Of a DNA stretch of 64,000 nt, positions 1 through 64,000 are shown piece after piece. How positions within the stretch are numbered: the stretch's first letter is position 1; each line of letters opens with the position of its first letter. This DNA is from Streptomyces fradiae (GTDB taxonomy: Bacteria; Actinomycetota; Actinomycetes; Streptomycetales; Streptomycetaceae): positions 7,192,001 through 7,256,000 of the forward strand of contig NZ_CP065958.1 in the NCBI RefSeq assembly GCF_041270065.1, read 5' to 3'. The notes under the pieces were generated by a model that saw nothing but the letters and a program-made list of their open reading frames with translations, did no database searches and was not told the origin of the DNA. The position numbers and the translations under genes are program-made.

Positions 1-784
1 TGAGCCAGTCGGGACAGGTCTCCACGGGGCTCGACATGGCCTCGGAGGCCCGTACGCCGTGCAGGGCCGCCGCCATTCCCGCCTGGCGGCGCTCCATGTT
101 GGCGACGACAAGGACGAAGAAACCGATGAGCATCGACCAGAGGCCGCCCGGCGCGCCGCGCAGCACGAGCACCCAGCCCCCGGCGATCAGCAGGAAGCCC
201 AGCACCTGGCCGCTGCGTGCGGCCGCCCGTTCGGCCCGGTCCCGGTCTCCGGTGCGCCACCAGATCACGGACTGCACCACACGCCCGCCGTCAAGGGGCG
301 CGGCGGGCAGCAGATTGAACACTCCGAGCAGGAAGTTCACCCACGCCAGCCACACCAGGACCGCCGCGGGCACCGCCCAGCCGAACAGCGCGTCCAGCCC
401 GATGCCCACGCCCAGCGCCGCTCCGCCGATGACCAGACTCGTCAGCGGCCCGCCGGCGGCCACCACGAAGGCCGCGCCGGCCGTACGCGGCTTCCCCATC
501 TGGGTCACCCCGCCCAGCGCCCACAGGGTGACGTCCTGGACGGGGATGTCCCTCCGCCGGGCGAGGACGGCGTGCGCGGCCTCATGGGCGAGCAGGCTCC
601 CGACGAGCAGCAGGGCCCCGACAAGCCCGGCGAGCGTGTACACGGCGCTGGACCGGCCCGGCAGCCAGGCGGGCAGCGTCTGCGCCCCCAGGCTGTAGCC
701 GAAGAGGCCGACGAGCAGGGGCACCGACCAGTGGATGCGCAGCGGTACGCCGAGCACGTGTCCGATCCGCACCGAGCCGTTCAT
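1..784 (-). CDS. Site-2 protease family (M50) membrane zinc metalloprotease, 3' end cut by window
   Basis: Reading leftward from an ATG at 784 there is an open frame to the window edge. It encodes a multi-pass membrane protein with the zinc motif HEAAH near residue 70 and a second metal motif of the LDGGR type near residue 165. The end in view (after MERRQ) looks like the start of a CBS domain, as in the S2P/CBS subfamily common in actinobacteria. These enzymes cleave substrates within membranes; the substrate here is unknown. The ATG lies 5 nt after the aconitase stop on the same strand, so the two are probably co-transcribed. The C-terminus is missing. Family assignment is confident, biological role is not. 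Confidence 0.85.
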   Translation of the reverse strand, partial: MNGSVRIGHVLGVPLRIHWSVPLLVGLFGYSLGAQTLPAWLPGRSSAVYTLAGLVGALLLVGSLLAHEAAHAVLARRRDIPVQDVTLWALGGVTQMGKPRTAGAAFVVAAGGPLTSLVIGGAALGVGIGLDALFGWAVPAAVLVWLAWVNFLLGVFNLLPAAPLDGGRVVQSVIWWRTGDRDRAERAAARSGQVLGFLLIAGGWVLVLRGAPGGLWSMLIGFFVLVVANMERRQAGMAAALHGVRASEAMSSPVETCPDWL

Positions 785-789
785 CGCCG

Positions 790-2766
790 TCAGCCGGTCG
801 TGGGTGCCGACCGGCGCGCCGCCACGGCCGGGATGACGCCGCCCGCGAGGACGGCGGTCCGCCGGCGTGCGGTGAGGTGGTGGGTGACGCGGTAGTCCTC
901 GTCCTTGGTGGTGTTGTGCACCAGCAGAGGAGCGTCCTGGGCGTCGCCGAGTCGGCTGCGCAGACCGGTGAGGCGCAGTTCGTCGCCCTGGCTGATCCGG
1001 TCGTAGTCCGCCGGGTCGGTGAATTCGAGGGGGAGGACGCCGTAGTTGGCGAGGTTCTGCCAGTGGATGCGGGCGTACGAGCGGGCGAGTACGGCGCGCA
1101 GGCCGAGCAGGCGGGGCGTGATCGCCGCGTGCTCCCGGGAGGAGCCCTGGCCGTAGTTGTCGCCCGCGACGACGAGGTGGGCCCCGGTGCGCCGGGCGCG
1201 CTCGGGGTAGTCGGGATCGACGCGGGTGAAGGTGAAGTCGGCGAGCCTGGGGAGGTTGGAGCGGTAGGGCAGGGCCTTGGCTCCGGCCGGTGAGATCTCG
1301 TCGGTGGAGACGTTGTCGCCGGTCTTGAGCAGCACCGGTCCGTCGAGTGTGTCCGGCAGGGGGTCGAGGTCGGGCAGCGCGGAGATGTTCGGGCCGCGCA
1401 CGAGTTCCACGGCGGCGGAGGTCTCGGCCGGCGGCGGGGGCTCCAGCATCGCGCGGTTGACCGAGGCGTGTTCGGGCAGGTCGAGGTGCGGCGGCGGGAC
1501 GCCCTCACGCAGGGCCCAGGCCCGGGGGTCGGTGATCTCTCCGGTGAGGGCCGAGGCGGTGGCGGTCTCCGGCGAGCAGAGCCATACGGAGTCGTCCGAA
1601 GTCCCGGAACGGCCGGGGAAGTTACGGGGGAAGGTACGGAGGGAGTGGCGGCCGGCGGCGGGGGCCTGGCCCATGCCGATGCAGCCGAGACAGCCGGCCT
1701 GGTGGATCCGGGCCCCGGCGGCGATCAGGTCGAAGACGGCGCCGGTCAGGGTCAGGTCCTGGAGGGTCTCGCGCGAACTGGGGTTGACGTCGAAGCTGAC
1801 CCCGCCGTGGGTCTGGCGGCCCTTCGCCATGGCGGCGGCGACGGCGAAGTCCCGCAGTCCGGGATTGGCGGAGGACCCGATCACCACCTGGCTGATCGGG
1901 GTGCCGGCCGCCTCCCGGACCGGGACGACGTTGCCGGGGGAGGTGGGGGCGGCGATCAGCGGTTCGAGGGCGGACAGGTCGACGACGTCCGTGAGGTCGT
2001 ACGGGGCACCGGGTTCGGCGGTGAGAGGGCGGAAGTCCTGTTCGCGGCCTTCCGCACGCAGGAACCGCCGTACCGCCTCGTCGGCGGGGAACACGCTCGT
2101 GGTGGCGCCCAGCTCCGCGCCCATGTTGGCGATGACATGCCGGTCCATGGCGGTCAGCGTGGCAAGCCCGGGGCCGTGGTACTCGAGGATCCGGCCCAGG
2201 CCGCCCTTGACGCCGTGGCGGCGCAGCAGTTCGAGGATGACGTCCTTCGCGCTGACCCAGTCGGGCAGTTCGCCCTCCAGACGGATCCCCCAGATGCGCG
2301 GCATCCGCAGGTACAGCGGCTCACCGGCCATCGCCAGGGCCACGTCGAGCCCGCCGGTGCCGACGGCGAGCATGCCGAGCGCGCCGGCGGCGCAGGTGTG
2401 GGAGTCGGAGCCGGCCAGGGAGGCGCCGGGGACGCCGAAACGCTGCATGTGGGTGGGGTGGGAGACGCCGTTGCCGGGCTTGGAGTACCAGAGGCCGAAG
2501 CGCTGGGCGGCGGAGCGCAGGAAGAGGTGGTCCTCGGCGTTGCGCTCGTCGGCCTGCAGGATGTTGTGGTCCACGTACTGCACGCTCGGCGCGGTGCGCA
2601 CCCGGTCCAGGCCGAGCGCCTCCAGTTCCTGCATCACGAGCGTTCCGGTGGCGTCCTGGCAGAGGGCCTGGTCGACGCGCAGCCCGATCTCCTCTCCCGG
2701 CGCCATCCGGCCGTCGACCAGGTGCGCCGCGATGAGCTGGTGCGACACGGTGAGCGGCTCGGTCAT
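790..2766 (-). CDS. Aconitate hydratase
   Basis: This 658-residue protein belongs to the aconitase / isopropylmalate isomerase family, which interconverts citrate and isocitrate using a [4Fe-4S] cluster. Visible signatures are SDSHTCAAG in the first third (first cluster cysteine) and GCLGCIGMG in the middle (the C-x2-C pair), followed by a C-terminal swivel domain containing GDNVSTDEISPAG and GSSREHAA. It is shorter than the roughly 900-residue AcnA and resembles the mitochondrial-like short aconitases. I chose the ATG at 2766, preceded by GGTGAGGA; a GTG three codons upstream is possible. It is probably expressed with the downstream site-2 protease gene. A role as a specialised dehydratase of this family cannot be excluded. 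Confidence 0.85.
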   Translation of the reverse strand: MTEPLTVSHQLIAAHLVDGRMAPGEEIGLRVDQALCQDATGTLVMQELEALGLDRVRTAPSVQYVDHNILQADERNAEDHLFLRSAAQRFGLWYSKPGNGVSHPTHMQRFGVPGASLAGSDSHTCAAGALGMLAVGTGGLDVALAMAGEPLYLRMPRIWGIRLEGELPDWVSAKDVILELLRRHGVKGGLGRILEYHGPGLATLTAMDRHVIANMGAELGATTSVFPADEAVRRFLRAEGREQDFRPLTAEPGAPYDLTDVVDLSALEPLIAAPTSPGNVVPVREAAGTPISQVVIGSSANPGLRDFAVAAAMAKGRQTHGGVSFDVNPSSRETLQDLTLTGAVFDLIAAGARIHQAGCLGCIGMGQAPAAGRHSLRTFPRNFPGRSGTSDDSVWLCSPETATASALTGEITDPRAWALREGVPPPHLDLPEHASVNRAMLEPPPPAETSAAVELVRGPNISALPDLDPLPDTLDGPVLLKTGDNVSTDEISPAGAKALPYRSNLPRLADFTFTRVDPDYPERARRTGAHLVVAGDNYGQGSSREHAAITPRLLGLRAVLARSYARIHWQNLANYGVLPLEFTDPADYDRISQGDELRLTGLRSRLGDAQDAPLLVHNTTKDEDYRVTHHLTARRRTAVLAGGVIPAVAARRSAPTTG

Positions 2767-2944
2767 GGTCCTCACCCTCCGATGGGCACATTCGCCCGAG
2801 GGCCACCGGCCCCGCGCTCACCCATCCGTCCTCGCGGATACCCGCCGCCGCCCGGTCGAACCGCTCACTCCGGGGTCAGCGTGTACGTACCGCCCTCGCG
2901 GCCCCACTCACCGCCGCCTGGGCGAGGGCCCGCCGCGGGCGCAG

Positions 2945-2960
2945 TGTTGTCTTGACAACA
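2945..2960. promoter_or_regulatory. Perfect 16-bp inverted repeat, probable MarR operator
   Basis: TGTTGTC-TT-GACAACA is a perfect 7+2+7 dyad that contains a TTGACA -35-like hexamer. It sits 27 bp upstream of the MarR start, so autoregulation of that gene, and perhaps of the divergent aconitase operon, is likely. The binding partner is inferred from position. Confidence 0.65.
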
Positions 2961-2986
2961 GTTGCCTGGTCGTCAACGCTTGAGGA

Positions 2987-3454
2987 GTGGCAGCTTCCAC
3001 CAGCGGTCTGCGCGATCATCTCGGCTACTGGCTCCGGCGGCTTTCCGACGAGGTCCACGGCCGGTTCGAGCGGGAGCTCGCCGAGCACGGCGTGACCGTC
3101 TCCCAGTGGGGGGTCCTGATCACCGTCCACCGCGGCGACGCCACCACCACCCGGGAGGTGGCCCGGTACCTGGGCATCGACGCCGGGGCGGTCTCCCGCC
3201 TGGTCGACCGGCTGGCCGCCAAGGGCCTGATGACCCGCGAGCCGGACCCCGCCTCCCGCCGCACGCTGCGCCTCGCGCTCACCGAGACCGGCCGTGACCT
3301 GGCCCCGCGCCTCGCCGAGATCGCCGACCGCAACGACGCCCACTTCTTCGCCGACCTCGGCCCGGACCGGCGCCGGCAGCTGGAGGACTGGATCCGGCAC
3401 CTGACAGGCGAGGCCCCGCCGCAAGTAGACCGATCGGCGGAGGGGACTACGTAA
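2987..3454 (+). CDS. MarR family winged-helix transcriptional regulator
   Basis: The 155-residue protein has the MarR layout: an N-terminal dimerisation helix, a helix-turn-helix around residues 55-80 (TTTREVARYLGIDAGAVSRLVDRL) and a winged hairpin (EPDPASRRTLRLALTETG). MarR proteins usually repress their own promoter until a ligand or oxidant binds. The GTG start directly follows GAGGA, and a perfect dyad lies just upstream. The gene is divergent from aconitase and precedes the pst-like operon, but the 200 bp between argues for separate transcription. No cysteine is present, so thiol sensing is unlikely; the ligand is unknown. Confidence 0.85.
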   Translation: MAASTSGLRDHLGYWLRRLSDEVHGRFERELAEHGVTVSQWGVLITVHRGDATTTREVARYLGIDAGAVSRLVDRLAAKGLMTREPDPASRRTLRLALTETGRDLAPRLAEIADRNDAHFFADLGPDRRRQLEDWIRHLTGEAPPQVDRSAEGTT

Positions 3455-3591
3455 TCCGCAGTCAGGCCGTCCCCCGAGCGCTCGGTCCGGCTTGCCCGGG
3501 CCACGTAAAGGAACGATCAAGCAAACGGAAGATGTATCAGAAGTGGGGGCAATGTGAACGGCAGTCGTACAACTGGTAGTTGGTAGAGGGT

Positions 3592-3631
3592 TTTCAGCCG
3601 TCCGCCCGGCTGCTTAGATTCCGTTCGAATC
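3592..3631 (+). promoter_or_regulatory. pstS promoter with ArsR-like TTCGAATC dyad
   Basis: TTTCAG at 3592-3597 and TAGATT at 3615-3620, 17 bp apart, form a plausible vegetative promoter. Overlapping the -10 is the dyad GATTC-cgttc-GAATC (3617-3631). The 10-mer TTCGAATCAG (3624-3633) is repeated identically at 20688-20697 in front of the first cysteine-peptide operon. I infer that an ArsR repressor controls this Pst system. No tandem PHO-box repeats (GTTCACC type) are evident. Confidence 0.55.
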
Positions 3632-3657
3632 AGAGACCGACTGGGGGAGGACCCTGC

Positions 3658-4605
3658 ATGTCCCGCACCATGGAATCTCCGTCGCAGGCACAGGACTTGA
3701 CGATGGGGAGGGCTCGGTCCGCAGGTCTGGTCAGCCGGCGGCGGTTCGCCTGTCTCGCTTCGGGAGCGGTCCTGATCGCGTCGCTCACGACGGCCTGTGC
3801 GAACGCCGACGCCAGCAGCGGCGCGGGGAAGGCGTTGCAGGCGAGCGGGTCCACCACGGTGGCGCCCGTCGCCGCGGACGCCGCCGAGGCGCTCAAGGCG
3901 CAGGGGCTGAACATCACCGTTGCCACGCAGGGCGGTTCGGCCGGTGGGATCTCACAGCTCGGGGCCGGGCAGATCGACATCGCGCTGAGCTCGAAGCCGG
4001 TGTCCGACGAGGACAAGGCGGCCAGCCCCAAGACCGACTACGTCACCACGCAGATCGGCTCCGACGCCGTGGGCGTCATCATCAGCAAGCAGGTCGCGGA
4101 CGCCGGGGTCAAGAACCTGACCGTCGACCAGGTGAAGGGCCTCTTCGAGGGGAAGATCACGAACTGGAAGCAGGTCGGTGGCCCCGACCTGGCGGTCTTC
4201 GTGTACGACAAGGAGCCCGGGCGGGGTACCCGCGAGGTGCTCGACAAGTACCTGTACCACGGGGAGAAGCCCCCGCCGCCGCCGAGCTCCGGCAACTACG
4301 CGATCGTGGGCGGCAACCTGGAGACCCGCAACAAGCTCGAATCGACGCCGGGCGCTGTCGCTCCGCTGTCGACCGGCTTCGTCGAGGGGCGCGACAAGCT
4401 CGCCGTCGTCACCCTGGACGGAATCGCCCCGTCGTCGGAGAATGTCGCCACCGGCAAGTACCCGATGAGCCGCCCGCTCTACATGCTCACCAACGGGCAG
4501 CCGAAGGGCGACGCGAAGAAGTTCATCGACTACATCCTCTCCGACAAGGGGCAGCCGCTTCTGACCAAGCACGGCTACCTCACTCTCAAGCAAATCGGGA
4601 AGTAG
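3658..4605 (+). CDS. pstS: PstS-like phosphate/arsenate-binding lipoprotein
   Basis: The 315-residue protein has a long basic N-terminal region, a hydrophobic segment and a lipobox (SLTTAC, Cys near residue 44), so it is an exported lipoprotein. It has the PstS oxyanion-binding loops: GSTTVAPV after the signal, GGSAGG near residue 95 and PGRGTREVLDKY near residue 195. PstS proteins bind phosphate for a PstCAB importer, and some discriminate or accept arsenate. ATG 3658 is preceded by GGGGGAGGA; an in-frame upstream ATG at 3580 lacks such a site. The fused permease starts 3 nt after the stop. Its neighbourhood (acr3-arsR-arsC and an ArsR-like operator) suggests an arsenic-related duty rather than housekeeping phosphate uptake. 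That is inference. Confidence 0.85.
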   Translation: MSRTMESPSQAQDLTMGRARSAGLVSRRRFACLASGAVLIASLTTACANADASSGAGKALQASGSTTVAPVAADAAEALKAQGLNITVATQGGSAGGISQLGAGQIDIALSSKPVSDEDKAASPKTDYVTTQIGSDAVGVIISKQVADAGVKNLTVDQVKGLFEGKITNWKQVGGPDLAVFVYDKEPGRGTREVLDKYLYHGEKPPPPPSSGNYAIVGGNLETRNKLESTPGAVAPLSTGFVEGRDKLAVVTLDGIAPSSENVATGKYPMSRPLYMLTNGQPKGDAKKFIDYILSDKGQPLLTKHGYLTLKQIGK

Positions 4606-4608
4606 CAG

Positions 4609-6420
4609 GTGACAGCGAAGACACTGGTGCGGCAGCCCGCCGCACCGGAAGCGTCACTTCGCCCGCACCCCTCCCGGTGGGTGTGGGCCTGGGTGGGCGC
4701 CGGCACGGTCTCCGTCGCCGGCGTCATGCTGGTGCTCCTCGGCTACCTCGGCGCCGGCGTGCTCAGCGGCACGGTCGACTGGATCGGCCTCCTGGCGGAA
4801 CCGATGTGGAGTCCGACCGACTCCGTCTTCGGCGGACTGGCCATGATCTACGGCTCGGCCGTCGTGTGCCTCATCTCGCTGGTGCTCGCCGTGCCGGTCG
4901 GCTGGGCGGGGGCCATCGCGCTCTCCGAGTACCTTCCGCCCCGGCTCGCCCGGCCCCTGCGCATGAGCGTGGAGCTCCTCGCGGCCGTCCCCTCCATCGT
5001 GTACGGACTCATCGGCATCATGGCGGTGCGCCCCTTCATCGCGTGGATGGGTGATGTGCCGGGCGGCGACAGCCTCCTGGCGGCCGGGATCGTCCTGGCC
5101 GTGATGATCATGCCGACCATCGTGGCCGTGAGCGTGGACGCCCTGTCCGCCGTCCCGGACCGGTACCGCGAAGCCGCCTACTCCCTGGGACTCACGCGGC
5201 GGGAAGTCGTCCGGTCGGCGGTCCTGCCACAGGCCCGCCAGGGGATGAGAGCCGGTGTGCTCCTGGGTCTCGCCCGGGCGCTCGGCGAGGCGATCGCAGT
5301 CTTCCTGGTCGTGGGAAGGGCTGACGGAAGGCTGCCCACGTCGTTCGACGAGTTGCTCGACTCGCTCGTCCATCCCGGGCAGACGCTCACCACCAAGCTG
5401 GCTGGACCGGAGCCGGTTCTGGCAGGAACCTCCGGCCCTTACTTCGCTGCGATCTGCGGGCTGGGCCTGATCCTCCTCGCTCTGGTCGCCGCCGCTACCG
5501 TGTGGGGCATCCGCCGCACGTCGGGCCCCGGTTCCGCGATGCGGGGCAGCCGGAAGCGGCAGTCGTCGCGGATGCGCGGGGAGCTCGACAAGGCCGTGGG
5601 GCTGCTGCGCGTGGGGGCGCTCCTTCTGCCCGGCGCGCTGCTCGTGGCCATGCTCGCCGTCCTTGTGACACGGGGGAGCGCGGCCTTCGCTCCGTCGTTC
5701 TGGTTCACGTCCGCGGTCGGTTCGTCCGGCGGCGGGGTGAGTGACCAGATCCTCGGCACACTCCTTCTCGTCGTGACCACGGGGCTCATGTCACTGCCCC
5801 TGGGATTCGGGGCGGGCATCTTGCTCGGTGTCAACGCCTCCGCCCGCGCTGCACGCGTCCTGCAGACGGTGACCGTGGTGGTGGGCGGGACGCCGACCAT
5901 CCTCCTCGGCCTCGCCGGGTTCGTGATCATCTGCAGCACCATGGGCTGGGGCCGGTCGTGGCTGGCGGGTGCCATCGTGCTCGTGCCGGTGGTCGTACCC
6001 GTGGTCGCGCTCACCACGGCAGGACGGGTCAGCGGCATGCCTGCGGAGATGACCGAGAGCGCGCTCGCGCTCGGCCTTTCGCGCGCTCAGTACATCCGGT
6101 CCGTCGTCGTTCCGTACGCCTGGCCGGCCACGCTCACCGGGCTCCTGCTCGGCCTCGCCCGTGCCGCGGGGGAGACCGCACCGCTGTTGTTCACCGCCAC
6201 GGTGGTCTTCGGCGCGCCGGCGCTGCCCAGCGGGATCGTGAACGCTCCCGTGCAGGCCCTGCCCACGCACATCTTCAACCTGTCCCAGGACTCGGGCGAC
6301 CCGCTGGCGGTCTCGCAGGCGTGGGGCAGCGCGCTGGTCCTGGTACTCATCACGGCTGTACTGCTCTGCGTGGCGGTCGCGCTGCGCAACCGCTTCGAGG
6401 GGGAGCGATGGACCACGTAA
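4609..6420 (+). CDS. Fused PstC-PstA ABC transporter permease
   Basis: This 603-residue membrane protein contains two complete Pst-type permease domains that are normally separate proteins. The PstC-like half spans roughly residues 30-300 and the PstA-like half roughly 325-600. Each has an EAA-type coupling loop: EAAYSLGLTRREVV near residue 187 and ESALALGLSRAQYI near residue 482. A charged linker (SRKRQSSRMRGE) joins them. It would form the transmembrane channel for oxyanion import with PstS and PstB. The GTG start at 4609 follows the pstS stop by 3 nt, and the last 13 nt overlap the ATPase gene, so all three are translationally coupled. The fusion sets it apart from the usual Streptomyces pstSCAB. 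Confidence 0.88.
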   Translation: MTAKTLVRQPAAPEASLRPHPSRWVWAWVGAGTVSVAGVMLVLLGYLGAGVLSGTVDWIGLLAEPMWSPTDSVFGGLAMIYGSAVVCLISLVLAVPVGWAGAIALSEYLPPRLARPLRMSVELLAAVPSIVYGLIGIMAVRPFIAWMGDVPGGDSLLAAGIVLAVMIMPTIVAVSVDALSAVPDRYREAAYSLGLTRREVVRSAVLPQARQGMRAGVLLGLARALGEAIAVFLVVGRADGRLPTSFDELLDSLVHPGQTLTTKLAGPEPVLAGTSGPYFAAICGLGLILLALVAAATVWGIRRTSGPGSAMRGSRKRQSSRMRGELDKAVGLLRVGALLLPGALLVAMLAVLVTRGSAAFAPSFWFTSAVGSSGGGVSDQILGTLLLVVTTGLMSLPLGFGAGILLGVNASARAARVLQTVTVVVGGTPTILLGLAGFVIICSTMGWGRSWLAGAIVLVPVVVPVVALTTAGRVSGMPAEMTESALALGLSRAQYIRSVVVPYAWPATLTGLLLGLARAAGETAPLLFTATVVFGAPALPSGIVNAPVQALPTHIFNLSQDSGDPLAVSQAWGSALVLVLITAVLLCVAVALRNRFEGERWTT

Positions 6421-7097
6421 TCGCTGTACGAGAACTCCGGGTGCGGGACCGGGAGAAGACCCTCGTCGGACCCGTCTCCTTCGGCCTGGAGCAGGGGTCG
6501 ACCACCGGCCTCTGCGGGCCGTCGGGCGCCGGCAAGTCGACGGTGCTGCGCGCGCTCGTCGACCTCCTTCCCGCCGGGCTCACCCGGGACGGGCACCTCG
6601 AAGTCCTCGGACGCCCGATCGCACCCCGGAAGGGTGACGCCGACCTGAGGACCAAGGTTGTGCTCGTGCCTCAGGCGCCGGTGGTGTTCGGCGGCAGCAT
6701 CCTCGACAACGCCCTCTTCGGGATCCGGCACGTCATGCGGGCCTCTCGCGAGACCCTGCGTGACCGGGCCGAAGAGGCCCTGAACGAGGCAGGCTTGTGG
6801 AAGGAGGTCTGCGACCGGCTCGACTCGCCGGCCCAGAACCTGTCGGTCGGTCAGCGCCAGCGACTGTGTCTCGCGCGCGCCCTGGCCCTGGAGCCGGCGG
6901 CTCTGCTCCTCGACGAGCCGACGAGCGCCCTGGACGAGCGCAGCCGGAACACGGTCGAGGAGTCCGTGGCCGCGCTGCGGGGTCGCCGGACCGTCCTGCT
7001 GGTGTCGCACGACCCCGCGCAGGTCGCGCGGCTCTGCGACAGGACGGTGCAGTTGGACCCGCCCGTGGCGGTGCCGAGCCCTGCTCCGGTGGGCTGA
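6408..7097 (+). CDS. PstB-like ABC transporter ATPase
   Basis: The 229-residue ATPase has Walker A GPSGAGKST near residue 37, signature LSVGQRQRL, Walker B LLLDEPTSALD and the H-loop LLVSHDP, so it should be a competent ATPase. Housekeeping PstB proteins are somewhat longer (about 250 residues). The ATG at 6408 lies inside the end of the permease gene. With the upstream genes it completes a three-gene oxyanion importer. Transcription converges with acr3, and a strong hairpin separates them. Sequence alone does not tell phosphate from arsenate transport. Confidence 0.82.
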   Translation: MDHVIAVRELRVRDREKTLVGPVSFGLEQGSTTGLCGPSGAGKSTVLRALVDLLPAGLTRDGHLEVLGRPIAPRKGDADLRTKVVLVPQAPVVFGGSILDNALFGIRHVMRASRETLRDRAEEALNEAGLWKEVCDRLDSPAQNLSVGQRQRLCLARALALEPAALLLDEPTSALDERSRNTVEESVAALRGRRTVLLVSHDPAQVARLCDRTVQLDPPVAVPSPAPVG

Positions 7098-7122
7098 TCG
7101 TTCGGAGGGCGGCAGCTCTCCC

Positions 7123-7157
7123 GGTGGGCGGTCGGCGCGTTGCGCCGACCGCCCACC
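7123..7157. terminator. Bidirectional hairpin between pstB-like and acr3 genes
   Basis: A perfect 16-bp stem (GGTGGGCGGTCGGCGC pairing with 7142-7157) closes a 3-nt loop, GTT. It lies between convergent genes and can terminate both. There is no long T run, as is common in Streptomyces. Confidence 0.85.
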
Positions 7158-7177
7158 AGTCGTTTCCGCGCAGGAGA

Positions 7178-8254
7178 TCACGTCTGCTCGAAGCGCCTCC
7201 GCAGGGCGAGCGAGACATGGACCAGGCCGATGAGCACCGGCACTTCGATCAGCGGGCCGACGACTCCGGACAGCGCCTGTCCCGAGGCGAGGCCGAACGT
7301 GCCGATCGCGACGGCGATGGCGAGCTCGAAGTTGTTGCCTGCCGCGGTGAAGGCGAGGGTCGCGGTGCGGTCGTACGGCAGCCCCGCGGCCTTGCCGAGC
7401 GCGAAGGAGCCGAAGAACATCACCGCGAAGTAGACCAGGAGCGGAAGGGCGATGCGCGCCACGTCGAGCGGCTGCGACGTCACCGTCCTCCCCTGGAGGG
7501 CGAACAGCACGACGATCGTGAACAGCAGGCCGTAGAGCGCCCAGGGGCCGACGCGGGGCAGGAACTTCTGCTCGTACCCGTCCGTGCCCAGTCTCCGCTC
7601 GCCGATCCGGCGGGTGAGGAAGCCGGCCAGCAGGGGCACGCCGAGGAAGACGAGGACGTTGAGCGCGATCTGCCACGGTGAGACGTCCAGGCCCTGGCCG
7701 TCACCGAGCCCCAGCCACCGCGGCAGCAGGTCGAGGTAGAACCAGCCCAGAAGGCCGAACGCCACCACCTGGAAGAAGGAGTTGAGGACGACGAGGACGG
7801 CGGCGGCCTCCCGGTCGCCGCAGGCGAGGTCGTTCCAGATGATCACCATCGCGATACAGCGGGCGAGGCCCACGACGATCAACCCGGTGCGGTACTCCGG
7901 GAGTTCGGGCAGGAAGACCCAGGCGAGGGCGAACATGACCGCCGGGCCGACGATCCAGTTGACGACCAGCGAGGAGACCATCAGCCGGCGGTCGCCCGTG
8001 ACGGTGTCGAGGCGGTCGTAACGCACCTTCGCGAGCACCGGGTACATCATCACGAGCAGTCCGACGGCGATGGGCAGCGAGATGCCGCCGACCTCCACCG
8101 CGGCGAGAGCACCACTCAGCCCGGGGATCAGCCGTCCCAGGACGAGACCGGCGGCCATCGCGAGAAGGATCCAGACCGCCAGGTAGCGGTCGAGGGTCGA
8201 CAGACGCCGGGTGAGCGCTGCCGTGGAGGTGGTGTCCGGGTCGGTGAGCGTCAC
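7178..8254 (-). CDS. acr3: Acr3-family arsenite efflux permease
   Basis: The 358-residue protein has about ten membrane segments and the Acr3 (bile acid/arsenite transporter superfamily) signatures. These include GLARCIAMVIIWNDLACGD near residues 129-147, whose first cysteine (C133) matches the residue essential in characterised Acr3 pumps, and FTAAGNNFELAIAVAIG near the C-terminus. It extrudes arsenite using the membrane potential. The start is a GTG at 8254 after GAGGCGG. It lies downstream of arsR on the same strand with 141 bp between, a gap that holds an inverted repeat and a tandem repeat likely to be regulatory. It probably protects the host from arsenite made by ArsC next door. Confidence 0.93.
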   Translation of the reverse strand: MTLTDPDTTSTAALTRRLSTLDRYLAVWILLAMAAGLVLGRLIPGLSGALAAVEVGGISLPIAVGLLVMMYPVLAKVRYDRLDTVTGDRRLMVSSLVVNWIVGPAVMFALAWVFLPELPEYRTGLIVVGLARCIAMVIIWNDLACGDREAAAVLVVLNSFFQVVAFGLLGWFYLDLLPRWLGLGDGQGLDVSPWQIALNVLVFLGVPLLAGFLTRRIGERRLGTDGYEQKFLPRVGPWALYGLLFTIVVLFALQGRTVTSQPLDVARIALPLLVYFAVMFFGSFALGKAAGLPYDRTATLAFTAAGNNFELAIAVAIGTFGLASGQALSGVVGPLIEVPVLIGLVHVSLALRRRFEQT

Positions 8255-8342
8255 GGGCGCCGCCTCGGGAAGGAGCCGGTGTCCGTGATCGCATCAGCCT
8301 CGACTGAGGTGAGCATGAGGGGATGCTCTCACATCACTGAGA

Positions 8343-8370
8343 ACTGACACCAGTCTTCGATGATGTCAGT
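8343..8370. promoter_or_regulatory. Inverted repeat upstream of acr3
   Basis: ACTGACA (8343-8349) and TGTCAGT (8364-8370) form a perfect 7-bp dyad. The right arm overlaps TGATGTCAG (8361-8369), a 9-mer that recurs at 8391-8399 and at 8696-8704 across the arsR start codon. It is a candidate operator for the local ArsR at acr3. Confidence 0.5.
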
Positions 8371-8397
8371 TCCTGTTGATGTCTTCCTGTTGATGTC
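8370..8397. repeat. Two tandem copies of a 14-bp unit at the arsR 3' end
   Basis: TTCCTGTTGATGTC occurs twice head to tail (8370-8383 and 8384-8397). The second copy ends within the arsR stop codon region, so the duplication lies immediately downstream of the coding sequence, where operator-like sequence for acr3 would be. Confidence 0.9.
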
Positions 8398-8707
8398 AGC
8401 AGCTCCGCTTGCGGCCGCTCTCGGTCGTCTCCTGCGCGACGGCCGCGAGGCGGGTCAGTTCGCCCGCGAGTGCGGACAACGCCTCGGGCTTGAGGTGGTA
8501 GTACGTCCACCGCCCGCAGGGCTCGGTGTCGACGAGGCCCGCCTCGCGCAGCACCTTCAGGTGGTTGGACAGGTTGGTCTGTCGAGCCCCCGTCTCCTCG
8601 ACCAGGTGGGTCGTGCAGAGGGACTCGCGCGCCAGCAGCGTCACGATCTGAAGGCGCAAGGGGTCGGCCAGCGCCTTCAATACGTCACTGTCGACTGATG
8701 TCAGCAT
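8396..8707 (-). CDS. arsR: ArsR/SmtB family arsenite-responsive repressor
   Basis: This 103-residue winged-helix protein starts at its HTH core (DVLKALADPLRLQIVTLLA) and has the recognition segment QTNLSNHLKVLREAGLV. Its three cysteines are C31 (ESLCTTH, at the alpha3 position used by ArsR proteins), C64 (EPCGRW) and the terminal C103. The arrangement differs from the CVCD-type ArsR proteins elsewhere in this window, so it probably belongs to a separate regulatory circuit. The start codon sits inside TGATGTCAGCAT, implying tight autoregulation. It is divergent from arsC and upstream of acr3, a classical resistance layout. Confidence 0.92.
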   Translation of the reverse strand: MLTSVDSDVLKALADPLRLQIVTLLARESLCTTHLVEETGARQTNLSNHLKVLREAGLVDTEPCGRWTYYHLKPEALSALAGELTRLAAVAQETTESGRKRSC

Positions 8708-8715
8708 ATACTGAT
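8695..8715. promoter_or_regulatory. Candidate ArsR operator at the arsR/arsC divergent start
   Basis: CTGAT occurs at 8695-8699 and 8711-8715 around GTCAGCATATA, and TGATGTCAG at 8696-8704 matches copies beside acr3. It covers the arsR initiation codon and lies 115 bp before arsC. The assignment rests on repetition and position. Confidence 0.4.
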
Positions 8716-8831
8716 ACTCTCATGTCCGGGGGTGTCGCGGGCACCGCATTCCCCATTCTCCTGCAGGGTTCCGGTCGGCATGCCACCCCTCCTCACCCAC
8801 CAGGCACCATCCGCACCACCCGAGGATCGAC

Positions 8832-9305
8832 ATGGCCACCGTCCCCCGCGCTTCTGTCCTTTTCGTCTGCGTCCACAACGCCGGCCGCTCGCAGATGGCC
8901 GCCGCCTGGCTCCAGCACCTGTCCCGGGGACGCGTCGAGGTCCGCTCCGCCGGCACCCTGCCCGCCGACCAGATCAATCCCCAGGCCGTCGCCGCCATGG
9001 CCGAGGTGGACATCGACCTGGTCGGTCTCACCCCGCGCGTGCTGACCCCGGAGATGGTGAAGAGCAGCGACTACGTGATCACCATGGGCTGCGGCGACAC
9101 CTGCCCCGTCTTCCCGGGCAAGCAGTACCGCGACTGGGCGCTGCAGGACCCGGCGGGCCAGGGCCTCGACGTCGTGCGCCGGATACGCGACGAGATCAAG
9201 GAGCGCGTCGCGGACCTCGTCGCCGAGATCGACGGGACGGCGTCCGACGCCTACGACGGGCACGACGCGGACGTCAGCGGACATCGAGCGGACGACGCAG
9301 CGTGA
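8832..9305 (+). CDS. arsC: Arsenate reductase, low-molecular-weight phosphatase fold
   Basis: The 157-residue enzyme reduces arsenate to arsenite. It has the P-loop C-x5-R as CVHNAGRS (C13, R19), a redox pair in CGDTC (C87, C91) and the general-acid aspartate in DPAGQ (D106). This pattern fits the thiol-cascade ArsC class of actinobacteria that uses thioredoxin or mycothiol for regeneration; which one cannot be told here. The ATG at 8832 follows CGAGGA. It diverges from arsR and its last 32 nt overlap the convergent CopC-CopD gene. It would feed arsenite both to Acr3 and to the nearby biosynthetic genes. The acidic C-terminal tail after residue 140 is unremarkable. Confidence 0.93.
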   Translation: MATVPRASVLFVCVHNAGRSQMAAAWLQHLSRGRVEVRSAGTLPADQINPQAVAAMAEVDIDLVGLTPRVLTPEMVKSSDYVITMGCGDTCPVFPGKQYRDWALQDPAGQGLDVVRRIRDEIKERVADLVAEIDGTASDAYDGHDADVSGHRADDAA

Positions 9306-10953
9306 TCTGATCGACGTCGGAGGTCCGTACGGTCAGCGCCAGCTCCCAGGCGCCCGGCGTCGGCACCTGGAAGCCGGAGACGGTCCAGTGGCCTTCGGAT
9401 GCCCGCCGCACCGGGACCGGTAGGGGACCGATGCCTTCGGGCGACGTCAGAGTGGCCCGTACCTCGGGCACGTCGAGGAGCCCGCCGGCCGGGTCGGTCA
9501 CGGTCACATGGAACGCGTTGGCGCCGGCCCGTCCGGGATCCACGACGATGTCGGCCTTCCCCTTCCCCTGGGGGCTGCCAGTGTCGAACGGCGCCTCAAG
9601 GGAGACGACGGCAACGGCCCCCGCCTCCGTCGCCGATTGTTCCGAACGCGCGGGTTCCGTGGTGGTCAGAACCGTGGTGATCGCCAGAACGGCCACCCCG
9701 AGGACGGCCTCCGTCGCCACCCAGCGCCGGAGAGTCCGCCGCGGGGTGGGACCGTCCTCCAGACGGGCGGTCCAGCGGCGCGAGACGTAGCCGAGGCACA
9801 GCAGCAGCGCCACCCCGCCCGCCTTGGCGAGCAGCAGGAGCCCGAAGCGGGTCTCGGTCAGGCCGGGCAGCGTACCCACCTGGCGCCACGACTGATAGAG
9901 CCCGGTGACCACGAGCACACCCACGCTGACGAGCGCGACCCGCGAGAACCGGGCCACCACCTCCGCGGGCAGAGCGTCGACTCGTGTCAACGCGAGGGTC
10001 AGGACGCACAACCCGCCGATCCATGTGCCGGCCGCCATCAGATGCACCACATCGACAGGTACGGCGACAGCGGTCTGCAACCCCGCCGAGGCATGCTCGG
10101 CGCCGGCCCAGGTACAGGCGAGCGCGGCTCCCAGGAGCAGTGCGGTGACGACCGCGGCACGGCTCGAAGCCTCCGCGGGTGCCTTCCGCCACCGGATCCA
10201 TACCACGGCGCCCGCCGCCAGCAGCCCGAGGCGCACACCGAAGAGCACCCCTGCCTTGGTTCCCCAGGCCTCGCCGAGTCGCGCGACATCGGCGACATCC
10301 CCGAGCTCCCCGGAGCCGGTGTACGCGCCCCGGAGTGCGAGCAGGGCGAGCGTGCACGCGAGCAGCACCGACCACCCCACCACCACCGCACGGCGCGTCA
10401 GGCGGTGCTCCCGTCCCTGCGGCCGGCACACCAGCAGGAAGCAGACCGCACCCGTCAGGAGGAGCATCCCGGCGTACGCGCCGAAGCGCGCTGCCGCGTA
10501 GGCCCACCCGACGGGGCCGGCGTCCGGATCGCGCACGCTCGGCACTGTGCCGGCGGCCGTCGCCGACGGGGCGCCCACGGAGAACGTGAACGCGCCCGCC
10601 ACCGGGTGGCTGTCGGCGGACACCACCTGGTACGCCACTGTGTACGTCCCCTGGGGCAACTGCCCCCGCAGACCCACCGCGTACGAGCCGCCGCCTTCCT
10701 CGACAGGCCGCGCGTCGTCCACCCGCCGGCCGGCGGGATCAAGCACGCGAACGGCGTCGGCGCTGAGTGCGATCTCCTCGGTGAAGGTCAGCATCACCCG
10801 GGACGGGGCTTCGGCGACCACCGCCCCGCGCGCGGGCGTACTGCCGGTGAGCACGGCGTGCGCGTCGGCCGGAGGGGCTCCGGCGACGAGCAGGCCCAGA
10901 CCGGCCAGCAGGGCGACGACCCAGCGGCGCGCGCGGGAGACGGTGACCGTCAT
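9274..10953 (-). CDS. CopC-CopD fusion copper resistance/uptake membrane protein
   Basis: This 559-residue protein has a signal peptide ending at ADA-HAVL, leaving an N-terminal histidine as in the copper brace of CopC. A CopC domain (about residues 32-125) is followed by eight or so membrane segments of a CopD domain (about 150-420) and a C-terminal beta domain resembling FixH/YtkA (about 450-555). Fusions of this sort are linked to copper import or periplasmic copper handling. It follows the YcnI-like gene by 15 nt, an arrangement like ycnIJ of Bacillus. The 3' end overlaps arsC by 32 nt on the opposite strand. Confidence 0.88.
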   Translation of the reverse strand: MTVTVSRARRWVVALLAGLGLLVAGAPPADAHAVLTGSTPARGAVVAEAPSRVMLTFTEEIALSADAVRVLDPAGRRVDDARPVEEGGGSYAVGLRGQLPQGTYTVAYQVVSADSHPVAGAFTFSVGAPSATAAGTVPSVRDPDAGPVGWAYAAARFGAYAGMLLLTGAVCFLLVCRPQGREHRLTRRAVVVGWSVLLACTLALLALRGAYTGSGELGDVADVARLGEAWGTKAGVLFGVRLGLLAAGAVVWIRWRKAPAEASSRAAVVTALLLGAALACTWAGAEHASAGLQTAVAVPVDVVHLMAAGTWIGGLCVLTLALTRVDALPAEVVARFSRVALVSVGVLVVTGLYQSWRQVGTLPGLTETRFGLLLLAKAGGVALLLCLGYVSRRWTARLEDGPTPRRTLRRWVATEAVLGVAVLAITTVLTTTEPARSEQSATEAGAVAVVSLEAPFDTGSPQGKGKADIVVDPGRAGANAFHVTVTDPAGGLLDVPEVRATLTSPEGIGPLPVPVRRASEGHWTVSGFQVPTPGAWELALTVRTSDVDQITLRRPLDVR

Positions 10954-10968
10954 GGCAGCCTTTCCGGA

Positions 10969-11712
10969 TCAGGCGTTGCTGCGGCGACGGCTGGTGACCA
11001 GGGCTGTGCCGAGTCCGGCCGCGCCCAGGACGATCCCGGCGATGCCGAGCCACCGCTCGGTGCCGTGCTCGCTGTCGTCGTGCGCCTGCGCCTTGTCGGC
11101 GCCGTGGTCATCGCCGCCGGAAGGCTTCGCGGCGGGCGCGTTCGAAGCCGGTGCCCCGCCGTGGTGGTCGTCGGTCGCCGCGGAGAGCTTCAGTACGGCG
11201 GCCGGGTGCTCCGGCTCCTCCTGGCCCGCCACGGGCGGCTCGATCCAGCGCACGACCTCCTTGTTGTCGTACGTCTGCAGCGCCTTGAGGACGAGTTCGT
11301 CCGCGTCCTCGGGCAGTTGGCCGAGCGACAGCGGGAACTTCTGGAAGTAGCCCGGCTGGATGCCCTTGTCGGTGGCGGTCCAGGTGACCTTGCTGACGGC
11401 CTCGGTGATGCTCTTGCCGTGCAGCGTCAGCGGCTTGGCGAGCTTCGTCCTGGTCACCTCGATGGTCCACCCGGGCACCGCCTGCGGCATGACCGAGGCC
11501 AGTGGGTGATCGGCCGGGAACGACACCTCGACCTTGGTGGTCGAGGCGTTCGGCCGCTCGTTGGGGACCTTGACGTTCACGGTGGCGTAGCCGCCCTTGG
11601 CGGCGGTGCCCTCCGGCTGGACGGACACATGGGCGAAGGCGGGGGAGGAGGCGAGTGCGAGGCCGGCGACCGTGGTCGCGGCGAGGATGCCGAGGCGTGC
11701 GGAAGTGCGCAT
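10969..11712 (-). CDS. YcnI-like (DUF1775) copper-binding membrane-anchored protein
   Basis: The 247-residue protein starts at ATG 11712 with a clear signal peptide ending AFA-HVSVQPEG, so the mature N-terminus is histidine, the copper ligand in characterised YcnI proteins. The DUF1775 core covers about residues 28-170. It is followed by a His/Asp-rich linker (DDHHGG, GGDDHGAD) that may also bind metal, and by one C-terminal membrane anchor (GIAGIVLGAAGLGTALV) ending in RRRSNA. It likely delivers copper to the CopC-CopD protein encoded immediately downstream. An in-frame upstream extension lacks a signal-like start and was not used. Confidence 0.88.
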   Translation of the reverse strand: MRTSARLGILAATTVAGLALASSPAFAHVSVQPEGTAAKGGYATVNVKVPNERPNASTTKVEVSFPADHPLASVMPQAVPGWTIEVTRTKLAKPLTLHGKSITEAVSKVTWTATDKGIQPGYFQKFPLSLGQLPEDADELVLKALQTYDNKEVVRWIEPPVAGQEEPEHPAAVLKLSAATDDHHGGAPASNAPAAKPSGGDDHGADKAQAHDDSEHGTERWLGIAGIVLGAAGLGTALVTSRRRSNA

Positions 11713-11795
11713 GAGTGTGACTCCGTTGGTGCAGGGCCCCGAGCGGTGCCTCGCAGGGCACACGCGTACCGGGGCGGGAAGGATGGATGACGACG

Positions 11796-12440
11796 TCAGC
11801 CGAGGACGGCCATCCACCGCGGAGGTCCGCGTCGAGTCACCTCATGTGAGAGGAGGAGCTGAGGGCCGAGGGGTGCCGCCGCCCGCCAGGACAGAGCACG
11901 CGGAAGACCGGATACGGGTGCAGCCGGACACCAACGCCACTGTCGCACCAGGACGTTGAGGATGCGCCGTACGTACGCGACGACGTCGGAGCCGTACAGG
12001 CAGGCGAGTTCGCGGACCTGGGCCGCTGCCGCGTCGCCGCTGCGGAGCAGCCATGCGACGCCGGCCGCCGCCACGAGGTGACCGCAGAGCATCGGGAGCG
12101 TGGGAAGAACGGCCGTCCAGGGCAGGGGAGTCATGCCCTGGTCCATCGCCCCCATGGAATGCGGCATCGGGCTCACCGGCATCGTGGCCGAGAAGAAGGC
12201 GTGCAGCCCGATCTGCGAAACGGCGAGAACACCCGAGCTCATCGGCATGGTCAGACGACGGCGGGCAAGGGGTGCCACCACGAGGGTGACGGCCGCTGAG
12301 CCCTCCGAGATCGCGCTCCAGGAGGGCGACGCTCCCGTGGCCACACTGTGGCCGCAGGCGGACATCACCACGCTCAGCCAGGTGAGGAGCAGGGCGCGGA
12401 CGAGGCCGGCTCCCGGCAGCGAGCGCACACCCGGATTCAT
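11796..12440 (-). CDS. Uncharacterised multi-pass membrane protein
   Basis: This product of about 214 residues has four hydrophobic segments, a Met/His-containing stretch (MPVSPMPHSMGAMDQGM) that might contact copper, and a basic hydrophilic C-terminus. I do not recognise a catalytic family. Proteins of this sort are often found beside YcnI/CopC genes in Streptomyces, which suggests a role in copper handling. The start is ATG 12440 after GGGGG; a GTG two codons upstream (12446) is equally possible. It lies 83 bp upstream of the YcnI gene in the same direction, so it may lead a three-gene copper operon. Confidence 0.6.
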   Translation of the reverse strand: MNPGVRSLPGAGLVRALLLTWLSVVMSACGHSVATGASPSWSAISEGSAAVTLVVAPLARRRLTMPMSSGVLAVSQIGLHAFFSATMPVSPMPHSMGAMDQGMTPLPWTAVLPTLPMLCGHLVAAAGVAWLLRSGDAAAAQVRELACLYGSDVVAYVRRILNVLVRQWRWCPAAPVSGLPRALSWRAAAPLGPQLLLSHEVTRRGPPRWMAVLG

Positions 12441-12565
12441 CCCCACCCCCCTGCGGGCTACACGTCGACATGCCTGGTGTGAAAGGAAGCTGACAGAACG
12501 TCAAAACAGCGCGAAGACAGGCCAGTCCGAGCAGCGGGACGGCGCGCGCCTCACTCTAACCCGTT

Positions 12566-12578
12566 GATTCGATGAATC
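12566..12578. promoter_or_regulatory. GATTC-GAT-GAATC dyad, candidate ArsR operator of the Mo enzyme gene
   Basis: A perfect 5+3+5 dyad lies 66 bp before the molybdopterin oxidoreductase start. The half-site GATTCGAT is shared with the operators at 20660-20667 and 27520-27527. It is followed by TAGACAG (12581-12587), which also occurs immediately before the arsR start at 15355. Confidence 0.5.
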
Positions 12579-12643
12579 TCTAGACAGGAGGTGGTGATCA
12601 CCCTAGGCTCACGACGCCTGCCACACCACAGGGGGAGTCGGAC

Positions 12644-15160
12644 GTGTCCCACAACAACAAGCCTGTCTCCAGAAGGAACGTCGTCCAGGGCGCCGTACTC
12701 ACCAGCGCGGCCCTGATGGTCAACGTCCCGACCGCATCCGCGGCCGGAGGCAACCCCGTGAATGTCGCACCACCCACCACCGTCGGCGAGGGCGGCCTGT
12801 TGAACTTCACCGAGGGCTCGGCTGCCCTCCACCCCGACCGGACGGTCAAGAGCGCCTGCCAGTTCTGCAACTCGAACTGCGCGATCTCCGTCGGCGTCCG
12901 TGCCGACCGTGTCATCAGCGTCCAGGGCGCGTCCGGCGACCCGGTGCAGCAGGGCAACATCTGCGTCAAGGCCCCGATGATGGCCGAGATCACCCACAAC
13001 CCCCTGCGCCTGACCAAGCCCCTGATCCGTACCGGCGGCCGGAAGGGCTCCAAGGAACCCGCATTCCGCGAGGCCACGTGGGACGAGGCGCTCGATCTGA
13101 TCGCCCGCCGTCTCCTCGCGCTGCGCGACAGCGGTCAGGTCGCCGCGATCGCCAACCGGACCACCGGCCGTCTCCCCCGGGGCACCGGGTCCCTGGTGGC
13201 GCGCCTGTTCACGCTCCTCGGCAGCCCCAACAACACCGACGTCGGTCCGGTCTGCAACGACGCCGGCGGCAACGCCCTCAAGGCCACCTTCGGCCTCGGC
13301 AACTTCACCAACGGGTACGGCACGGACGGCGCCACCGGCCAGGACGACCTGGGCTCCGCCGACTACTTCCTCTTCCTCGGCACCAACCAGGCCGAGACCC
13401 ATCCCGTCACCTTCGACTACCTGCTCCGCGGGAAGGCCCGTACGGGTGCCAAGCTCGTGGTCGTCGACCCCCGGGAGACTCCCACGGGTGCGCTCGCCGA
13501 CGAGTGGATCTCCCCCAAGCCGCACACCGACCTGGCTCTGGCCCTGGGCATGCTGCAGCACATCCTCGACAAGCGCCTGTACGACCGGGAGTTCGTCGAC
13601 CGCTGGGTCCTCGGCTTCAAGGAGCTTCAGGCCCATATGGCGGCGTCGGGATACACCCCGGAGTGGGCCGCCGACGTGACGGGCGTCCCGGCCGACACCA
13701 TCCGCCGTATCGCGCGCGAGTACGCCCGCGCCGACAAGGCGGCCATCTTCTGCAACGCCGGCATCTCGCACCAGCTCGGCGCCTTCGACACGTACCGCGT
13801 GCTCACGTTCCTCGCCGCGGTCACGGGCAACATCGGCCGGCTCGGCACCGGGTGCAACTTCATGCACAACACCTGGCCCGGCGACCTGCACCTGCCCGCG
13901 CTCACCGTCCGTACGCCCGACGTGGGCACCGCGCTGCCCGTGGGGCCCGACTACTTCGCCGAGGCCATCCTCACCGGCAAGCCGTACCCCCTCAAGGCGA
14001 TCATCACCCAGGGCAACCCGCTGATCTCCTCCGCCAACACGGAGAAGGTCAAGGAGGCGTTCCGCAAGCTCGACTTCTACGTCTACACCGGCCTGTTCAT
14101 GGAGGAGGCGGCGTACTACGCCGATGTCGTCCTCCCGGTGAGCTCGCCGCTGGAGTACGAAGGCGTGTACATGCGGCGCGACGACCGGGCGATCCGCTGG
14201 CAGGAGGCCGCGGTTCCGCGCTGCGGTGAGTCGAAGACCGACTACGAGATCTGGATCGACCTCGCCCACGCCTTCGCCCGCCAGGACCGCCGGAAGGGTC
14301 ACGCGTACTGGGCCGATTCCTTCCCCCTGGCCTGGAAGGACTACTCGACCCTCTGGGCCGAGTTCGTCAAGCACACCCCGGGCGTGGGCGGAATGACGCA
14401 GGAGCGGATGCAGAAGCGCACGGAGCCGCTGCGCTGGCCCTGCCCGACGCCCGACCATCCGGGCGTCAGCGCGCTCTACCAGGACCATCCCTCCTGGTAC
14501 GAGGCCGCCGAGTCGCTCGGCGCCAAGAAGGGGCAGCGCTTCCTCACTCCCAGCGGCAAGATCGAGATCTACACCGAGGAGCTGGACCGGCAACTCGCCA
14601 CGGCCGGACACGCGGCACTGCCCGGCTTCTACACCCACCCCGAGGTGACCGGCGCCCACCCCACGCTCACCTACGAGAAGCGCTTCATCACCAGCCCGAT
14701 CAACCCGCAGGCCGTCACGCATCCGGTGCGGCTCGGTGTGCGGGGCGACGGCTCCGTCCACCGCGACTACCCGCTCATGGGCATGACGGGCCGGCCGAGC
14801 GTGGTCCACTTCGCCTCCGTCACCCACTGGACGCCCACCGGCGCCCGGCTCAACGGGATCAGGCTTCTTCAGATCCACCCCGACACGGCGCGCAGGCTCG
14901 GCATCGAGGACCGCGACGACGTGGTCGTGGAGAGCCCACGGGGCAAGGTCACGGCCACGGCCCTGTACTGGGAGGGCATCCGGGAGGACACCGTCTTCCT
15001 GCCCAACACGTTCGGCCCCGCACAGAAGCTCGCGGAGGAGCTGGGCGCCGATCACTACGAGGCGGCGAACGCCCTCGTCGACGACCGCTACTACGACAAC
15101 CTCTCCGGCCAGCAGGCCTACAAGTGCTTCGCCTGCCGCGTCACCAAGGCGCCGGCCTGA
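12644..15160 (+). CDS. Tat-exported molybdopterin oxidoreductase, possible arsenate/arsenite enzyme
   Basis: The 838-residue DMSO-reductase-family catalytic subunit starts at GTG 12644 after AGGGGGAG. The N-terminus has a twin-arginine signal (SRRNVV, then a hydrophobic stretch ending TASA). A [4Fe-4S] motif follows at about residue 72 (CQFCNSNC, then CVKAP about 30 residues on). The residue at the molybdenum-ligand position looks like the cysteine in VGPVCNDAGG (about residue 204), as in nitrate/arsenate/polysulfide-type enzymes and unlike aerobic arsenite oxidase, which has no protein ligand. No iron-sulfur or membrane partner subunit is adjacent, so the electron partner is unknown. The C-terminus carries an extra KCFACR motif. 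Position next to arsR genes suggests arsenic redox chemistry; substrate is inferred. Confidence 0.85.
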   Translation: MSHNNKPVSRRNVVQGAVLTSAALMVNVPTASAAGGNPVNVAPPTTVGEGGLLNFTEGSAALHPDRTVKSACQFCNSNCAISVGVRADRVISVQGASGDPVQQGNICVKAPMMAEITHNPLRLTKPLIRTGGRKGSKEPAFREATWDEALDLIARRLLALRDSGQVAAIANRTTGRLPRGTGSLVARLFTLLGSPNNTDVGPVCNDAGGNALKATFGLGNFTNGYGTDGATGQDDLGSADYFLFLGTNQAETHPVTFDYLLRGKARTGAKLVVVDPRETPTGALADEWISPKPHTDLALALGMLQHILDKRLYDREFVDRWVLGFKELQAHMAASGYTPEWAADVTGVPADTIRRIAREYARADKAAIFCNAGISHQLGAFDTYRVLTFLAAVTGNIGRLGTGCNFMHNTWPGDLHLPALTVRTPDVGTALPVGPDYFAEAILTGKPYPLKAIITQGNPLISSANTEKVKEAFRKLDFYVYTGLFMEEAAYYADVVLPVSSPLEYEGVYMRRDDRAIRWQEAAVPRCGESKTDYEIWIDLAHAFARQDRRKGHAYWADSFPLAWKDYSTLWAEFVKHTPGVGGMTQERMQKRTEPLRWPCPTPDHPGVSALYQDHPSWYEAAESLGAKKGQRFLTPSGKIEIYTEELDRQLATAGHAALPGFYTHPEVTGAHPTLTYEKRFITSPINPQAVTHPVRLGVRGDGSVHRDYPLMGMTGRPSVVHFASVTHWTPTGARLNGIRLLQIHPDTARRLGIEDRDDVVVESPRGKVTATALYWEGIREDTVFLPNTFGPAQKLAEELGADHYEAANALVDDRYYDNLSGQQAYKCFACRVTKAPA

Positions 15161-15222
15161 ACCGATTCCCCGCAGTCCGCCCGACAGACCTCCTCCGCAT
15201 GACACCCCCTGTCGGGCACCCC

Positions 15223-15266
15223 GGCCCTGCCTCCCTCGCGCGTCCCCACCGCGCGGAGGCAGGGCC
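15223..15266 (+). terminator. Strong hairpin after the Mo oxidoreductase gene
   Basis: GGCCCTGCCTCC (15223-15234) pairs perfectly with 15255-15266, and an inner GCGCG/CGCGC stem lies in the loop. ATTT follows. It separates the oxidoreductase gene from arsR, which has its own promoter. Confidence 0.85.
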
Positions 15267-15319
15267 ATTTCCCCTGCCAGAGAGGCGAATGGGGTGCCTC
15301 TCGTCACGTCTCAGGTCAG

Positions 15320-15354
15320 TTGCGCAAAGATTCGACAACTGTAAAACTAGACAG
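15320..15354 (+). promoter_or_regulatory. Leaderless arsR promoter with TTCGAC operator in the spacer
   Basis: TTGCGC (15320-15325) and AAAACT (15343-15348) are 17 bp apart, which places the transcript start at the A of the ATG at 15355. TTCGAC (15331-15336) lies in the spacer exactly 18 nt before the ATG, as it does for the two arsR genes at 37509 and 37938. Confidence 0.6.
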
Positions 15355-15729
15355 ATGGCACAGCTTGAGGTGATCGACCCCGTAACATGCTGCACCCCCG
15401 TCATAGCCGCGCCCCTCGACGAGGAGCGGGCCGCGGGCACGGCCAAGATGTTCAAGGCCCTGGGCGACCCGATCCGGCTCCGCCTGCTCTCGATGATCGC
15501 GTCCGCAACGGGTGACGGCGAACTGTGCGTCTGTGATCTGACCGGCCCCTTCGACCTGTCGGCGCCGACGATCTCGTATCACCTCAAGATCCTCCGCGAA
15601 GCGAATCTGGTCACCTCCGAGCGCCGTGGCACCTGGGTCTACTACCGCCTCCGGCGGGACAATCTGAGCCTGCTCTCCGGTCTGCTCGCCGTTCCGAGCA
15701 TGGGGGAGCTGGCGGTCGCCGAGGCCTGA
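15355..15729 (+). CDS. arsR: ArsR family repressor with CVCD metal site and N-terminal Cys-Cys
   Basis: This 124-residue ArsR protein has the arsenite-binding motif ELCVCDL in alpha3 (about residues 58-64) and a recognition helix APTISYHLKILREA. An N-terminal extension carries vicinal cysteines (PVTCCTP, about residues 10-16) that could supply a third ligand. ArsR proteins leave DNA when As(III) binds. The ATG is immediately preceded by the promoter without a convincing ribosome site, so the mRNA is probably leaderless. It converges with the LuxR-like gene 3 nt away. It is a likely regulator of the TTCGA-type sites of the cluster. Confidence 0.92.
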   Translation: MAQLEVIDPVTCCTPVIAAPLDEERAAGTAKMFKALGDPIRLRLLSMIASATGDGELCVCDLTGPFDLSAPTISYHLKILREANLVTSERRGTWVYYRLRRDNLSLLSGLLAVPSMGELAVAEA

Positions 15730-15732
15730 CGT

Positions 15733-16812
15733 TCACACCAGCACGCCGAGGTCCAGCCCTTCGGAGATCGTGGCGGAGAGGGCTGCACTCTTCGGATCCT
15801 TTGCCCGCACGGGCTGATCGCCGCCGCACGCGCAGGGCCGCAGCCAGCCACGCTCGACCGCCTTGGCCCCGGCCTCGAACCTGCTGCGGGCGCCCAGCCG
15901 CTCCATCATGTCGGCGATGGTGCGGCGCGCGGTGCGCAGGCCCAGGCCGAGCTTCTTGCACACCGCCTCGTCGGTGAGTCCCTGACCCATCAGACGGAGC
16001 ATCTCCTTTTCGAGCGGAGTCGGCTGGTCGCCCTCGCAGGTTCCTGGGGCGTCCAGCGGCGTCATGCTCTCGCAGAGGCGCTCGAACAACGCGATCAGCC
16101 CGGTGATGTACCCGGCACCCGACACCTGCACCGCCCCGGCGCACGGGTCGGCCGGGTCGGCGGGCAGCAGGGCCGTGGTCCGGTCGTAGACGACGAGCCA
16201 GAGGGGGAGGGTCGGCGCGGTGCCGACCTTGCCGCCGTTGCGGGCGATCCAGCGCGCGTAGGCGAGGCCGGCCCGGTCGTTGTAGACGCTCTCCAGGTAG
16301 ACGTTCCACACCAGGACCCCGCGGTCCAGCATGTGCTGGTCGACCGGGCGACGGGCGTGCATCGCCTCGGCGCTGTTGGCGTCGGCGGGGAGCAGGGAGA
16401 CGCACTCGGTGGTGGTCCGGCCGGCCAGGCGCTCCATGCGCGCGTGGATCGCGGCCTGGGACTCGAGGCGCTCCCAGCCCGCGTGGGTGCCTCGCGCCTG
16501 GGCGTCGTCGTACTCCTCGGAGAGCCGGTCCACGGCCGCCTTGATGTGGACGAACTCCTGCTGGCGACGGAGGAGTTCGGACTGCTGCCGCTCCAGCATC
16601 GTGCGCAGCGCGAGTGGTGGCCGGGTCGGTACGAGGGTGCCGGACATCTGGCGCAGCAACGAGAGCTCGACGAGACGGTTCACGCTCTGGCGTACGGCGG
16701 CCTCCGGTGCGTCGACGCCGAGCGGAAGGTCGTCCAGGTGGCACCCCGGCCGGTCGAGTGCGAAGCGGTAGATCGTGTGCGCCAGTTCGTCCAATCCCAG
16801 TGACTGCAACAT
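15733..16812 (-). CDS. TrmB-like/LuxR-type transcriptional regulator, probable pathway regulator
   Basis: The 359-residue protein has an N-terminal winged-helix of the TrmB type (residues 1-70, LGLDELAHTIYRFALDRPG onward), a coiled-coil-prone segment around 80-110, a central sensor-like region and a C-terminal LuxR helix-turn-helix (TPLEKEMLRLMGQGLTDEAV, residues about 265-320). This domain order is common among cluster-linked regulators in Streptomyces. A late CACGG motif adds two cysteines. It diverges from the AroA-like gene across 250 bp containing a near-perfect long dyad, so it probably controls the biosynthetic operon. The signal it senses is unknown. Confidence 0.8.
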   Translation of the reverse strand: MLQSLGLDELAHTIYRFALDRPGCHLDDLPLGVDAPEAAVRQSVNRLVELSLLRQMSGTLVPTRPPLALRTMLERQQSELLRRQQEFVHIKAAVDRLSEEYDDAQARGTHAGWERLESQAAIHARMERLAGRTTTECVSLLPADANSAEAMHARRPVDQHMLDRGVLVWNVYLESVYNDRAGLAYARWIARNGGKVGTAPTLPLWLVVYDRTTALLPADPADPCAGAVQVSGAGYITGLIALFERLCESMTPLDAPGTCEGDQPTPLEKEMLRLMGQGLTDEAVCKKLGLGLRTARRTIADMMERLGARSRFEAGAKAVERGWLRPCACGGDQPVRAKDPKSAALSATISEGLDLGVLV

Positions 16813-16907
16813 CCGCCCCCCAGGCCTGCTGCTGAATTGAATTTCTTCAAGATAGCACGGTGCTTGATCATCTGATCGGTGCCGAGTGAGCGGATCCGAT
16901 CATGGGA

Positions 16908-16936
16908 GGCAGCATGTTGCCCGGCAACTTGCTGCC
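16908..16936. promoter_or_regulatory. 29-bp dyad in the regulator/aroA-like divergent region
   Basis: GGCAGCATGTTGCC and GGCAACTTGCTGCC flank a single C, matching at 13 of 14 positions. It lies 155 bp before the AroA-like ATG and 96 bp before the regulator start. It is the best candidate target of the LuxR-like protein. A shorter GATCA-TC-TGATC palindrome lies at 16866-16877. Confidence 0.55.
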
Positions 16937-17062
16937 CCCGGAAGGAACTTCTCAGCCACACCGGAGCACCCGCAGTCTCGATCACGTCACCGGCGGCGTC
17001 GTGACGTCACGGCGCCACGACCATCGGGAGAGGCTTTGAGCTCGTTCGAGACAGATCTGCGG

Positions 17063-18364
17063 ATGAAGGCCGAGAGCGTCACGATCCGACCCCTGCAGAC
17101 CTTCGACAAGCGGGTGAAGGTCCTCGGCTCCAAGAGCTACTCCAACCGCTACCTGGCGCTCGCCGCCCTGTCCGGTGAGTCCACCACGATCGAGGGCGCC
17201 CTGGTCTGCGACGACACGCAGTTCCTCGCGGGTGCGCTGCGCGCCTTCGGCCATGTCGACGTGGACATCGACGCCGCGGCCGAGCGGATCACGGTCACGC
17301 CCACCGGCCGGCCGATGACGGCCCCGGCCGAGGAGGTGTACGTCGGAGCGGCGGGCACCCCGATCCGGTTCCTGATCTCCATGGCCGGCCACGCCGAGGG
17401 GACGACCGTGCTCACCGGCACCAAGCGTATGCAGGAGCGCCCCATGGGCTCCCTCCTCGAAGCCCTCCCCGGCCTCGGCGTGACGGCCGAGGCCGTCCGC
17501 GGCAACGGCAGCCCGCCGATCAAGGTCACCGGCCCGAGCTTCCGCGGCGGCTCCACGCGGATCAGCGGCGCGGTCAGCTCCCAGTTCACCTCCAGCCTCC
17601 TGGTCAACGCCACGCGCGCCGAGCAGGACACCGAGGTCCACGTCATCGACGACCTGATCTCTAAGCCCTACGTCGAGATGACGATCGCGGCCCTCGCCGA
17701 GATGGGCGTCGTCGTCGAGCGCGACGGCTACACCCGCTTCAAGGTCGCCGCCGGCCAGAAGCTGCGCGGCGGCACGGTCAGCGTCGAGCCCGACGCCTCC
17801 GGCATGTCGTACTTCCTCGCCGCCGCCGCGGTGCTCGGCGGCACGGTCACCATCCCGGGCATCGGCAAGTCGTCCAAGCAGGGCGACGTCGGACTCGTCG
17901 AGGCCCTGGTCCGCATGGGCTGCACCGCCGAGGTAACCGACGACTCCATCACGCTGACCGGCGGGGAACTCCACGGCATCGACATCGACATGGAGACCAT
18001 GCCCGATGTGGTCCCGACCCTCGCGGTCGTCGCCGCCTTCGCCCAGGGCACCACGCACATCAGCAACATCGCCAGCCTCCGGATCAAGGAGTGCGACCGC
18101 ATCGCGGCCGTCACCACCGAGCTGCGCAAGATGGGCATCACCGTCGAGGAGTTCCCCGACGCCATGACCATCACCGGAGGAACCCCGCAGGGCACGGTCA
18201 TCGACACCTACGACGACCACCGCATCGCCATGTGCTTCGCCATCGCCGGCCTGCGCACCGAGGGCGTCGTCATCAAGGACCCCGGCTGCGTCGCGAAGTC
18301 CTTCCCGACCTTCTGGAAGACGCTCGACAGCCTCCACGACGACGACATCGCGAGCACCCTGTGA
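17063..18364 (+). CDS. EPSP-synthase-like enolpyruvyl transferase, probable arsenoenolpyruvate synthase
   Basis: The 433-residue protein is a full-length AroA homologue. It keeps LGSKSYSNR (residues 21-29), a GAAGT-type loop near 95, RMQERP near 123, KECDR near 340 and DDHRIAM near 385, so phosphoenolpyruvate binding and catalysis look intact. In Streptomyces organoarsenic clusters an AroA paralogue is proposed to join arsenic to PEP. That assignment is from recalled literature; the sequence alone shows only the family. The support here is context: it overlaps a mutase paralogue by 4 nt amid ars genes, with no shikimate genes. I chose ATG 17063, which gives a natural EPSPS N-terminus. A TTG at 17036 beside GGGAGAGG is an alternative. 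Confidence 0.85.
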
Positions 18365-19881
18365 GCGCCGGAACCCCGGGCATCCTGCTGGTCCTCGACG
18401 GTTGGGGACACGCGGCGGCCGGTGAGGCCAACGCCCTGACCGCGGCCGCCACGCCGTACCTCGACGGACTGCTCGCCACCTGCCCGACCGTCCTCGCCGA
18501 CGCCTCCGGCACCGCCGTCGGACTGCTCCCCGGGACGGTGGGCAACTCGGAGATCGGCCACATGGTCATCGGCGCCGGCCGCCCCATCCCGTACGACAGC
18601 GTGCTCGTCCAGGAGGAGATCTCCAGCGGACGCATGCGCTCGAACGAGGCCCTGACCGAGGTGCTGAAGGGCCTCGCCGCGAGCGGCGGCGCCCTGCACC
18701 TCATCGGGCTCTGCTCCGACGGCATGATCCATGCCAACGTGCAGCACCTGCAGGAACTGCTCCGTATCGCCGCGCAGTTCGCCGTGCCGCGGGTCCGCGT
18801 CCATGCCATCACGGATGGGCGGGACGTCGCCGACCACACGGCCGCCGCCTACTTGGGCCTCGTCGACACGTTCTTCGCCGAGGCGGGCATCGGAGAGGTG
18901 GCGACGGTCGTCGGACGCGGGTACGCACTCGACAAGAGCGGCAACCTCGAACTGACCGAAAAGGTCTCCCTCGCCATCGTCGACGGCAAGGGCGAAGCGA
19001 TCAGTGAGCCGCAGGAGGCCCTGGAGCTGACCCAGCGCGGAGACGAATGGGTGCCGCCCTGCGTCGTGACGAGCGCCGACGGCCGGCCGCTCGGGGCCGT
19101 CCAGGACGGCGACGCCATCCTGTTCACCAACTTCCGCAGCGACCGCATCCAGCAGCTCGCGGACGACCTCCACACCTGGCTCGCCGGCCGGCGGGTCACC
19201 TTCCTGAGCCTCGCCCAGTACGACACCAAGGCGTCCATCCCGGCCCTGGTGCACCGGTCGGACGCGGGCGGCGGCCTCGCCACCGTACTCGGTGCGCAGG
19301 GCGTGCGCTCCGTACGCATCGCCGAAGCCGAGAAGTTCGAGCACGTCACGTACTACCTCAATGGCCGCGACTCGAACGTCGTCCCCGTCGAGGAGCATGT
19401 CAGGATCACCGGTGACAGGGCTCCCGACTACACGGTGAGACCCGCGATGAACATCGACCGGGTCACCGAAGCCGTCATCTCCGCCGCCCGCCGCGACGAC
19501 GTTCCCCTGGTGGTCGCCAACCTGGCCAACATCGACGTCGTCGGCCACACCGGCCACTTCGACGCGACCCGGCAGGCAGCCGAGCACACCGACCGTGCCG
19601 TGGAGGCCATCTGCGGCGCGGCGCAGGCGACCGGCCGCTGGGTGTTGCTCGTCGGGGACCACGGCAACGCCGAGAAGATGCTCACCGACGCCACGGACGG
19701 CGACGGCTGGCCCTACGGCGGGCACACCACCAACCCGGTTCCCGCCGTGCTCGTTCCGGCTGCCGGGCAGAAGGCGGCAACGCCTGCCGGCCCGGCCACC
19801 CTCGCCGACATCGCGCCCAGCGTCCTCGCGCTGCTCGGGCTCGCCCCCGAGCCCCGCATGACCGGGCGGCCCTTGTGGTGA
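18361..19881 (+). CDS. Cofactor-independent phosphoglycerate-mutase-like enzyme, probable C-As forming mutase
   Basis: The 506-residue alkaline-phosphatase-superfamily protein keeps the two-metal site of iPGM: DGWG (D13), GNSEIGH with the nucleophilic serine (S63), [10 protein letters not shown] and [15 protein letters not shown] and the lysine of [10 protein letters not shown] are also kept. The substrate loop after GRGYALDK (residues about 186-200) reads SGNLELTE, where glycolytic iPGMs, as I recall, have an arginine-rich DRDxRW segment. That suggests a changed substrate, fitting the proposed rearrangement of arsenoenolpyruvate to arsonopyruvate. The GTG start overlaps the AroA-like stop (GTGA), so the two are made together. 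A glycolytic role is unlikely in this context. Confidence 0.83.
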
Positions 19882-19951
19882 GCGCCGGAACGCACCGGCA
19901 CCAGACCGACCACGCGTCCCCTTTCACCTCCGCAGGACTGGAGACATCCCG

Positions 19952-20644
19952 ATGACCTCGCGTCCCCGTCTCGCCCTTGTCGGCGACCGCAGTGACCGTG
20001 TTCCCGCCCACGCCCGGTTCGACGAGATCGTGCCCGCCTTCGGTGTCGACGTCGACTGGCTCCCCAGCAGCACCGTGACCGAGTCCATCGCCGACTACGA
20101 CGGGATCTGGGTGGTCCCCGGGTCGCCGTACGCGAGCCAGGCGAACGTGCTCCTCGCCATCCGTACCGCCCGCACCCTCGGCATCCCCTACCTCGGCACC
20201 TGCGGCGGCTTCCAGCACGCGCTCATCGAGTACGCGCGCAACGTCCTGGGGCTGCAGGACGCGGAGGATGTGCAGTACGACGCGGAGGCTTCCACCCCGC
20301 TCATCGTCCCGCTCTGCTGCTCGCTCGTCGGCGAGACGGCGCCGCTCTACTTCGCGCCGGGCAGCCGGCTCGCCTCCGCCTACCCGGGTCTGGAGGAGAC
20401 GGTGGAGACGTATCACTGCAAGTACGGCCTCAACCCGGACTACGAGGACAAGATCCTCGCCGGAGCGCTGCGGATCAGCGGCTGGGACGCGGAGAAGGCG
20501 CCGCGTGCGGTGGAACTCCCCGACCATCCCTTCTTCGTCGGCAGCCTGTTCCAGCCCGAGCTGTCGTCGACGGCGGCCCGACTCCACCCGCTCATCAGGG
20601 CGTTCCTGGACGCGGTCGGCGAGCGTGCGCGTCGCGACCATTGA
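19952..20644 (+). CDS. CTP synthase C-terminal-like class I glutamine amidotransferase protein
   Basis: The 230-residue protein resembles only the amidotransferase half of CTP synthase. The nucleophile elbow is GTCGGFQHA (C84), but the usual catalytic HPE motif reads FQPE (Q201), so glutaminase activity is doubtful. Vicinal cysteines occur at PLCCSL (C122-C123), where related proteins annotated as CTP synthase C-terminal region-related may carry a redox Cys or Sec. A CTP-synthase-like gene is a recurrent partner of the AroA-like and mutase genes in arsenic clusters, as far as I recall. It sits 70 nt after the mutase with GGAG before the ATG. Its function is unknown; binding of an arsenical by the thiols is a guess. 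Confidence 0.72.
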   Translation: MTSRPRLALVGDRSDRVPAHARFDEIVPAFGVDVDWLPSSTVTESIADYDGIWVVPGSPYASQANVLLAIRTARTLGIPYLGTCGGFQHALIEYARNVLGLQDAEDVQYDAEASTPLIVPLCCSLVGETAPLYFAPGSRLASAYPGLEETVETYHCKYGLNPDYEDKILAGALRISGWDAEKAPRAVELPDHPFFVGSLFQPELSSTAARLHPLIRAFLDAVGERARRDH

Positions 20645-20697
20645 CACGGCGATCTCTCTGATTCGATACTTGTTTAAGTAAAGGGAATTCGAATCAG
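20641..20697 (+). promoter_or_regulatory. Promoter and long ArsR-like dyad of the first cysteine-peptide operon
   Basis: TTGACA (20641-20646) and GATACT (20665-20670), 18 bp apart, make a strong promoter. CTGATTCGA (20658-20666) and TCGAATCAG (20689-20697) form a perfect 9-bp dyad that covers the -10 and start region. A nested TACTT/AAGTA repeat lies between the arms. The 13-mer TGATTCGATACTT (20659-20671) recurs identically at 27519-27531. Confidence 0.65.
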
Positions 20698-20719
20698 ATG
20701 AACGGGAAGGAAGTGGGTC

Positions 20720-20899
20720 ATGGCCACGAACTCGACCGAGGCGGCCGAGCAGGAGCCCGTCGGCGGCTTCGTCACGGACCCGACCGCCACGGCGGGCGCC
20801 TCGCAGGGCGGCTGCTGCGGCGAGCCGGCCGACGCCACCGGCTCGGTCGCCGGTGGTCAGGGCGGCGGCTGCTGTGGTGAGCCCGGCGGCGGCTGCTGA
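20720..20899 (+). CDS. 59-residue cysteine-rich peptide with CCGEP repeats
   Basis: ATG 20720 follows GGAAGGAAG and opens a 59-codon frame. The first 28 residues are acidic and cysteine-free (MATNSTEAAEQEP onward). The C-terminal half has two GGCCGEP-type units and ends GGGC, giving five cysteines, four of them in vicinal pairs, within glycine-rich sequence. It could be a ribosomal precursor peptide with leader and core, or a small metallothionein-like arsenite/copper carrier. It is the first gene after a strong ArsR-type promoter and is followed 14 nt later by the M28 peptidase gene. No family is recognised. Coding is supported by start, ribosome site, composition and position. Confidence 0.75.
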   Translation: MATNSTEAAEQEPVGGFVTDPTATAGASQGGCCGEPADATGSVAGGQGGGCCGEPGGGC

Positions 20900-20913
20900 G
20901 GAAGACGCCTCAG

Positions 20914-22140
20914 ATGAAGGACACAGCCCAGGGCCAGGAGCGCGTCGCGGTGCGCTCTGCGGCGGACGCGTTCGACGCGGACCGTGCCCTGACGACGCTC
21001 CGGGCCCTGTGCACCCCCGACATGCAGGGGCGTGCACCCGGCACGCCAGGGCACGACCTGGCCAGGCGGCTTCTTGTCGCGGAGCTGACGTCGTACGGCC
21101 TCACGCCCGTGCTCGACAGCTTCGCCATCCGCGAAGTCATGCGACTGGCGGGCCGGCCCACCCTCCGGGCGGAGGGCGGACGGCTCGGCCGCGAGCTCGT
21201 CCACCGTGCCGAGTTCGCCGAACACCCGCGCTCGGGGCCGATGCCCGGGCCCGTCACCGGAACGGTCTCCGAGGACGCGGGGCCGGGGGAGTGGGCAGCG
21301 CTGCCCACCGTCCCTCAGGGGAACGCCTTCGCGGAGCTCGCCGACACCCTGACGGCGCGCGGCGCGGTGGGCATCCTCACGGCGCAGAACGCGGACGCCT
21401 CCGGATTCCTCACCAAGCGGGTCCAGGGCCCCGCGCCGGTCGGGCTCCCGGTCGTGGCCGTACGGCCGGATCTGCTCGCCGACGCGGTCGGCAGCGTGGT
21501 CACCGCCCATGTCCCGCTGGTCCGCGTGCCCGCCACCGGCACGAACATCGTCGCCACCCTGCCGGGCAGCGACCCGGAGGCGAAGCCCATCCTCCTCACC
21601 GCGCACTACGACGGTGTCGGATCGGACCCCGAGCGGCACTTCCCGTGCGCGGGCGACAACGCCAGTGGAACCGCGGTGATGTGCGAGGTCGCCCGTGTGC
21701 TGACCTCGTCCGCGCCACTGCCCCGGCCGGTCGTCCTCGCCCTGGTCGACGCCGAGGAGATCGGCACGCTCGGCTCCGGGCACCACGCACGCACCTTGCG
21801 CGAGGCAGGCGTCGAACCCGACGCGCTCAACCTCGACATGGCCGGCAAGTTCAACGGGAAGATCGCGATCGAGCTCGGACCGGCCGACCCGGCCCCCCGG
21901 CACGTCATCGCCGCACTCGACAGCGCCGGCCGACGCCTCGGCATCCAGCTGTACGCGGGAATGGTGTCGTCCGACAACCGGCGTTACGCGTCCGCCGGCT
22001 TCCCCGCCGCGGGCATCGGCGTCGGGGCGGCGCACTACCACTCGCCGCTCGACAGCCCCGAGCGAATCGACCCCGACGCGCTCGGCAAGGCGGGGAGGCT
22101 CGTCCTGGAGACGATCCACCACCTCGCCACCCAGAACTAG
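20914..22140 (+). CDS. M28 family zinc aminopeptidase
   Basis: The 408-residue protein has the M28 co-catalytic zinc residues: HYD (TAHYDGVG near 231), GDNASG, the acidic pair DAEEIG near 274, NLDM near 306 and the late histidine in AHYHSP near 375. An inserted PA-like domain occupies about residues 95-205. No signal peptide is seen, so it is cytoplasmic, unlike many secreted M28 enzymes. It sits between the cysteine peptide and the ATP-grasp genes, so it may trim a leader, process a peptide product or reverse faulty ligation. The ATG at 20914 has GAGGAAG upstream, overlapping the peptide stop. Substrate is inferred from context only. Confidence 0.85.
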   Translation: MKDTAQGQERVAVRSAADAFDADRALTTLRALCTPDMQGRAPGTPGHDLARRLLVAELTSYGLTPVLDSFAIREVMRLAGRPTLRAEGGRLGRELVHRAEFAEHPRSGPMPGPVTGTVSEDAGPGEWAALPTVPQGNAFAELADTLTARGAVGILTAQNADASGFLTKRVQGPAPVGLPVVAVRPDLLADAVGSVVTAHVPLVRVPATGTNIVATLPGSDPEAKPILLTAHYDGVGSDPERHFPCAGDNASGTAVMCEVARVLTSSAPLPRPVVLALVDAEEIGTLGSGHHARTLREAGVEPDALNLDMAGKFNGKIAIELGPADPAPRHVIAALDSAGRRLGIQLYAGMVSSDNRRYASAGFPAAGIGVGAAHYHSPLDSPERIDPDALGKAGRLVLETIHHLATQN

Positions 22141-22191
22141 ATCTCTTTCACCATCCGTTTCACCGTCATCTTCCGATTCAGGAGTATCGCC

Positions 22192-22542
22192 ATGGCCGCG
22201 GCCCAGCAGTCCGTCTCCACCCAGCTCATCCAGCTCGCCCCCACGGTCGGCGAGCACCACGCCGCCTTTTCCAAGAGCTACCAGGAGTTCTTCGGCGCCG
22301 TCTTCGACCACGACGCCCTGGAGCCCAAGACCCGCGCCGCCGTCGCCCTCTGCGCCGCGCTCCTGCAGGACCGCGAGGAGACCGTGCGGTCCTTCCTCGC
22401 CGCCGCCAAGAAGCTCGGGCTGAAGAATGAGGAGATAGGCCAGATCGCCGGCATCGTCGAGGCGATGAAGCTCGACGCCCTGCAGCGCCCGGCCGTCCAG
22501 GCCGTCGCCGCCGCGGCCAAGAAGGCCAACACCTGCTGCTGA
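22192..22542 (+). CDS. CMD/AhpD-fold small protein ending in Cys-Cys
   Basis: The 116-residue helical protein matches the carboxymuconolactone decarboxylase fold (LEPKTRAAVALCAALL, then LKNEEIGQIAGIVEAMKL). The AhpD peroxidase CxxC-x3-H motif is missing: the corresponding stretch reads LQDREETVRSF. Its only cysteines are one near residue 49 and a terminal Cys-Cys (KANTCC-stop). The displaced thiol pair at a flexible tail could act as an arsenical or metal ligand. An ATG at 22192 follows AGGAG. It lies in the same operon as the peptidase and the ATP-grasp ligases. The fold assignment is moderately sure, the function unknown. Confidence 0.75.
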   Translation: MAAAQQSVSTQLIQLAPTVGEHHAAFSKSYQEFFGAVFDHDALEPKTRAAVALCAALLQDREETVRSFLAAAKKLGLKNEEIGQIAGIVEAMKLDALQRPAVQAVAAAAKKANTCC

Positions 22543-22602
22543 ACCGGTCATTGCTCGTTGCCGGGTTCTCATCCGATACCTCACTTCGAAGGACCGCAGC
22601 AC

Positions 22603-23877
22603 GTGACTGATCCAACCAACAGCGGCGCCGGCTCCGTCGTCGTGCTCGGAGGCCGCAGCGAACGCGAATTCGCCGTCGTGCGGGATCTCGGGTACCGCGT
22701 GGTGCTCGTGGACGAGCAGGTGCCCTGGCACTGCATGCCCTGGGTCGACACCCACCTGGACGTCGTCCTCGACGACTGGGACGCGGTGGCCGACGCGATA
22801 CGCGCCGAGCTCGGCGACGAGTCCCCTGTGGCCGTGCTCACCCACACGGAACCGCGACTGCCCCTGATGGCCCGCCTCGGCCGGCTCCTCGTCGACGCCC
22901 CTCGGGGCCTCGACGAGACCGCCGCGACGAACTGCCGTGACAAGTGGCGCACCCGGACCGTGCTGAGCGAGGCGGGTCTGCCCGTGCCCCGCTTCGCGCT
23001 CGCCGGCACCGTGGAGGAGGCGATCGCGGCGGCCGAGGACATCGGCTATCCCGCGGTCGTCAAACCCCGTGACGGCGCGGGCGCGTTCGGGGTGCGGTGC
23101 TGCCAGGACGAGCGCGAGCTGCGTGCGGCCGTCGGTGCCCTGTTCGCCGCTCCGGCCGGCTCCCTGACCGGAGCTCTGATCGAGGAGTACGTCGACGGGC
23201 CCGAGTACGCCGTCCAGACCCTCACCCAGGACTCGAAGACCAGCGTCCTGAGCGTCTTCCGGCAGCGCATGACTCCGCCGCCGGTCTTCGTCGAGCTGGG
23301 CTACGAGCACCCGAGCGGTCTGTCGGCGGACGAGCGCGACGAGCTGGACGGACTGATGCGGGACGTCCTCGCCGCCCTGGGCGTGCACGACTGGATCAGC
23401 CACACCCAGATCCGGCGCGGCCCGGACGGATTCCGCGTCATCGAGGTCAACGCGCGGCGCCCCGGCGGCCGGCTCGTCGAGATGACCACCGCCGTCAGCG
23501 GCGTCGACATGACGGAGGCCGTCACGCGGCAGGCCCTCGGGCTCCCGCAGCCCGAAGCGAAGACCACCGTGCCGTACGCGCGCTACGTGAGCATCGTCTT
23601 CGACACGGCGGGCACGCTCCTGTACGACGAAGTCGACGCGGAGACCGGCCCGTTCGCACCCATCGTCGAGGTCGAGGTCGAGCCCGGCGAGACCGTCCGG
23701 CCCAAGGAGCATCCGAACGGCGGTGTCTACGGCCGCATCGTGGTCTACGGCGAGACGCCCGAGGAGCTCGACCGGGCGGAGCAGGAGGTCCGCAAGGCCC
23801 TCAGCCTGCAGGTGGTGTTCGGAGACGGCCTCGGTCCGGCGGAGACCGACAGCCGCGAGTTCAAGTCGTGCTGCTGA
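22603..23877 (+). CDS. ATP-grasp ligase 1, C-terminal Cys-Cys
   Basis: The 424-residue protein has a Rossmann-like N-domain (VVVLGGRSEREF), the ATP-grasp loops VVKPRDGAGAFGV (about residues 155-167) and ALIEEYVDGPEYAVQ, the metal/carboxylate motif EVNARRPGG (about 284) and a C-terminal domain with YGRIVVYGETPEEL. ATP-grasp enzymes of this carboxylate-amine ligase type activate a carboxylate as acyl-phosphate and form an amide bond. It ends DSREFKSCC-stop, a tail not part of the fold. GTG 22603 is the likely start after GAAGGA. It is the first of three related ligases in the operon and probably acts in stepwise amide formation. Substrates are unknown. Confidence 0.87.
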   Translation: MTDPTNSGAGSVVVLGGRSEREFAVVRDLGYRVVLVDEQVPWHCMPWVDTHLDVVLDDWDAVADAIRAELGDESPVAVLTHTEPRLPLMARLGRLLVDAPRGLDETAATNCRDKWRTRTVLSEAGLPVPRFALAGTVEEAIAAAEDIGYPAVVKPRDGAGAFGVRCCQDERELRAAVGALFAAPAGSLTGALIEEYVDGPEYAVQTLTQDSKTSVLSVFRQRMTPPPVFVELGYEHPSGLSADERDELDGLMRDVLAALGVHDWISHTQIRRGPDGFRVIEVNARRPGGRLVEMTTAVSGVDMTEAVTRQALGLPQPEAKTTVPYARYVSIVFDTAGTLLYDEVDAETGPFAPIVEVEVEPGETVRPKEHPNGGVYGRIVVYGETPEELDRAEQEVRKALSLQVVFGDGLGPAETDSREFKSCC

Positions 23878-23887
23878 GGTGGCGCGG

Positions 23888-25015
23888 ATGACCCTCACCG
23901 AACCCGCCCCGAAGACCACGGGGTTGCACCGGATCGAGGTGCGGACCTCCATACAGGCGGTCGACGCCGAGGAGTGGAACCGCGTCGTCGCCCGGGCCGG
24001 CGGGACCGTCTTCCACACCTGGGAGTGGCTCGCCGCCTTCGAGGACGCCCCGCCGGGCCGCTTCGAGCCCCGCCATCTCCTTGCGTACCGCGGAAGCACC
24101 CTCGTGGGCGTGTGCCCGGCGTACGTCGTGCACGAGTGCCCCCGGCTCTCGTACCTGACGGACCTCGCCCAGCTCGACCTCGGCGGTCCCGTCCTCCTGG
24201 CCCACAGCCTCGCGGCGCTCGACGGCGGTCCGCTCGCCGTGCCCGGCCACGAGGACGCGCTCGTCTCTCTGCTCGGCGCGCTGGAAGCGACCGCGGGGGA
24301 CGAGGGCGTACGGACCTGGGGCGTGGCGAACGCCCCCGCCGGCGACCTCGGCGGGCTGCTGCTGCGGCACGGCTACGCCACCGCCCACATCACGACCTCG
24401 TACCGCTGCTCCACCGATGTGCCCTCCGTCGCGGACTACTGGGGCTTTGCCTCCGGGCGGCTGCGCCGCAAGCGAGAGAAGGAACGCCGGGTCTCGGGCC
24501 GCGAGTTCACCGTGGCGGAGGCGCCGGCGGACGCCGACACCCTCGTACGCCTCCTGCACTCCATCCTGGAGAACCGCGGCACGCCCACGGACGTGCTGCC
24601 CGGGACCTTCCTCCATGCCATCAAGGCCCGCCTCGCGCCGTACGAGCGCATGGTGACCGCCGTCGACGCCGACGGGCGGACCGTTGCGGTCTTCGCCGGC
24701 TGGCAGTTCGCCGGGAAGTGGTCGATGTGGCTGGCCGGACTCGATGCCGAGCGGCTCTCCCACTTCGTGCCGTACCGGGCCATGGCCGCCCTGCTCATCG
24801 AGGGTGCCATCGCCACCGAGGTCGGCTCCATCGACCTCGGCCGGTCCAACGGTGTGGAGAAGCGCAAGCTCGGTGCCCATCCCGTCCCGCTCTACCTCGC
24901 CCTCAACACCTCCGACCGCGCCGAACGAGCCGCCCTGCACGCGGCCTGCCGACGCCTCGAAGAACGGTGCCAGGGCGCCGACGAGCAACTCGACATCGTC
25001 AGGCGGTGCTGCTGA
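23888..25015 (+). CDS. FemAB/GNAT-like acyltransferase, C-terminal Cys-Cys
   Basis: The 375-residue protein has the double-GNAT layout of the FemAB/BioF2-like group. It has an N-terminal half with HTWEWLAAFEDAPP and a C-terminal half with DVLPGTFLHAIKARL, VAVFAGWQFAGKW and IDLGRSNGVEKRKLGAHPVPLYL, the last being the typical substrate-site ending. Relatives transfer aminoacyl or acyl groups to amines, some from aminoacyl-tRNA. It ends QLDIVRRCC-stop, again with a terminal vicinal cysteine pair. ATG 23888 lies 10 nt after the previous stop. The last base of its TGA is the first base of the next ATG. In context it may add an amino acid to a growing peptide. Confidence 0.82.
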   Translation: MTLTEPAPKTTGLHRIEVRTSIQAVDAEEWNRVVARAGGTVFHTWEWLAAFEDAPPGRFEPRHLLAYRGSTLVGVCPAYVVHECPRLSYLTDLAQLDLGGPVLLAHSLAALDGGPLAVPGHEDALVSLLGALEATAGDEGVRTWGVANAPAGDLGGLLLRHGYATAHITTSYRCSTDVPSVADYWGFASGRLRRKREKERRVSGREFTVAEAPADADTLVRLLHSILENRGTPTDVLPGTFLHAIKARLAPYERMVTAVDADGRTVAVFAGWQFAGKWSMWLAGLDAERLSHFVPYRAMAALLIEGAIATEVGSIDLGRSNGVEKRKLGAHPVPLYLALNTSDRAERAALHAACRRLEERCQGADEQLDIVRRCC

Positions 25016-26229
25016 TGAACACCGACCTCACCGCCGACACGCGACCGAGCGTGGCGTGCGTCTCGGGACGCCGCGTCGTCGACGTCCTCAGCCGGCTCGA
25101 CGTGCGGTCCGTCCTCCTCGACAACCCCACACCGCTCGACCTCGCCTGCCAGGTCGACGTCCCCCTGGACGTGGACCTGGACGACTGGGACGCCGCCGAG
25201 GCGGCGCTCCGCTGGCTCCACGCCGGCCGCCCGCTCGACGCGGTCTTCAGCGTCTATGACGCCCACCTGCCGCTGGCCAGCTATCTGGCCGCACGACTCG
25301 GCACCCGCGGCCTCGACCTCCAGGCCGCGCTCGCCTGCCACGACAAGATCCGCATGCGGATGGTGCTCACCAGCGGGGGAGTGCGGGTCCCCGACCACCT
25401 GCCGGCCGCCGACCCGGCCGATGCCGCGGCCGCCGCCCAGCGCCTCGGCATGCCCGCCGTGCCCGTGGTCGTGAAGAAGGCGACCGGGTCCGGTGGGCGG
25501 GGCAGCATGCTGTGCCGCAACCCCGAGGACGTGGCCCGCGCCGTCGAATTGTTCGGACCCGGCGCGCTCCTCGTGGAGCGCGCGGTCGAAGGACCTGAAT
25601 ACGCCGTGCAGAGCATTACCAGCGACGGCAGGACCGAGGTCGTCGGCATCCTCGCCCAGCACGTCGGCCCCGGTCCACGGCAGGCCGAGACCGGGTACGA
25701 CTTCCCGAGCGGTCTCGGCCCGGAGCGGGAGTCCGAGGTGGCGTCCTTCGTCACCCGGGCGCTGGCCGTCCTGGGCTTCGACCACGCCGTCTCCCATACA
25801 CAGGTACGCCTCACGGCGGACGGCCCCGTGCTCATCAACGTGGCCGCCCGGCCCCCGGGCGGGCAGCTGTGTGCCGCGACCGAACGCGTCAGCGGCATCG
25901 ACCTCACGCGTGCCGCCGCCGAGATCGCGCTCGGGATGCCGGTCACCCGGGGGACGCCCACCGCAACCCGGGTCCTGTACCGGTGCGTCACCTCCGAAAA
26001 CCCCGGCACGGCCTGGTACGACCTCGACGGCATCGACGCACCCGCCGTCACGCTCGACGTCGAGCCCGGCGACAGCGTCCGCAGTGTCGACGACCCGGAC
26101 GGCGGCAGCTACGGCCGCATCGTGGTCTACGGCGACGACCCCGCGGAGCTCGAGAGCCGGTACCGCGCCATCTTCGAATCGCTCCGACTCCACGTCGAGC
26201 CCGACCACCAGCAGGTGATGCTCCCTTGA
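25015..26229 (+). CDS. ATP-grasp ligase 2
   Basis: The 404-residue protein parallels ligase 1. It has an N-domain with DDWDAAEAAL, ATP loops VVVKKATGSGGRGSM (about residue 155) and LLVERAVEGPEYAVQS (about 187), the metal motif INVAARPPGG (about 275) and the C-terminal YGRIVVYGDDPAEL. The metal-site asparagine is kept, but the usual glutamate before it (E-x-N) reads I-N-V, so activity may differ. Unlike its neighbours it has no Cys-Cys tail and ends QQVMLP. Start ATG 25015 overlaps the GNAT stop by one base (TGATG). It is one of three tandem ligases that probably act in sequence; the substrate is unknown. Confidence 0.85.
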   Translation: MNTDLTADTRPSVACVSGRRVVDVLSRLDVRSVLLDNPTPLDLACQVDVPLDVDLDDWDAAEAALRWLHAGRPLDAVFSVYDAHLPLASYLAARLGTRGLDLQAALACHDKIRMRMVLTSGGVRVPDHLPAADPADAAAAAQRLGMPAVPVVVKKATGSGGRGSMLCRNPEDVARAVELFGPGALLVERAVEGPEYAVQSITSDGRTEVVGILAQHVGPGPRQAETGYDFPSGLGPERESEVASFVTRALAVLGFDHAVSHTQVRLTADGPVLINVAARPPGGQLCAATERVSGIDLTRAAAEIALGMPVTRGTPTATRVLYRCVTSENPGTAWYDLDGIDAPAVTLDVEPGDSVRSVDDPDGGSYGRIVVYGDDPAELESRYRAIFESLRLHVEPDHQQVMLP

Positions 26230-27473
26230 CCCCTCGCGTCCTCGTCCTCGGCGGCCAGCGCACCGTCCAGCAGCTGAAGGAACACACCGACTACGACGTC
26301 GTGTTCGCCGAGGAGAACATGACGATCGAGCAGCTGATGCTCGCCGACTACCCCCTCGAAGTCGACTTCGACGACTGGGACGACGTGATCGCCCTGGTCG
26401 CCGCGGCCCACGCCGACCAGCCCATCGACGCCGTCGTCACCGGAGTCGAGCGCCTCGTCCCGCTCGCCGGGCGGCTGCGCGCCGAGCTGGAGCTCGGCCA
26501 CGGCATCACGGAACAGTCCGCCCGCGACTGCATCGACAAGGCGGCGACCCACCGGCTCCTCGCGGAGGCGGGCGTCCCCGTGCCCCGTAACCGAGTGGTC
26601 GCCGGCACGTCAGAAGGAGCCGAGGCCGCCGAGGAGTTGGGCCTCCCCGTGGTCGTCAAACCGCGTGACGCCTCCAGCGCCGCCGGCCTCAAGTACTGCG
26701 CGAGCCGCGAGGAGGTGGAACAGGCGGTGGGAGACATCCTGAAGGGGGGCCGGGACACGGCGCTCATCGAGGAGTACGTGACCGGGCCGGAGATCGGCGT
26801 CTTCGCCTCCCGGGTCGGCGGCCGGACCCAGGTCGTGTGGGTCGTCGAGGGCGAGGTCGGACCTCCTCCGACCTTCGTCAAGGTCGGAGGGTTCTTCCCG
26901 AGCCGCCTCGACGAGGGACAGCTCGCCGAACTGGAGGACCTCGCGGACCGGGTCCTGGCGGCCGTCGGTCTCGACGACTGGGTCGCGGCCCTCCAGTTCA
27001 CCCTCACCTCGGACGGCTGGCGCGCCGGCGAGGTCAACCCCCGCGTGCCCGGCGGCCAGGCGGTCGAGATGATCCGGTCGACCACCGGGTACGAACCGAG
27101 CCTGATCGCCACCGAGGCCGCCCTGGGGCGGCACGCCCGACCCGGTGCTCCCAAGGCGCCGTTCGGGCTCTACCGCAGCATCGTCTTCGACGGGAGCGGG
27201 CGCATCGACTACGACGCGCAGGCCGCCGGATCGCTGAGCGGCCTCGAATCCCCGGTTCCCCCGTTCGTCGAGTTCGACGTCAAGCCCGGCGACGCCGTGC
27301 TGCCCGTCGAGCACCCCAAGGGCGGCGCGTTCGGCCGCATCGTGCTCGCCGGCGAGAGCCTGGAGCAGCTGGAGCGGGACTACGCCAAGGTCCGGGAGCA
27401 GCTCGCCGTCCGGCTGGTCGACGACGCGGCCTCGGAGGCCGCGGTGGACCGCGCGCACACCAGCTGCTGCTGA
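26226..27473 (+). CDS. ATP-grasp ligase 3, C-terminal Cys-Cys
   Basis: The 415-residue protein starts at a TTG overlapping the previous stop (TTGA). No better start gives a natural N-terminus (TPRVLVLGGQRT). It has ATP-grasp loops VVVKPRDASSAAGLKYC (about residue 140) and ALIEEYVTGPEIGVF (about 178), the metal motif EVNPRVPGGQ (about 264) and a C-terminal FGRIVLAGESLEQL. It ends VDRAHTSCC-stop. The three ligases of this operon look like diverged paralogues and could each add one residue to a peptide, by analogy with other multi-ATP-grasp pathways. Transcription probably ends or weakens before the next promoter region at 27500. Confidence 0.85.
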   Translation: MTPRVLVLGGQRTVQQLKEHTDYDVVFAEENMTIEQLMLADYPLEVDFDDWDDVIALVAAAHADQPIDAVVTGVERLVPLAGRLRAELELGHGITEQSARDCIDKAATHRLLAEAGVPVPRNRVVAGTSEGAEAAEELGLPVVVKPRDASSAAGLKYCASREEVEQAVGDILKGGRDTALIEEYVTGPEIGVFASRVGGRTQVVWVVEGEVGPPPTFVKVGGFFPSRLDEGQLAELEDLADRVLAAVGLDDWVAALQFTLTSDGWRAGEVNPRVPGGQAVEMIRSTTGYEPSLIATEAALGRHARPGAPKAPFGLYRSIVFDGSGRIDYDAQAAGSLSGLESPVPPFVEFDVKPGDAVLPVEHPKGGAFGRIVLAGESLEQLERDYAKVREQLAVRLVDDAASEAAVDRAHTSCC

Positions 27474-27518
27474 CAACTTCTGCTTGATGAAGATCTGTTG
27501 ACGGTCAACCAGAACACG

Positions 27519-27548
27519 TGATTCGATACTTTTGAAATCATCGAATCA
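27519..27548 (+). promoter_or_regulatory. ArsR-like dyad before the second cysteine-peptide operon
   Basis: TGATTCGA (27519-27526) and TCGAATCA (27541-27548) form a perfect 8-bp dyad with a 14-bp spacer. The left side shares the 13-mer TGATTCGATACTT with the site at 20659. A TTGACG at 27498-27503 may be part of the promoter, but its spacing to GATACT is long (21 bp). Confidence 0.6.
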
Positions 27549-27568
27549 AGGACTTGGGAGGAGGAAGC

Positions 27569-27673
27569 ATGGCTGACGACATGATCGGCTCGGGCTGCTG
27601 CGAGACCAGCGGCGCCGAGGACGTGGCCGAGGACGGCCAGGAGTGCGGCTGCGCCTGCGCCTGCTGCGACTGA
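27569..27673 (+). CDS. 34-residue cysteine-rich peptide ending CGCACACCD
   Basis: ATG 27569 follows a very strong ribosome site (GGGAGGAGG). The 34-codon frame gives an acidic peptide with Cys-Cys at 10-11, an acidic middle (GAEDVAEDGQE) and a dense C-terminal cluster, C26, C28, C30 and C32-C33, ending in Asp. Seven of 34 residues are cysteine. It is either a precursor peptide with a C-terminal core or a minimal metal-binding peptide. It opens the operon that encodes an ABC exporter, and a strong hairpin follows its stop, an arrangement used to make precursor peptides in excess of downstream proteins. No homologue family is recognised. Confidence 0.72.
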   Translation: MADDMIGSGCCETSGAEDVAEDGQECGCACACCD

Positions 27674-27693
27674 TCCCGTCCCGGGACGCTACG

Positions 27694-27722
27694 GCGGACC
27701 GCACCCGGCGGGTGCGGTCCGC
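27694..27722 (+). terminator. Hairpin between the 34-residue peptide gene and the exporter genes
   Basis: GCGGACCGCACCC pairs perfectly with 27710-27722 around a GGC loop. It lacks a T tract and lies inside an apparent operon, so it is probably a partial terminator or an mRNA-stabilising 3' structure for the peptide message. Confidence 0.75.
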
Positions 27723-27762
27723 TGAACACCACCAACCACCACACATCAGAGGGGGCTCGACG

Positions 27763-29454
27763 TTGAACGACTCGCTTCGCGCGCTGCGCTTCATCTATGG
27801 CTACCCGCTGCGCTACCGCCGCGAGATCATCACCGCCACGGTGATCATGTTCATCGGCCTCCTGGGCAACATCGCCGTGCCGCTCCTCACCCGCTACGCC
27901 ATCGACATCGGCGTTCTCGGCGGGAAGTCGGGCAGCCTGCTGGTGACCTCGGTCGGTGTCCTCGCCGCCGGCATAGCCACCACGGCCCTGCTGCACTACG
28001 GCAAGCGCATGCGGTTCAACGTGGCCAGCAAGGCCGTCAACGACCTGCGTGAGGACATGGTGCGCAAGATGATGCACCTGGGTCCCGCGGACGTGGCCGA
28101 GGCGTCCGGCGGCCGTGCGCTCACCAGGCTCATCTCCGACGCGGTCTCGGTCCGCGGCCTCACCAACGGCGGCCTGCTCGAACTGGCCAACCAGCTGCTC
28201 GTCATGCTCGCCATGCTGGTCACGGCGCTGATCATCGACCCGCGCACGACCCTGCTGGCCTGCATCCCGATGGTCTTCGTCGTCATCGGCAACTTCACCG
28301 TGCAGCTCCGCCTGCAGCGGGCCTTCATCGAGCTCAAGAGCCAGTTCACCAAGCTCCTCGCCGGCGTCGGCGAGTCGCTCGCCAACATCAACGTCGTCAA
28401 GTCGTACGGCCGCGAGGCGGACGCCTCCGACCGCCTGAACAAGGTCAACGAGGCCCACACGACCCGCGACGGCCAGATGAAGCGCACGTACAGCCGCTGG
28501 GAAGCCGTCCTGAACGTCATCGGAGGCCTGCCCACCCCGATCGCCCTGTGGGCCGGCGGCAACGCCGTCCTGGACGGCACCAGCACCGTCGGAGACCTCG
28601 TCGCCGTCGTCGCCCTGGTCATGATGTTCCAGATGAGCGTCCACATGCTCGCCATGCACGTGAACGGAGCCTTCCGCAGCGTCGTCACCGCACAGCGCCT
28701 GCTCCGCGTCATGGACGCCCGCTCCGTCCTCGCCACCGGAGAGGGCAGCACCGACGTCCCCGCCGTGGGCGGGATCCACGCCTCCGGCATCGTCGTCGAC
28801 GTCGCCGGCCGGCGGATCCTCGACAGGGCCGAGTTCCGGGTCGAACCCGGCGAGGCCGTCCTGCTCACCGGCCCCACCGGCAGCGGCAAGTCCACCCTGC
28901 TGCACGTGCTGGCCCGACTGCGCGACCCCGAGGCCGGCAGCGTCACCTACGACGGCGTCGACGCCCGTACGTACGCCTCCGAGGCGCTGCGCCGCCGGAT
29001 CGTCTGCCTGCCCCAGCGCCAGTGGATCTTCGAGGGCACCCTTGAGGAGAACGTCCGCTTCGCCCGCCCCGAGGCCACCCGCCAGGAGACGGCCGACGCC
29101 GTCGAGGCCGCCGGACTCTCCCACATCCCGCTGGACCGGCGCTTCGGCGCCAGCACCCTGGACCTGTCCGCAGGCGAGCGCCAGCGCATCGGCCTGGCCC
29201 GCGTCCTGCTCGTGGACCCCGACATCCTGCTGCTCGACAACCCCACGGCGAACCTGGACGCCCAGACCGAGGCCGCGCTCCTGGAGACGGTCCTCCGGGT
29301 CCGCCGGGGCCGCACCCTGGTCATCGCCTCCCAGCAGCCCGCCGTCGCCGGCTACGTCGACCGCACCGTCAGCCTCGCCTCCTCAGAGCCCTCCGCGGGC
29401 GCCACGGCCACCCTCGCGGGCGCGACCAGCGCGGACGGAGGAAAGGAATCATGA
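27763..29454 (+). CDS. ABC exporter half-transporter, degenerate ATPase site
   Basis: The 563-residue type IV exporter subunit has six membrane segments (about residues 15-310) and a nucleotide-binding domain with Walker A GPTGSGKST near 369 and signature LSAGERQ near 467. The Walker B catalytic glutamate is asparagine (ILLLDNPTANLD) and the H-loop histidine is glutamine (IASQQP), so one of the two composite ATP sites of the heterodimer is probably non-hydrolytic. The TTG start at 27763 after AGAGGGGG gives the natural N-terminus. The stop overlaps the next exporter gene by 4 nt. The pair likely exports the cluster product or an arsenical-thiol conjugate. Confidence 0.88.
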   Translation: MNDSLRALRFIYGYPLRYRREIITATVIMFIGLLGNIAVPLLTRYAIDIGVLGGKSGSLLVTSVGVLAAGIATTALLHYGKRMRFNVASKAVNDLREDMVRKMMHLGPADVAEASGGRALTRLISDAVSVRGLTNGGLLELANQLLVMLAMLVTALIIDPRTTLLACIPMVFVVIGNFTVQLRLQRAFIELKSQFTKLLAGVGESLANINVVKSYGREADASDRLNKVNEAHTTRDGQMKRTYSRWEAVLNVIGGLPTPIALWAGGNAVLDGTSTVGDLVAVVALVMMFQMSVHMLAMHVNGAFRSVVTAQRLLRVMDARSVLATGEGSTDVPAVGGIHASGIVVDVAGRRILDRAEFRVEPGEAVLLTGPTGSGKSTLLHVLARLRDPEAGSVTYDGVDARTYASEALRRRIVCLPQRQWIFEGTLEENVRFARPEATRQETADAVEAAGLSHIPLDRRFGASTLDLSAGERQRIGLARVLLVDPDILLLDNPTANLDAQTEAALLETVLRVRRGRTLVIASQQPAVAGYVDRTVSLASSEPSAGATATLAGATSADGGKES

Positions 29455-31379
29455 CCACCACGTCGACCCAGGCGACCGCAGAACTCCCGGACGAGCGCGC
29501 GGCACGAAGGACGCTCCTCCTCGCCGTACGTCGCTTCCTTCCCTACCTGCGTCCCCACTGGGGCTGGCTGACGATCGCCACGTCCATGGCCGTCGTCAAC
29601 ACCATCGTCACGATCGCCGTGATGTACACGGTGATGGCCGGCATCGGCCACATCGTCCTCGGCGACATGGAGGCCGTCCGGTCCACGGCGCTCAACCTCG
29701 TCCTGCTGACCGTCCTCGACAACGTCATCCGCATCACCTACAACGCGGCGATGATCCGGGTGAACGAGCGCCTGACGATCACCATCCGCAACGACCTCGT
29801 GGCCCGCCTGCACAACGTCCAGCTCTCGCGGCACGTCGCCCAGGAGAGCGGCGCGTGGGTCACCCGTATCCTCTTCGAGGCCAATCGTTTCCGCGGCTTC
29901 CTGACCAAGACGCTGATGGAGTTCACCAACAGCGCCATCTGGTTCATCGCGTTCGCCGTCTTCCTGCTCGCCCTCAGCCCCCTGGTCGCCCTGCCCACAC
30001 TCTTCACGATCCCGCTGATGGTGTGGATCGCGGTGAAGTGGACGGCACGCCTGCGACCCGACACCCGTGCGCAGCGCGAGGGCTGGGACCAGATGGTCGG
30101 CTACCTCAACCAGCGCATCGACGGCCTCGCGGACATCCGCGCCTTCGGCCAGGAGGAGGCGGTCCTCGCCCAGCTCCGCGAGCGCTCGGAGGAGTACAGC
30201 GAGGTCCACAACCGGCTCTCCCGCAAGCGGCTCTGGCTCACCTCGCACCTCGGCTTCAGCGTCTTCCTGGCCCTCGCCCTGCTGATCTTCTTCGGCGGCC
30301 TCCAGATCATCAACGGGCACCAGCTGGGCTCCGGGTTCTTCTTCGACATGGCCTCCGGCATGATGCCGATGACCTGGATGCTCATGGGCACCGACACCAT
30401 GATGGCGTCCATGGGCATGGCCTCCGGCACCGCGCTGGCGGCCGGCACCCTCGCCGCCTTCGCGCTCTTCGTCAAGCGCATGCTCAACCCCGTCCGCGAC
30501 CTCGCCAACCAGATGGGCCAGGCCTCCGACATCGCCGCCTCCGCGCAGCGCATGCTCGACGTGCTCGACCTGGAGGAGGAGCAGAGCGGCTCCGGCACCC
30601 TGCCGCCGGTCGAGGGCGCGGTGGACATCGACGACGTCACCTTCGCGTACGGCGACGGGCCCGACGTCCTCCACGGCATCAACCTGCACGCCGAGCCCGG
30701 CCAGCACATCGGCATCGTCGGCACCAGCGGTGCCGGCAAGAGCACCCTGATGCAGCTGCTCGTCCGGCTGTACACGCCGACCCACGGCACCGTACGCATC
30801 GACGGCCACGACCTCGCCGACATCAGCAGCGCGTCCGTGCGCTCCCAGGTGCTCCTGGTCACCCAGGAGGCCCAGCTCTTCGACGGCACCGTCACCGAGA
30901 ACATCCTCTTCGGCCGGCCCGATGCCACCGAGGAGCAGGTCGTCGAGGCGGCCAGGGCCGTCGGCGCCCACGAGGTGATCTCCGGCCTGAAGGACGGCTA
31001 CAAGACCCGGGTCGGCGAACGGGGTTCGCGCCTCTCCGTCGGCGAGCGCCAGATCATCGCCCTCGCCCGGGCCATGCTCGTCGACCCTCGCGTCATCGTC
31101 CTCGACGAGGCCATCTCCAGCGTCGACCCGGATCGCCAGCGACTGGTCTTCGCCGCCATCCGCCGCCTCCTCGAAGGCCGGACGGCGATCGTCGTCGCCC
31201 ACTGGCTGACCCTCATCGAGGACCTCGACCAGGTCTTCGTCCTGGAGGACGGCCGCATCGTCGAGTCCGGCCGCCCCGTCGAACTGCTCACCGCGGGCGG
31301 ACGGCTCACCGAACTCTGCCAGGCCCACGAGGGCCGCACCCGCAAGAACACCACCGGAAAGGACAACGCCCATGTCTGA
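29451..31379 (+). CDS. ABC exporter half-transporter, intact ATPase site
   Basis: The 642-residue partner subunit has six membrane segments (about residues 35-345). Its nucleotide-binding domain has Walker A GTSGAGKST near 424, signature LSVGERQ, Walker B VIVLDEAISSVD with the glutamate intact, and the H-loop histidine in VVAHWL. It therefore supplies the catalytic residues missing in the first subunit. Met-rich stretches in the membrane part (DMASGMMPMTWMLMGTDTMM) are unusual and might contact soft metals. The ATG at 29451 overlaps the preceding TGA, and the stop overlaps the following cysteine-repeat gene by 8 nt, so all three are coupled. Confidence 0.88.
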   Translation: MTTTSTQATAELPDERAARRTLLLAVRRFLPYLRPHWGWLTIATSMAVVNTIVTIAVMYTVMAGIGHIVLGDMEAVRSTALNLVLLTVLDNVIRITYNAAMIRVNERLTITIRNDLVARLHNVQLSRHVAQESGAWVTRILFEANRFRGFLTKTLMEFTNSAIWFIAFAVFLLALSPLVALPTLFTIPLMVWIAVKWTARLRPDTRAQREGWDQMVGYLNQRIDGLADIRAFGQEEAVLAQLRERSEEYSEVHNRLSRKRLWLTSHLGFSVFLALALLIFFGGLQIINGHQLGSGFFFDMASGMMPMTWMLMGTDTMMASMGMASGTALAAGTLAAFALFVKRMLNPVRDLANQMGQASDIAASAQRMLDVLDLEEEQSGSGTLPPVEGAVDIDDVTFAYGDGPDVLHGINLHAEPGQHIGIVGTSGAGKSTLMQLLVRLYTPTHGTVRIDGHDLADISSASVRSQVLLVTQEAQLFDGTVTENILFGRPDATEEQVVEAARAVGAHEVISGLKDGYKTRVGERGSRLSVGERQIIALARAMLVDPRVIVLDEAISSVDPDRQRLVFAAIRRLLEGRTAIVVAHWLTLIEDLDQVFVLEDGRIVESGRPVELLTAGGRLTELCQAHEGRTRKNTTGKDNAHV

Positions 31380-31689
31380 CACCAACCTCGGAAACATGTT
31401 CTGGGACGCCGCCCAGGGGAACGCGGCCGCGACCGTCGAGGCGCCGAAGGCGTCGTCGTGCTGCGGCCCCAAGCCGGCCGCCGACGCCGCCAAGCCCGCC
31501 GAGGCGGAGAAGACCGAGCAGGCCGCCGCGCCGAAGAAGTCGTCCTGCTGCGGCCCGAAGCCCGCCGCCGACGCCGCCGAGGCCCCCAAGAAGTCCTCGT
31601 GCTGCGGCCCCAAGCCCGCGGCCGAGACCGCCGAGACCGCGGCGTCCGCCGAGGCCGCGGCGCCGAAGAAGTCGTCCTGCTGCGGCTGA
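31372..31689 (+). CDS. 105-residue protein with four SSCCG repeats
   Basis: The protein begins with a non-repetitive segment (MSDTNLGNMFWDAAQG) and then has four units built on SSCCGPKP separated by Ala/Glu/Lys-rich spacers. The last is cut at CCG-stop. Eight cysteines form four vicinal pairs and there are no others. The repeats are about 20-30 residues apart and look expanded by duplication. Vicinal dithiols bind trivalent arsenic strongly, so it may be an arsenite or copper buffer, or a multi-core precursor peptide. It overlaps the exporter gene by 8 nt, implying stoichiometric production with it. I know of no named family for it. Confidence 0.85.
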   Translation: MSDTNLGNMFWDAAQGNAAATVEAPKASSCCGPKPAADAAKPAEAEKTEQAAAPKKSSCCGPKPAADAAEAPKKSSCCGPKPAAETAETAASAEAAAPKKSSCCG

Positions 31690-31723
31690 CCCGCACCCGC
31701 CCACCCTTCCCGAAGGAGCACAG

Positions 31724-32209
31724 ATGACCCGGCGCACGGCCACCACCCGGCCCGCCGTACGCGGCACGAAGGCAGTGCGCCTGGCCGCCGTGACGAGCGC
31801 GGCCCTGGCCGCGGTCCTCACCGGATGCAGCACCCCCGCGTCCTCGGCCGGCGGCGGCGCGGGCGGCACCGCTCTCGACGCCAGCTGTCGCGGTACGAAG
31901 ACCGAGGCGGGCCTGGAGATCACGCTCGCGGTCAGCCCCTGCCCCGCCAAGGGCGGTGGCGCCGCCGCCACGGCGGCCATCACCGTCAAGGACGCGGCGG
32001 GCAAGGCCGTGGAGGGCGCGAAGGTCGAGATCAACCCGGAGATGCCCAACATGAAGATGAAGGGCGGCAACCAGTCCGCCGAGGCCAAGGGCGACGGGTA
32101 CGAGGCCAAGCTCGTCCTGGGGATGCCCGGCGACTGGCTGGTCTCCGTGGTCGTCACGCCGGCGTCGGGCAAGGCCTCCACCGCCGCGTTCGACGTGAAG
32201 GCGGAGTAG
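31724..32209 (+). CDS. FixH/YtkA-like lipoprotein
   Basis: The 161-residue protein has a basic N-terminus, a hydrophobic segment and a lipobox (AVLTGC), so it is lipid-anchored outside the membrane. The mature part is a small beta domain with the sequence PEMPNMKMKGGN near residue 107 and FDVKAE at the end, resembling FixH and YtkA-like domains linked to copper delivery. Two further cysteines (ASCRGT, SPCPAK) may form a disulfide. ATG 31724 follows GAAGGAG. With CopZ-like and CopA-like genes downstream it points to copper handling within the arsenic cluster. Its exact partner is unknown. Confidence 0.75.
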   Translation: MTRRTATTRPAVRGTKAVRLAAVTSAALAAVLTGCSTPASSAGGGAGGTALDASCRGTKTEAGLEITLAVSPCPAKGGGAAATAAITVKDAAGKAVEGAKVEINPEMPNMKMKGGNQSAEAKGDGYEAKLVLGMPGDWLVSVVVTPASGKASTAAFDVKAE

Positions 32210-32214
32210 GCGCC

Positions 32215-33390
32215 GTGCTCAGTACCCGAGCGCGGACCCTGCCCGCCTCAAGCACCGCAGCCCTGGACGCGCACATCAAAGCCCTGCTCGCGGACGGCGC
32301 CGACATCATCAACCTCACCGGCGGCGAGCTCGACTTCCCCACCCCGGAACAGGCGGCCGACGGGGCGCGACGGGCGATCGCCGAAGGTCACACCCGCTAC
32401 ACCCCCGTCGCCGGGATCGGACCGCTGCGTGAGGCGATCGCCCGGCGGCTCGCCACCCACTGGGGCTGCCCGTACGAGGCGAACCAGATCGTCACCACGA
32501 ACGGCGCCAAGCAGGCCCTCGCCCAGATCTTCACCGTGCTCTGCGAGCCCGGCGACGAGGTGATCCTGCCCGCGCCGTACTGGGTGAGCTTTCCGCACAT
32601 GATCGCCCTCGCCGGGGCCGTCCCGGTCGTCGTGGACACGGCCGGCACCGGCTTCAAGCTCACCCCCGAGGCGCTGCGGGAGCGGATCACCCCGAAGACC
32701 AGGGTCCTCCTGCTCAACAGCCCCTCGAACCCCACCGGCGTCGTCTACGACCGCGCCGAGCTCCAGGCGTTGACGGCCGTCGCCGTCGAGCACGACCTCG
32801 TCATCGTCAGCGACGAGATCTACGGAGACCTCGTCCACGAGGGAGCCGCCTTCACGAGCGTGGCCTCCCTCGGCCAGGACGTCGCCGAACGGACGGTCAC
32901 CATCGGAGGGTTCTCCAAGACCTACGCGATGACGGGATGGCGCATCGGCTTCGCCGCCGCTCCCGCACCCGTCGCCGCCGCCCTCTCGGCCGTACAGGGA
33001 CACACCAGCTCCGCCCCCTCCTCCATATCCCAGTACGCGGCGCTCGCCGCCCTGACCGGCGACACCGACACGGAGCTCGCCCGGCGCGCGGCGGAGCTCA
33101 ACGTACGGCGGGCGCTGATGAGTGAAGGCCTCGCCGGCCTGCCACCCCTGCGGCTCACCGCCGAACCCCAGGGCGGATTCTTCGCCTTCGTCGACGTCCG
33201 GGGTCTCTACACCCGGCCCGACGACGACGCGGCCACCGTCGCCCGCGACCTCCTGGAGCACGCCGGTGTCGCGGTCATGCCCGGGCGCGACTTCGCCGCC
33301 CCCGACCACGTGCGTCTGTCGTACGCGGTCAGCACCGACGACATCTCCCAGGCGCTGCACCGCATCGGCACCTGTCTCAAGAACCACTGA
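32215..33390 (+). CDS. PLP-dependent class I/II aminotransferase
   Basis: The 391-residue protein is a fold-type I aminotransferase. It has YTPVAGIGPLREAIA near residue 60, NSPSNPTG near 165, the cofactor aspartate in VSDEIYGD near 200 and the PLP lysine in GGFSKTYAMTGWRIG near 236. Relatives act on aspartate, alanine, aromatic amino acids or kynurenine. In this cluster it could transaminate arsonopyruvate to arsonoalanine, by analogy with phosphonoalanine formation. That is inference, since substrate cannot be read from sequence. The GTG start at 32215 is 5 nt after the lipoprotein stop, so it belongs to the same operon. Confidence 0.87.
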   Translation: MLSTRARTLPASSTAALDAHIKALLADGADIINLTGGELDFPTPEQAADGARRAIAEGHTRYTPVAGIGPLREAIARRLATHWGCPYEANQIVTTNGAKQALAQIFTVLCEPGDEVILPAPYWVSFPHMIALAGAVPVVVDTAGTGFKLTPEALRERITPKTRVLLLNSPSNPTGVVYDRAELQALTAVAVEHDLVIVSDEIYGDLVHEGAAFTSVASLGQDVAERTVTIGGFSKTYAMTGWRIGFAAAPAPVAAALSAVQGHTSSAPSSISQYAALAALTGDTDTELARRAAELNVRRALMSEGLAGLPPLRLTAEPQGGFFAFVDVRGLYTRPDDDAATVARDLLEHAGVAVMPGRDFAAPDHVRLSYAVSTDDISQALHRIGTCLKNH

Positions 33391-33420
33391 CCTGAAGACC
33401 ATCAGCGAACGGAGCACCTC

Positions 33421-33648
33421 ATGAGCGACACCGCGACCACCGTCTTCGACGTCCGCGGCATGACCTGCGGCGGCTGCGCCAAGCGCATCCGCACCGCCAT
33501 CGAGACGGACCTCGGCGACGGCACCGAGGTGGTCGTCGACCACAAGGCCGGCCGGGTCACCGTCACCGCGCCCGGAGGCGTCGACGCCGAGTCGGTCCAG
33601 GCCGCCGTCGAGCGCACGGGATACGAGTTCGCCGGAACGGCCGCCTGA
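33421..33648 (+). CDS. CopZ-like heavy-metal-associated copper chaperone
   Basis: The 75-residue protein is a single HMA domain with the metal-binding loop GMTCGGC (Cys near residues 16 and 19) and the expected beta-alpha-beta pattern. Such proteins carry Cu(I) in the cytoplasm to a CopA ATPase, whose gene lies 150 nt downstream. ATG 33421 follows GAACGGAG. A 31-codon membrane peptide gene lies between the two. Confidence 0.92.
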
Positions 33649-33650
33649 CC

Positions 33651-33746
33651 GTGAACCCGCCCGCCAAGCTCGCCCTCTTCGCCGTCGGCCTCGTCGCCTG
33701 CTTCGGCATCTCGTACCTGCTCGGCAGCACGCTGCCGCCCCTGTAA
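33651..33746 (+). CDS. 31-residue single-pass membrane peptide
   Basis: A GTG at 33651, 2 nt after the chaperone stop, opens 31 codons. The product has a short polar start (MNPPAKLA), about 20 hydrophobic residues with one cysteine ([17 protein letters not shown]) and a Pro-Leu end. It is too short for routine gene calling but has the composition of a genuine membrane peptide and fits the gap between CopZ-like and CopA-like genes. It may be a small regulator or subunit of the copper pump. Confidence 0.55.
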
Positions 33747-33802
33747 CCCCCCTATGTCCAGTCCACCGTTCACCCGTCCACCGTCCTAAGGAGAACGCAG
33801 TC

Positions 33803-36139
33803 ATGGCAGGCACTGCCACGACGGCACCGGCCGTGGTCACGCTCGACATCGGCGGCATGACCTGCGGTGCCTGCTCGGCCCGAATAGAGAAGAAGCTCAA
33901 CCGCCTCGAAGGCGTGACCGCCGAGGTCAACTTCGCCCTCGAACGGGCCCACGTCAGCTTCGACGAGCGGCATTCGGTCGACGACCTCATCGACACGGTC
34001 GTGAAGCTGGGCTACACCGCCGAGCTGCCGCCGCCCCCCGAGGCGGCGGCCTCGGCGGCGTCGGCCCCCGGCGAGTCGGCCGAGGAGGCCGCGGACCGCG
34101 AACTCGCGGCCATGCGTCGGCGCATCCTCATCTGCCTCGCGCTCACCGTGCCGGTCATCGCCATGGCCATGGTCACCCCGCTCCAGTTCGACAACTGGCA
34201 GTGGCTCTCGCTCACCCTCGCCGCACCGGTCGCCGTCTGGGGTGCCTGGCCGTTCCACACGGTCGCCTGGAAGAACCTCAAGCAGGCCGGCGGCACGATG
34301 GACACGCTGGTGTCCGTCGGCGTCCTCGCCTCCTTCGGCTGGTCGCTGTACGCCCTGTTCTTCGGTTACGCGGGCATCACCGGCATGCAGATGCCGTTCC
34401 TGATGACCCCCACCCCGGGCCAGGGCCTGCACCACATCTATCTGGAGGTCGCGACCTCCCTGACCCTCTTCGTCCTCGTCGGCCGCTACGCGGAACACCG
34501 CGCCAAGCGCCGGGCGGGCAGCGCCGTACGCGCCCTGCTCGAACTCGGAGCCAAGGACGTCACCGCCCTGCGCGCGGGCCAGGAGGTCACGATCCCGATC
34601 GGCGAACTCCGCGTCGGTGACCAGTTCGTGGTCCGGCCCGGCGAGAAGATAGCCACCGACGGCGTCGTCGTGGACGGCACCTCCGCCGTCGACGCGTCGA
34701 TGCTGACGGGGGAGAGCGTCCCCCAGGAGGTGACCGTCGGCGACAGCGTCGTCGGCGCCACCGTCAACACCAGCGGCCGACTGACGGTACGGGCCGAGCG
34801 CGTCGGCGCGGACACCCAGCTCGCCCACATCAGCCGCCTCGTCTCCGACGCCCAGGCGGGCAAGGCGCCCGTGCAGCGGCTCGCCGACCGGATCGCCGCC
34901 ATCTTCGTACCCGTGGTCGTCGCCATCGCCTTCTGCGTCGGCGGCTTCTGGATCGGCAACGGAGGGGACTCGGCCGTCGCGCTCACCGCGGCCGTCGCCG
35001 TCCTCGTCGTCGCCTGCCCGTGCTCGCTCGGGCTCGCCACCCCCACCGCCCTCCTCGTCGGCACCGGGCGTGGCGCCCAGCTCGGCATCGTGATCCGCGG
35101 ACCCCAGATCCTGGAATCCACCCGCCGCATCGACACCGTCCTGCTCGACAAGACCGGCACGGTCACCACCGGCAAGATGCGGCTCGTCGAGACCGTCTGC
35201 GCCGAGGGCACCACCCGGGACGAACTCCTCACCCTCGCGGGGGCGTTGGAGCACTCCTCCGAGCATCCCATCGCCACGGCCGTCACGGTTGCCGCCAGGG
35301 CAGTGACCCCGGACCTGCCCGCGGTCGCCGACTTCCAGGCCAGCGCCGGCTTCGGTGTGGTCGGCACGGTCGACGGACGCGAGATCATCGTCGGTCGCCC
35401 GGGGTGGGTCGGCGAGCGGATGAGCACGCCTGACGGTCTCCGGAGCCGCCTCACCGAGATCGAGGGCAGCGGCCACACCCCCGTGGCCGTCGGCTGGGAC
35501 GGGCGCCTGCGCGGACTCCTCCTCGTCGCCGACGAGGCCAAGCCCACCAGCCGCCGTGCCATCGACGAGATGCGCAGCCTGGGGCTCAACCCCATTCTGC
35601 TGACCGGCGACAGCAAGGGCGCGGCCCGCCGTATCGCCGACGAGATGGGCATCACCGAAGTCGAGGCGGAGGTCCTGCCCCAGGACAAGGCGGCCGTGGT
35701 GCGCCGACTGCAGGACGAGGGCCGGAACGTGGCCATGGTCGGCGACGGCATCAACGACGCCGCCGCGCTCGCCCAGGCCGACCTCGGCATCGCCATCGGC
35801 GGCGGCACCGACGCCGCCATCGAGGCCAGCGACATCACCCTCGTGCGGGGCGATCTCCGCGACGCCGCCGACGCGGTCCGCCTCTCGCGGCGCACGCTCG
35901 GCACGATCAAGGGCAACCTGTTCTGGGCGTTCGTCTACAACCTCGCCGGCATTCCGCTCGCGGCCTCGGGCGTCCTCAACCCGATGATCGCGGGTGCGGC
36001 CATGGCGCTCTCCAGCATCTTCGTGGTGACCAACAGCCTCAGGCTGCGTCGCTTCAAGTCGTCCTCCCGGCACGACGACGCGAAGGCCGAGGCCGAGCTC
36101 CTGGCCCCCGCGAGCCCCAGCCCGGCGGCGGTCTCGTGA
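33803..36139 (+). CDS. copA: CopA-type copper-exporting P1B ATPase
   Basis: The 778-residue pump has one N-terminal HMA domain (GMTCGACS near residue 20), eight membrane segments, an actuator loop with TGES, the transmembrane CPC metal site (VVACPCSLG near 405), the phosphorylation motif DKTGT near 447, the HP motif in SSEHPIA and the hinge [11 protein letters not shown]. These identify a Cu(I)-transporting P1B-1 ATPase. A Met-rich extracellular loop (GMQMPFLM) is consistent. ATG 33803 follows AAGGAGA. Its stop overlaps the next GNAT start (GTGA). Its presence inside a biosynthetic operon suggests that copper is a cofactor, co-toxin or ligand of the product. Confidence 0.93.
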
Positions 36140-37071
36140 TCGTCAGCTCCATGGGCCTGCCGATGGCCCTCGTCGACGTCGACCAGGCGCTGAGCGGCGA
36201 CTGGCGGGAGTACGAGGGCAAGGTGGACCTCATCAGGGTCCAGGACCCGCCCGTGGAGTCCTGGACCCGGCTGAGAGAGGCCGGATTCCTGCCCAAGCCG
36301 CAGGTGGTGGCCTGGCGGGCCGAGGTCCTGGACTCCGAGGATCGGTATCTCGGCACGCTTCCCCGCAAGGACCGCTACGACATCCGGACCGCCTATCGGA
36401 GGGCCGGGGAGGGCGGCCTTCGGGTGGGGACGGAGCCGCTGACGGCCGGACTGCTCGAGGAGTTCCTGGAGTTGTACGAGCGTCAGGTGGCGGCCATGCG
36501 GCACGGCTGGGCCGTCGCCGTCGAGCAGCGGCGGAACATCCTCGCCGAGGCCGAGAGCTACTGCGCGGTCATGGTTCGTTCGCAGGGCACGCTCGTGGCC
36601 GGCTGTCTGAACCAGGACGTCCCGGCGAAGGACGAGATCCGTGCACGTTTCTCGGCCGTGAGTTCGGACCATCGTCACGACAGCCTGGCGCGACTGCTCT
36701 ACTGGGAGATGCTGCGCGAGGCGCGGGGAAGGAAGCGGCGCTGGGCCTCGCTCGGCCGGGACATCAACCTCTACGGCCACGTGGTCAAGCCCGGGCTTTT
36801 CAGCTTCAAGTCCAGGCTCGGATTCGCCGCCGTGCCGGGGCAGTTGCTGGAGCCGGGCAGCGGTTCGCACCAGGCCGACCGGGTCGTGCGCTTCAAGGAA
36901 CTGACCGACCCGACGCTGCTGTTGTCCTACGCGCCGGTGGCCGGGGAGGCGGCGGCCCTTGCCGCCCCGCTCCAACTGAACCTGTGCACCCCGTCGGAGG
37001 AACTGGACACCGGCCCCTACCGTGGCGTCGGCCTCGCCGGCACCACCGTGCACACCGTACGCCCCACCTGA
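36136..37071 (+). CDS. FemAB/GNAT-like acyltransferase 2
   Basis: The 311-residue protein belongs to the GNAT superfamily, with FemAB-like features: [20 protein letters not shown] near residue 75, a central [19 protein letters not shown] and the ending [21 protein letters not shown], the typical C-terminal substrate loop. It is the second such enzyme of the cluster and is diverged from the one at 23888; it lacks a Cys-Cys tail. The GTG at 36136 overlaps the CopA stop by 4 nt, and an ATG at 36151 is an alternative start. It is the last gene of the operon, followed by a very strong terminator. It may acylate or aminoacylate an arsenic-containing amino acid, either in biosynthesis or as self-protection. 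Confidence 0.75.
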
Positions 37072-37075
37072 GACC

Positions 37076-37120
37076 GCGGGCGGGCATCGTGATCATCCCC
37101 CGTACACGATGCCCGCCCGC
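37076..37120. terminator. Bidirectional terminator between GNAT 2 and arsR
   Basis: GCGGGCGGGCATCGTG (37076-37091) pairs perfectly over 16 bp with 37105-37120 around a 13-nt loop. It lies between convergent genes and closes the large operon. Confidence 0.9.
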
Positions 37121-37137
37121 TTCACGTCTGTCCGCCG

Positions 37138-37509
37138 TCAGGTGCGGGCCGGCATGGCCAGGAGGGACGCCAGGGCGGCGAAGACGTCCGGGTCCACCCG
37201 GTAGTAGACCCAGGTGCGGCGCCGCTGGGAGGTGAGCAGTCCGGCCTCGCGCAGCTTCTTCAGGTGGTGGGAGACCGTCGGCTGCGAGACACCGACGTCC
37301 GCGATGTCGCACACGCACGCCTCGCCGGCGGGGTGAGAGGCCACGCGCGACAGCAGCCTCAGCCGGACCGGATCTGAGAGCGCCTTGAAGACGGTGGCCA
37401 GCCGCTCGGCGTCCGGCGTGGAGAGCTCCGCCGAGATGAGCGGAGTGCAACAGGGCACTGCCCCCTGCGACGGAGGGGCGGCCTCGGGAACCATACTCAG
37501 GTTCGACAT
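37138..37509 (-). CDS. arsR: ArsR repressor, tandem copy A
   Basis: The 123-residue protein has the CxC arsenite motif (GEACVCDIADV, about residues 64-74), a recognition helix VSQPTVSHHLKKLREAG and an N-terminal vicinal cysteine pair (AVPCCTP, about residues 17-23). Its core is almost identical to the arsR 73 bp upstream (SHPAGEACVCDI through REAGLLTS), so the two arose by duplication. The ATG lies at the predicted transcript start with no ribosome site, so it is leaderless. It converges with the biosynthetic operon. Two closely related repressors with similar operators may form heterodimers or give graded control. Confidence 0.92.
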   Translation of the reverse strand: MSNLSMVPEAAPPSQGAVPCCTPLISAELSTPDAERLATVFKALSDPVRLRLLSRVASHPAGEACVCDIADVGVSQPTVSHHLKKLREAGLLTSQRRRTWVYYRVDPDVFAALASLLAMPART

Positions 37510-37545
37510 TCTTCTATTTTTGCATGCGTCGAATTACGGCCGCAA
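37502..37545 (-). promoter_or_regulatory. Leaderless promoter and TTCGAC dyad of arsR copy A
   Basis: On the minus strand TTGCGG (37540-37545) and AAAAAT (37516-37521) are 18 bp apart and the start codon follows 6 nt later. TTCGAC on each strand (37502-37507 and 37528-37533) forms a dyad that covers the promoter and start codon. Confidence 0.6.
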
Positions 37546-37581
37546 TGGGTTCGGCGGCTCCGCGTGCGCGCCGGTGGGGCG

Positions 37582-37938
37582 TCAACTGCCCAGTGCGAGA
37601 AGGGCGGACATGGTCGCCACGGGCTGTGGGGCGACCCGGTAGTAGATCCAGGTGCCGCGCCGCTCCGAGGTGAGCAGCCCGGCCTCGCGCAGCTTCTTCA
37701 GGTGGTGGGAGACCGTCGGCTGCGAGACGCCGACGTCCGAGATGTCGCACACGCAGGCCTCCCCGGCGGGGTGGGAGGCGACGCGAGAGAACAGGCGTAG
37801 GCGGACCGGATCGGCGAGCGCTTTGAACAGCGTTGCCGCGTACTCGGCGTCGGCCTCGGAGAGGGCGCCGGAGTCCAGTGGCTCGCAGCAGGCTGCCGAT
37901 GCCGCCTCGATGGTGACCGTGGGACGTTTATTCGACAT
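37582..37938 (-). CDS. arsR: ArsR repressor, tandem copy B
   Basis: The 118-residue protein has GEACVCDISDV in alpha3, the HTH VSQPTVSHHLKKLREAG and an N-terminal Cys-Cys (AACCEPL, about residues 16-22). It is a near duplicate of copy A in the central region and differs in the tails. It is divergent from the flavoprotein gene at 38050 and likely controls it as well as itself. The start codon overlaps the left arm of its operator, and no ribosome site is present. Arsenite binding to the CVC pair plus a third thiol would release it from DNA. Confidence 0.92.
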   Translation of the reverse strand: MSNKRPTVTIEAASAACCEPLDSGALSEADAEYAATLFKALADPVRLRLFSRVASHPAGEACVCDISDVGVSQPTVSHHLKKLREAGLLTSERRGTWIYYRVAPQPVATMSALLALGS

Positions 37939-37973
37939 TCTTCTATGTTGACACTTGTCGAAGTGTGCGGCAA
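37931..37973 (-). promoter_or_regulatory. Leaderless promoter and TTCGACA dyad of arsR copy B
   Basis: On the minus strand TTGCCG (37968-37973) and CAACAT (37945-37950) are 17 bp apart and the ATG follows 6 nt later. TTCGACA (37931-37937) and TGTCGAA (37956-37962) form a perfect 7-bp dyad spanning the start codon and promoter spacer. Confidence 0.62.
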
Positions 37974-37983
37974 GCTGGCCTCA

Positions 37984-38003
37984 GATTAGATAGCCGTCTA
38001 ATC
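37984..38003 (+). promoter_or_regulatory. GATTAGA-N6-TCTAATC dyad before the flavoprotein operon
   Basis: A perfect 7-bp inverted repeat with a 6-bp spacer lies 47 bp upstream of the ATG at 38050. It differs from the TTCGA-type sites, so this operon may have a second control input. Confidence 0.55.
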
Positions 38004-38049
38004 AGTGCAGCGGGGGGACACTCCCGCCGACAGCGAAGGACAGAGCCCG

Positions 38050-39411
38050 ATGACCTCCATCGATGCCGCTGAACTCCCCGTCGTCGTCATCGGCGCCGGC
38101 CCGATCGGCCTCGCCGCCGCAGCTCACCTCGTGGAACGGGGCCTGAACCCGCTGGTGTTCGAGGCCGGGGCCGCCGCCGGGGCCGCCGTGCGCGACTGGT
38201 CCCACGTCAGGCTGTTCTCCACCTGGGACGAGGTCATCGACCCGGCCGCCGAGAAGCTCCTCGCGGCGAACGGCTGGCAGCGGCCCGACGGCGCCACGTA
38301 CCCCACCGGCGGCGACTGGGTCGAGTCGTATCTGAAGCCCCTCGCCGACGCACTCGGCGACCGCGTCCGTCTGGGCACGACCGTCACCGGCGTCTCCCGC
38401 GCCGGCCGTGACCGCGTCGTCGACGCCGACCGCGACGAGCAGCCGTTCACCGTCCACGCCGTCGCCGCCGACGGGAGCGAGCTCCGGCTTCTCGCCCGCG
38501 CCGTCGTCGATGCCTCCGGCACCTGGGCCAAGCCCGGCCCCGCCGGTGGCAACGGCCTGCACGCCGTGGGCGAGCGCGCCCACGCGCAGCGCATCGCCTA
38601 CCGCGTGCCCGACCTCCGCGACCCCGAGACCCGCGCCCGCTACGCCGGCAAGCGCACCGCTGTCGTGGGCAGCGGCGCCTCCGCCTTCACCGCTCTCGTG
38701 GCCCTCGCCGAACTGGCCGCGTCCGAACCGGGCACGCGTGCGCTGTGGGTCCTGCGCCGTGGCGTCACCTCCGCCACGTACGGAGGCGGCTCGTCCGACC
38801 AGCTCCCTGCCCGCGGCGCTCTCGGCCTCGCGGCCAAGGCCGCGGTCGACGCCGGCCACGCCGACGCCGTCACCGGCTTCCGGATCGCCGAGATCGAGGC
38901 GAACGCCGACAGCACGCTCACGCTCGTCGCGGAGGACGGCACGCGCACCGAGCCCGTCGACGAGGTCATCACCCTCACCGGTTTCCGCCCGGACCTCTCC
39001 TTCCTCGACGAGCTCCGCCTCGACCTGGACGCACGGCTCCAGGCGCCCGTCGAGCTCGCGCCCCTGATCGACCCCAACGTCCACTCGTGCGGCACCGTCT
39101 ACCCGCACGGCGCCAAGGAGCTGTCGCACGGCGAGAAGAACGTCTACCTCGTCGGCATGAAGTCCTACGGCCGCGCGCCCACCTTCCTCGCCATGACCGG
39201 CTACGAGCAGGTCCGCTCGATCGCGGCGGCCCTCGCCGGTGACCACGAGGCCGCCGAGCGTGTCGAGCTGACGCTGCCTGAGACCGGCGTGTGCGGCGGC
39301 TCCGGCCTCTTCGACGCCCCCGCCGAGGAGGAGGGCGGCAGCTGCTGCGGCGCCCCCGAGACCCTGCAGATCGAGACCATCGGGCTGGCCGGCCGTCCCG
39401 TCGGCAGCTGA
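38050..39411 (+). CDS. FAD/NAD(P)-binding flavoprotein with Cys-rich CCG tail
   Basis: The 453-residue protein has an FAD Rossmann motif (VIGAGPIGLAAAAHL, residue 11 onward) and a second nucleotide site (AVVGSGASAFTAL, about residue 200), like flavin monooxygenases and thioredoxin-reductase-like enzymes. An extra C-terminal tail of about 45 residues carries GVCGGSG and GGSCCGAPE, adding three cysteines after the catalytic fold. Similar oxidoreductases occur in ars operons next to ArsR, but their chemistry is not settled. ATG 38050 follows GAAGGAC. It starts an operon with an MFS transporter and an ArsO-like enzyme. Oxidation or reduction of an arsenical is plausible, not shown. Confidence 0.8.
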   Translation: MTSIDAAELPVVVIGAGPIGLAAAAHLVERGLNPLVFEAGAAAGAAVRDWSHVRLFSTWDEVIDPAAEKLLAANGWQRPDGATYPTGGDWVESYLKPLADALGDRVRLGTTVTGVSRAGRDRVVDADRDEQPFTVHAVAADGSELRLLARAVVDASGTWAKPGPAGGNGLHAVGERAHAQRIAYRVPDLRDPETRARYAGKRTAVVGSGASAFTALVALAELAASEPGTRALWVLRRGVTSATYGGGSSDQLPARGALGLAAKAAVDAGHADAVTGFRIAEIEANADSTLTLVAEDGTRTEPVDEVITLTGFRPDLSFLDELRLDLDARLQAPVELAPLIDPNVHSCGTVYPHGAKELSHGEKNVYLVGMKSYGRAPTFLAMTGYEQVRSIAAALAGDHEAAERVELTLPETGVCGGSGLFDAPAEEEGGSCCGAPETLQIETIGLAGRPVGS

Positions 39412-39417
39412 CCCCCG

Positions 39418-40608
39418 ATGAGACCGGTCGCAGCCGCCCGGCCGCTCGCCCCACCCCAAGGGCGACCGCGCCGGGCGCTGTGGGCGCTCTGCCTCACCCA
39501 GATCACGAGCTGGGGCATCCTCTACTACGCCTTCCCCGTGCTGAACGCGGAGATCACCGCCACGACCGGCTGGTCCGCACGGGCGACCACCGGTGCCTTC
39601 TCACTGGCTCTCGTCGTCTCGGCCGTCTCGGGCATCTTCGTGGGCCGCGTCATCGACCGCCGAGGCCCCCGGATGGTCATGACGGCCGGATCCGTTCTGG
39701 GCGGGATCAGCCTCGTCGTCATCGCCACCGCACCCGACCTCAGCGCCTTCTTCGTCGGCTGGGCCCTCGCAGGCGCGGCCATGGCCGCGACCTTCTACCA
39801 GCCGGCCTTCGCCGCCCTGACCCGTTGGTGGGCGCCCGACCACGTCCGCGCACTCACCGTGGTCACCCTCGCCGGCGGACTCGCCTCCACCGTCTTCGCC
39901 CCGCTCACCGCGGCCCTCGCCGACCGGTTCGGCTGGCGGGACACGTACCTGGTCCTCGCCCTGGTGCTCGCCGCCGTCACGATCCCCGCACACGCGACCG
40001 CTCTCAACGCCCCGTGGCCCGCTGCCGTGCCGGCGGCACAGGAGCACGCCGACGCCTCCGGCATCGCGCGAAGCCGGGCGTTCGGCATGCTCGTCGTCGC
40101 GATGACGCTTTCGGCCTTCGCGACGTACGCGGTCGTCATCGCCCTCGTACCCCTCATGGCCGAGCGGGGGTTCTCCCTGTCGGCCGCCGCCCTGGCCCTC
40201 GGCCTGGGCGGGGCGGGCCAGACCGTGGGGCGCCTCTTCTACGCGCTGCTGGCCCGCCGCACCGGGCCCCGCCTGCGCCTCGCCGTGCTCATCACGTGCG
40301 GCGGCCTCACGACAGCGGCCCTTGCCGCGATCCCCGGCCCCTACCCGTTGGTCGTCGCGCTCTCCATCACCGCCGGCATGATCCGGGGGAACCTCACCCT
40401 CGCCCAGGCCACCGCCGTCACGGACCGGTGGGGAGCGGCCCATTACGGCAGGCTGTCCGGGCTCCTCGGAGCGCTTCCGACCGCAGCCGGCGCCTTCGCC
40501 CCTTTCGCGAGCGCGGCGCTCGCGGTCTCCTTGGGCGGATACCCTCACCTGTTCGCCCTGCTGGCGGCGGTCGCGGCCGTCGCCGCCCTCGCCGCCCTCC
40601 GTACGTAG
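39418..40608 (+). CDS. MFS efflux transporter of the ars operon
   Basis: The 396-residue protein has 12 predicted membrane segments and MFS signatures, including the loop GRVIDRRGPRMVM after segment 2. It lies 6 nt after the flavoprotein stop, so it is translationally linked. MFS pumps in ars operons export arsenite or organoarsenicals (ArsK- and ArsJ-like types are known). No adjacent GAPDH gene is present, which argues against the ArsJ route through arsenophosphoglycerate. The substrate may be the oxidised arsenical made by the flanking flavoenzymes. Confidence 0.8.
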   Translation: MRPVAAARPLAPPQGRPRRALWALCLTQITSWGILYYAFPVLNAEITATTGWSARATTGAFSLALVVSAVSGIFVGRVIDRRGPRMVMTAGSVLGGISLVVIATAPDLSAFFVGWALAGAAMAATFYQPAFAALTRWWAPDHVRALTVVTLAGGLASTVFAPLTAALADRFGWRDTYLVLALVLAAVTIPAHATALNAPWPAAVPAAQEHADASGIARSRAFGMLVVAMTLSAFATYAVVIALVPLMAERGFSLSAAALALGLGGAGQTVGRLFYALLARRTGPRLRLAVLITCGGLTTAALAAIPGPYPLVVALSITAGMIRGNLTLAQATAVTDRWGAAHYGRLSGLLGALPTAAGAFAPFASAALAVSLGGYPHLFALLAAVAAVAALAALRT

Positions 40609-40644
40609 TCGTTCGCAAGCCTCGGAAGAAGGGAAGTCCCCAGC

Positions 40645-41700
40645 ATGAGCAGGACGTTCGACGTTGTGGTGATCGGTGGAGGCCAGGCCGGACTCGCCGC
40701 CGGCTACCATCTGCGCCGAGCCGGACTCGACTTCGTCGTCCTGGACGCGGGCACGGCACCCGGCGGCGCGTGGCGGCACGCCTGGGACTCCCTCCACCTG
40801 TTCTCCCCGGCGGCGTACTCCTCCCTGCCGGGCCGCATCATGCCGCCGCAGCCGGGGGAGCAGTTCCCCGAAGCGGGACACGTCGTCGAGTACCTCACCG
40901 ACTACGAGCAGCGGTACGAGCTCCCCGTCGTCCGCCCCGTGCGCGTCCGAGGCGTCCATGACGAGGGCGAACTCCTCCGTATAGAGACCGACTCGGACAC
41001 CTGGCACGCCCGCGCCGTCATCAGCGCCACCGGTACTTGGTCCCGCCCCTTCGTGCCGTCGATCCCCGGCCGGACGGACTTCCAGGGCCGCCAACTCCAC
41101 ACCGTCGAGTACGACAACGCCGCGAGCTTCGCCGGACAGCGCGTCATCGTCGTAGGAGGCGGCAACTCCGGCGCCCAGATCGCCGCCGACCTCGCGCACG
41201 ACACCCACCTCACCTGGGCCACCCTGCGTGAACCCCGCTACCTCCCCGACGACATCGACGGCCGCGCCCTCTTCGACGCCGCCACCGCCCGCCGCCGCGC
41301 CCTCGACGAGGGCCGCCCCGACACCGGCGGCGTCTCCGCCCTCGGTGACATCGTGGCCGTCCCTCCCGTCCGCGAAGCCCGCGACGCCGGCCTCCTCAAG
41401 GCCACCCCGATGTTCGACCGCCTCACCCCGACCGGCGTGGCGTGGGCCGACGGCATGACCGCCGAGGCCGACGCCATCATCTGGTGCACCGGCTTCCGCC
41501 CCGCCCTCACCCACCTCACCCCCCTCGCCCTCCGCACCCCCGACGGCCACATCCCCACCCACGGCACCCAGTGCACCACCGACCCCCGCATCCACCTCCT
41601 CGGCTACGGCGACTGGACCGGCCCGGCGTCGGCAACGCTGATCGGCGTGGGCCGCACGGCGAGGGAGGCGGCCCGGGCCATCGCCGAGCACCTGCGATGA
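40645..41700 (+). CDS. arsO: ArsO-like NAD(P)H-dependent flavin monooxygenase
   Basis: The 351-residue protein has GGGQAGLAAGYHL at the N-terminus, the motif FSPAAYSSLPGRIMP that follows the FAD site in this family, a second nucleotide-binding site (VVGGGNSGAQIAADLA near residue 170) and CTGFRPAL near 280. It matches what I recall of the ArsO family found in ars operons. The natural reaction is not established; oxidation of trivalent organoarsenicals is proposed. ATG 40645 lies 36 nt after the MFS stop following GGAAGAAGGGAAG. It is the last gene of the arsenic region; ordinary chromosomal genes follow. Confidence 0.83.
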   Translation: MSRTFDVVVIGGGQAGLAAGYHLRRAGLDFVVLDAGTAPGGAWRHAWDSLHLFSPAAYSSLPGRIMPPQPGEQFPEAGHVVEYLTDYEQRYELPVVRPVRVRGVHDEGELLRIETDSDTWHARAVISATGTWSRPFVPSIPGRTDFQGRQLHTVEYDNAASFAGQRVIVVGGGNSGAQIAADLAHDTHLTWATLREPRYLPDDIDGRALFDAATARRRALDEGRPDTGGVSALGDIVAVPPVREARDAGLLKATPMFDRLTPTGVAWADGMTAEADAIIWCTGFRPALTHLTPLALRTPDGHIPTHGTQCTTDPRIHLLGYGDWTGPASATLIGVGRTAREAARAIAEHLR

Positions 41701-41901
41701 CTTCAGCGCGATCGTTGCCGCCTCGTCGGGGTGACGGTGGTCACGAGGGATCTTGGGGGAGTGCTGCGTACGCTTGGTGGGGTCGTCGCGGTGGGGCAGG
41801 GAGAGTGAACGCTGCCCGGACATGCGACTCGTTGTAGGGTGAGGAAACAGCCCTTGACCTGCAAAAACGCAGGCAGGGAGCCTAAGTCCAGGAGTACGTC
41901 C

Positions 41902-42327
41902 ATGATGCGCACCATGTTCAAGTCGAAGATCCACCGCGCCACCGTGACGCAGGCCGATCTTCACTACGTCGGATCCGTGACCGTCGACGCCGAGCTGATG
42001 GAGGCGGCCGACCTGCTGCCCGGCGAGCTCGTCCACATCGTCGACATCGACAACGGGGCCCGCCTGGAGACCTATGTCATCGAGGGCGAGCGCGGCTCCG
42101 GCGTGATCGGGATCAACGGCGCCGCCGCGCATCTGGTGCACCCCGGGGACCTGGTCATCCTCATCAGCTACGCGCAGGTCAGCGACGCCGAGGCGCGCGC
42201 CCTCGTGCCGCGCGTCGTGCACGTCGACGCCGGCAACCGCATCGTGGAGCTCGGGGGCGACGCGTCGGCGCCCGTGCCCGGGACCGACACGGTGCGCCCG
42301 CCGCACGCCGTACCCGCGCAGATCTGA
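41902..42327 (+). CDS. panD: Aspartate 1-decarboxylase (pantothenate pathway)
   Basis: The 141-residue proenzyme makes beta-alanine for coenzyme A synthesis. It shows the family start ([20 protein letters not shown]) and the self-cleavage site at Gly-Ser in YVGSVTVD (about residues 24-31), which generates the pyruvoyl group. GINGAAAHL and [10 protein letters not shown] follow as expected. Two adjacent ATG codons (41902, 41905) follow CCAGGAG; either may be used. Standing alone rather than with panBC is usual in Streptomyces. It marks the return to housekeeping sequence. Confidence 0.95.
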
Positions 42328-42350
42328 CCACGGCCGAGGAGGCCCGCAGC

Positions 42351-42701
42351 ATGGCAGAGCTGGACCTGACCATCCGCGACGACCGGGAGAAGGGCCGCCT
42401 GGAGGCGTTCGACGACGGCGACTACGCCGGCGTCGTCGTCTACTTCGTCCTCGACGAGGAGCCGCACGCCCTCGTCGCCGTGCACACGGTCGTCGAGGCC
42501 ACGCACGAGGGGAAGGGCGTCGCCGGCGCGCTGGTGAAGGAGTTCTACCGGATCGCCGCCGCCGCGGGCGTCCCCGTCGTGCCGCTCTGCCCGTACGCCG
42601 CCAAGTGGGCCGAACGGCACCCCGACGAGGCCCCGGTGCCGGCGGCGGAGGTCGTCCGCGCGGCCAAGCGACAGCTGAAGGCCAGCCCGGAACTCTGGTG
42701 A
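42351..42701 (+). CDS. Small YjdJ-type GNAT acetyltransferase
   Basis: The 116-residue protein is a minimal GNAT of the YjdJ/Acetyltransf_CG group. It has a short beta sheet, HTVVEATHEGKGVAGALVKEF (acetyl-CoA loop near residues 45-65) and LCPYAAKWAERHPD near the end. The substrate of this group is unknown. It lies 23 nt after panD with GGAGG before its ATG, so it is probably co-transcribed. Only one cysteine is present, in LCPY, a conserved family position. Confidence 0.85.
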   Translation: MAELDLTIRDDREKGRLEAFDDGDYAGVVVYFVLDEEPHALVAVHTVVEATHEGKGVAGALVKEFYRIAAAAGVPVVPLCPYAAKWAERHPDEAPVPAAEVVRAAKRQLKASPELW

Positions 42702-42845
42702 CGCGGCCCGTGCCCCGGCCGCGCCGCCACCCGAAGGAATGGGTCCGGCGCGCCGGGGCACACGGACGGGGGGGAGGCTGGGATCCGGGCCCGCTCGGGC
42801 CCGGCACCCGCACCCCCGCCCGTACCCCCAGACCGGGAGTCCGTC

Positions 42846-45342
<2,497 letters not shown>

Positions 45343-45608
45343 ACCTCCACGATCTCTCTTCCGGGCGTTCGCGTCGTCGTACCTGGGAACGCGATCTCGC
45401 GTACCGCGAACGGAGTACGAGGCTGCCCCGTACACCTCTGGATGTACGCCCGCGCAGGTCAGGGACGGTGGCGGGCAACCCCTACGGGGCGCGTCCGGCG
45501 CCCCGCGCGCCCCGCCCCGCGCCCCCGGCGGTCCGGATTCCGAGCCACCGCCGCCCCCGCCCGGTCCACATTGGCCCGCACCGGGCGCCCGCCCGTACCG
45601 TGTGCGCC

Positions 45609-46358
45609 GTGGACCTCGACCAGAGCGCCCGGATCGGCGGCTTCTTCGCCCTGCGCACCAGCCCGCCGCCCGCCCCGCAGACCGCGCCCGCCCCGCCGCG
45701 GCCGTCCGGACCCGCCGCCGTGCCCCTCGCGCTCCTGTACGCGGGCGGGGCCGACGCCGCCCTCGCCGCCCGCGTCGACCGGGTCGCCGCCGGCCTGGGC
45801 ACCTCCGAGCGCCGGGTCGCCGCCTCCGCCGCCCACCTCGGTCTGGCCGCCCGGCTCTGGTCCGTCGCGCTCGGCCCCGCCGCGCTCTTCGGCCGCTTCC
45901 CCGACCTCACGCCCGAGACCCTCCACTGGGACGGCACCCTCGGCGCCCCCGACGAGCTGTGGTGGTCCGGCACCGCCGGCCGGCCCGCCACCGTCGACGA
46001 CCTGCGGGCCGCCGTCCAGGAGGCCCACCTGGTCCCGCTGCACGCCGCCTTCGCCCGCGACGGACGGATCTCCCCGCGGCTGCTGTGGGGCAACGCGGGC
46101 TCCGCGCTCGCCGGCGCCCTGCGCGAACTGCTCCGCTGGACCCGGGCCCACGACCGGCCCGAGGCCGCCGCACGCGCCGTCGCCCTCACCCGCGGGCTGC
46201 TCGCCCACCCCGACCTGGAGCGCACCGTCCGCGGCCCGGCGCTGCGCCGCACCACCTGCTGCCTCTACTACCGCGCCCCGTCCGGAGGCCTGTGCGGCGA
46301 CTGTGTGTTCGACCACCCGCCCCGTAAGGGTTTGGAGCGACGGCCCCCGGCTCCGTAA
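45609..46358 (+). CDS. FhuF-like [2Fe-2S] protein
   Basis: The 249-residue protein ends with the FhuF iron-sulfur motif, TCCLYYR then GGLCGDCVF (CC-x10-CxxC type), which binds a [2Fe-2S] cluster in ferric-siderophore reductases. The N-terminal Pro/Ala-rich stretch is probably disordered, and the helical middle contains LHWDGTLGAPDELWW. GTG 45609 gives a natural start (VDLDQSARIGGFF). No siderophore genes are adjacent. It probably reduces ferric iron in siderophores or serves as a redox protein. Confidence 0.85.
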   Translation: MDLDQSARIGGFFALRTSPPPAPQTAPAPPRPSGPAAVPLALLYAGGADAALAARVDRVAAGLGTSERRVAASAAHLGLAARLWSVALGPAALFGRFPDLTPETLHWDGTLGAPDELWWSGTAGRPATVDDLRAAVQEAHLVPLHAAFARDGRISPRLLWGNAGSALAGALRELLRWTRAHDRPEAAARAVALTRGLLAHPDLERTVRGPALRRTTCCLYYRAPSGGLCGDCVFDHPPRKGLERRPPAP

Positions 46359-46409
46359 AGTTGCCTCTTCGGGAGTGCAGGCGCGAGCGATCGAGGAACG
46401 ACGAAGGCC

Positions 46410-47903
46410 ATGACGGTGACCGAAGAGACCCAGGACCTCGGGGAGGCCCAGGAGTACGGGCCGGGCATCGACCCGGAGCGACTGGCCGTCTGCCTCAGCG
46501 TGCTCGACGAGCTGGACACGATCGACGTGGACCACCCGGACGCGATCGCCGTCCGCCGTGCCACCGCCGGCATCTACCGGACCGTGAAGCAGCGCCGCCG
46601 CCAGGAGCGCCGGGCCGCCAAGACCGCCCACGACAAGGCGGTCACCGAGGCGACCGCGACCGGCTCCGCGCAGCGCATCGACGACGAGACCGAGGGCATC
46701 CTGCCCTCGTCCGTCACCGAGGCCGGCAAGATCGCGGGCATACTCCAGCGCCCGCGCTCCTGCTACACCTGCAAGACCCGCTATGTCGAGGTCGACTACT
46801 TCTACCACCAGCTCTGTCCGGACTGCGCCGCCCTGAACCGGTCCAAGCGGGAGGCCCGCGCCGACCTCACCGGCAAGCGCGCGCTGCTCACCGGCGGCCG
46901 CGCCAAGATCGGCATGTACATCGCGCTGCGGCTGCTGCGCGACGGCGCCCACACCACGATCACCACCCGGTTCCCCAAGGACGCCATCCGCCGCTTCAAG
47001 GCGATGGAGGACTCCGCGGAGTGGATGGACCGCCTGGAGGTCGTCGGCATCGACCTGCGCGACCCGGCCCAGGCCGTGGCCCTCGCCGACCAGGTCGCCG
47101 CCGCGGGACCGCTGGACGTCCTGGTGAACAACGCGACGCAGACCGTGCGCCGGCTGCCGTCCGCGTACGCCGCCCTGGTCGACGGCGAGAGCGCGCCGCT
47201 GCCCGCCGGCGAGCTGCCCGCCCACCACGTCATCGGCGCCTTCAACTCCGGCGCCGTCGACGGTCTGGCCGCGCTCCCGCTCGGCACCGGCGCCATCGAC
47301 GCGCAGGCCGTCGCCGACCTGGCCCTGGTCGCCGGCAACGCGAGCATCGAGCGGCACCACGCCGGCACCGCGATCGACGCCGGCGGTCTGGTGCCCGACG
47401 TCGTCGACACCAACACCTGGGTGCAGACCATCGACCAGATCTCCCCGGTGGAGCTCCTGGAGACCCAGCTCTGCAACTACACCGCGCCCTTCATCCTCAT
47501 CAGCAAGCTGCGCCCGGCGATGGCCGAGGCCGCCGCACGGGCGAAGAGCGGGCGCGCGTACGTCGTGAACGTCTCCGCCATGGAGGGCGTCTTCAGCCGC
47601 GGCTACAAGGGCGCCGGGCACCCGAACACCAACGCCGCCAAGGCCGCGATCAACATGGTGACGCGGACCAGCGCGCAGGAGATGTTCCAGTCCGACGGCA
47701 TCCTCATGACCTCCGTCGACACCGGCTGGATCACCGACGAGCGCCCGCACTTCGACAAGCTGCGGCTGGCCGAGGAGGGCTTCCACGCCCCGCTCGACCT
47801 GGTCGACGGCGCGGCCCGGGTCTACGATCCGATCGTGCGCGGCGAGGACGGCGACGACCTGTACGGCGTGTTCATGAAGGACTACCTGCCCGGCAAGTGG
47901 TGA
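46410..47903 (+). CDS. SDR-fold protein with zinc-finger-like insert and altered active site
   Basis: The 497-residue protein has an N-terminal helical region (1-110), a CYTCKTRY...LCPDC zinc-ribbon-like segment (about 117-140) and a short-chain dehydrogenase domain from TGGRAKIG (about 160) through LVNNATQTV to GTxxxTDERPH-like sequence. The catalytic YxxxK appears as TNAAK, so the tyrosine is replaced by threonine and ordinary dehydrogenase chemistry is doubtful; SAMEG may hold the serine. A 100-residue insertion follows NNAT. It is a large, conserved-looking actinobacterial protein of unknown function. ATG 46410 follows AACGACGAAGG. Confidence 0.7.
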   Translation: MTVTEETQDLGEAQEYGPGIDPERLAVCLSVLDELDTIDVDHPDAIAVRRATAGIYRTVKQRRRQERRAAKTAHDKAVTEATATGSAQRIDDETEGILPSSVTEAGKIAGILQRPRSCYTCKTRYVEVDYFYHQLCPDCAALNRSKREARADLTGKRALLTGGRAKIGMYIALRLLRDGAHTTITTRFPKDAIRRFKAMEDSAEWMDRLEVVGIDLRDPAQAVALADQVAAAGPLDVLVNNATQTVRRLPSAYAALVDGESAPLPAGELPAHHVIGAFNSGAVDGLAALPLGTGAIDAQAVADLALVAGNASIERHHAGTAIDAGGLVPDVVDTNTWVQTIDQISPVELLETQLCNYTAPFILISKLRPAMAEAAARAKSGRAYVVNVSAMEGVFSRGYKGAGHPNTNAAKAAINMVTRTSAQEMFQSDGILMTSVDTGWITDERPHFDKLRLAEEGFHAPLDLVDGAARVYDPIVRGEDGDDLYGVFMKDYLPGKW

Positions 47904-48211
47904 GCCGCGCCCGCCGTTCCGGCAGGCCGTCGATTTGATCGATGATCGGGCATCCAAACGCCCGCTGACCTCGGTAAACGGGGCCGAACGAGCCGCTTTC
48001 ACTCGATCGCGTCACACTTTCGCGCCCCATAGAGCGCCCGCGCGCTCAGATGGTTAATCTGATGTCCACGGTCGGCCACCGGGGGTTCCACCGAACCCCC
48101 ACGGCCGGCCAGGGGACAGGCCTGACATCAAGGCCGCGGTCCCGCCCCGATACGGCGCCACCGCGACCGACCGGCCCAGACCCATTGACTCGCGACACAG
48201 AGGAGTGCGCG
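47904..48211. other. 308-bp intergenic region with two dyads
   Basis: TCAGAT-ggtta-ATCTGA lies at 48046-48062 and GGGGGTTC-cacc-GAACCCCC at 48081-48100. The second may terminate the upstream gene or regulate the small gene at 48212. AGAGGAG just before 48212 is that gene's ribosome site. I see no gene in the region. Confidence 0.6.
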
Positions 48212-48382
48212 GTGACACCCGAAGTGACCCAGCAGGAGCAGAGCCCGTCCGAACCCAAGGAGCGGCCGCGCCGCTCCGGAGAACTCGGCAGCCTCGAAGT
48301 GTGGGCCCGCTCGGCCCCGATCCGTCTGGCCGGCTACGAGGACGACCTCGCCGAGCCGCACATCCTGCCCGGCATCGACTGA
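48212..48382 (+). CDS. 56-residue small protein with a conserved-looking C-terminal segment
   Basis: GTG 48212 after AGAGGAG opens 56 codons. The first 25 residues are charged and polar (EVTQQEQSPSEPKERPRR), and the second half reads like a conserved motif (GSLEVWARSAPIRLAGYEDD) ending HILPGID. The leader/core-like division resembles a ribosomal peptide precursor, but no modifying enzyme is adjacent, so it could equally be a small regulatory protein. It is followed by a convergent lipase-maturation-factor-like gene. Confidence 0.65.
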   Translation: MTPEVTQQEQSPSEPKERPRRSGELGSLEVWARSAPIRLAGYEDDLAEPHILPGID

Positions 48383-48478
48383 GCGACCAACGCGTCCTGA
48401 CCGACGCGTCCCCCGTGCCCCCGCCCGCCCCACGCGGTGCGGGGGCACGGGCGTGCCGGGCCCCGACCGGGCCCCTTG

Positions 48479-49918
48479 TCAACCGGCCGGCCTGCGCCCG
48501 GCGGGCTCCCGCAGGGCAACCGGCGGCAGGTACTCGCGCAGCAGTGTCCGGTGCCACCAGGCCCCGGTCTCCCGCAGTTCGCTCCAGGTGGTGAAGCGAT
48601 AGCGGTAGAGCCGGGCCCGCACATAGACCGGCGGTTCGTCCGGGAACGGGTTGTGCCGGAGCAGCCGCAGGGTGTCCCGGTCCCCGGCGAGCAGCCGCTC
48701 CACGAACGGGCCGAACCAGTCGCGGGCGTAGCCGGGGGAGAGCGCCGCGAACCACATCAGCCAGTCGAGCCGCAGATGGTACGGGGCGAACTGGCGCGGC
48801 ATCCGGCGCGGGTCGCCCGGCTTGCCCTTGAACCCGTACTCCCGCCACTCGGTCCCCGCGTGCGGCAGCCCGGGCTCGGCGGTGCCCTCGACCACGATCT
48901 CGTCGCGCACCCGGCCGACCGTGCCGAAGGCCCCGTACGTGTTGACCAGGTGCAGCACGTCGAAGGACCGGTTCATCGCCTGCCGCCTGGAGAGCAGATT
49001 GCGCACCGGGTGCCGGCTCTGCACCAGGATCAGGGCGGTGGCGGCGCAGACCACGACCACGTACCAGAGCGGCGCCTCCGGCTGCGGGTGGTCGTCGCCG
49101 GCGAGGAGCGAACCGTCCACGGCGGAGAGCGCGAGCACGATGGTGATCCAGTTCAGCCAGGCGAAGTTGCCGGAGAGCACCAGCCACAGCTGGGTGACGA
49201 TCATCAGGCCCGCGGCGATCGTGGCGACCGGCTGCGGGGCGAAGAGCAGCACCGGAACGCCGAGCTGGACGACATGGTTGGCGGCGCACTCGACCTTGTG
49301 CAGCGGTCCGGGGATGTGGTGGAAGAACCAGCTCAGCGGGCCGGGCATCGGCTGGGTCTCGTGGTGGTGGTACAGGCAGGTGAGGTCGCGCCAGCAGCGG
49401 TCGCCGCGGATCTTGATCAGCCCGGCGCCGAACTCGACCCGGAAGAGCAGCCAGCGGAGCAGGAAGAGGACCAGGACCGGCGGCCCGGTGTCGTCGTTGC
49501 CGAGCAGCACGGCGAGGAAGCCGGTCTCCAGGAGCAGCGACTCCCAGCCGAAGGAGTACCAGGTCTGCCCGACGTTCACGATCGACAGATAGAGCGCCCA
49601 GGCCAGCAGCCACAGCAGCATCGACACCGGCAGCGGCACCGCGTCACCGGCCCCCGCCACCAGGGCGAGGGCGAGGGCGGCGCCGCTCCAGGCGACGGCG
49701 GCGAAGAGACGGTCGGAGTAGCGCCACTGGAAGAGGCTGGGCGCGCGGCGGGCCGGCACCGCCCGTACGAAGTCGGGCACGGGCAGCATGCCGCGGGCGC
49801 CGATCAGCGCCCGGAACTGCAGCGCCGCCGACAGGAAGGCGACGAGATAGAGGCCGGCGAGCCCCCGCTGGAAGACGATCCGGCTCAGCCAGTAGTCGGG
49901 GGCGGTGAACCAGTCCAT
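48479..49918 (-). CDS. Lipase maturation factor family membrane protein
   Basis: The 479-residue protein has about ten membrane segments and the LMF1-like signatures WYSFGWESLLLETGFLA, RWLLFRVEFGAGLIKIRGD and HHHETQPMPGPLSWFFHH, followed by a soluble C-terminal domain (EWREYGFKGKPGD and QFAPYHLRLDWLMWF). In animals LMF1 helps fold lipases; the bacterial role is unknown. ATG 49918. The gene lies downstream of the small charged-protein gene on the same strand, 18 nt apart. Confidence 0.87.
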   Translation of the reverse strand: MDWFTAPDYWLSRIVFQRGLAGLYLVAFLSAALQFRALIGARGMLPVPDFVRAVPARRAPSLFQWRYSDRLFAAVAWSGAALALALVAGAGDAVPLPVSMLLWLLAWALYLSIVNVGQTWYSFGWESLLLETGFLAVLLGNDDTGPPVLVLFLLRWLLFRVEFGAGLIKIRGDRCWRDLTCLYHHHETQPMPGPLSWFFHHIPGPLHKVECAANHVVQLGVPVLLFAPQPVATIAAGLMIVTQLWLVLSGNFAWLNWITIVLALSAVDGSLLAGDDHPQPEAPLWYVVVVCAATALILVQSRHPVRNLLSRRQAMNRSFDVLHLVNTYGAFGTVGRVRDEIVVEGTAEPGLPHAGTEWREYGFKGKPGDPRRMPRQFAPYHLRLDWLMWFAALSPGYARDWFGPFVERLLAGDRDTLRLLRHNPFPDEPPVYVRARLYRYRFTTWSELRETGAWWHRTLLREYLPPVALREPAGRRPAG

Positions 49919-49936
49919 CGCGCCGGGCGCGGGCGG

Positions 49937-50104
49937 TCAGCCCTTTCGCTCGTCCTCGTCCGCGGTCCGCTCACCCTCGGCCTGGGAGGGGGTGGTCCGG
50001 GTGACCTGCGGGTGGACGTGCGCCTTCTGCTGCTCGTCCATGTCCTCGTCGAGGCGCTCGCCCTCGGCCTGCGAGGGGCTGGTGTACTCGTCGTACTGGC
50101 TCAT
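49937..50104 (-). CDS. 55-residue acidic protein with duplicated SQAEGER motif
   Basis: ATG 50104 opens 55 codons on the minus strand. The peptide has two similar units, SQAEGERLDED and SQAEGERTADED, with HVHPQ between, and is hydrophilic and acidic. GAGGAGGC before the start is a good ribosome site. It is probably disordered. Small proteins like it are seen across Streptomyces; function unknown. Confidence 0.65.
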   Translation of the reverse strand: MSQYDEYTSPSQAEGERLDEDMDEQQKAHVHPQVTRTTPSQAEGERTADEDERKG

Positions 50105-50155
50105 GGCCGCCTCCTCGAAGAGGTGCGCGGGGTGAGTACGGAACGAGCGTAACTC

Positions 50156-50701
50156 TCATCGGCCGGCGGCGAGAGCCGTGAGGGCGCGGCCGAGCCGGCG
50201 GGCGTAGGCGTGCTGCAGGAAGCGCACGACGGGCCCGCCGAGCCGGGTGTACCAGGCGGCGGCGCGGCTGAAGGCGGTGACCGTGAACCACACGTCGCCG
50301 TTCTCGTGCAGGTCGACCACGAAGGACTCCTCGCCGCACTCCGGGTGCCCGGCGCGGGTGCCGTAGGCGAAGCCGGTCTCGCGTTCCGTGTACGTCGTCC
50401 AGATCACCTGGCAGGGCGCGGTGAAGCGGACCGGGCCGAGGCCGAGCGAGACCTCCAGGGTGACGCCGGGCGCGGCGCGGTCGGCCGCGCTGTGCACCCG
50501 GGCGCCGGTCGCGCGGTGCATCGCCCAGGTGGTGACGGCGGCGCCGGCCGCCTCGTACACGGCCCGGCCGTGGCCGATCCGGACGGTGTGGTGGAGGTGG
50601 TGGTAGCCGGCGGGCAGCGGGCCGGTGCGGGTGGCGCCGACCTCGGGGTAGCTGGTGCCGGGGGTGGGGGTGTCCGAGAGACTGCGGATGAGGCGGGTCA
50701 T
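50156..50701 (-). CDS. DUF1990 family protein
   Basis: The 181-residue protein matches what I recall of DUF1990: an N-terminal YPEVGATRTGPLPAGYHHLHH, a central GLGPVRFTAPCQVIWTTYTERETGFAYGT and a terminal FSRAAAWYTRLGGPVVR. The domain is distantly related to polyketide-cyclase-like folds and has no assigned function. The ATG overlaps the stop of the YndJ-like gene by 4 nt, so the two are coupled. Confidence 0.85.
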   Translation of the reverse strand: MTRLIRSLSDTPTPGTSYPEVGATRTGPLPAGYHHLHHTVRIGHGRAVYEAAGAAVTTWAMHRATGARVHSAADRAAPGVTLEVSLGLGPVRFTAPCQVIWTTYTERETGFAYGTRAGHPECGEESFVVDLHENGDVWFTVTAFSRAAAWYTRLGGPVVRFLQHAYARRLGRALTALAAGR

Positions 50702-51582
50702 GCCGGGAGCTCCGTTCGGTGGGCGGGGACGGCGACAGGGGTACGGGCAGGGGCGGCGGTACGGGCCGGGGCGAGCCGGCGCCAGGCGAGCAGCGAGCAG
50801 AGGGCGAAGCCGAGGGCGTTGCCGAGGCCGTGCGTCGCGGCCATCCAGGTCAGGCTCGGGTGCGGCACGCCGGTGGCCTCGCCGAGCGCCCAGCTCAGGG
50901 CGAGCAGCATGGTGGCGACCAGAACGGCGGCCGAGGTGGCGAGCAGCGACCTGGTGACCCGGTCGGGGGCGTCGGCGCGCAGCTCGCGCCAGGTGGCGAG
51001 GGCGACGGCCCACATCCCGGCGGTGAGGACGAGGGCACCGGCGAGCTCGGCCCAGTCGTCGACGAAGTAGCCGAGGAGGACGAGCAGGGTGCCGAGCGGG
51101 ACGCTGAGCGCGGCGAACCGGGTGCCCCGGCTGTCCGCCGTACGGCAGACGAGGCCGGCGACCAGGGCGGCGGCGAAGCCCGCGAAGTGGAAGTGCGGCA
51201 CGGTGAGGGCCAGGATGCCGAGCTCGAAGCCGAACAGCTGGTACCCGGCGCGCTCGGCGGCCAGGGCGAGCCCCGCGACGGCCGGCGTGACGAGCGCGGT
51301 GAGCGCCGCGATCTCGGCGGGGGCCATGGACCGCGTGAGCGCGAGCCGGACCGGCGCGTGCAGGGCGAGGGCCAGGGTGGCCAGGGCGTAGACCGACGCG
51401 AGGGCGACGGCGAGCGGTGAGCGCGGCAGCCACAGGGCGACCGCGCCGGGCAGCGCGAGCAGCGGCCAGGCGCGGCGCAGCAGGCGCAGGGTGGCCGGCT
51501 GCGGTCCGTCGAGCAGCCGGAGCCCGACGGGCACGACGACCAGCATCCCCAGCATCACGATCAGTCCGACGAGCACGGACAC
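50698..51582 (-). CDS. YndJ-like multi-pass membrane protein
   Basis: The 294-residue protein has nine or so membrane segments and the YndJ-family motif LTVPHFHFAGFAAALV, with a later ATHGLGNALGFALCSL. In Bacillus and actinobacteria yndJ genes sit next to DUF1990 genes, as here, but the function is unknown. It starts at 51582, close to a pair of TTGAAC palindromes that probably regulate it and the divergent lipoprotein gene. Confidence 0.82.
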   Translation of the reverse strand: MSVLVGLIVMLGMLVVVPVGLRLLDGPQPATLRLLRRAWPLLALPGAVALWLPRSPLAVALASVYALATLALALHAPVRLALTRSMAPAEIAALTALVTPAVAGLALAAERAGYQLFGFELGILALTVPHFHFAGFAAALVAGLVCRTADSRGTRFAALSVPLGTLLVLLGYFVDDWAELAGALVLTAGMWAVALATWRELRADAPDRVTRSLLATSAAVLVATMLLALSWALGEATGVPHPSLTWMAATHGLGNALGFALCSLLAWRRLAPARTAAPARTPVAVPAHRTELPA

Positions 51583-51610
51583 GGCACCGTCACCCCCACG
51601 AGCGAGATCG

Positions 51611-51669
51611 GTTGAACATGTTCAACCCTTTCGGTGATGAGCCTAGAGCCTTCCTTGAACGTGTTCAAG
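51611..51669. promoter_or_regulatory. Pair of TTGAAC-N2-GTTCAA palindromes between divergent genes
   Basis: GTTGAACATGTTCAAC (51611-51626) is a perfect 16-bp palindrome, and CTTGAAC-gt-GTTCAAG (51654-51669) matches outside its centre. The centres are 43 bp apart, about four helical turns. The form fits a TetR-family operator pair; no TetR gene is adjacent. Confidence 0.65.
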
Positions 51670-51790
51670 TGGCGGTTCGGGTGACGGGGCGCACGCGGTG
51701 CGGCGCCGGATGGACGCGCCCGGATTGCGGGGCCCCGGGGCCTGCGGCAGACATGAAGGAACGACCGGGGGCGGATAGGCGGGAGACCCA

Positions 51791-52969
51791 GTGCGCGACG
51801 CAGCCAGACCACGGCCCTCGACACCACCAGGACACGGCCGAGGGCCCTCGCGCACCGCCGCGCGCACGCTCGCCGCACTGGCCTCGGCCCTCCTCCTCGC
51901 GGGCTGCTCCGGCGGCGACCCGGGCGAGCCCGGCGCCGAGCAGAGCGCCACGGGGCCCGCCCGCGAGGTGCTGCTCCAGCCCGCCGGCAGCCAGGGCCCC
52001 GCCCCCTTCACCCCCTCCACCGCCCAGGAGGGCGCCCCCGTGCAGCAGGAGGCGCCGCCCGTCACCGGCGTCTCCGACCCCGCACCGGCCGGGCACGCCC
52101 TCACCGGCTCCACCCCCGGCCTCTACGGCGGCACCCGCTCCGTCGCCAGCTGCAACGTCGAGCAGCAGGTCTCCTACCTCACCGCCGAACCCGGCAAGGC
52201 CCGCGCCTTCGCCGAGTCCGCGGGCATCCCCGAGAGCAACCTCGCCGACTGGCTGCGCGGCCTCACCCCGGTCCTGCTGCGCGCCGACACCCGGGTCACC
52301 GGGCACGGCTTCCAGAACGGCCGCGCCACCTCCTTCCAGTCCGTGCTCCAGGCCGGCACCGCCGTCCTCGTCGACCAGTACGGCACCCCCCGGGTCCGCT
52401 GCGCCTGCGGTAACCCGCTGCGCTCCCCGGCCGCCGCCGACGGCGCCGTGCACACCGGCGAGCCCTGGCCCGGCTACCGCCCCGAACGGGTCGTCGTCAT
52501 CACCCCCACCAGCGGCACCGTCGGCAGCCTGGTGATCGCCAGCGCCGCCGACAACACCTGGCTGGAGCGCCGCACCGGCACCGACGGCGACCAGGACCGC
52601 AGGCCCGACGTCCTGCCCTCCTGCGACCCGGCCTCCTGCGACCTGGTCACCAACCCGCCCCAGCCGGTGCCCGACCCCAACGCCCCCTCCACCGCCCCCT
52701 CGGTCCCGGTCGTGCCGCACCACACCCCCTCCGCGCCCCGCGAGAACGAGCGGCCGGGCGACCCCGTCGCCCCGCCGATGCCGGACGACACCGCACCCGC
52801 GCCCACCCCCGACGTACCGCCAGGCCCCGACGGTCCGGTCGGGCCGGAGCTGCCGGTCGTGCCGGACGGGCCCGGCGAGCAGCAGCCGCAGCCCGAGCCG
52901 CCGCCCTCGTTCGAGGAACTGCTCCCCGGCGACACCGCGCCCCATCAGCCCGAGACCTTCGAGGGCTGA
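51791..52969 (+). CDS. DUF6777-like proline-rich lipoprotein
   Basis: The 392-residue protein has a basic N-terminus, a hydrophobic segment and the lipobox LLLAGCSGG (Cys near residue 39). A conserved core (LLQPAGSQGPAPFTPST through TRVTGHGFQNGRATSFQSVLQAG and GTPRVRCACGNPL) spans about residues 55-250. It resembles DUF6777, common in Streptomyces. The C-terminal third is proline-rich and likely wall-spanning. GTG 51791 is the likely start. Function unknown. Confidence 0.75.
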   Translation: MRDAARPRPSTPPGHGRGPSRTAARTLAALASALLLAGCSGGDPGEPGAEQSATGPAREVLLQPAGSQGPAPFTPSTAQEGAPVQQEAPPVTGVSDPAPAGHALTGSTPGLYGGTRSVASCNVEQQVSYLTAEPGKARAFAESAGIPESNLADWLRGLTPVLLRADTRVTGHGFQNGRATSFQSVLQAGTAVLVDQYGTPRVRCACGNPLRSPAAADGAVHTGEPWPGYRPERVVVITPTSGTVGSLVIASAADNTWLERRTGTDGDQDRRPDVLPSCDPASCDLVTNPPQPVPDPNAPSTAPSVPVVPHHTPSAPRENERPGDPVAPPMPDDTAPAPTPDVPPGPDGPVGPELPVVPDGPGEQQPQPEPPPSFEELLPGDTAPHQPETFEG

Positions 52970-53074
52970 CGGACCTTGTCGCGAACCTTGTCGCCGACCT
53001 GGCTGCGAACGTTGTTGCGAACCTGTGCCGATCTTCGCCGTGCGTACGGCCGACGCGACGCCTAGCGTGGCCCC

Positions 53075-55195
53075 ATGACTGCGGGCAGAGGGGGCGGGAC
53101 GGCGGCCGAGCCGTGCCGCTGCACGGTGGACGCGGCGGGCTCGGCGGGGACCACCTGCTGCTTCCTCCACGACTTCGGCCGGGAATTCCGGATGGGCAGC
53201 TTCGACTGGGACCTGCTCACCGGCCGGATGACCATGGACGAGGGCGCCCTCGACGTCTTCGACATGCCCGCCGACGAGTACGACGGCGACCCGGCGACCC
53301 TCGGTTCCCGCGTCCTGACCGACGAGGGCCGCCGGCTCGACTCCCTGGTCGCCCAGGCCCTCAAGGACGGCAGCGCGCACTACGGCGCCTACTTCCGCAT
53401 CCGCACCCGGGACGGCGTCCAGCGCTGGACCCACACCCAGGGCGTGGTCCGCCGCGACGCCGACGGGCGCCCCGTGCGCATCATCGGCCTCGTCCGCGAC
53501 GCCTCCGAGGAGCTCACCGAGTCCGCCGCCCGGCTCGGCCTCGACGAGGGCCGCCGACAGCGCACCAGCGTCGTCGAGGGCATGACCGCCGCCCTCGCCC
53601 ACGCCCGCACCGTGCAGGACATCATCGACCTCCTGAACGACTCCCAGGGCCTGGCACACTTCGGCGCCGCCAGCCTCGTCATGGGCCTGCTCGAATCGGG
53701 CCGCATCCACCTGGTGGCCGAGGGACCCGCCGGCGCCTTCGTGCCGGGCACCCGGTTCACCCGCGTGGACGAGCCGTACCCGATGAGCGAGGTCGTCCGC
53801 ACCCTCAACCCCCGCTTCATCGAGTCCCCGGAGGACTTCGCCGCCTCCTACCCGATCCTGTGGCCCCACATCAGCGGCCTCGGCATCACCTCCGCCGCCT
53901 ACCTCCCGCTGATCGCCCAGGCCCGCCCCATCGGCGCCCTCGGCCTGCTCTACAGCGACCGGACCGGCTTCAGCCCCGACGAGCGCAACCTGCTCGTCGC
54001 CCTCGGCAGCTCCATCGCCCAGAGCCTCCAGCGCGCCATGCTCTACGAGCAGGACCACGACCTCGCCGAAGGCCTGCAGCAGGCGATGCTGCCGCGCCGC
54101 ATCCCCGACGTGCCTGGCGCGCAGATCGCCGTCCGCTACCGCTCCGCCCGGCTCGGCCGGGACATCGGCGGCGACTGGTACGACATCATCCCGCTGCCCG
54201 GAGGCCGGGTCGGCGCCGTCATCGGCGACGTCCAGGGCCACGACACCCACGCCGCCGCCGTCATGGGCCAGCTGCGGATCGTGCTGCGCGCCTACGCCGC
54301 CGAGGGCCACACCCCCGCCACCGTCATGGCCCGCGCCTCCGTCTTCCTCCACGAACTCGACACCGAACGCTTCGCCACCTGCACCTACGCCGAGACCGAC
54401 CCCGCCACCGGACTCGTCCAGATCGTGCGCGCCGGGCACGTCGACCCGATGCTCCAGGACCGCGACGGCAGTGCCCGCCGGCTGCCCGTCGAGGGCGGAC
54501 TGCCGCTCGGCCTGTCCGCCGAGTTCGGGCGCCTCGAATACCCGGTCACCGCCGTCGAGCTCGACCCCGGCCAGACCCTGCTGCTCTACACCGACGGCCT
54601 GGTCGAGAAGCCGGGCGCCGACCTCGACGAGGGCCTGCAGTGGCTCACCTCGCTGGTCCGGCGCGGCCCCCGGGACCTCGGGCTGCTCGCCGACCACCTC
54701 TGCGACGTCGTCGACGAGCGCGGCGGCGAGGACGACGTCGCCGTGCTGCTGCTGCGCCGCGAGGGCGACCGCTCGCCGCAGGCCGGCGGCCGGCTCCAGC
54801 AGCACGTCGGCCAGAACGACCCCGAAGCCCTCAGCTCCGCCCGCCACATGATCCGCGCCGCCGTCCGCGCCTGGGGCGCCGGCAGCCGCTCCGACGAGAT
54901 CGAGCTGGTCGCCGACGAGCTGACGACCAACGCCCTGATGCACACCGACGGCGGCGCCATCGTCACCCTGCGGATGCTGACCGGCCCCGAACGCCGCCTC
55001 CGGGTCGAGGTCGAGGACCGCTCCAGCGCCCTGCCGCGCCGCCGCGAGGCCGGCGAGTCCGGGGTCTCCGGCCGCGGACTGCTCTTGGTCGAACGCCTCT
55101 CCGACGCGTGGGGCGTCGAACCGCGCGGCGGCGGCAAATGCGTGTGGTGCGAGTTCGCCACCGAGCAGCCGGGGGAGTGGGCCGAAGGGTCCTGA
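53075..55195 (+). CDS. PAS-GAF-SpoIIE phosphatase with HATPase domain
   Basis: The 706-residue cytoplasmic protein has a PAS-like domain (about 30-150), a GAF domain (about 165-330), a PP2C/SpoIIE phosphatase (QQAMLPRRIPDVPGAQIAVRYR from about 345, with GGDWYD and GDVQGHD metal motifs) and a C-terminal anti-sigma-like HATPase (ELVADELTTNALMH near 610). It combines the switch phosphatase and kinase of partner-switching sigma control in one protein, typical of Streptomyces. The N-terminal CRC and TCC motifs may be incidental. The substrate anti-anti-sigma factor is not in the window. Confidence 0.9.
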   Translation: MTAGRGGGTAAEPCRCTVDAAGSAGTTCCFLHDFGREFRMGSFDWDLLTGRMTMDEGALDVFDMPADEYDGDPATLGSRVLTDEGRRLDSLVAQALKDGSAHYGAYFRIRTRDGVQRWTHTQGVVRRDADGRPVRIIGLVRDASEELTESAARLGLDEGRRQRTSVVEGMTAALAHARTVQDIIDLLNDSQGLAHFGAASLVMGLLESGRIHLVAEGPAGAFVPGTRFTRVDEPYPMSEVVRTLNPRFIESPEDFAASYPILWPHISGLGITSAAYLPLIAQARPIGALGLLYSDRTGFSPDERNLLVALGSSIAQSLQRAMLYEQDHDLAEGLQQAMLPRRIPDVPGAQIAVRYRSARLGRDIGGDWYDIIPLPGGRVGAVIGDVQGHDTHAAAVMGQLRIVLRAYAAEGHTPATVMARASVFLHELDTERFATCTYAETDPATGLVQIVRAGHVDPMLQDRDGSARRLPVEGGLPLGLSAEFGRLEYPVTAVELDPGQTLLLYTDGLVEKPGADLDEGLQWLTSLVRRGPRDLGLLADHLCDVVDERGGEDDVAVLLLRREGDRSPQAGGRLQQHVGQNDPEALSSARHMIRAAVRAWGAGSRSDEIELVADELTTNALMHTDGGAIVTLRMLTGPERRLRVEVEDRSSALPRRREAGESGVSGRGLLLVERLSDAWGVEPRGGGKCVWCEFATEQPGEWAEGS

Positions 55196-55262
55196 CCCGG
55201 CGGTACGGGGCGGGGCGCGCGTCCGACGGGCGCGCGCCCGGCGCGTACGGCAGGGTGGGGGC

Positions 55263-56135
55263 ATGCCCGAGCTGCCCGAGGTCGAAGCCCTCCGCGCGTT
55301 CCTCGACGAGCACCTCGTGGGCAAGGAGATCGCCCGCGTGCTGCCCGTCGCGATCAGCGTGCTCAAGACCTACGATCCGCCGGTCACCGCCCTCGACGGC
55401 GCCCGGGTCACCGGCACGGCCCGGCACGGCAAGTTCCTCGACCTCGCGACCGAGGGCCCGGCGGGCGAGCTGCACCTGGTCACCCATCTCGCCCGGGCCG
55501 GCTGGCTGCACTGGAAGGACGTCCTGCCGTCCGGCCCGCCGAAACCGGGCAAGGGGCCGCTCGCGCTGCGGGTCGCGCTCACCGGCGGCGACGGCTTCGA
55601 CCTCACCGAGGCCGGCACCACCAAACGCCTCGCCGTGTACGTCGTCCACGACCCCCACGAGGTGCCCGGCGTCGCCCGCCTCGGCCCCGACCCGCTCGCC
55701 GCGGAGTTCGACCTCGCCGCCTTCACCGCCCTGCTCGCCGGCGAACGGCGCCAGATCAAGGGCGCGCTGCGCGACCAGAGCCTGATCGCCGGCATCGGCA
55801 ACGCGTACAGCGACGAGATCCTGCACGCGGCGAAGATGTCCCCGTTCAAGCCCGTCCAGAACCTCACTGCGGCGGAGACCGCCGCCTTGTACGAGGCGCT
55901 GCGCACCACCCTCGCCGAGGCCGTCGACCGCTCCCACGGGCTCGCCGCCGGCAAGCTCAAGGCCGAGAAGAAGAGCGGCCTGCGGGTGCACGGCCGCGCG
56001 GGCGAGCCCTGCCCGGTGTGCGGCGACACCGTCCGCAGCGTCTCCTTCAGCGACTCCTCGCTCCAGTACTGCCCCACATGCCAGACCGGCGGCAGGCCGC
56101 TCGCCGACCGCCGCCTGTCCAAGCTGCTCAAATAG
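55263..56135 (+). CDS. Fpg/Nei family DNA glycosylase
   Basis: The 290-residue enzyme has the catalytic N-terminus PELPEVE (the Pro after Met is the nucleophile), the H2TH region (LIAGIGNAYSDEILHAAKMSP) and a C-terminal zinc finger CPVCGD...YCPTCQTGGRPL. It removes oxidised bases and nicks DNA. It differs from housekeeping MutM in detail (KSGLRVHGRAG linker) and fits the Fpg/Nei-like paralogues of actinobacteria. ATG 55263. Confidence 0.93.
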   Translation: MPELPEVEALRAFLDEHLVGKEIARVLPVAISVLKTYDPPVTALDGARVTGTARHGKFLDLATEGPAGELHLVTHLARAGWLHWKDVLPSGPPKPGKGPLALRVALTGGDGFDLTEAGTTKRLAVYVVHDPHEVPGVARLGPDPLAAEFDLAAFTALLAGERRQIKGALRDQSLIAGIGNAYSDEILHAAKMSPFKPVQNLTAAETAALYEALRTTLAEAVDRSHGLAAGKLKAEKKSGLRVHGRAGEPCPVCGDTVRSVSFSDSSLQYCPTCQTGGRPLADRRLSKLLK

Positions 56136-56156
56136 CGCTGAAATACACTCGCGGGC

Positions 56157-56915
56157 ATGCTGCGCGTACTGGCCGTCGACGACGAGGCGCCGGCCCTCGA
56201 GGAACTGCTCTACCTGCTGCGGGCCGACCCGCGCGTGCGCACCGCCGAGGGCGCGGGCGACGCCACCGAGGCGCTGCGCAGGATCGGCCGGGCCGTCGAG
56301 TCCGGGCCCGACGGGCCCGAGGGCATCGACGTGGTCTTCCTCGACATCCACATGCCCGGCCTCGGCGGCCTGGACCTGGCCCGGCTGCTCGGCGGCCTCG
56401 CCCGGCCCCCGCTGATCGTCTTCGTCACCGCCCACGAGGGCTTCGCCGTCCAGGCCTTCGACCTGGAGGCCGTCGACTATGTGCTCAAGCCGGTCCGCCG
56501 GGAACGGCTCGCCGAGGCCGTACGGCGGGTCCGCGACCTGGTGCACGCCGGTGCCGCGGCCGCCCCGGCGGCGGCGCCCGCGGCCGAGCAGATCCCGGTC
56601 GAACTCGGCGGCGTCACCCGCTTCGTGGCCGTCGACGACATCGCGTACGTGGAGGCGCACGGCGACTACGCCCGGCTCCACACCGACCAGGGCAGCCATC
56701 TGGTGCGCATCCCGCTCTCCGTCCTGGAGGAGCGCTGGGCCGCGCGCGGCTTCGTACGGATCCACCGCAGCCATCTGGTCGCGCTCGGCCGGATCGACGA
56801 ACTGCGCCTGGACGGCGGCGCGACCTCGGTCCGGGTCGGCGAGGCCGTCCTCGCCGTCTCCCGCCGGCACGCCCGGGAACTGCGCGACCTGCTGATGCGG
56901 CGCGCCCGGGGCTGA
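56157..56915 (+). CDS. LytTR response regulator
   Basis: The 252-residue protein has a receiver domain with VDDE, the phospho-acceptor in FLDIHMPGLGG (about residue 62), T in FVTAHEG and K in YVLKPV, followed by a LytTR DNA-binding domain (FVAVDDIAYVEAHGDYARLHT to FVRIHRSHLVAL). Such regulators control wall or membrane functions. No sensor kinase lies next to it. It starts 21 nt after the glycosylase gene. Confidence 0.92.
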   Translation: MLRVLAVDDEAPALEELLYLLRADPRVRTAEGAGDATEALRRIGRAVESGPDGPEGIDVVFLDIHMPGLGGLDLARLLGGLARPPLIVFVTAHEGFAVQAFDLEAVDYVLKPVRRERLAEAVRRVRDLVHAGAAAAPAAAPAAEQIPVELGGVTRFVAVDDIAYVEAHGDYARLHTDQGSHLVRIPLSVLEERWAARGFVRIHRSHLVALGRIDELRLDGGATSVRVGEAVLAVSRRHARELRDLLMRRARG

Positions 56916-56945
56916 CCTGGGCTGATCAGGCGGTCCGCCGGCCGG

Positions 56946-57410
56946 TCAGCAGAGGTGCAGCGCGAGATGGCTCAGGGCCACGCCCAACTGCCAGGCGGGC
57001 AGCCACACCTGGCGCTCCTCGTCCAGGGCGCGGACCCCGCCGAGACCGGCGAGCCCGGCCAGATCGGCGGCTCGCAGCTCGGTGTCCCGGAGCAGCCGCC
57101 AGGTGTCCCGGGCCAGGGCAAGATCGGGCGCCGGGGTGGCGGCGGGCGGGGCCGCGAGGCGGGCGGTCACCCAGGCGTCCCACGGGTGGTCGTGCGCGGT
57201 GCGGCGCAGCCAGCCGTCGAGGCCCGGCCCGTCGAGCAGGACGGTCAGGGCGAGGGTGCGCACCCCCGCCCGGAACTCCAGCGAGCCGGGCGCGACGAGC
57301 CCGCTCGCGCGCATCACGTCATCAGCAACGTACTCGGCGCACAGCCAGTCCATCGGTACGGCGAGTCCGCCTCCGCCGCCACCGGCGCCGTTCGTGCTCT
57401 CGGGCAGCAC
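56946..57410 (-). CDS. Uncharacterised 154-residue protein
   Basis: GTG 57410 after AAGGTGG opens 154 codons on the minus strand. After a glycine-rich start the helical protein reads MDWLCAEYVADDVMRASGLV, with LDGPGLDGWLRRTAHDHPWDAWVTARL in the middle and WLPAWQLGVALSHLALHLC at the end. I do not recognise a family. Composition and ribosome site support coding. Confidence 0.65.
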   Translation of the reverse strand: MLPESTNGAGGGGGGLAVPMDWLCAEYVADDVMRASGLVAPGSLEFRAGVRTLALTVLLDGPGLDGWLRRTAHDHPWDAWVTARLAAPPAATPAPDLALARDTWRLLRDTELRAADLAGLAGLGGVRALDEERQVWLPAWQLGVALSHLALHLC

Positions 57411-57601
57411 GGTTCCACCTTCTCCCGGTTCTCCTGGACCCCAGGTCCTGTTCGCCCCGGGGACGAGCCTCCTCCGAGAAGGCCGCGCGCGGGGCCGGTT
57501 CGGCGAACTGGACCGGGGGGATTCGGATGTCCGTCCCCGCCGCATCGGTGCTGGTGGGCGCCGTGTGACGGGGGTGAAGAGCGGGGCGGGGGAGGCGCGG
57601 C

Positions 57602-58039
57602 TCAGCCGAGCAGCGCGTAGACCGCGGTCGCGTGCGCGGCGATGTCCTCGCCGCCCTCGGCCGTCATGGTGATGTCCGCGAAGGCCATCCGCTTGCCGGT
57701 CTTGGTGAGCCGGGCCCGCACCAGGACGTCGGCGCCGACCACCGGCCGCTGGAAGCTGATCGACTGCTGCACGGTGGTCATCGGGACGAAGCCGCCGCGG
57801 GCGGCGGCCACCGCGATCACGGTCGCCGTGTCGGCGGCGGCCATCAGCGCCTGGCCGGACAGGCCGCCGCCCTCGCGGGCGAGCCGGTCGGACCAGGGGA
57901 GCCGGAGGACGGCCTCCCGCTCGCCGACGGACTCGACCGAGAGTCCGAGGTCGAGCACCCAGGGGGCGAAGTTGTCGGCGAGGATCTTTTCGGCGGCGGC
58001 GGGGGCCAGCGGCACGGGCGTCGTTGTCACGGGCGTCAT
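57602..58039 (-). CDS. PaaI-type hotdog thioesterase
   Basis: The 145-residue protein has the hotdog fold pattern of PaaI thioesterases: LSGQALMAAADTATVIAVA (catalytic Asp) in the central helix and TTVQQSISFQRPVVGADVLV. It would hydrolyse acyl-CoA thioesters. ATG 58039 overlaps the stop of the upstream sigma-factor gene by 4 nt, so the two are made together. Confidence 0.85.
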   Translation of the reverse strand: MTPVTTTPVPLAPAAAEKILADNFAPWVLDLGLSVESVGEREAVLRLPWSDRLAREGGGLSGQALMAAADTATVIAVAAARGGFVPMTTVQQSISFQRPVVGADVLVRARLTKTGKRMAFADITMTAEGGEDIAAHATAVYALLG

Positions 58040-58623
58040 TGTGGGGCCCCGGCCGCGGACCGGGCAACGGGTCCGCGACGGCGCGGCCGGTAGCCGGGCA
58101 GCCGGTGCCCGAGCTGGCGCAGGGCGTAGTGGGAGCGGGACTTGACGGTGCCGGCCGGGATGCCGAGATCGGCGGCGGCCTCGTTGACGGTGAGCCCGTG
58201 GAAGTAGAGCCGGACCAGGACCGCCCGGTGCTCGGGGCGCAGTCCGCGTACCGCCGCCCGGACGTCGAGCGCGGCGACGGCGGACTCGGTGGCGTCGGCC
58301 GGGTCGGCGGTGACGGCGAGCAGTTCGTCGCCGATCTCGGTGGGCCGGGAGAGCCGGGAGCGGCGGGCGTCGATGGCGAGCCGCCGGGCGACCGTGAACA
58401 GCCAGGGCCGCATGGAGGTGTAGGAGGAGTCGAAGGCCTCGGGGTGCAGCCACGCGCGGACCAGGGTCTCCTGCACCAGGTCCTCGGCCCGCTGCCGGTC
58501 GCCCTGGGTCAGTCCGAGCAGGAAGGAGAGCAGGGCCGGGCCGTGTTCGCGCTGGAGCTCCTTCAGGGCCCGCTCGTCGGTGGTCGCCGCCGGTGCGGTC
58601 GGTGGCGTCAGTGCCGTCGTCAT
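58036..58623 (-). CDS. ECF-type RNA polymerase sigma factor
   Basis: The 195-residue protein has sigma region 2 (RAEDLVQETLVRAWLHPEAF and SMRPWLFTVARRLAIDARR) and region 4 (LRPEHRAVLVRLYFHGLTVNEAAADLGIPAGTVKSR). No anti-sigma gene follows; instead a thioesterase gene overlaps. It resembles the SigL/SigK-type ECF factors of actinobacteria. ATG 58623 is the chosen start; a long upstream frame is spurious. Confidence 0.9.
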   Translation of the reverse strand: MTTALTPPTAPAATTDERALKELQREHGPALLSFLLGLTQGDRQRAEDLVQETLVRAWLHPEAFDSSYTSMRPWLFTVARRLAIDARRSRLSRPTEIGDELLAVTADPADATESAVAALDVRAAVRGLRPEHRAVLVRLYFHGLTVNEAAADLGIPAGTVKSRSHYALRQLGHRLPGYRPRRRGPVARSAAGAPQ

Positions 58624-58813
58624 GCGCCGTATGTGAACGCATCCGGACGCCGGACGACAGGGAACGAACCGGGATCTGCGACGAACGGTCGCACCGAGCG
58701 GTGAATGGTGCGGTGAACGGACGGGCGGAAGGCGTGCGTCCGATTCAGCGGGTTTATCGCCTGTTGCGGCATTGAACCTTGACTGAGGCTTATCGCCCCC
58801 GGTGAATTCATAG

Positions 58814-58825
58814 GAACAGCTGTTC
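58814..58825. promoter_or_regulatory. GAACAGCTGTTC palindrome before the CapA gene
   Basis: A perfect 12-bp palindrome lies 27 bp upstream of the ATG at 58853, in the divergent gap with the sigma factor gene. A repressor or LexA-like protein could bind, but this is unproven. Confidence 0.4.
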
Positions 58826-58852
58826 ATCCTACGAACCAGCGGAGTCCGGCAG

Positions 58853-60052
58853 ATGACCCCACGCACCCGACCCGGCACGGCCGTCCTCGCCGCCGTCCTG
58901 CTCACCACGGCCGCCGGCTGCGCCGTCGCCGACCGCGCCCCGGAGCGCCCCGGCGACGGTCCCGCGCAGAGCAGGTCGCCCCAGCGCCCCGCCGCGCCCG
59001 GGGGTGCCTCCGCCCCGGCCCCCTTCACCCTGGTGGCCTCCGGCGACGTCCTCCCGCACGACTCGATCATCCGGCAGGCCGCCGCCGACGCGGGCGGCGA
59101 CGGCTACGACTTCCGCCCCATGCTCTCCGGCGTCAAGCCCGTGGTCTCCCGCGCCGACCTGGCGATCTGCCACATGGAGACGGTGTACGGCGAGCCCGGC
59201 GGCCCCTACACCGGCTACCCCGCCTTCAAGTCCCCGCCCGAGGTCGCCGCCGCCCTCAAGGAGACCGGCTACGACTCCTGCTCCACCGCCTCCAACCACA
59301 CCCTGGACGACGGCGCCGCGGGACTGCGCCGCACCCTCGACGCCCTGGACAAGGCGGGCGTACGGCACGCCGGCTCGGCCCGCAGCGCCGACGAGGCCGC
59401 CCGTCCCGCCCTGCTCAAGGCCGGCCGGGCGACCGTGGCACAGCTCGCCTACACGTACGACACCAACGGCTATCCGCTCCCCGAGGGGCAGCCCTGGGCC
59501 GTGAACCTGATCGACCCGGAGAAGATCGTCTCCGACGCCCGGGACGCCCGGAAGGCCGGCGCCGACGTCGTGGTCGTCTCCATCCACTGGGGCACCGAAT
59601 GGCAGTCCGCGCCCGACGAGAAGCAGCTCTCGCTCGGCCGGGCGCTCACCGCCTCCCGTACCGGCGACCGCCCCGACATCGACCTGATCATCGGCACCCA
59701 CGCCCATGTGCCGCAGGCCTACGAGAAGGTGAACGGCACCTGGATCGTCTACGGCATGGGCGACCAGATCGCCGGCGACATGATCAACTACGAGGGCGCC
59801 TACGACCGGCGCGGCAACATGGGCACCCTGGGCCGCTTCACCTTCGCCCCGCCCACCTCGCCCGGCCGGCGCTGGGAGGTGACCAAGGCGGAGTTCGTGC
59901 CGCAGTTCTTCGACACCGCCCGCGGCCGGGTGGTCAACCTCAACGAGGCGATCAGGGCGGGCCAGGCGCAGTACACCGAGCCCCGCGACGCCATCCGCTC
60001 GGTCGTCCTCGACCGGGGCGCGGCCCGCGACGGACTGACCATGGGAGAGTAG
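58853..60052 (+). CDS. CapA family lipoprotein (metallophosphatase-like)
   Basis: The 399-residue protein has a lipobox (TTAAGC near residue 22) and the CapA/PGA_cap domain: ASGDVLPHD near 63, CHMETV, SNHTLDDG near 147, IHWGTEW near 243 and GTHAHVPQAYE near 280. Family members take part in poly-gamma-glutamate capsule synthesis or related wall chemistry. ATG 58853 follows AGCGGAG. It converges with the UspA gene 9 nt away. Confidence 0.88.
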   Translation: MTPRTRPGTAVLAAVLLTTAAGCAVADRAPERPGDGPAQSRSPQRPAAPGGASAPAPFTLVASGDVLPHDSIIRQAAADAGGDGYDFRPMLSGVKPVVSRADLAICHMETVYGEPGGPYTGYPAFKSPPEVAAALKETGYDSCSTASNHTLDDGAAGLRRTLDALDKAGVRHAGSARSADEAARPALLKAGRATVAQLAYTYDTNGYPLPEGQPWAVNLIDPEKIVSDARDARKAGADVVVVSIHWGTEWQSAPDEKQLSLGRALTASRTGDRPDIDLIIGTHAHVPQAYEKVNGTWIVYGMGDQIAGDMINYEGAYDRRGNMGTLGRFTFAPPTSPGRRWEVTKAEFVPQFFDTARGRVVNLNEAIRAGQAQYTEPRDAIRSVVLDRGAARDGLTMGE

Positions 60053-60061
60053 CCCGGAGGT

Positions 60062-60508
60062 CTACGGCACCACCGTGACCGGCCAGCGGCCCGCCTTGAC
60101 CAGGCGCACCGCCACCGACCCCACGAAACGGTGCCCGGCCGACTCCGAGGCCCCGACCACCACCGCGTCCGCCTTCAGCTCGTCGGCGGCCGAGACCAGA
60201 CCCGCGTACGCGTCCCCGCGGAAGGTGTGGAACTCCCAGCGCACCTGGAAGATCTCCTTGACCCGCTCCGCGGACTCCCGGATCTCGGCCACCAGACCCT
60301 CGGCGATCTCCTCGGTGGCGCCGGAGACCGGTGCCCCCATCGCCGCGCCGGCCGCGAGCACCGGCTGTACGTACACGAGCGCGAGCAGCGCGTTCTGCCG
60401 CCGGGCGAGCCCGGCCGCGTACGCCGCCGCGCGCAGCGAGGACGCCGAACCGTCGACCCCGGCGACGATCACCTTCGGGCCGTCCGTACCTCGTTCGAAT
60501 CCGCTCAC
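60062..60508 (-). CDS. Universal stress protein (UspA)
   Basis: The 148-residue single-domain Usp has GVDGSASSLRA at the N-terminus and the nucleotide-binding ending VVVGASESAGHRFVGSVAVRLVKAG-type sequence with VTVVP. It probably binds ATP and responds to stress. ATG 60508. Confidence 0.9.
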   Translation of the reverse strand: MSGFERGTDGPKVIVAGVDGSASSLRAAAYAAGLARRQNALLALVYVQPVLAAGAAMGAPVSGATEEIAEGLVAEIRESAERVKEIFQVRWEFHTFRGDAYAGLVSAADELKADAVVVGASESAGHRFVGSVAVRLVKAGRWPVTVVP

Positions 60509-60598
60509 CCTTCGAGGCTATCGGCTCATCAGGTGTTCTCCGACGGGGGTCCGGTGTCGCTGCGCGGCCGGTGCCGTCCACCGTTCGCACCATTGGTC

Positions 60599-61495
60599 AT
60601 GAAAAAGGATGAGACGACCACAGGGCGTCGGGCGCTGCTGCGCCTCGCCGCCGCCCTGGGCGCCACCGCCACCGTCGGAGTCTTCGCCGCGGACCGCCTG
60701 GGAGGCATGGACGAGGGGACCACGACGGGCGGGGTCCGCCCCGCGCGCCCGGCACCCGCCGCCGGTCCGCAGGGCCAGGCCCGGGGCGGGGCGCCGGCCA
60801 AGGCGCAGGCGCGGGCCGCGCGGCTGCGCCCCGCCGCGTACCGGCTCCAGCCGATGACCGGCTACGCGCCGCCCGCCTTCCGCCGCGCCCTCCCGCCGGT
60901 CCGGACCCGGCCCTTCCTCCATCTCACCGGCGTCGGCCGCTCGATGGTGCTCACCTTCGACGACGGCCCCGACCCGCGCTACACCCCGGAGATCCTCGAC
61001 ACCCTGCGCCGCCACGGCTGCCGGGCGATGTTCTTCGTCTGCGGCGAGATGGCGGTCGACAACCAGGACCTGCTCAAGCGGATGGCCGAGGACGGACACG
61101 TGGTCGGCAACCACTCCTGGTCCCATCCGCTCGTGCCCAAACTGCGGCCCTCGCGCATCCGCGAGGAGCTCGGCTCCACCAGCGACGTCATCGAACGGGC
61201 CCTGGGCGCACCGCCATTGTGGTACCGGGCGCCCTACGGGGCGTGGAACAGGCTGTCGTTCGAGATCGGCGCCGAACTCGGCATGGAACCGCTCGCCTGG
61301 ACCGTGGACACCCTCGACTGGCAGGAGCCGCCCACCGACCGCATCGTCCAGCGGGTCCTGGACGGCGCGGGCGAGGGCGTCGTCGTCCTCAACCACGACG
61401 CGGGCGGCAACCGTTCGCACAGCGTCGCCGCCCTCAAGCGCTATCTGCCCAGGCTCCTCGACGCGGGCTACAGCGTCACCGTGCCGCGCCGCTGA
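60599..61495 (+). CDS. Exported polysaccharide deacetylase (NodB domain)
   Basis: The 298-residue protein has an N-terminal signal or anchor (about residues 10-35, TGRRALLRLAAALGATATVG; the twin Arg is weakly Tat-like) and a NodB domain with TFDDGPD near 118, the metal motif HSWSHP near 175, RAPYGAWN and WTVDTLDW. It removes acetyl groups from peptidoglycan or other glycans. ATG 60599 follows a weak ribosome site. Confidence 0.9.
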   Translation: MKKDETTTGRRALLRLAAALGATATVGVFAADRLGGMDEGTTTGGVRPARPAPAAGPQGQARGGAPAKAQARAARLRPAAYRLQPMTGYAPPAFRRALPPVRTRPFLHLTGVGRSMVLTFDDGPDPRYTPEILDTLRRHGCRAMFFVCGEMAVDNQDLLKRMAEDGHVVGNHSWSHPLVPKLRPSRIREELGSTSDVIERALGAPPLWYRAPYGAWNRLSFEIGAELGMEPLAWTVDTLDWQEPPTDRIVQRVLDGAGEGVVVLNHDAGGNRSHSVAALKRYLPRLLDAGYSVTVPRR

Positions 61496-61509
61496 GCGGA
61501 GCCGGCGGA

Positions 61510-61563
61510 CGTACGGCGAAGGGCCCCGGCACCTGGGTGGGTGCCGGGGCCCTCCGCCGTACG
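61510..61563. terminator. Bidirectional terminator between deacetylase and sortase genes
   Basis: GGGCCCCGGCACC pairs perfectly with 61540-61552 around a 6-nt loop, and an outer CGTACGGCG/CGCCGTACG stem extends it across 61510-61563. It lies between convergent genes. Confidence 0.9.
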
Positions 61564-61569
61564 GACCGC

Positions 61570-62229
61570 CTAGCGGAGACCGACCATCCGGGCGAAGACC
61601 ACCACGTTGCCGTCGTAGCCGTGGGCGCGCGAGTAGCCGCCGCCGCACGTGATCACCCGCAGCTCCGGCTGTCCGGTGTCCCCGTACACCTGGGCTCCGG
61701 GGAAGTCGTTCTTCGCGAAGACCTCGACCCCGTAGATCTCGAACACGGCCACCCGGCCGTCGTAACGGTCGACCTCGATGTGCTGGCCCTGTTGCAGGGA
61801 GCCGAGGCCGTAGAACACCGCGGGCCCCGCCAGGTTGTCGACGTGCCCCACGATGACGGAGGTGCCGCGCATGCCCGGCGCGATGCCGTTCTGGTACCAG
61901 CCGGCGAGGTTCTTCTCCTCGGGCGGCGGGGCGGCGACCCAGCCGTTGTCGTCCAGGCCCACGTCCATGAGCGGGGCCGCCACCTGGATGGCCGGGATCC
62001 TGATACGTGAGGCGGGGGCGAACGGCAGCTCCTGGACGGCGCCGGCCGTGGGGGCGGGGGCGACCGGGCGGGCGACCGGGCGCGCGGCCGCGCTGGGCTG
62101 CGGCGGGCCGGACTCGAAGCCGACCCCGTTGCGCATTATCGCCAGGCCGGACAGCATGACGAGAGCCAGCGCGCCCCAGGGTTGGCGTCTCCTGGCGGCG
62201 TCGAAGAGGCTGAAGTCCTTGGGGCTCAT
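61570..62229 (-). CDS. Class F sortase
   Basis: The 219-residue protein has one N-terminal membrane segment (about 18-35), a proline-rich linker and the sortase domain with the catalytic histidine in VGHVD (near 128), cysteine in VITCGGGY (near 193) and a C-terminal arginine (FARMVG). Class F sortases in actinobacteria occur singly next to small secreted proteins like the two that follow here; their substrates are unclear. ATG 62229. Confidence 0.88.
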   Translation of the reverse strand: MSPKDFSLFDAARRRQPWGALALVMLSGLAIMRNGVGFESGPPQPSAAARPVARPVAPAPTAGAVQELPFAPASRIRIPAIQVAAPLMDVGLDDNGWVAAPPPEEKNLAGWYQNGIAPGMRGTSVIVGHVDNLAGPAVFYGLGSLQQGQHIEVDRYDGRVAVFEIYGVEVFAKNDFPGAQVYGDTGQPELRVITCGGGYSRAHGYDGNVVVFARMVGLR

Positions 62230-62573
62230 GGTTCTCCCTTGGTGGCGTCACGGGAACGGTAAGGGCGCGGACGCGAACCGGCCTGCCGAGCGGGGCGAAC
62301 GGGTGTCGGCCGATGGAGCGACCCGTACCGGCGGCCCCGCCCGGGGGAACGGGTGATCCGCCATCCGAGTAATCGTCAGATCATCGTTCTGACACTGTGT
62401 GACCTGCGGATCCGTCAGATTCCCCACTCATTCGGCCGGTGTCGTTCCTCACCGGACCGGCTCAAAGCCGACATGCGAAGGCTTTTCCGGTTTGTGATGG
62501 TTCGTCATGGAAGGCGTACTCGTCGAATCGCCCGGAGCACCGCTTTGGGGCGCCTTCCACTGGAGGTTCAACC
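62230..62573. other. 344-bp divergent intergenic region
   Basis: The gap lies between the sortase gene (minus strand) and a secreted-protein gene (plus strand), so it holds both promoters. TGGAGGT at 62561-62567 region is the ribosome site for 62574. I see no convincing gene, hairpin or long dyad. Confidence 0.5.
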
Positions 62574-63107
62574 ATGCGTGCTGCACGCACTCTGGCGGTG
62601 ACGGCGACCGCGTTCGCGGCGCTCGGGCTCGCGGCCCCCCTCGCCACCGCCACCAACGGGCCCAGCAGCGTGACCGTCGGCTCCTTCCAGGCCCCGAAGG
62701 GTGGCGACAACAACAATTCCAATATCACCGTCTCCCCCTTCGCGGTTCACCAGGGTGCGCTTCTCCTGGTCACCACCCGGGACTGCGCCGCGGGCACGGT
62801 CTCGTCCGCGGCCTTCCCGTCCGGCACCCTCTCGGGCTCCAACCAGGGGTTCTCCACTGTCAGCGTCCGCATCTTCGACAACGCCACGCCCGGCCTGCAC
62901 ACCGTGACCGCCACGTGCGTCAACGGCCGCAAGCTCACGACGCAGTTCCGCGTGCTTGCAGGTCAGGGTTCGCAGGGCGGTCTGGGCGGCTCGCTCGCCC
63001 CGGGCTCCACCGAGATGGCGGTGGGCGGCAGCCTCGTCGCCGCCGCGGCGCTGGGCGGGGGGCTGTTCATCGCCCGCCGGCGCCGCACGACCGGCGCGGG
63101 GGTCTGA
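62574..63107 (+). CDS. Secreted, membrane-anchored protein (sortase neighbour)
   Basis: The 177-residue protein has a signal peptide (to about residue 26, ATA), an Ig-like beta domain with two cysteines (TTRDCAAG and TATCVNG, probably a disulfide), a Gly/Ser-rich linker and a C-terminal membrane segment followed by RRRRTT. The tail layout resembles wall-anchored proteins but no clear LPxTG-type motif is seen (GSTEMAVGG). It is a possible partner of the class F sortase and is a paralogue of the gene at 63232. Confidence 0.75.
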   Translation: MRAARTLAVTATAFAALGLAAPLATATNGPSSVTVGSFQAPKGGDNNNSNITVSPFAVHQGALLLVTTRDCAAGTVSSAAFPSGTLSGSNQGFSTVSVRIFDNATPGLHTVTATCVNGRKLTTQFRVLAGQGSQGGLGGSLAPGSTEMAVGGSLVAAAALGGGLFIARRRRTTGAGV

Positions 63108-63136
63108 CCGGCCGAACCTCCCGGTCGGCCCGCAAC

Positions 63137-63183
63137 GCCCGTCGCCCCCGAGTCCCTGTTTCCAGGGCTCGGGGGCGACGGGC
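63137..63183. terminator. Bidirectional terminator between the two secreted-protein genes
   Basis: GCCCGTCGCCCCCGAG pairs perfectly with 63168-63183, with an inner CCCTG/CAGGG stem around TTTC. It lies between convergent genes. Confidence 0.9.
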
Positions 63184-63231
63184 GTGTACGGGCTTGTACG
63201 GGGCGGGGTGCGCCGGCACTCCCGGGCGCCG

Positions 63232-63795
63232 TCAGTGGCGCCGGCCGTCGGTCGCCGACGACCTGCGGCGGATCACGTAGACCAGACCGCCCGCCGCGGC
63301 GAGCACAAGCGCTCCGCCGGCCGCGAAGGTCCAGGAGTCGGTGGCGTCGAACGAGCCGCCGAGACCGCCTGCCACCCCGCGCGGGGTGACGAGCCCGGTC
63401 GACCGGGCCGTCGGCGTCGCCGGCGTGCCGCCGCTGATGGTCAGATCGACGGTGCCCTGGATGCCGCCGGTGCAGTTGAAGGTCACCGTGTACACGGCGC
63501 CGCGCTTGGCGTCCGCGTCCACGGTGGCGGTGACCAGCGAGTTCGGGGCGATGGTGACGGTGTCGAAGATGCCGGCCGAGGCCGTCGCCGTACTGGCGCA
63601 GCCGGGCGCGCTGAGCGTGATCCGGCCGCCGGGCGCGACGACCCCGGGCGACACGACGAAATCGCCCGGGGCCTTCGCTCCGGGCGCCTGACGGGCGGGC
63701 GCCGGGGCGCCGTCGGCGGCGACGGCGAGGGGGGCGGCCAGGGCGAGGGCGGCCGCCCCCAGCAGAGCGGTGGACGCGGCACGTATCGCGCGCAT
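63232..63795 (-). CDS. Secreted, membrane-anchored protein, paralogue of 62574
   Basis: The 187-residue protein has a signal peptide (ending AVAA), a beta domain with cysteines in SAPGCAST and TFNCTGG, a linker (GVAGGLGGSFD) and a C-terminal membrane segment with VIRRRSS. It mirrors the layout of the convergent gene at 62574. ATG 63795 follows GGAGGA; a TTG two codons upstream is possible. Function unknown, likely cell surface. Confidence 0.75.
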   Translation of the reverse strand: MRAIRAASTALLGAAALALAAPLAVAADGAPAPARQAPGAKAPGDFVVSPGVVAPGGRITLSAPGCASTATASAGIFDTVTIAPNSLVTATVDADAKRGAVYTVTFNCTGGIQGTVDLTISGGTPATPTARSTGLVTPRGVAGGLGGSFDATDSWTFAAGGALVLAAAGGLVYVIRRRSSATDGRRH

Positions 63796-63964
63796 GGTCA
63801 ATCCTCCGGGTCCCCGAGGAGCAGCCGCGGAAGGGGTATCCGCGAGAAAGGCGGGACATGCACCTCGATGCCCGAAACGCTAGGAGCCCCCTACCACAGC
63901 CGCGATCCCAGACGCGCGAATGGGGCACCGATGTCCCCCGCTCGGCCCATTCGCGCGCCTTCCG

Positions 63965-64000
63965 TCAGCCCGTGACCTGCGGGAAGAGGTCCACGAACGG
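63965..64000 (-). CDS. Possible C-terminal end of a minus-strand gene
   Basis: Reading leftward from the window edge gives 11 codons (PFVDLFPQVTG) and a TGA at 63965. Codon use is normal for the organism, but the stretch is too short to identify. Confidence 0.3.
   Translation of the reverse strand, partial: PFVDLFPQVTG

Follow-up and report, generated by a model that had tools for sequence, protein, structure and literature searches.

Shared C-terminal Cys-Cys tails on enzymes of a bsnMN-type cluster in Streptomyces fradiae: predicted dithiol arms for arsenic

Why should proteins of different folds in one operon end in the same two cysteines? The question is raised by a 64,000-nucleotide stretch of the Streptomyces fradiae genome (all of it here called the window), which encodes a CMD/AhpD-fold protein (22192..22542, + strand; 116 aa; PF02627 34.9 bits, cut-off 23), ATP-grasp 1 of the L-amino acid ligase type (22603..23877, +; PF13535 69.8 bits), a GNAT/FemAB-like protein (23888..25015, +; PF13480 61.7 bits, and PF04339 at 21.1 bits, below its cut-off) and ATP-grasp 3 (26226..27473, +; Pfam ATP-grasp families). 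As the original prediction had it, all four genes end in TGCTGCTGA (TGC TGC TGA), with the Cys-Cys codons at 22534-22539, 23869-23874, 25007-25012 and 27465-27470, respectively, and the tails read KANTCC (within KKANTCC), REFKSCC (within DSREFKSCC), DIVRRCC and RAHTSCC. ATP-grasp 2 (25015..26229, +), a paralogue from the same operon, ends in VMLP and serves as an internal control. The proteins had been called unrelated and their tails convergent. Three unrelated folds (CMD, GNAT and ATP-grasp) do share the tail, and convergence stands across them, but there are not four unrelated proteins, as the ATP-grasps of the operon are paralogues (35-39% identical pairwise). In the ATP-grasp tree ATP-grasp 2 groups with ATP-grasp 1 (support 0.76), and two separate gains of the tail explain this no better than a single gain followed by its loss in ATP-grasp 2.

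A chance origin of the four ends was rejected. We used a background set of 321 genes, called with a simple GC-frame script in 20 segments of 20 kb spread evenly over this genome; cysteine made up 0.81% of the residues (p squared = 6.6e-5), and neither a CC end nor CC within the last ten residues was found (0/321 for each). The probability of at least 4 of 12 genes ending in CC is about 1e-14, and 2e-6 even at an assumed CC rate of 0.8%. Conservation was followed in twelve clusters from four genera (the window, ten loci and a further genome, G225). In this comparison, which had been proposed as a check that could refute the idea and did not, the CC end was present in 48/48 copies of the four proteins, the GNAT and ATP-grasp 3 in G225 included, and in 0/12 copies of ATP-grasp 2, while the linker before the pair varied, apart from some directly adjoining positions. 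In the CMD protein no cysteines other than C115 and C116 are invariant across 11 orthologues, and the pair is invariant in all 28 aligned homologue rows, actinobacterial and Paenibacillus. That such an end is unusual for these families was also borne out by more distant relatives, none of which ended in CC: 0/51 ATP-grasps (including three ATP-grasp 2 orthologues), 0/25 CMD relatives (E up to 0.01; 101 Streptomyces genomes) and 0/3 GNAT relatives (101 Streptomyces genomes; two read past a stop). For ATP-grasp 1, 67/69 close homologues end in CC and none of the next 51. A divergent ATP-grasp 1 (P0085, REFKPCC group) matched only the window's own genome among 394 genomes of the class at E<=1e-60.

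The CMD protein no longer carries the AhpD-type catalytic CxxC, the CDDC of 1vke being aligned with 'reet' of the CMD profile, and its conserved cysteines are confined to the tail. Its model is helical (mean pLDDT 79.6) with weak Foldseek matches (best E 1.2e-3), the 50 matches listed being CMD/AhpD-type insofar as their titles tell. Against NCBIfam (E<=0.001) its only matches, both far below cut-off, were to the AhpD portions of the ArsM_AhpD_UU and MduS selenoprotein models. ArsM-AhpD fusions (NF041537) were matched in 131/296 Actinomycetota genomes at E<=1e-40 and in 0/296 above the family cut-off; the matches listed mainly cover the ArsM part and are uninformative on tails. For ATP-grasp 1 the best solved relative, by profile (2.4e-63) and by fold, is the L-amino acid ligase BL00235 (3vot), and BacD and RizA are matched as well. 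Fold and similarity place it in the L-amino acid ligase type, with peptide-forming activity as a prediction. Residues 102-116 of the CMD model and 409-424 of the ATP-grasp 1 model fall below pLDDT 50, and judged by this low confidence the two tails are probably flexible, although it may also stem from thin alignments.

The surroundings of the tailed proteins are those of a bsnMN-type cluster. Adjacent homologues of EPSP synthase (16886..18364, +, start uncertain; PF00275 393 bits; BsnM-like by analogy) and of the phosphoglycerate mutase iPGM (18361..19881, +; PF06415 and PF01676; BsnN-like, by analogy an arsonopyruvate-forming mutase) have arsenic resistance and regulation genes nearby: ACR3 (431.1 bits, cut-off 282.8), ArsO (564.2, cut-off 425) and three ArsR/SmtB-type regulators above the NF033788 cut-off. 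The BsnM-like orthologue adjoins BsnN in 10/10 loci, and the BsnN-like iPGM homologue occurs in 19/246 Streptomyces genomes (E<=1e-80). Genes of the bsnMN type are described as widespread with diverse surroundings, and the bisenarsan (bsn) and other actinobacterial bsnMN clusters, like the window, have the EPSP-synthase and phosphoglycerate-mutase homologues leading from arsenate to arsonopyruvate (PMC12159101). In place of the decarboxylase and polyketide synthase of the bsn cluster, the window has a transaminase, three ATP-grasps and two GNATs, and its core is CC-tailed. The transaminase is a class I/II aminotransferase of the aspartate type (32215..33390, +; PF00155 243.5 bits; best NCBIfam model NF041091 at 345 bits, below its cut-off of 550), proposed to act on arsonopyruvate, and adjoins the cluster in 9/10 named genomes and G225; the second GNAT (36136..37071, +; PF13480 27.9 bits), which has no CC end, is found in 10/10 named genomes and G225. 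Two ABC exporter halves (27763..29454 and 29451..31379, both + and both with PF00005 and PF00664) have orthologues in 10/10 loci. The neighbours also include a member of the CTP-synthase C-terminal-region-related (seleno)protein family (19952..20644, +; NF004836 266.9 bits, cut-off 260), an M28 peptidase (20914..22140, +; PF04389 109.5 bits) and a YtkA-like lipoprotein (31724..32209, +; PF13115 46.4 bits). A parallel from phosphonates, with phosphorus where the window has arsenic, is the phosphonoalamide (pna) pathway of Streptomyces, described with the transaminase PnaA and the ATP-grasps PnaB and PnaC (PMC11867202). The cluster is probably an arsonoalanine-peptide pathway, with an arsenic-containing peptide as its predicted product.

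The tail was also found in a different arsenic pathway. In five Paenibacillus loci the CMD protein ends in ECCR (5/5) beside ArsL, ArsM and VcpD homologues, and the ATP-grasp is CC-tailed in 2/5 loci, with no CC end in L022-L024. In L021 the three neighbours lie above curated cut-offs (ArsL, NF040542, 691.3 bits against 450; ArsM, NF040539, 489.6 against 240; VcpD, NF047871, 147.5 against 90), and in the other four loci ArsL is 77-96% and ArsM 73-95% identical to that of L021. The CMD-CC protein is in the same loci as the arsinothricin cluster arsQML, likewise an arseno-amino acid pathway, but one that takes a trivalent route via SAM chemistry and in this differs from the window. The arsQML and orf1-4 genes described (PMC8552651) include no ATP-grasp and no CMD protein. 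The window had no tblastn match to ArsL or ArsM of L021 (E<=1e-3), the genes by which an arsinothricin cluster was judged. Judged by gene content, the arsenic context of the tailed proteins is well supported, because the bsnM/bsnN-type genes, ACR3, ArsO and the ArsR-type regulators are joined by the recurrence in Paenibacillus. Such ligases can do without the tail, as ATP-grasp 2 and the ATP-grasps of L022-L024 lack it.

We give roughly even odds (a probability of about 0.5) to the reading that the CC tails are flexible dithiol arms capturing a trivalent arsenical, in a cluster predicted to make an organoarsenical peptide. BsnM and BsnN would convert arsenate and PEP to arsonopyruvate, the aspartate-type transaminase would form arsonoalanine, the ATP-grasp ligases and the GNAT would add amino acids, and the two ABC halves would export the product. 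In the reducing cell interior the arsonate would partly be turned into a trivalent, thiol-reactive form, which the terminal Cys-Cys could capture in a cyclic adduct, R-As(S-Cys)2. The CMD-fold protein may be an oligomeric holder of the arsenical, and the tails of ligase 1, ligase 3 and the GNAT would take it by thiol exchange, keeping it from other proteins and near the active sites, with the SSCCG-repeat peptide as a possible buffer. Other bsnMN loci also speak for this reading: in 7/16 read a large protein ends in CCG, the four scanned being FemAB/GNAT-domain proteins, and in L045 a run of CCG units makes up the N-terminus. Against it stands that the chemistry known for BsnM and BsnN involves pentavalent arsenic, a form that dithiols do not retain, so the trivalent state is assumed. 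The affinity for inorganic As(III), which is usually three-coordinate, may also be modest, because the orthologue alignment shows no additional conserved cysteine close to the pair. We know of no arsonoalanine peptides among natural products. A more tentative extension is an arsenic assembly line, in which the CMD-CC protein, as a carrier comparable to ACP for acyl groups, might hold arsonoalanine-type dithiol adducts and pass them between the CC-tailed ligases and the GNAT, with the CCG-repeat peptides as a reservoir and the same carrier/ligase pair used in bsnMN clusters of actinobacteria and with arsinothricin in Paenibacillus.

Of the other explanations, docking survives best, though we consider it rather unlikely. 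The CC pairs would be cross-linked, or bridged by As, Zn or a disulfide, and would hold the CMD protein, ligases, GNAT and Cys peptides in one channelling complex. That three folds encoded in one operon have an identical tail would suit this, as would Cys peptide 3 (31372..31689, +; 105 aa, four SSCCG units, ending KKSSCCG), which with varying repeat number is present in 12/12 clusters (its end is SSCCN in L020). The joining of CCG units to a FemAB/GNAT-domain protein in the bsnMN locus L045 would suit it as well. However, each family has its own residues ahead of CC (KKANT, REFKS, RR and HTS), and a common docking surface beyond CC is not seen. Two further Cys peptides are encoded, peptide 1 (20720..20899, +; 59 aa, CCGEP units, ending GGGC), with a CCGEP-type relative in 10/12 clusters and a different CC peptide before CMD in L018 and L020, and peptide 2 (27569..27673, +; 34 aa, MADDMIGSGCCETSGAEDVAEDGQECGCACACCD), present in 12/12 clusters with few changes. 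That the Cys peptides are RiPP precursors with the ATP-grasps as graspetide enzymes, a reading most plausible for the 34-residue peptide, is less likely, since the best matches of ATP-grasp 1 are ligases of free amino acids.

It is improbable, in our view, that Cu(I) (or Zn) is the ligand of the tails in a copper relay with CopZ, CopA and the Cys peptides, arsenic being incidental. Vicinal thiols do bind Cu(I), and homologues of the CopZ-like HMA-domain protein (33421..33648, +; PF00403 47.2 bits) and the copper-type P1B ATPase CopA (33803..36139, +; TIGR01511 520.9 bits, cut-off 397) adjoin 12/12 actinobacterial clusters, the window counted, so that Cu(I) remains a live alternative ligand. 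In Paenibacillus, however, the CC-tailed CMD proteins and ATP-grasps lie beside arsinothricin genes with a CopA or CopZ match in 0/5 loci over the DNA analysed, which makes copper less likely as the common ligand, and to our knowledge such ligases or GNATs have no need for copper. Equally doubtful is a role of the tails as arsenic or redox switches, tuning or protecting the enzymes as sinks for stray As(III) or as on/off sensors and not carrying intermediates. Some Paenibacillus ligases do lack the tail, as a switch would allow, but so does ATP-grasp 2 in the same operon, and the CMD protein has neither another conserved cysteine nor an evident activity to regulate. In line with a switch, vicinal pairs of ArsD are described in As(III) chaperoning or sensing, C112-C113 and C119-C120 of the E. 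coli protein being thought to sense (PMC4562236). ArsD and VcpD differ from the proteins of the window in being dedicated chaperones or regulators, whose pairs are not tails on biosynthetic enzymes.

Hardly credible is a nucleotide-level signal (translation coupling, or TGA as selenocysteine) or drift in a GC-rich genome: TGC TGC TGA is common to the four genes, and the GNAT and ATP-grasp 2 genes overlap at TGCTGCTGATG, but ATP-grasp 3 stops with TAG in L016 and L019 and has a TGT codon in L017, the Paenibacillus CMD has one extra residue, TAA or TAG stops and TGT TGC in 3/5, ATP-grasp 2 is coupled to ATP-grasp 3 yet lacks CC, and the background genes speak against drift. The TAG and TAA stops of orthologues refute selenocysteine, and the variation in stop and Cys codons refutes a nucleotide signal; selection therefore acts at the protein level. 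Genome-wide TGYTGYTRA showed no clear excess (145+128 vs 108+132 in the reversed control), and in 28 stretches around such sites (32 sites) two called genes ended in CC, one of just 49 aa. An RNA element was rejected, as the window had neither an Rfam match at gathering score nor a tRNA.

The statement that no tag of this kind had been described was too strong, as SaoC, ArsL and ArsI/CadI have CC-type ends; what held is that the open-licence literature searched gave no case of one tail common to three unrelated folds within a pathway. The NCBIfam model of ArsL is named rSAM_RCCLKC, and Paenibacillus ArsL ends in RCCLKC. A CC end also occurs among ArsI/CadI VOC proteins, but there on a single enzyme whose function is organoarsenical breakdown; an ArsI/CadI-like protein ending in CC was present in 4/16 bsnMN loci read (in L051, NF041414 203.1 bits, cut-off 116). 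SaoC is presented in a review as the 'Cys-Cys-COOH selenoprotein' of the SAO system, with a Sec form CU, tied to metal/metalloid handling (PMC13188914). It is a single protein of another operon, whereas in the window the tail is common to several enzymes of a biosynthetic pathway. The SaoC model NF040734 was absent from the NCBIfam matches of the CMD protein (2 matches) and the GNAT (0 matches); for the ATP-grasps the best 25 matches were listed.

The invariant CC ends suggest a built-in handle, as yet a prediction, for gripping and passing toxic arsenic intermediates. Vicinal cysteines linked to arsenic or metals were known before from individual proteins (ArsL, ArsI/CadI and SaoC). A two-residue C-terminal tag that several unrelated folds share within one pathway, invariant over four genera and echoed in the arsinothricin pathway of another phylum, had no match in the literature searched. 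If the reading is true, it would be a new way of tethering toxic intermediates and would point to arsenic-containing peptides of a new class, and a ligase or GNAT ending in CC beside bsnMN or arsLM could serve as a genome-mining mark for organoarsenic antibiotics.

Four proteins of the operon terminate in Cys-Cys-stop: the CMD-fold protein, ATP-grasp 1, the GNAT and ATP-grasp 3. All four ends are encoded TGCTGCTGA, as originally noticed, and ATP-grasp 2 of the same window lacks this end. Across 20 stretches of this genome, each 20 kb long and evenly spaced, none of 321 called genes ended so. A profile search with the CMD protein led to ten actinobacterial loci (L011-L020; six Streptomyces, Sphaerimonospora, two Herbidospora and Kutzneria) and five Paenibacillus loci (L021-L025). 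The ten share the gene order apart from the M28 peptidase: no counterpart of the window's was detected on the cluster strand of L018 or L020, and that of L019 is incomplete. Each of the four tails carries the pair in 10/10 loci, and with the window and the cluster of genome G225 the count is 48/48 copies, against 0/12 for ATP-grasp 2. These 12 clusters are not all independent because L012 and the window are nearly identical; the copies outside Streptomyces have about 50-70% identity. The proposed check, whether the pair is kept in orthologous clusters and the rest of the tail is not, came out largely in favour: the preceding linkers vary, and only a few residues beside the pair are also conserved (one Arg in the GNAT, H-T-S with T in most in ATP-grasp 3, DSRE-K-S in ATP-grasp 1 and AN in CMD). 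Cys codons and stop codons differ among the clusters.

Beyond close homologues, the families do not normally end this way, as had been claimed. In the ATP-grasp 1 search (best 120 of 126 matches, 8000 candidates scored), 67 of the 69 close homologues listed (E<=2.5e-116) have the CC end, the exceptions being P0060 (Paenibacillus) and P0051 with one and the same ending, and none of the 51 further matches listed (E>=6.5e-85) has CC within the last 12 residues. For CMD, every one of the 27 homologues at E<=1e-5 carries the pair, which is terminal in 23 and followed by Arg in four. It is present in 0/28 relatives from 101 Streptomyces genomes (25 more distant ones of CMD and three of GNAT, two of the latter read past a stop). 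In the structure models, residues 409-424 of ATP-grasp 1 (mean pLDDT 90.8) and 102-116 of CMD (79.6, pTM 0.60) fall below 50. The structures closest to ATP-grasp 1 are L-amino acid ligases; the best 50 of 157 Foldseek matches of CMD, all weak, are CMD/AhpD-type as far as titles show, and the CxxC of AhpD is lost.

In the window (Streptomyces chromosome, C1 7192001-7256000), the co-directional gene set occupies 16886 to 37071 on one strand: EPSP-synthase homologue, iPGM homologue, CTP-synthase-tail-like protein, Cys peptide 1, M28 peptidase, CMD-fold protein, ATP-grasp 1, GNAT, ATP-grasp 2, ATP-grasp 3, Cys peptide 2, two ABC halves, Cys peptide 3, YtkA-like lipoprotein, aspartate-type aminotransferase, CopZ, copper-type P1B ATPase and second GNAT. 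Arsenic genes flank it on both sides, with ACR3 (7178-8254), an arsenate-reductase-like protein below cut-offs (8832-9305), ArsO (40645-41700) and ArsR-type regulators. The CTP-synthase-tail-like protein (19952-20644) belongs to NF004836, a family including selenoproteins; C123 of its Cys pair at 122-123 is invariant in 11 orthologues. A 34-residue peptide, MADDMIGSGCCETSGAEDVAEDGQECGCACACCD (27569-27673), shows few changes in 12/12 clusters of four genera and has no Pfam match; it could be a tiny metallothionein or RiPP precursor. The 838-aa molybdopterin oxidoreductase at 12644-15160 passes no NCBIfam cut-off and is possibly an arsenic oxidoreductase; proteins of L132, L133, L135 and the bsnMN locus L052 share its C-terminal SGQQAYKCFACRV.

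We consider it very probable that the cluster makes an organoarsenical. Two neighbouring thiols at a free C-terminal end would fit a trivalent arsenical, R-As(OH)2, as a ring adduct, and vicinal Cys pairs serve As(III) in ArsD (PMC4562236). The tails are predicted to bind trivalent arsenic in the cell (probability roughly 0.6); that they also carry intermediates between the enzymes is a more doubtful prediction. On the other side, the BsnM/BsnN chemistry is pentavalent, untailed ligases persist and copper genes are conserved in 12/12 clusters. The suggestion that no such tag had been described goes too far: C-terminal Cys-Cys is already known on single arsenic- or metal-related proteins (ArsL, SaoC, ArsI/CadI), but we found no report, in the open-licence literature searched, of one tail common to three unrelated folds within a biosynthetic operon.

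PMC12159101 proposes that bsnMN convert arsenate to arsonopyruvate in bisenarsan biosynthesis, and describes these genes as widespread in varied genomic surroundings. BsnN was detected at E<=1e-80 in 19 of 246 Streptomyces genomes, and 20 kb was read around it in 16 of the 17 besides G000 (the window's genome) and G225, leaving out the weakest match, G213. CC ends at these loci sit on other proteins than in the window cluster: a protein of 489-650 aa with a GGCCG or GSCCG terminus in 7/16 (FemAB/GNAT-domain in all four scanned, L045, L046, L048 and L058), an ArsI/CadI-like protein ending CC in 4/16 (the L051 copy confirmed by NCBIfam) and a CmtR-like regulator ending ECC in 1/16 (145.4 bits, cut-off 150). 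The 20 kb read at each of the other four held no called gene ending CC or CCG. The L045 protein (4509-6110), with relatives in L046-L050 and L058, also has an N-terminal run of CCG units resembling Cys peptide 3, as though the peptide had been joined to the enzyme.

All five Paenibacillus loci, three of them read gene by gene, have CMD followed by ATP-grasp, an MFS protein, ArsM and ArsL, and ArsM and ArsL of L021 score above the curated arsinothricin cut-offs. The C-terminus of the ATP-grasp reads SCCKPGA in two of these loci (L021 and L025); no CC end is present in the remaining three, L022-L024. A HesB/IscA-like protein below NCBIfam cut-offs in the ars operon of L022 (8261-8542) ends SGGSSCC, as in L024. 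The transporter is of the MFS type, whereas Burkholderia has a GntP-type ArsQ, and neither the ATP-grasp nor the CMD is among the described arsQML genes; the two additions suggest that arsinothricin peptides may be made. As CMD-CC and ATP-grasp occur in both bsnMN and ArsL/ArsM loci, the pair accompanies two unrelated routes of carbon-arsenic bond formation. Phosphonoalamide synthesis uses a transaminase that acts on phosphonopyruvate and, in addition, ATP-grasp ligases (PMC11867202). The transaminase of the window adjoins the cluster in 9/10 named genomes, the exception being Sphaerimonospora; all ten have the second GNAT. Since the window holds an arsenic counterpart for each kind of step in that pathway, it is likely, by analogy, that the product of the cluster would be an arsonoalanine peptide.
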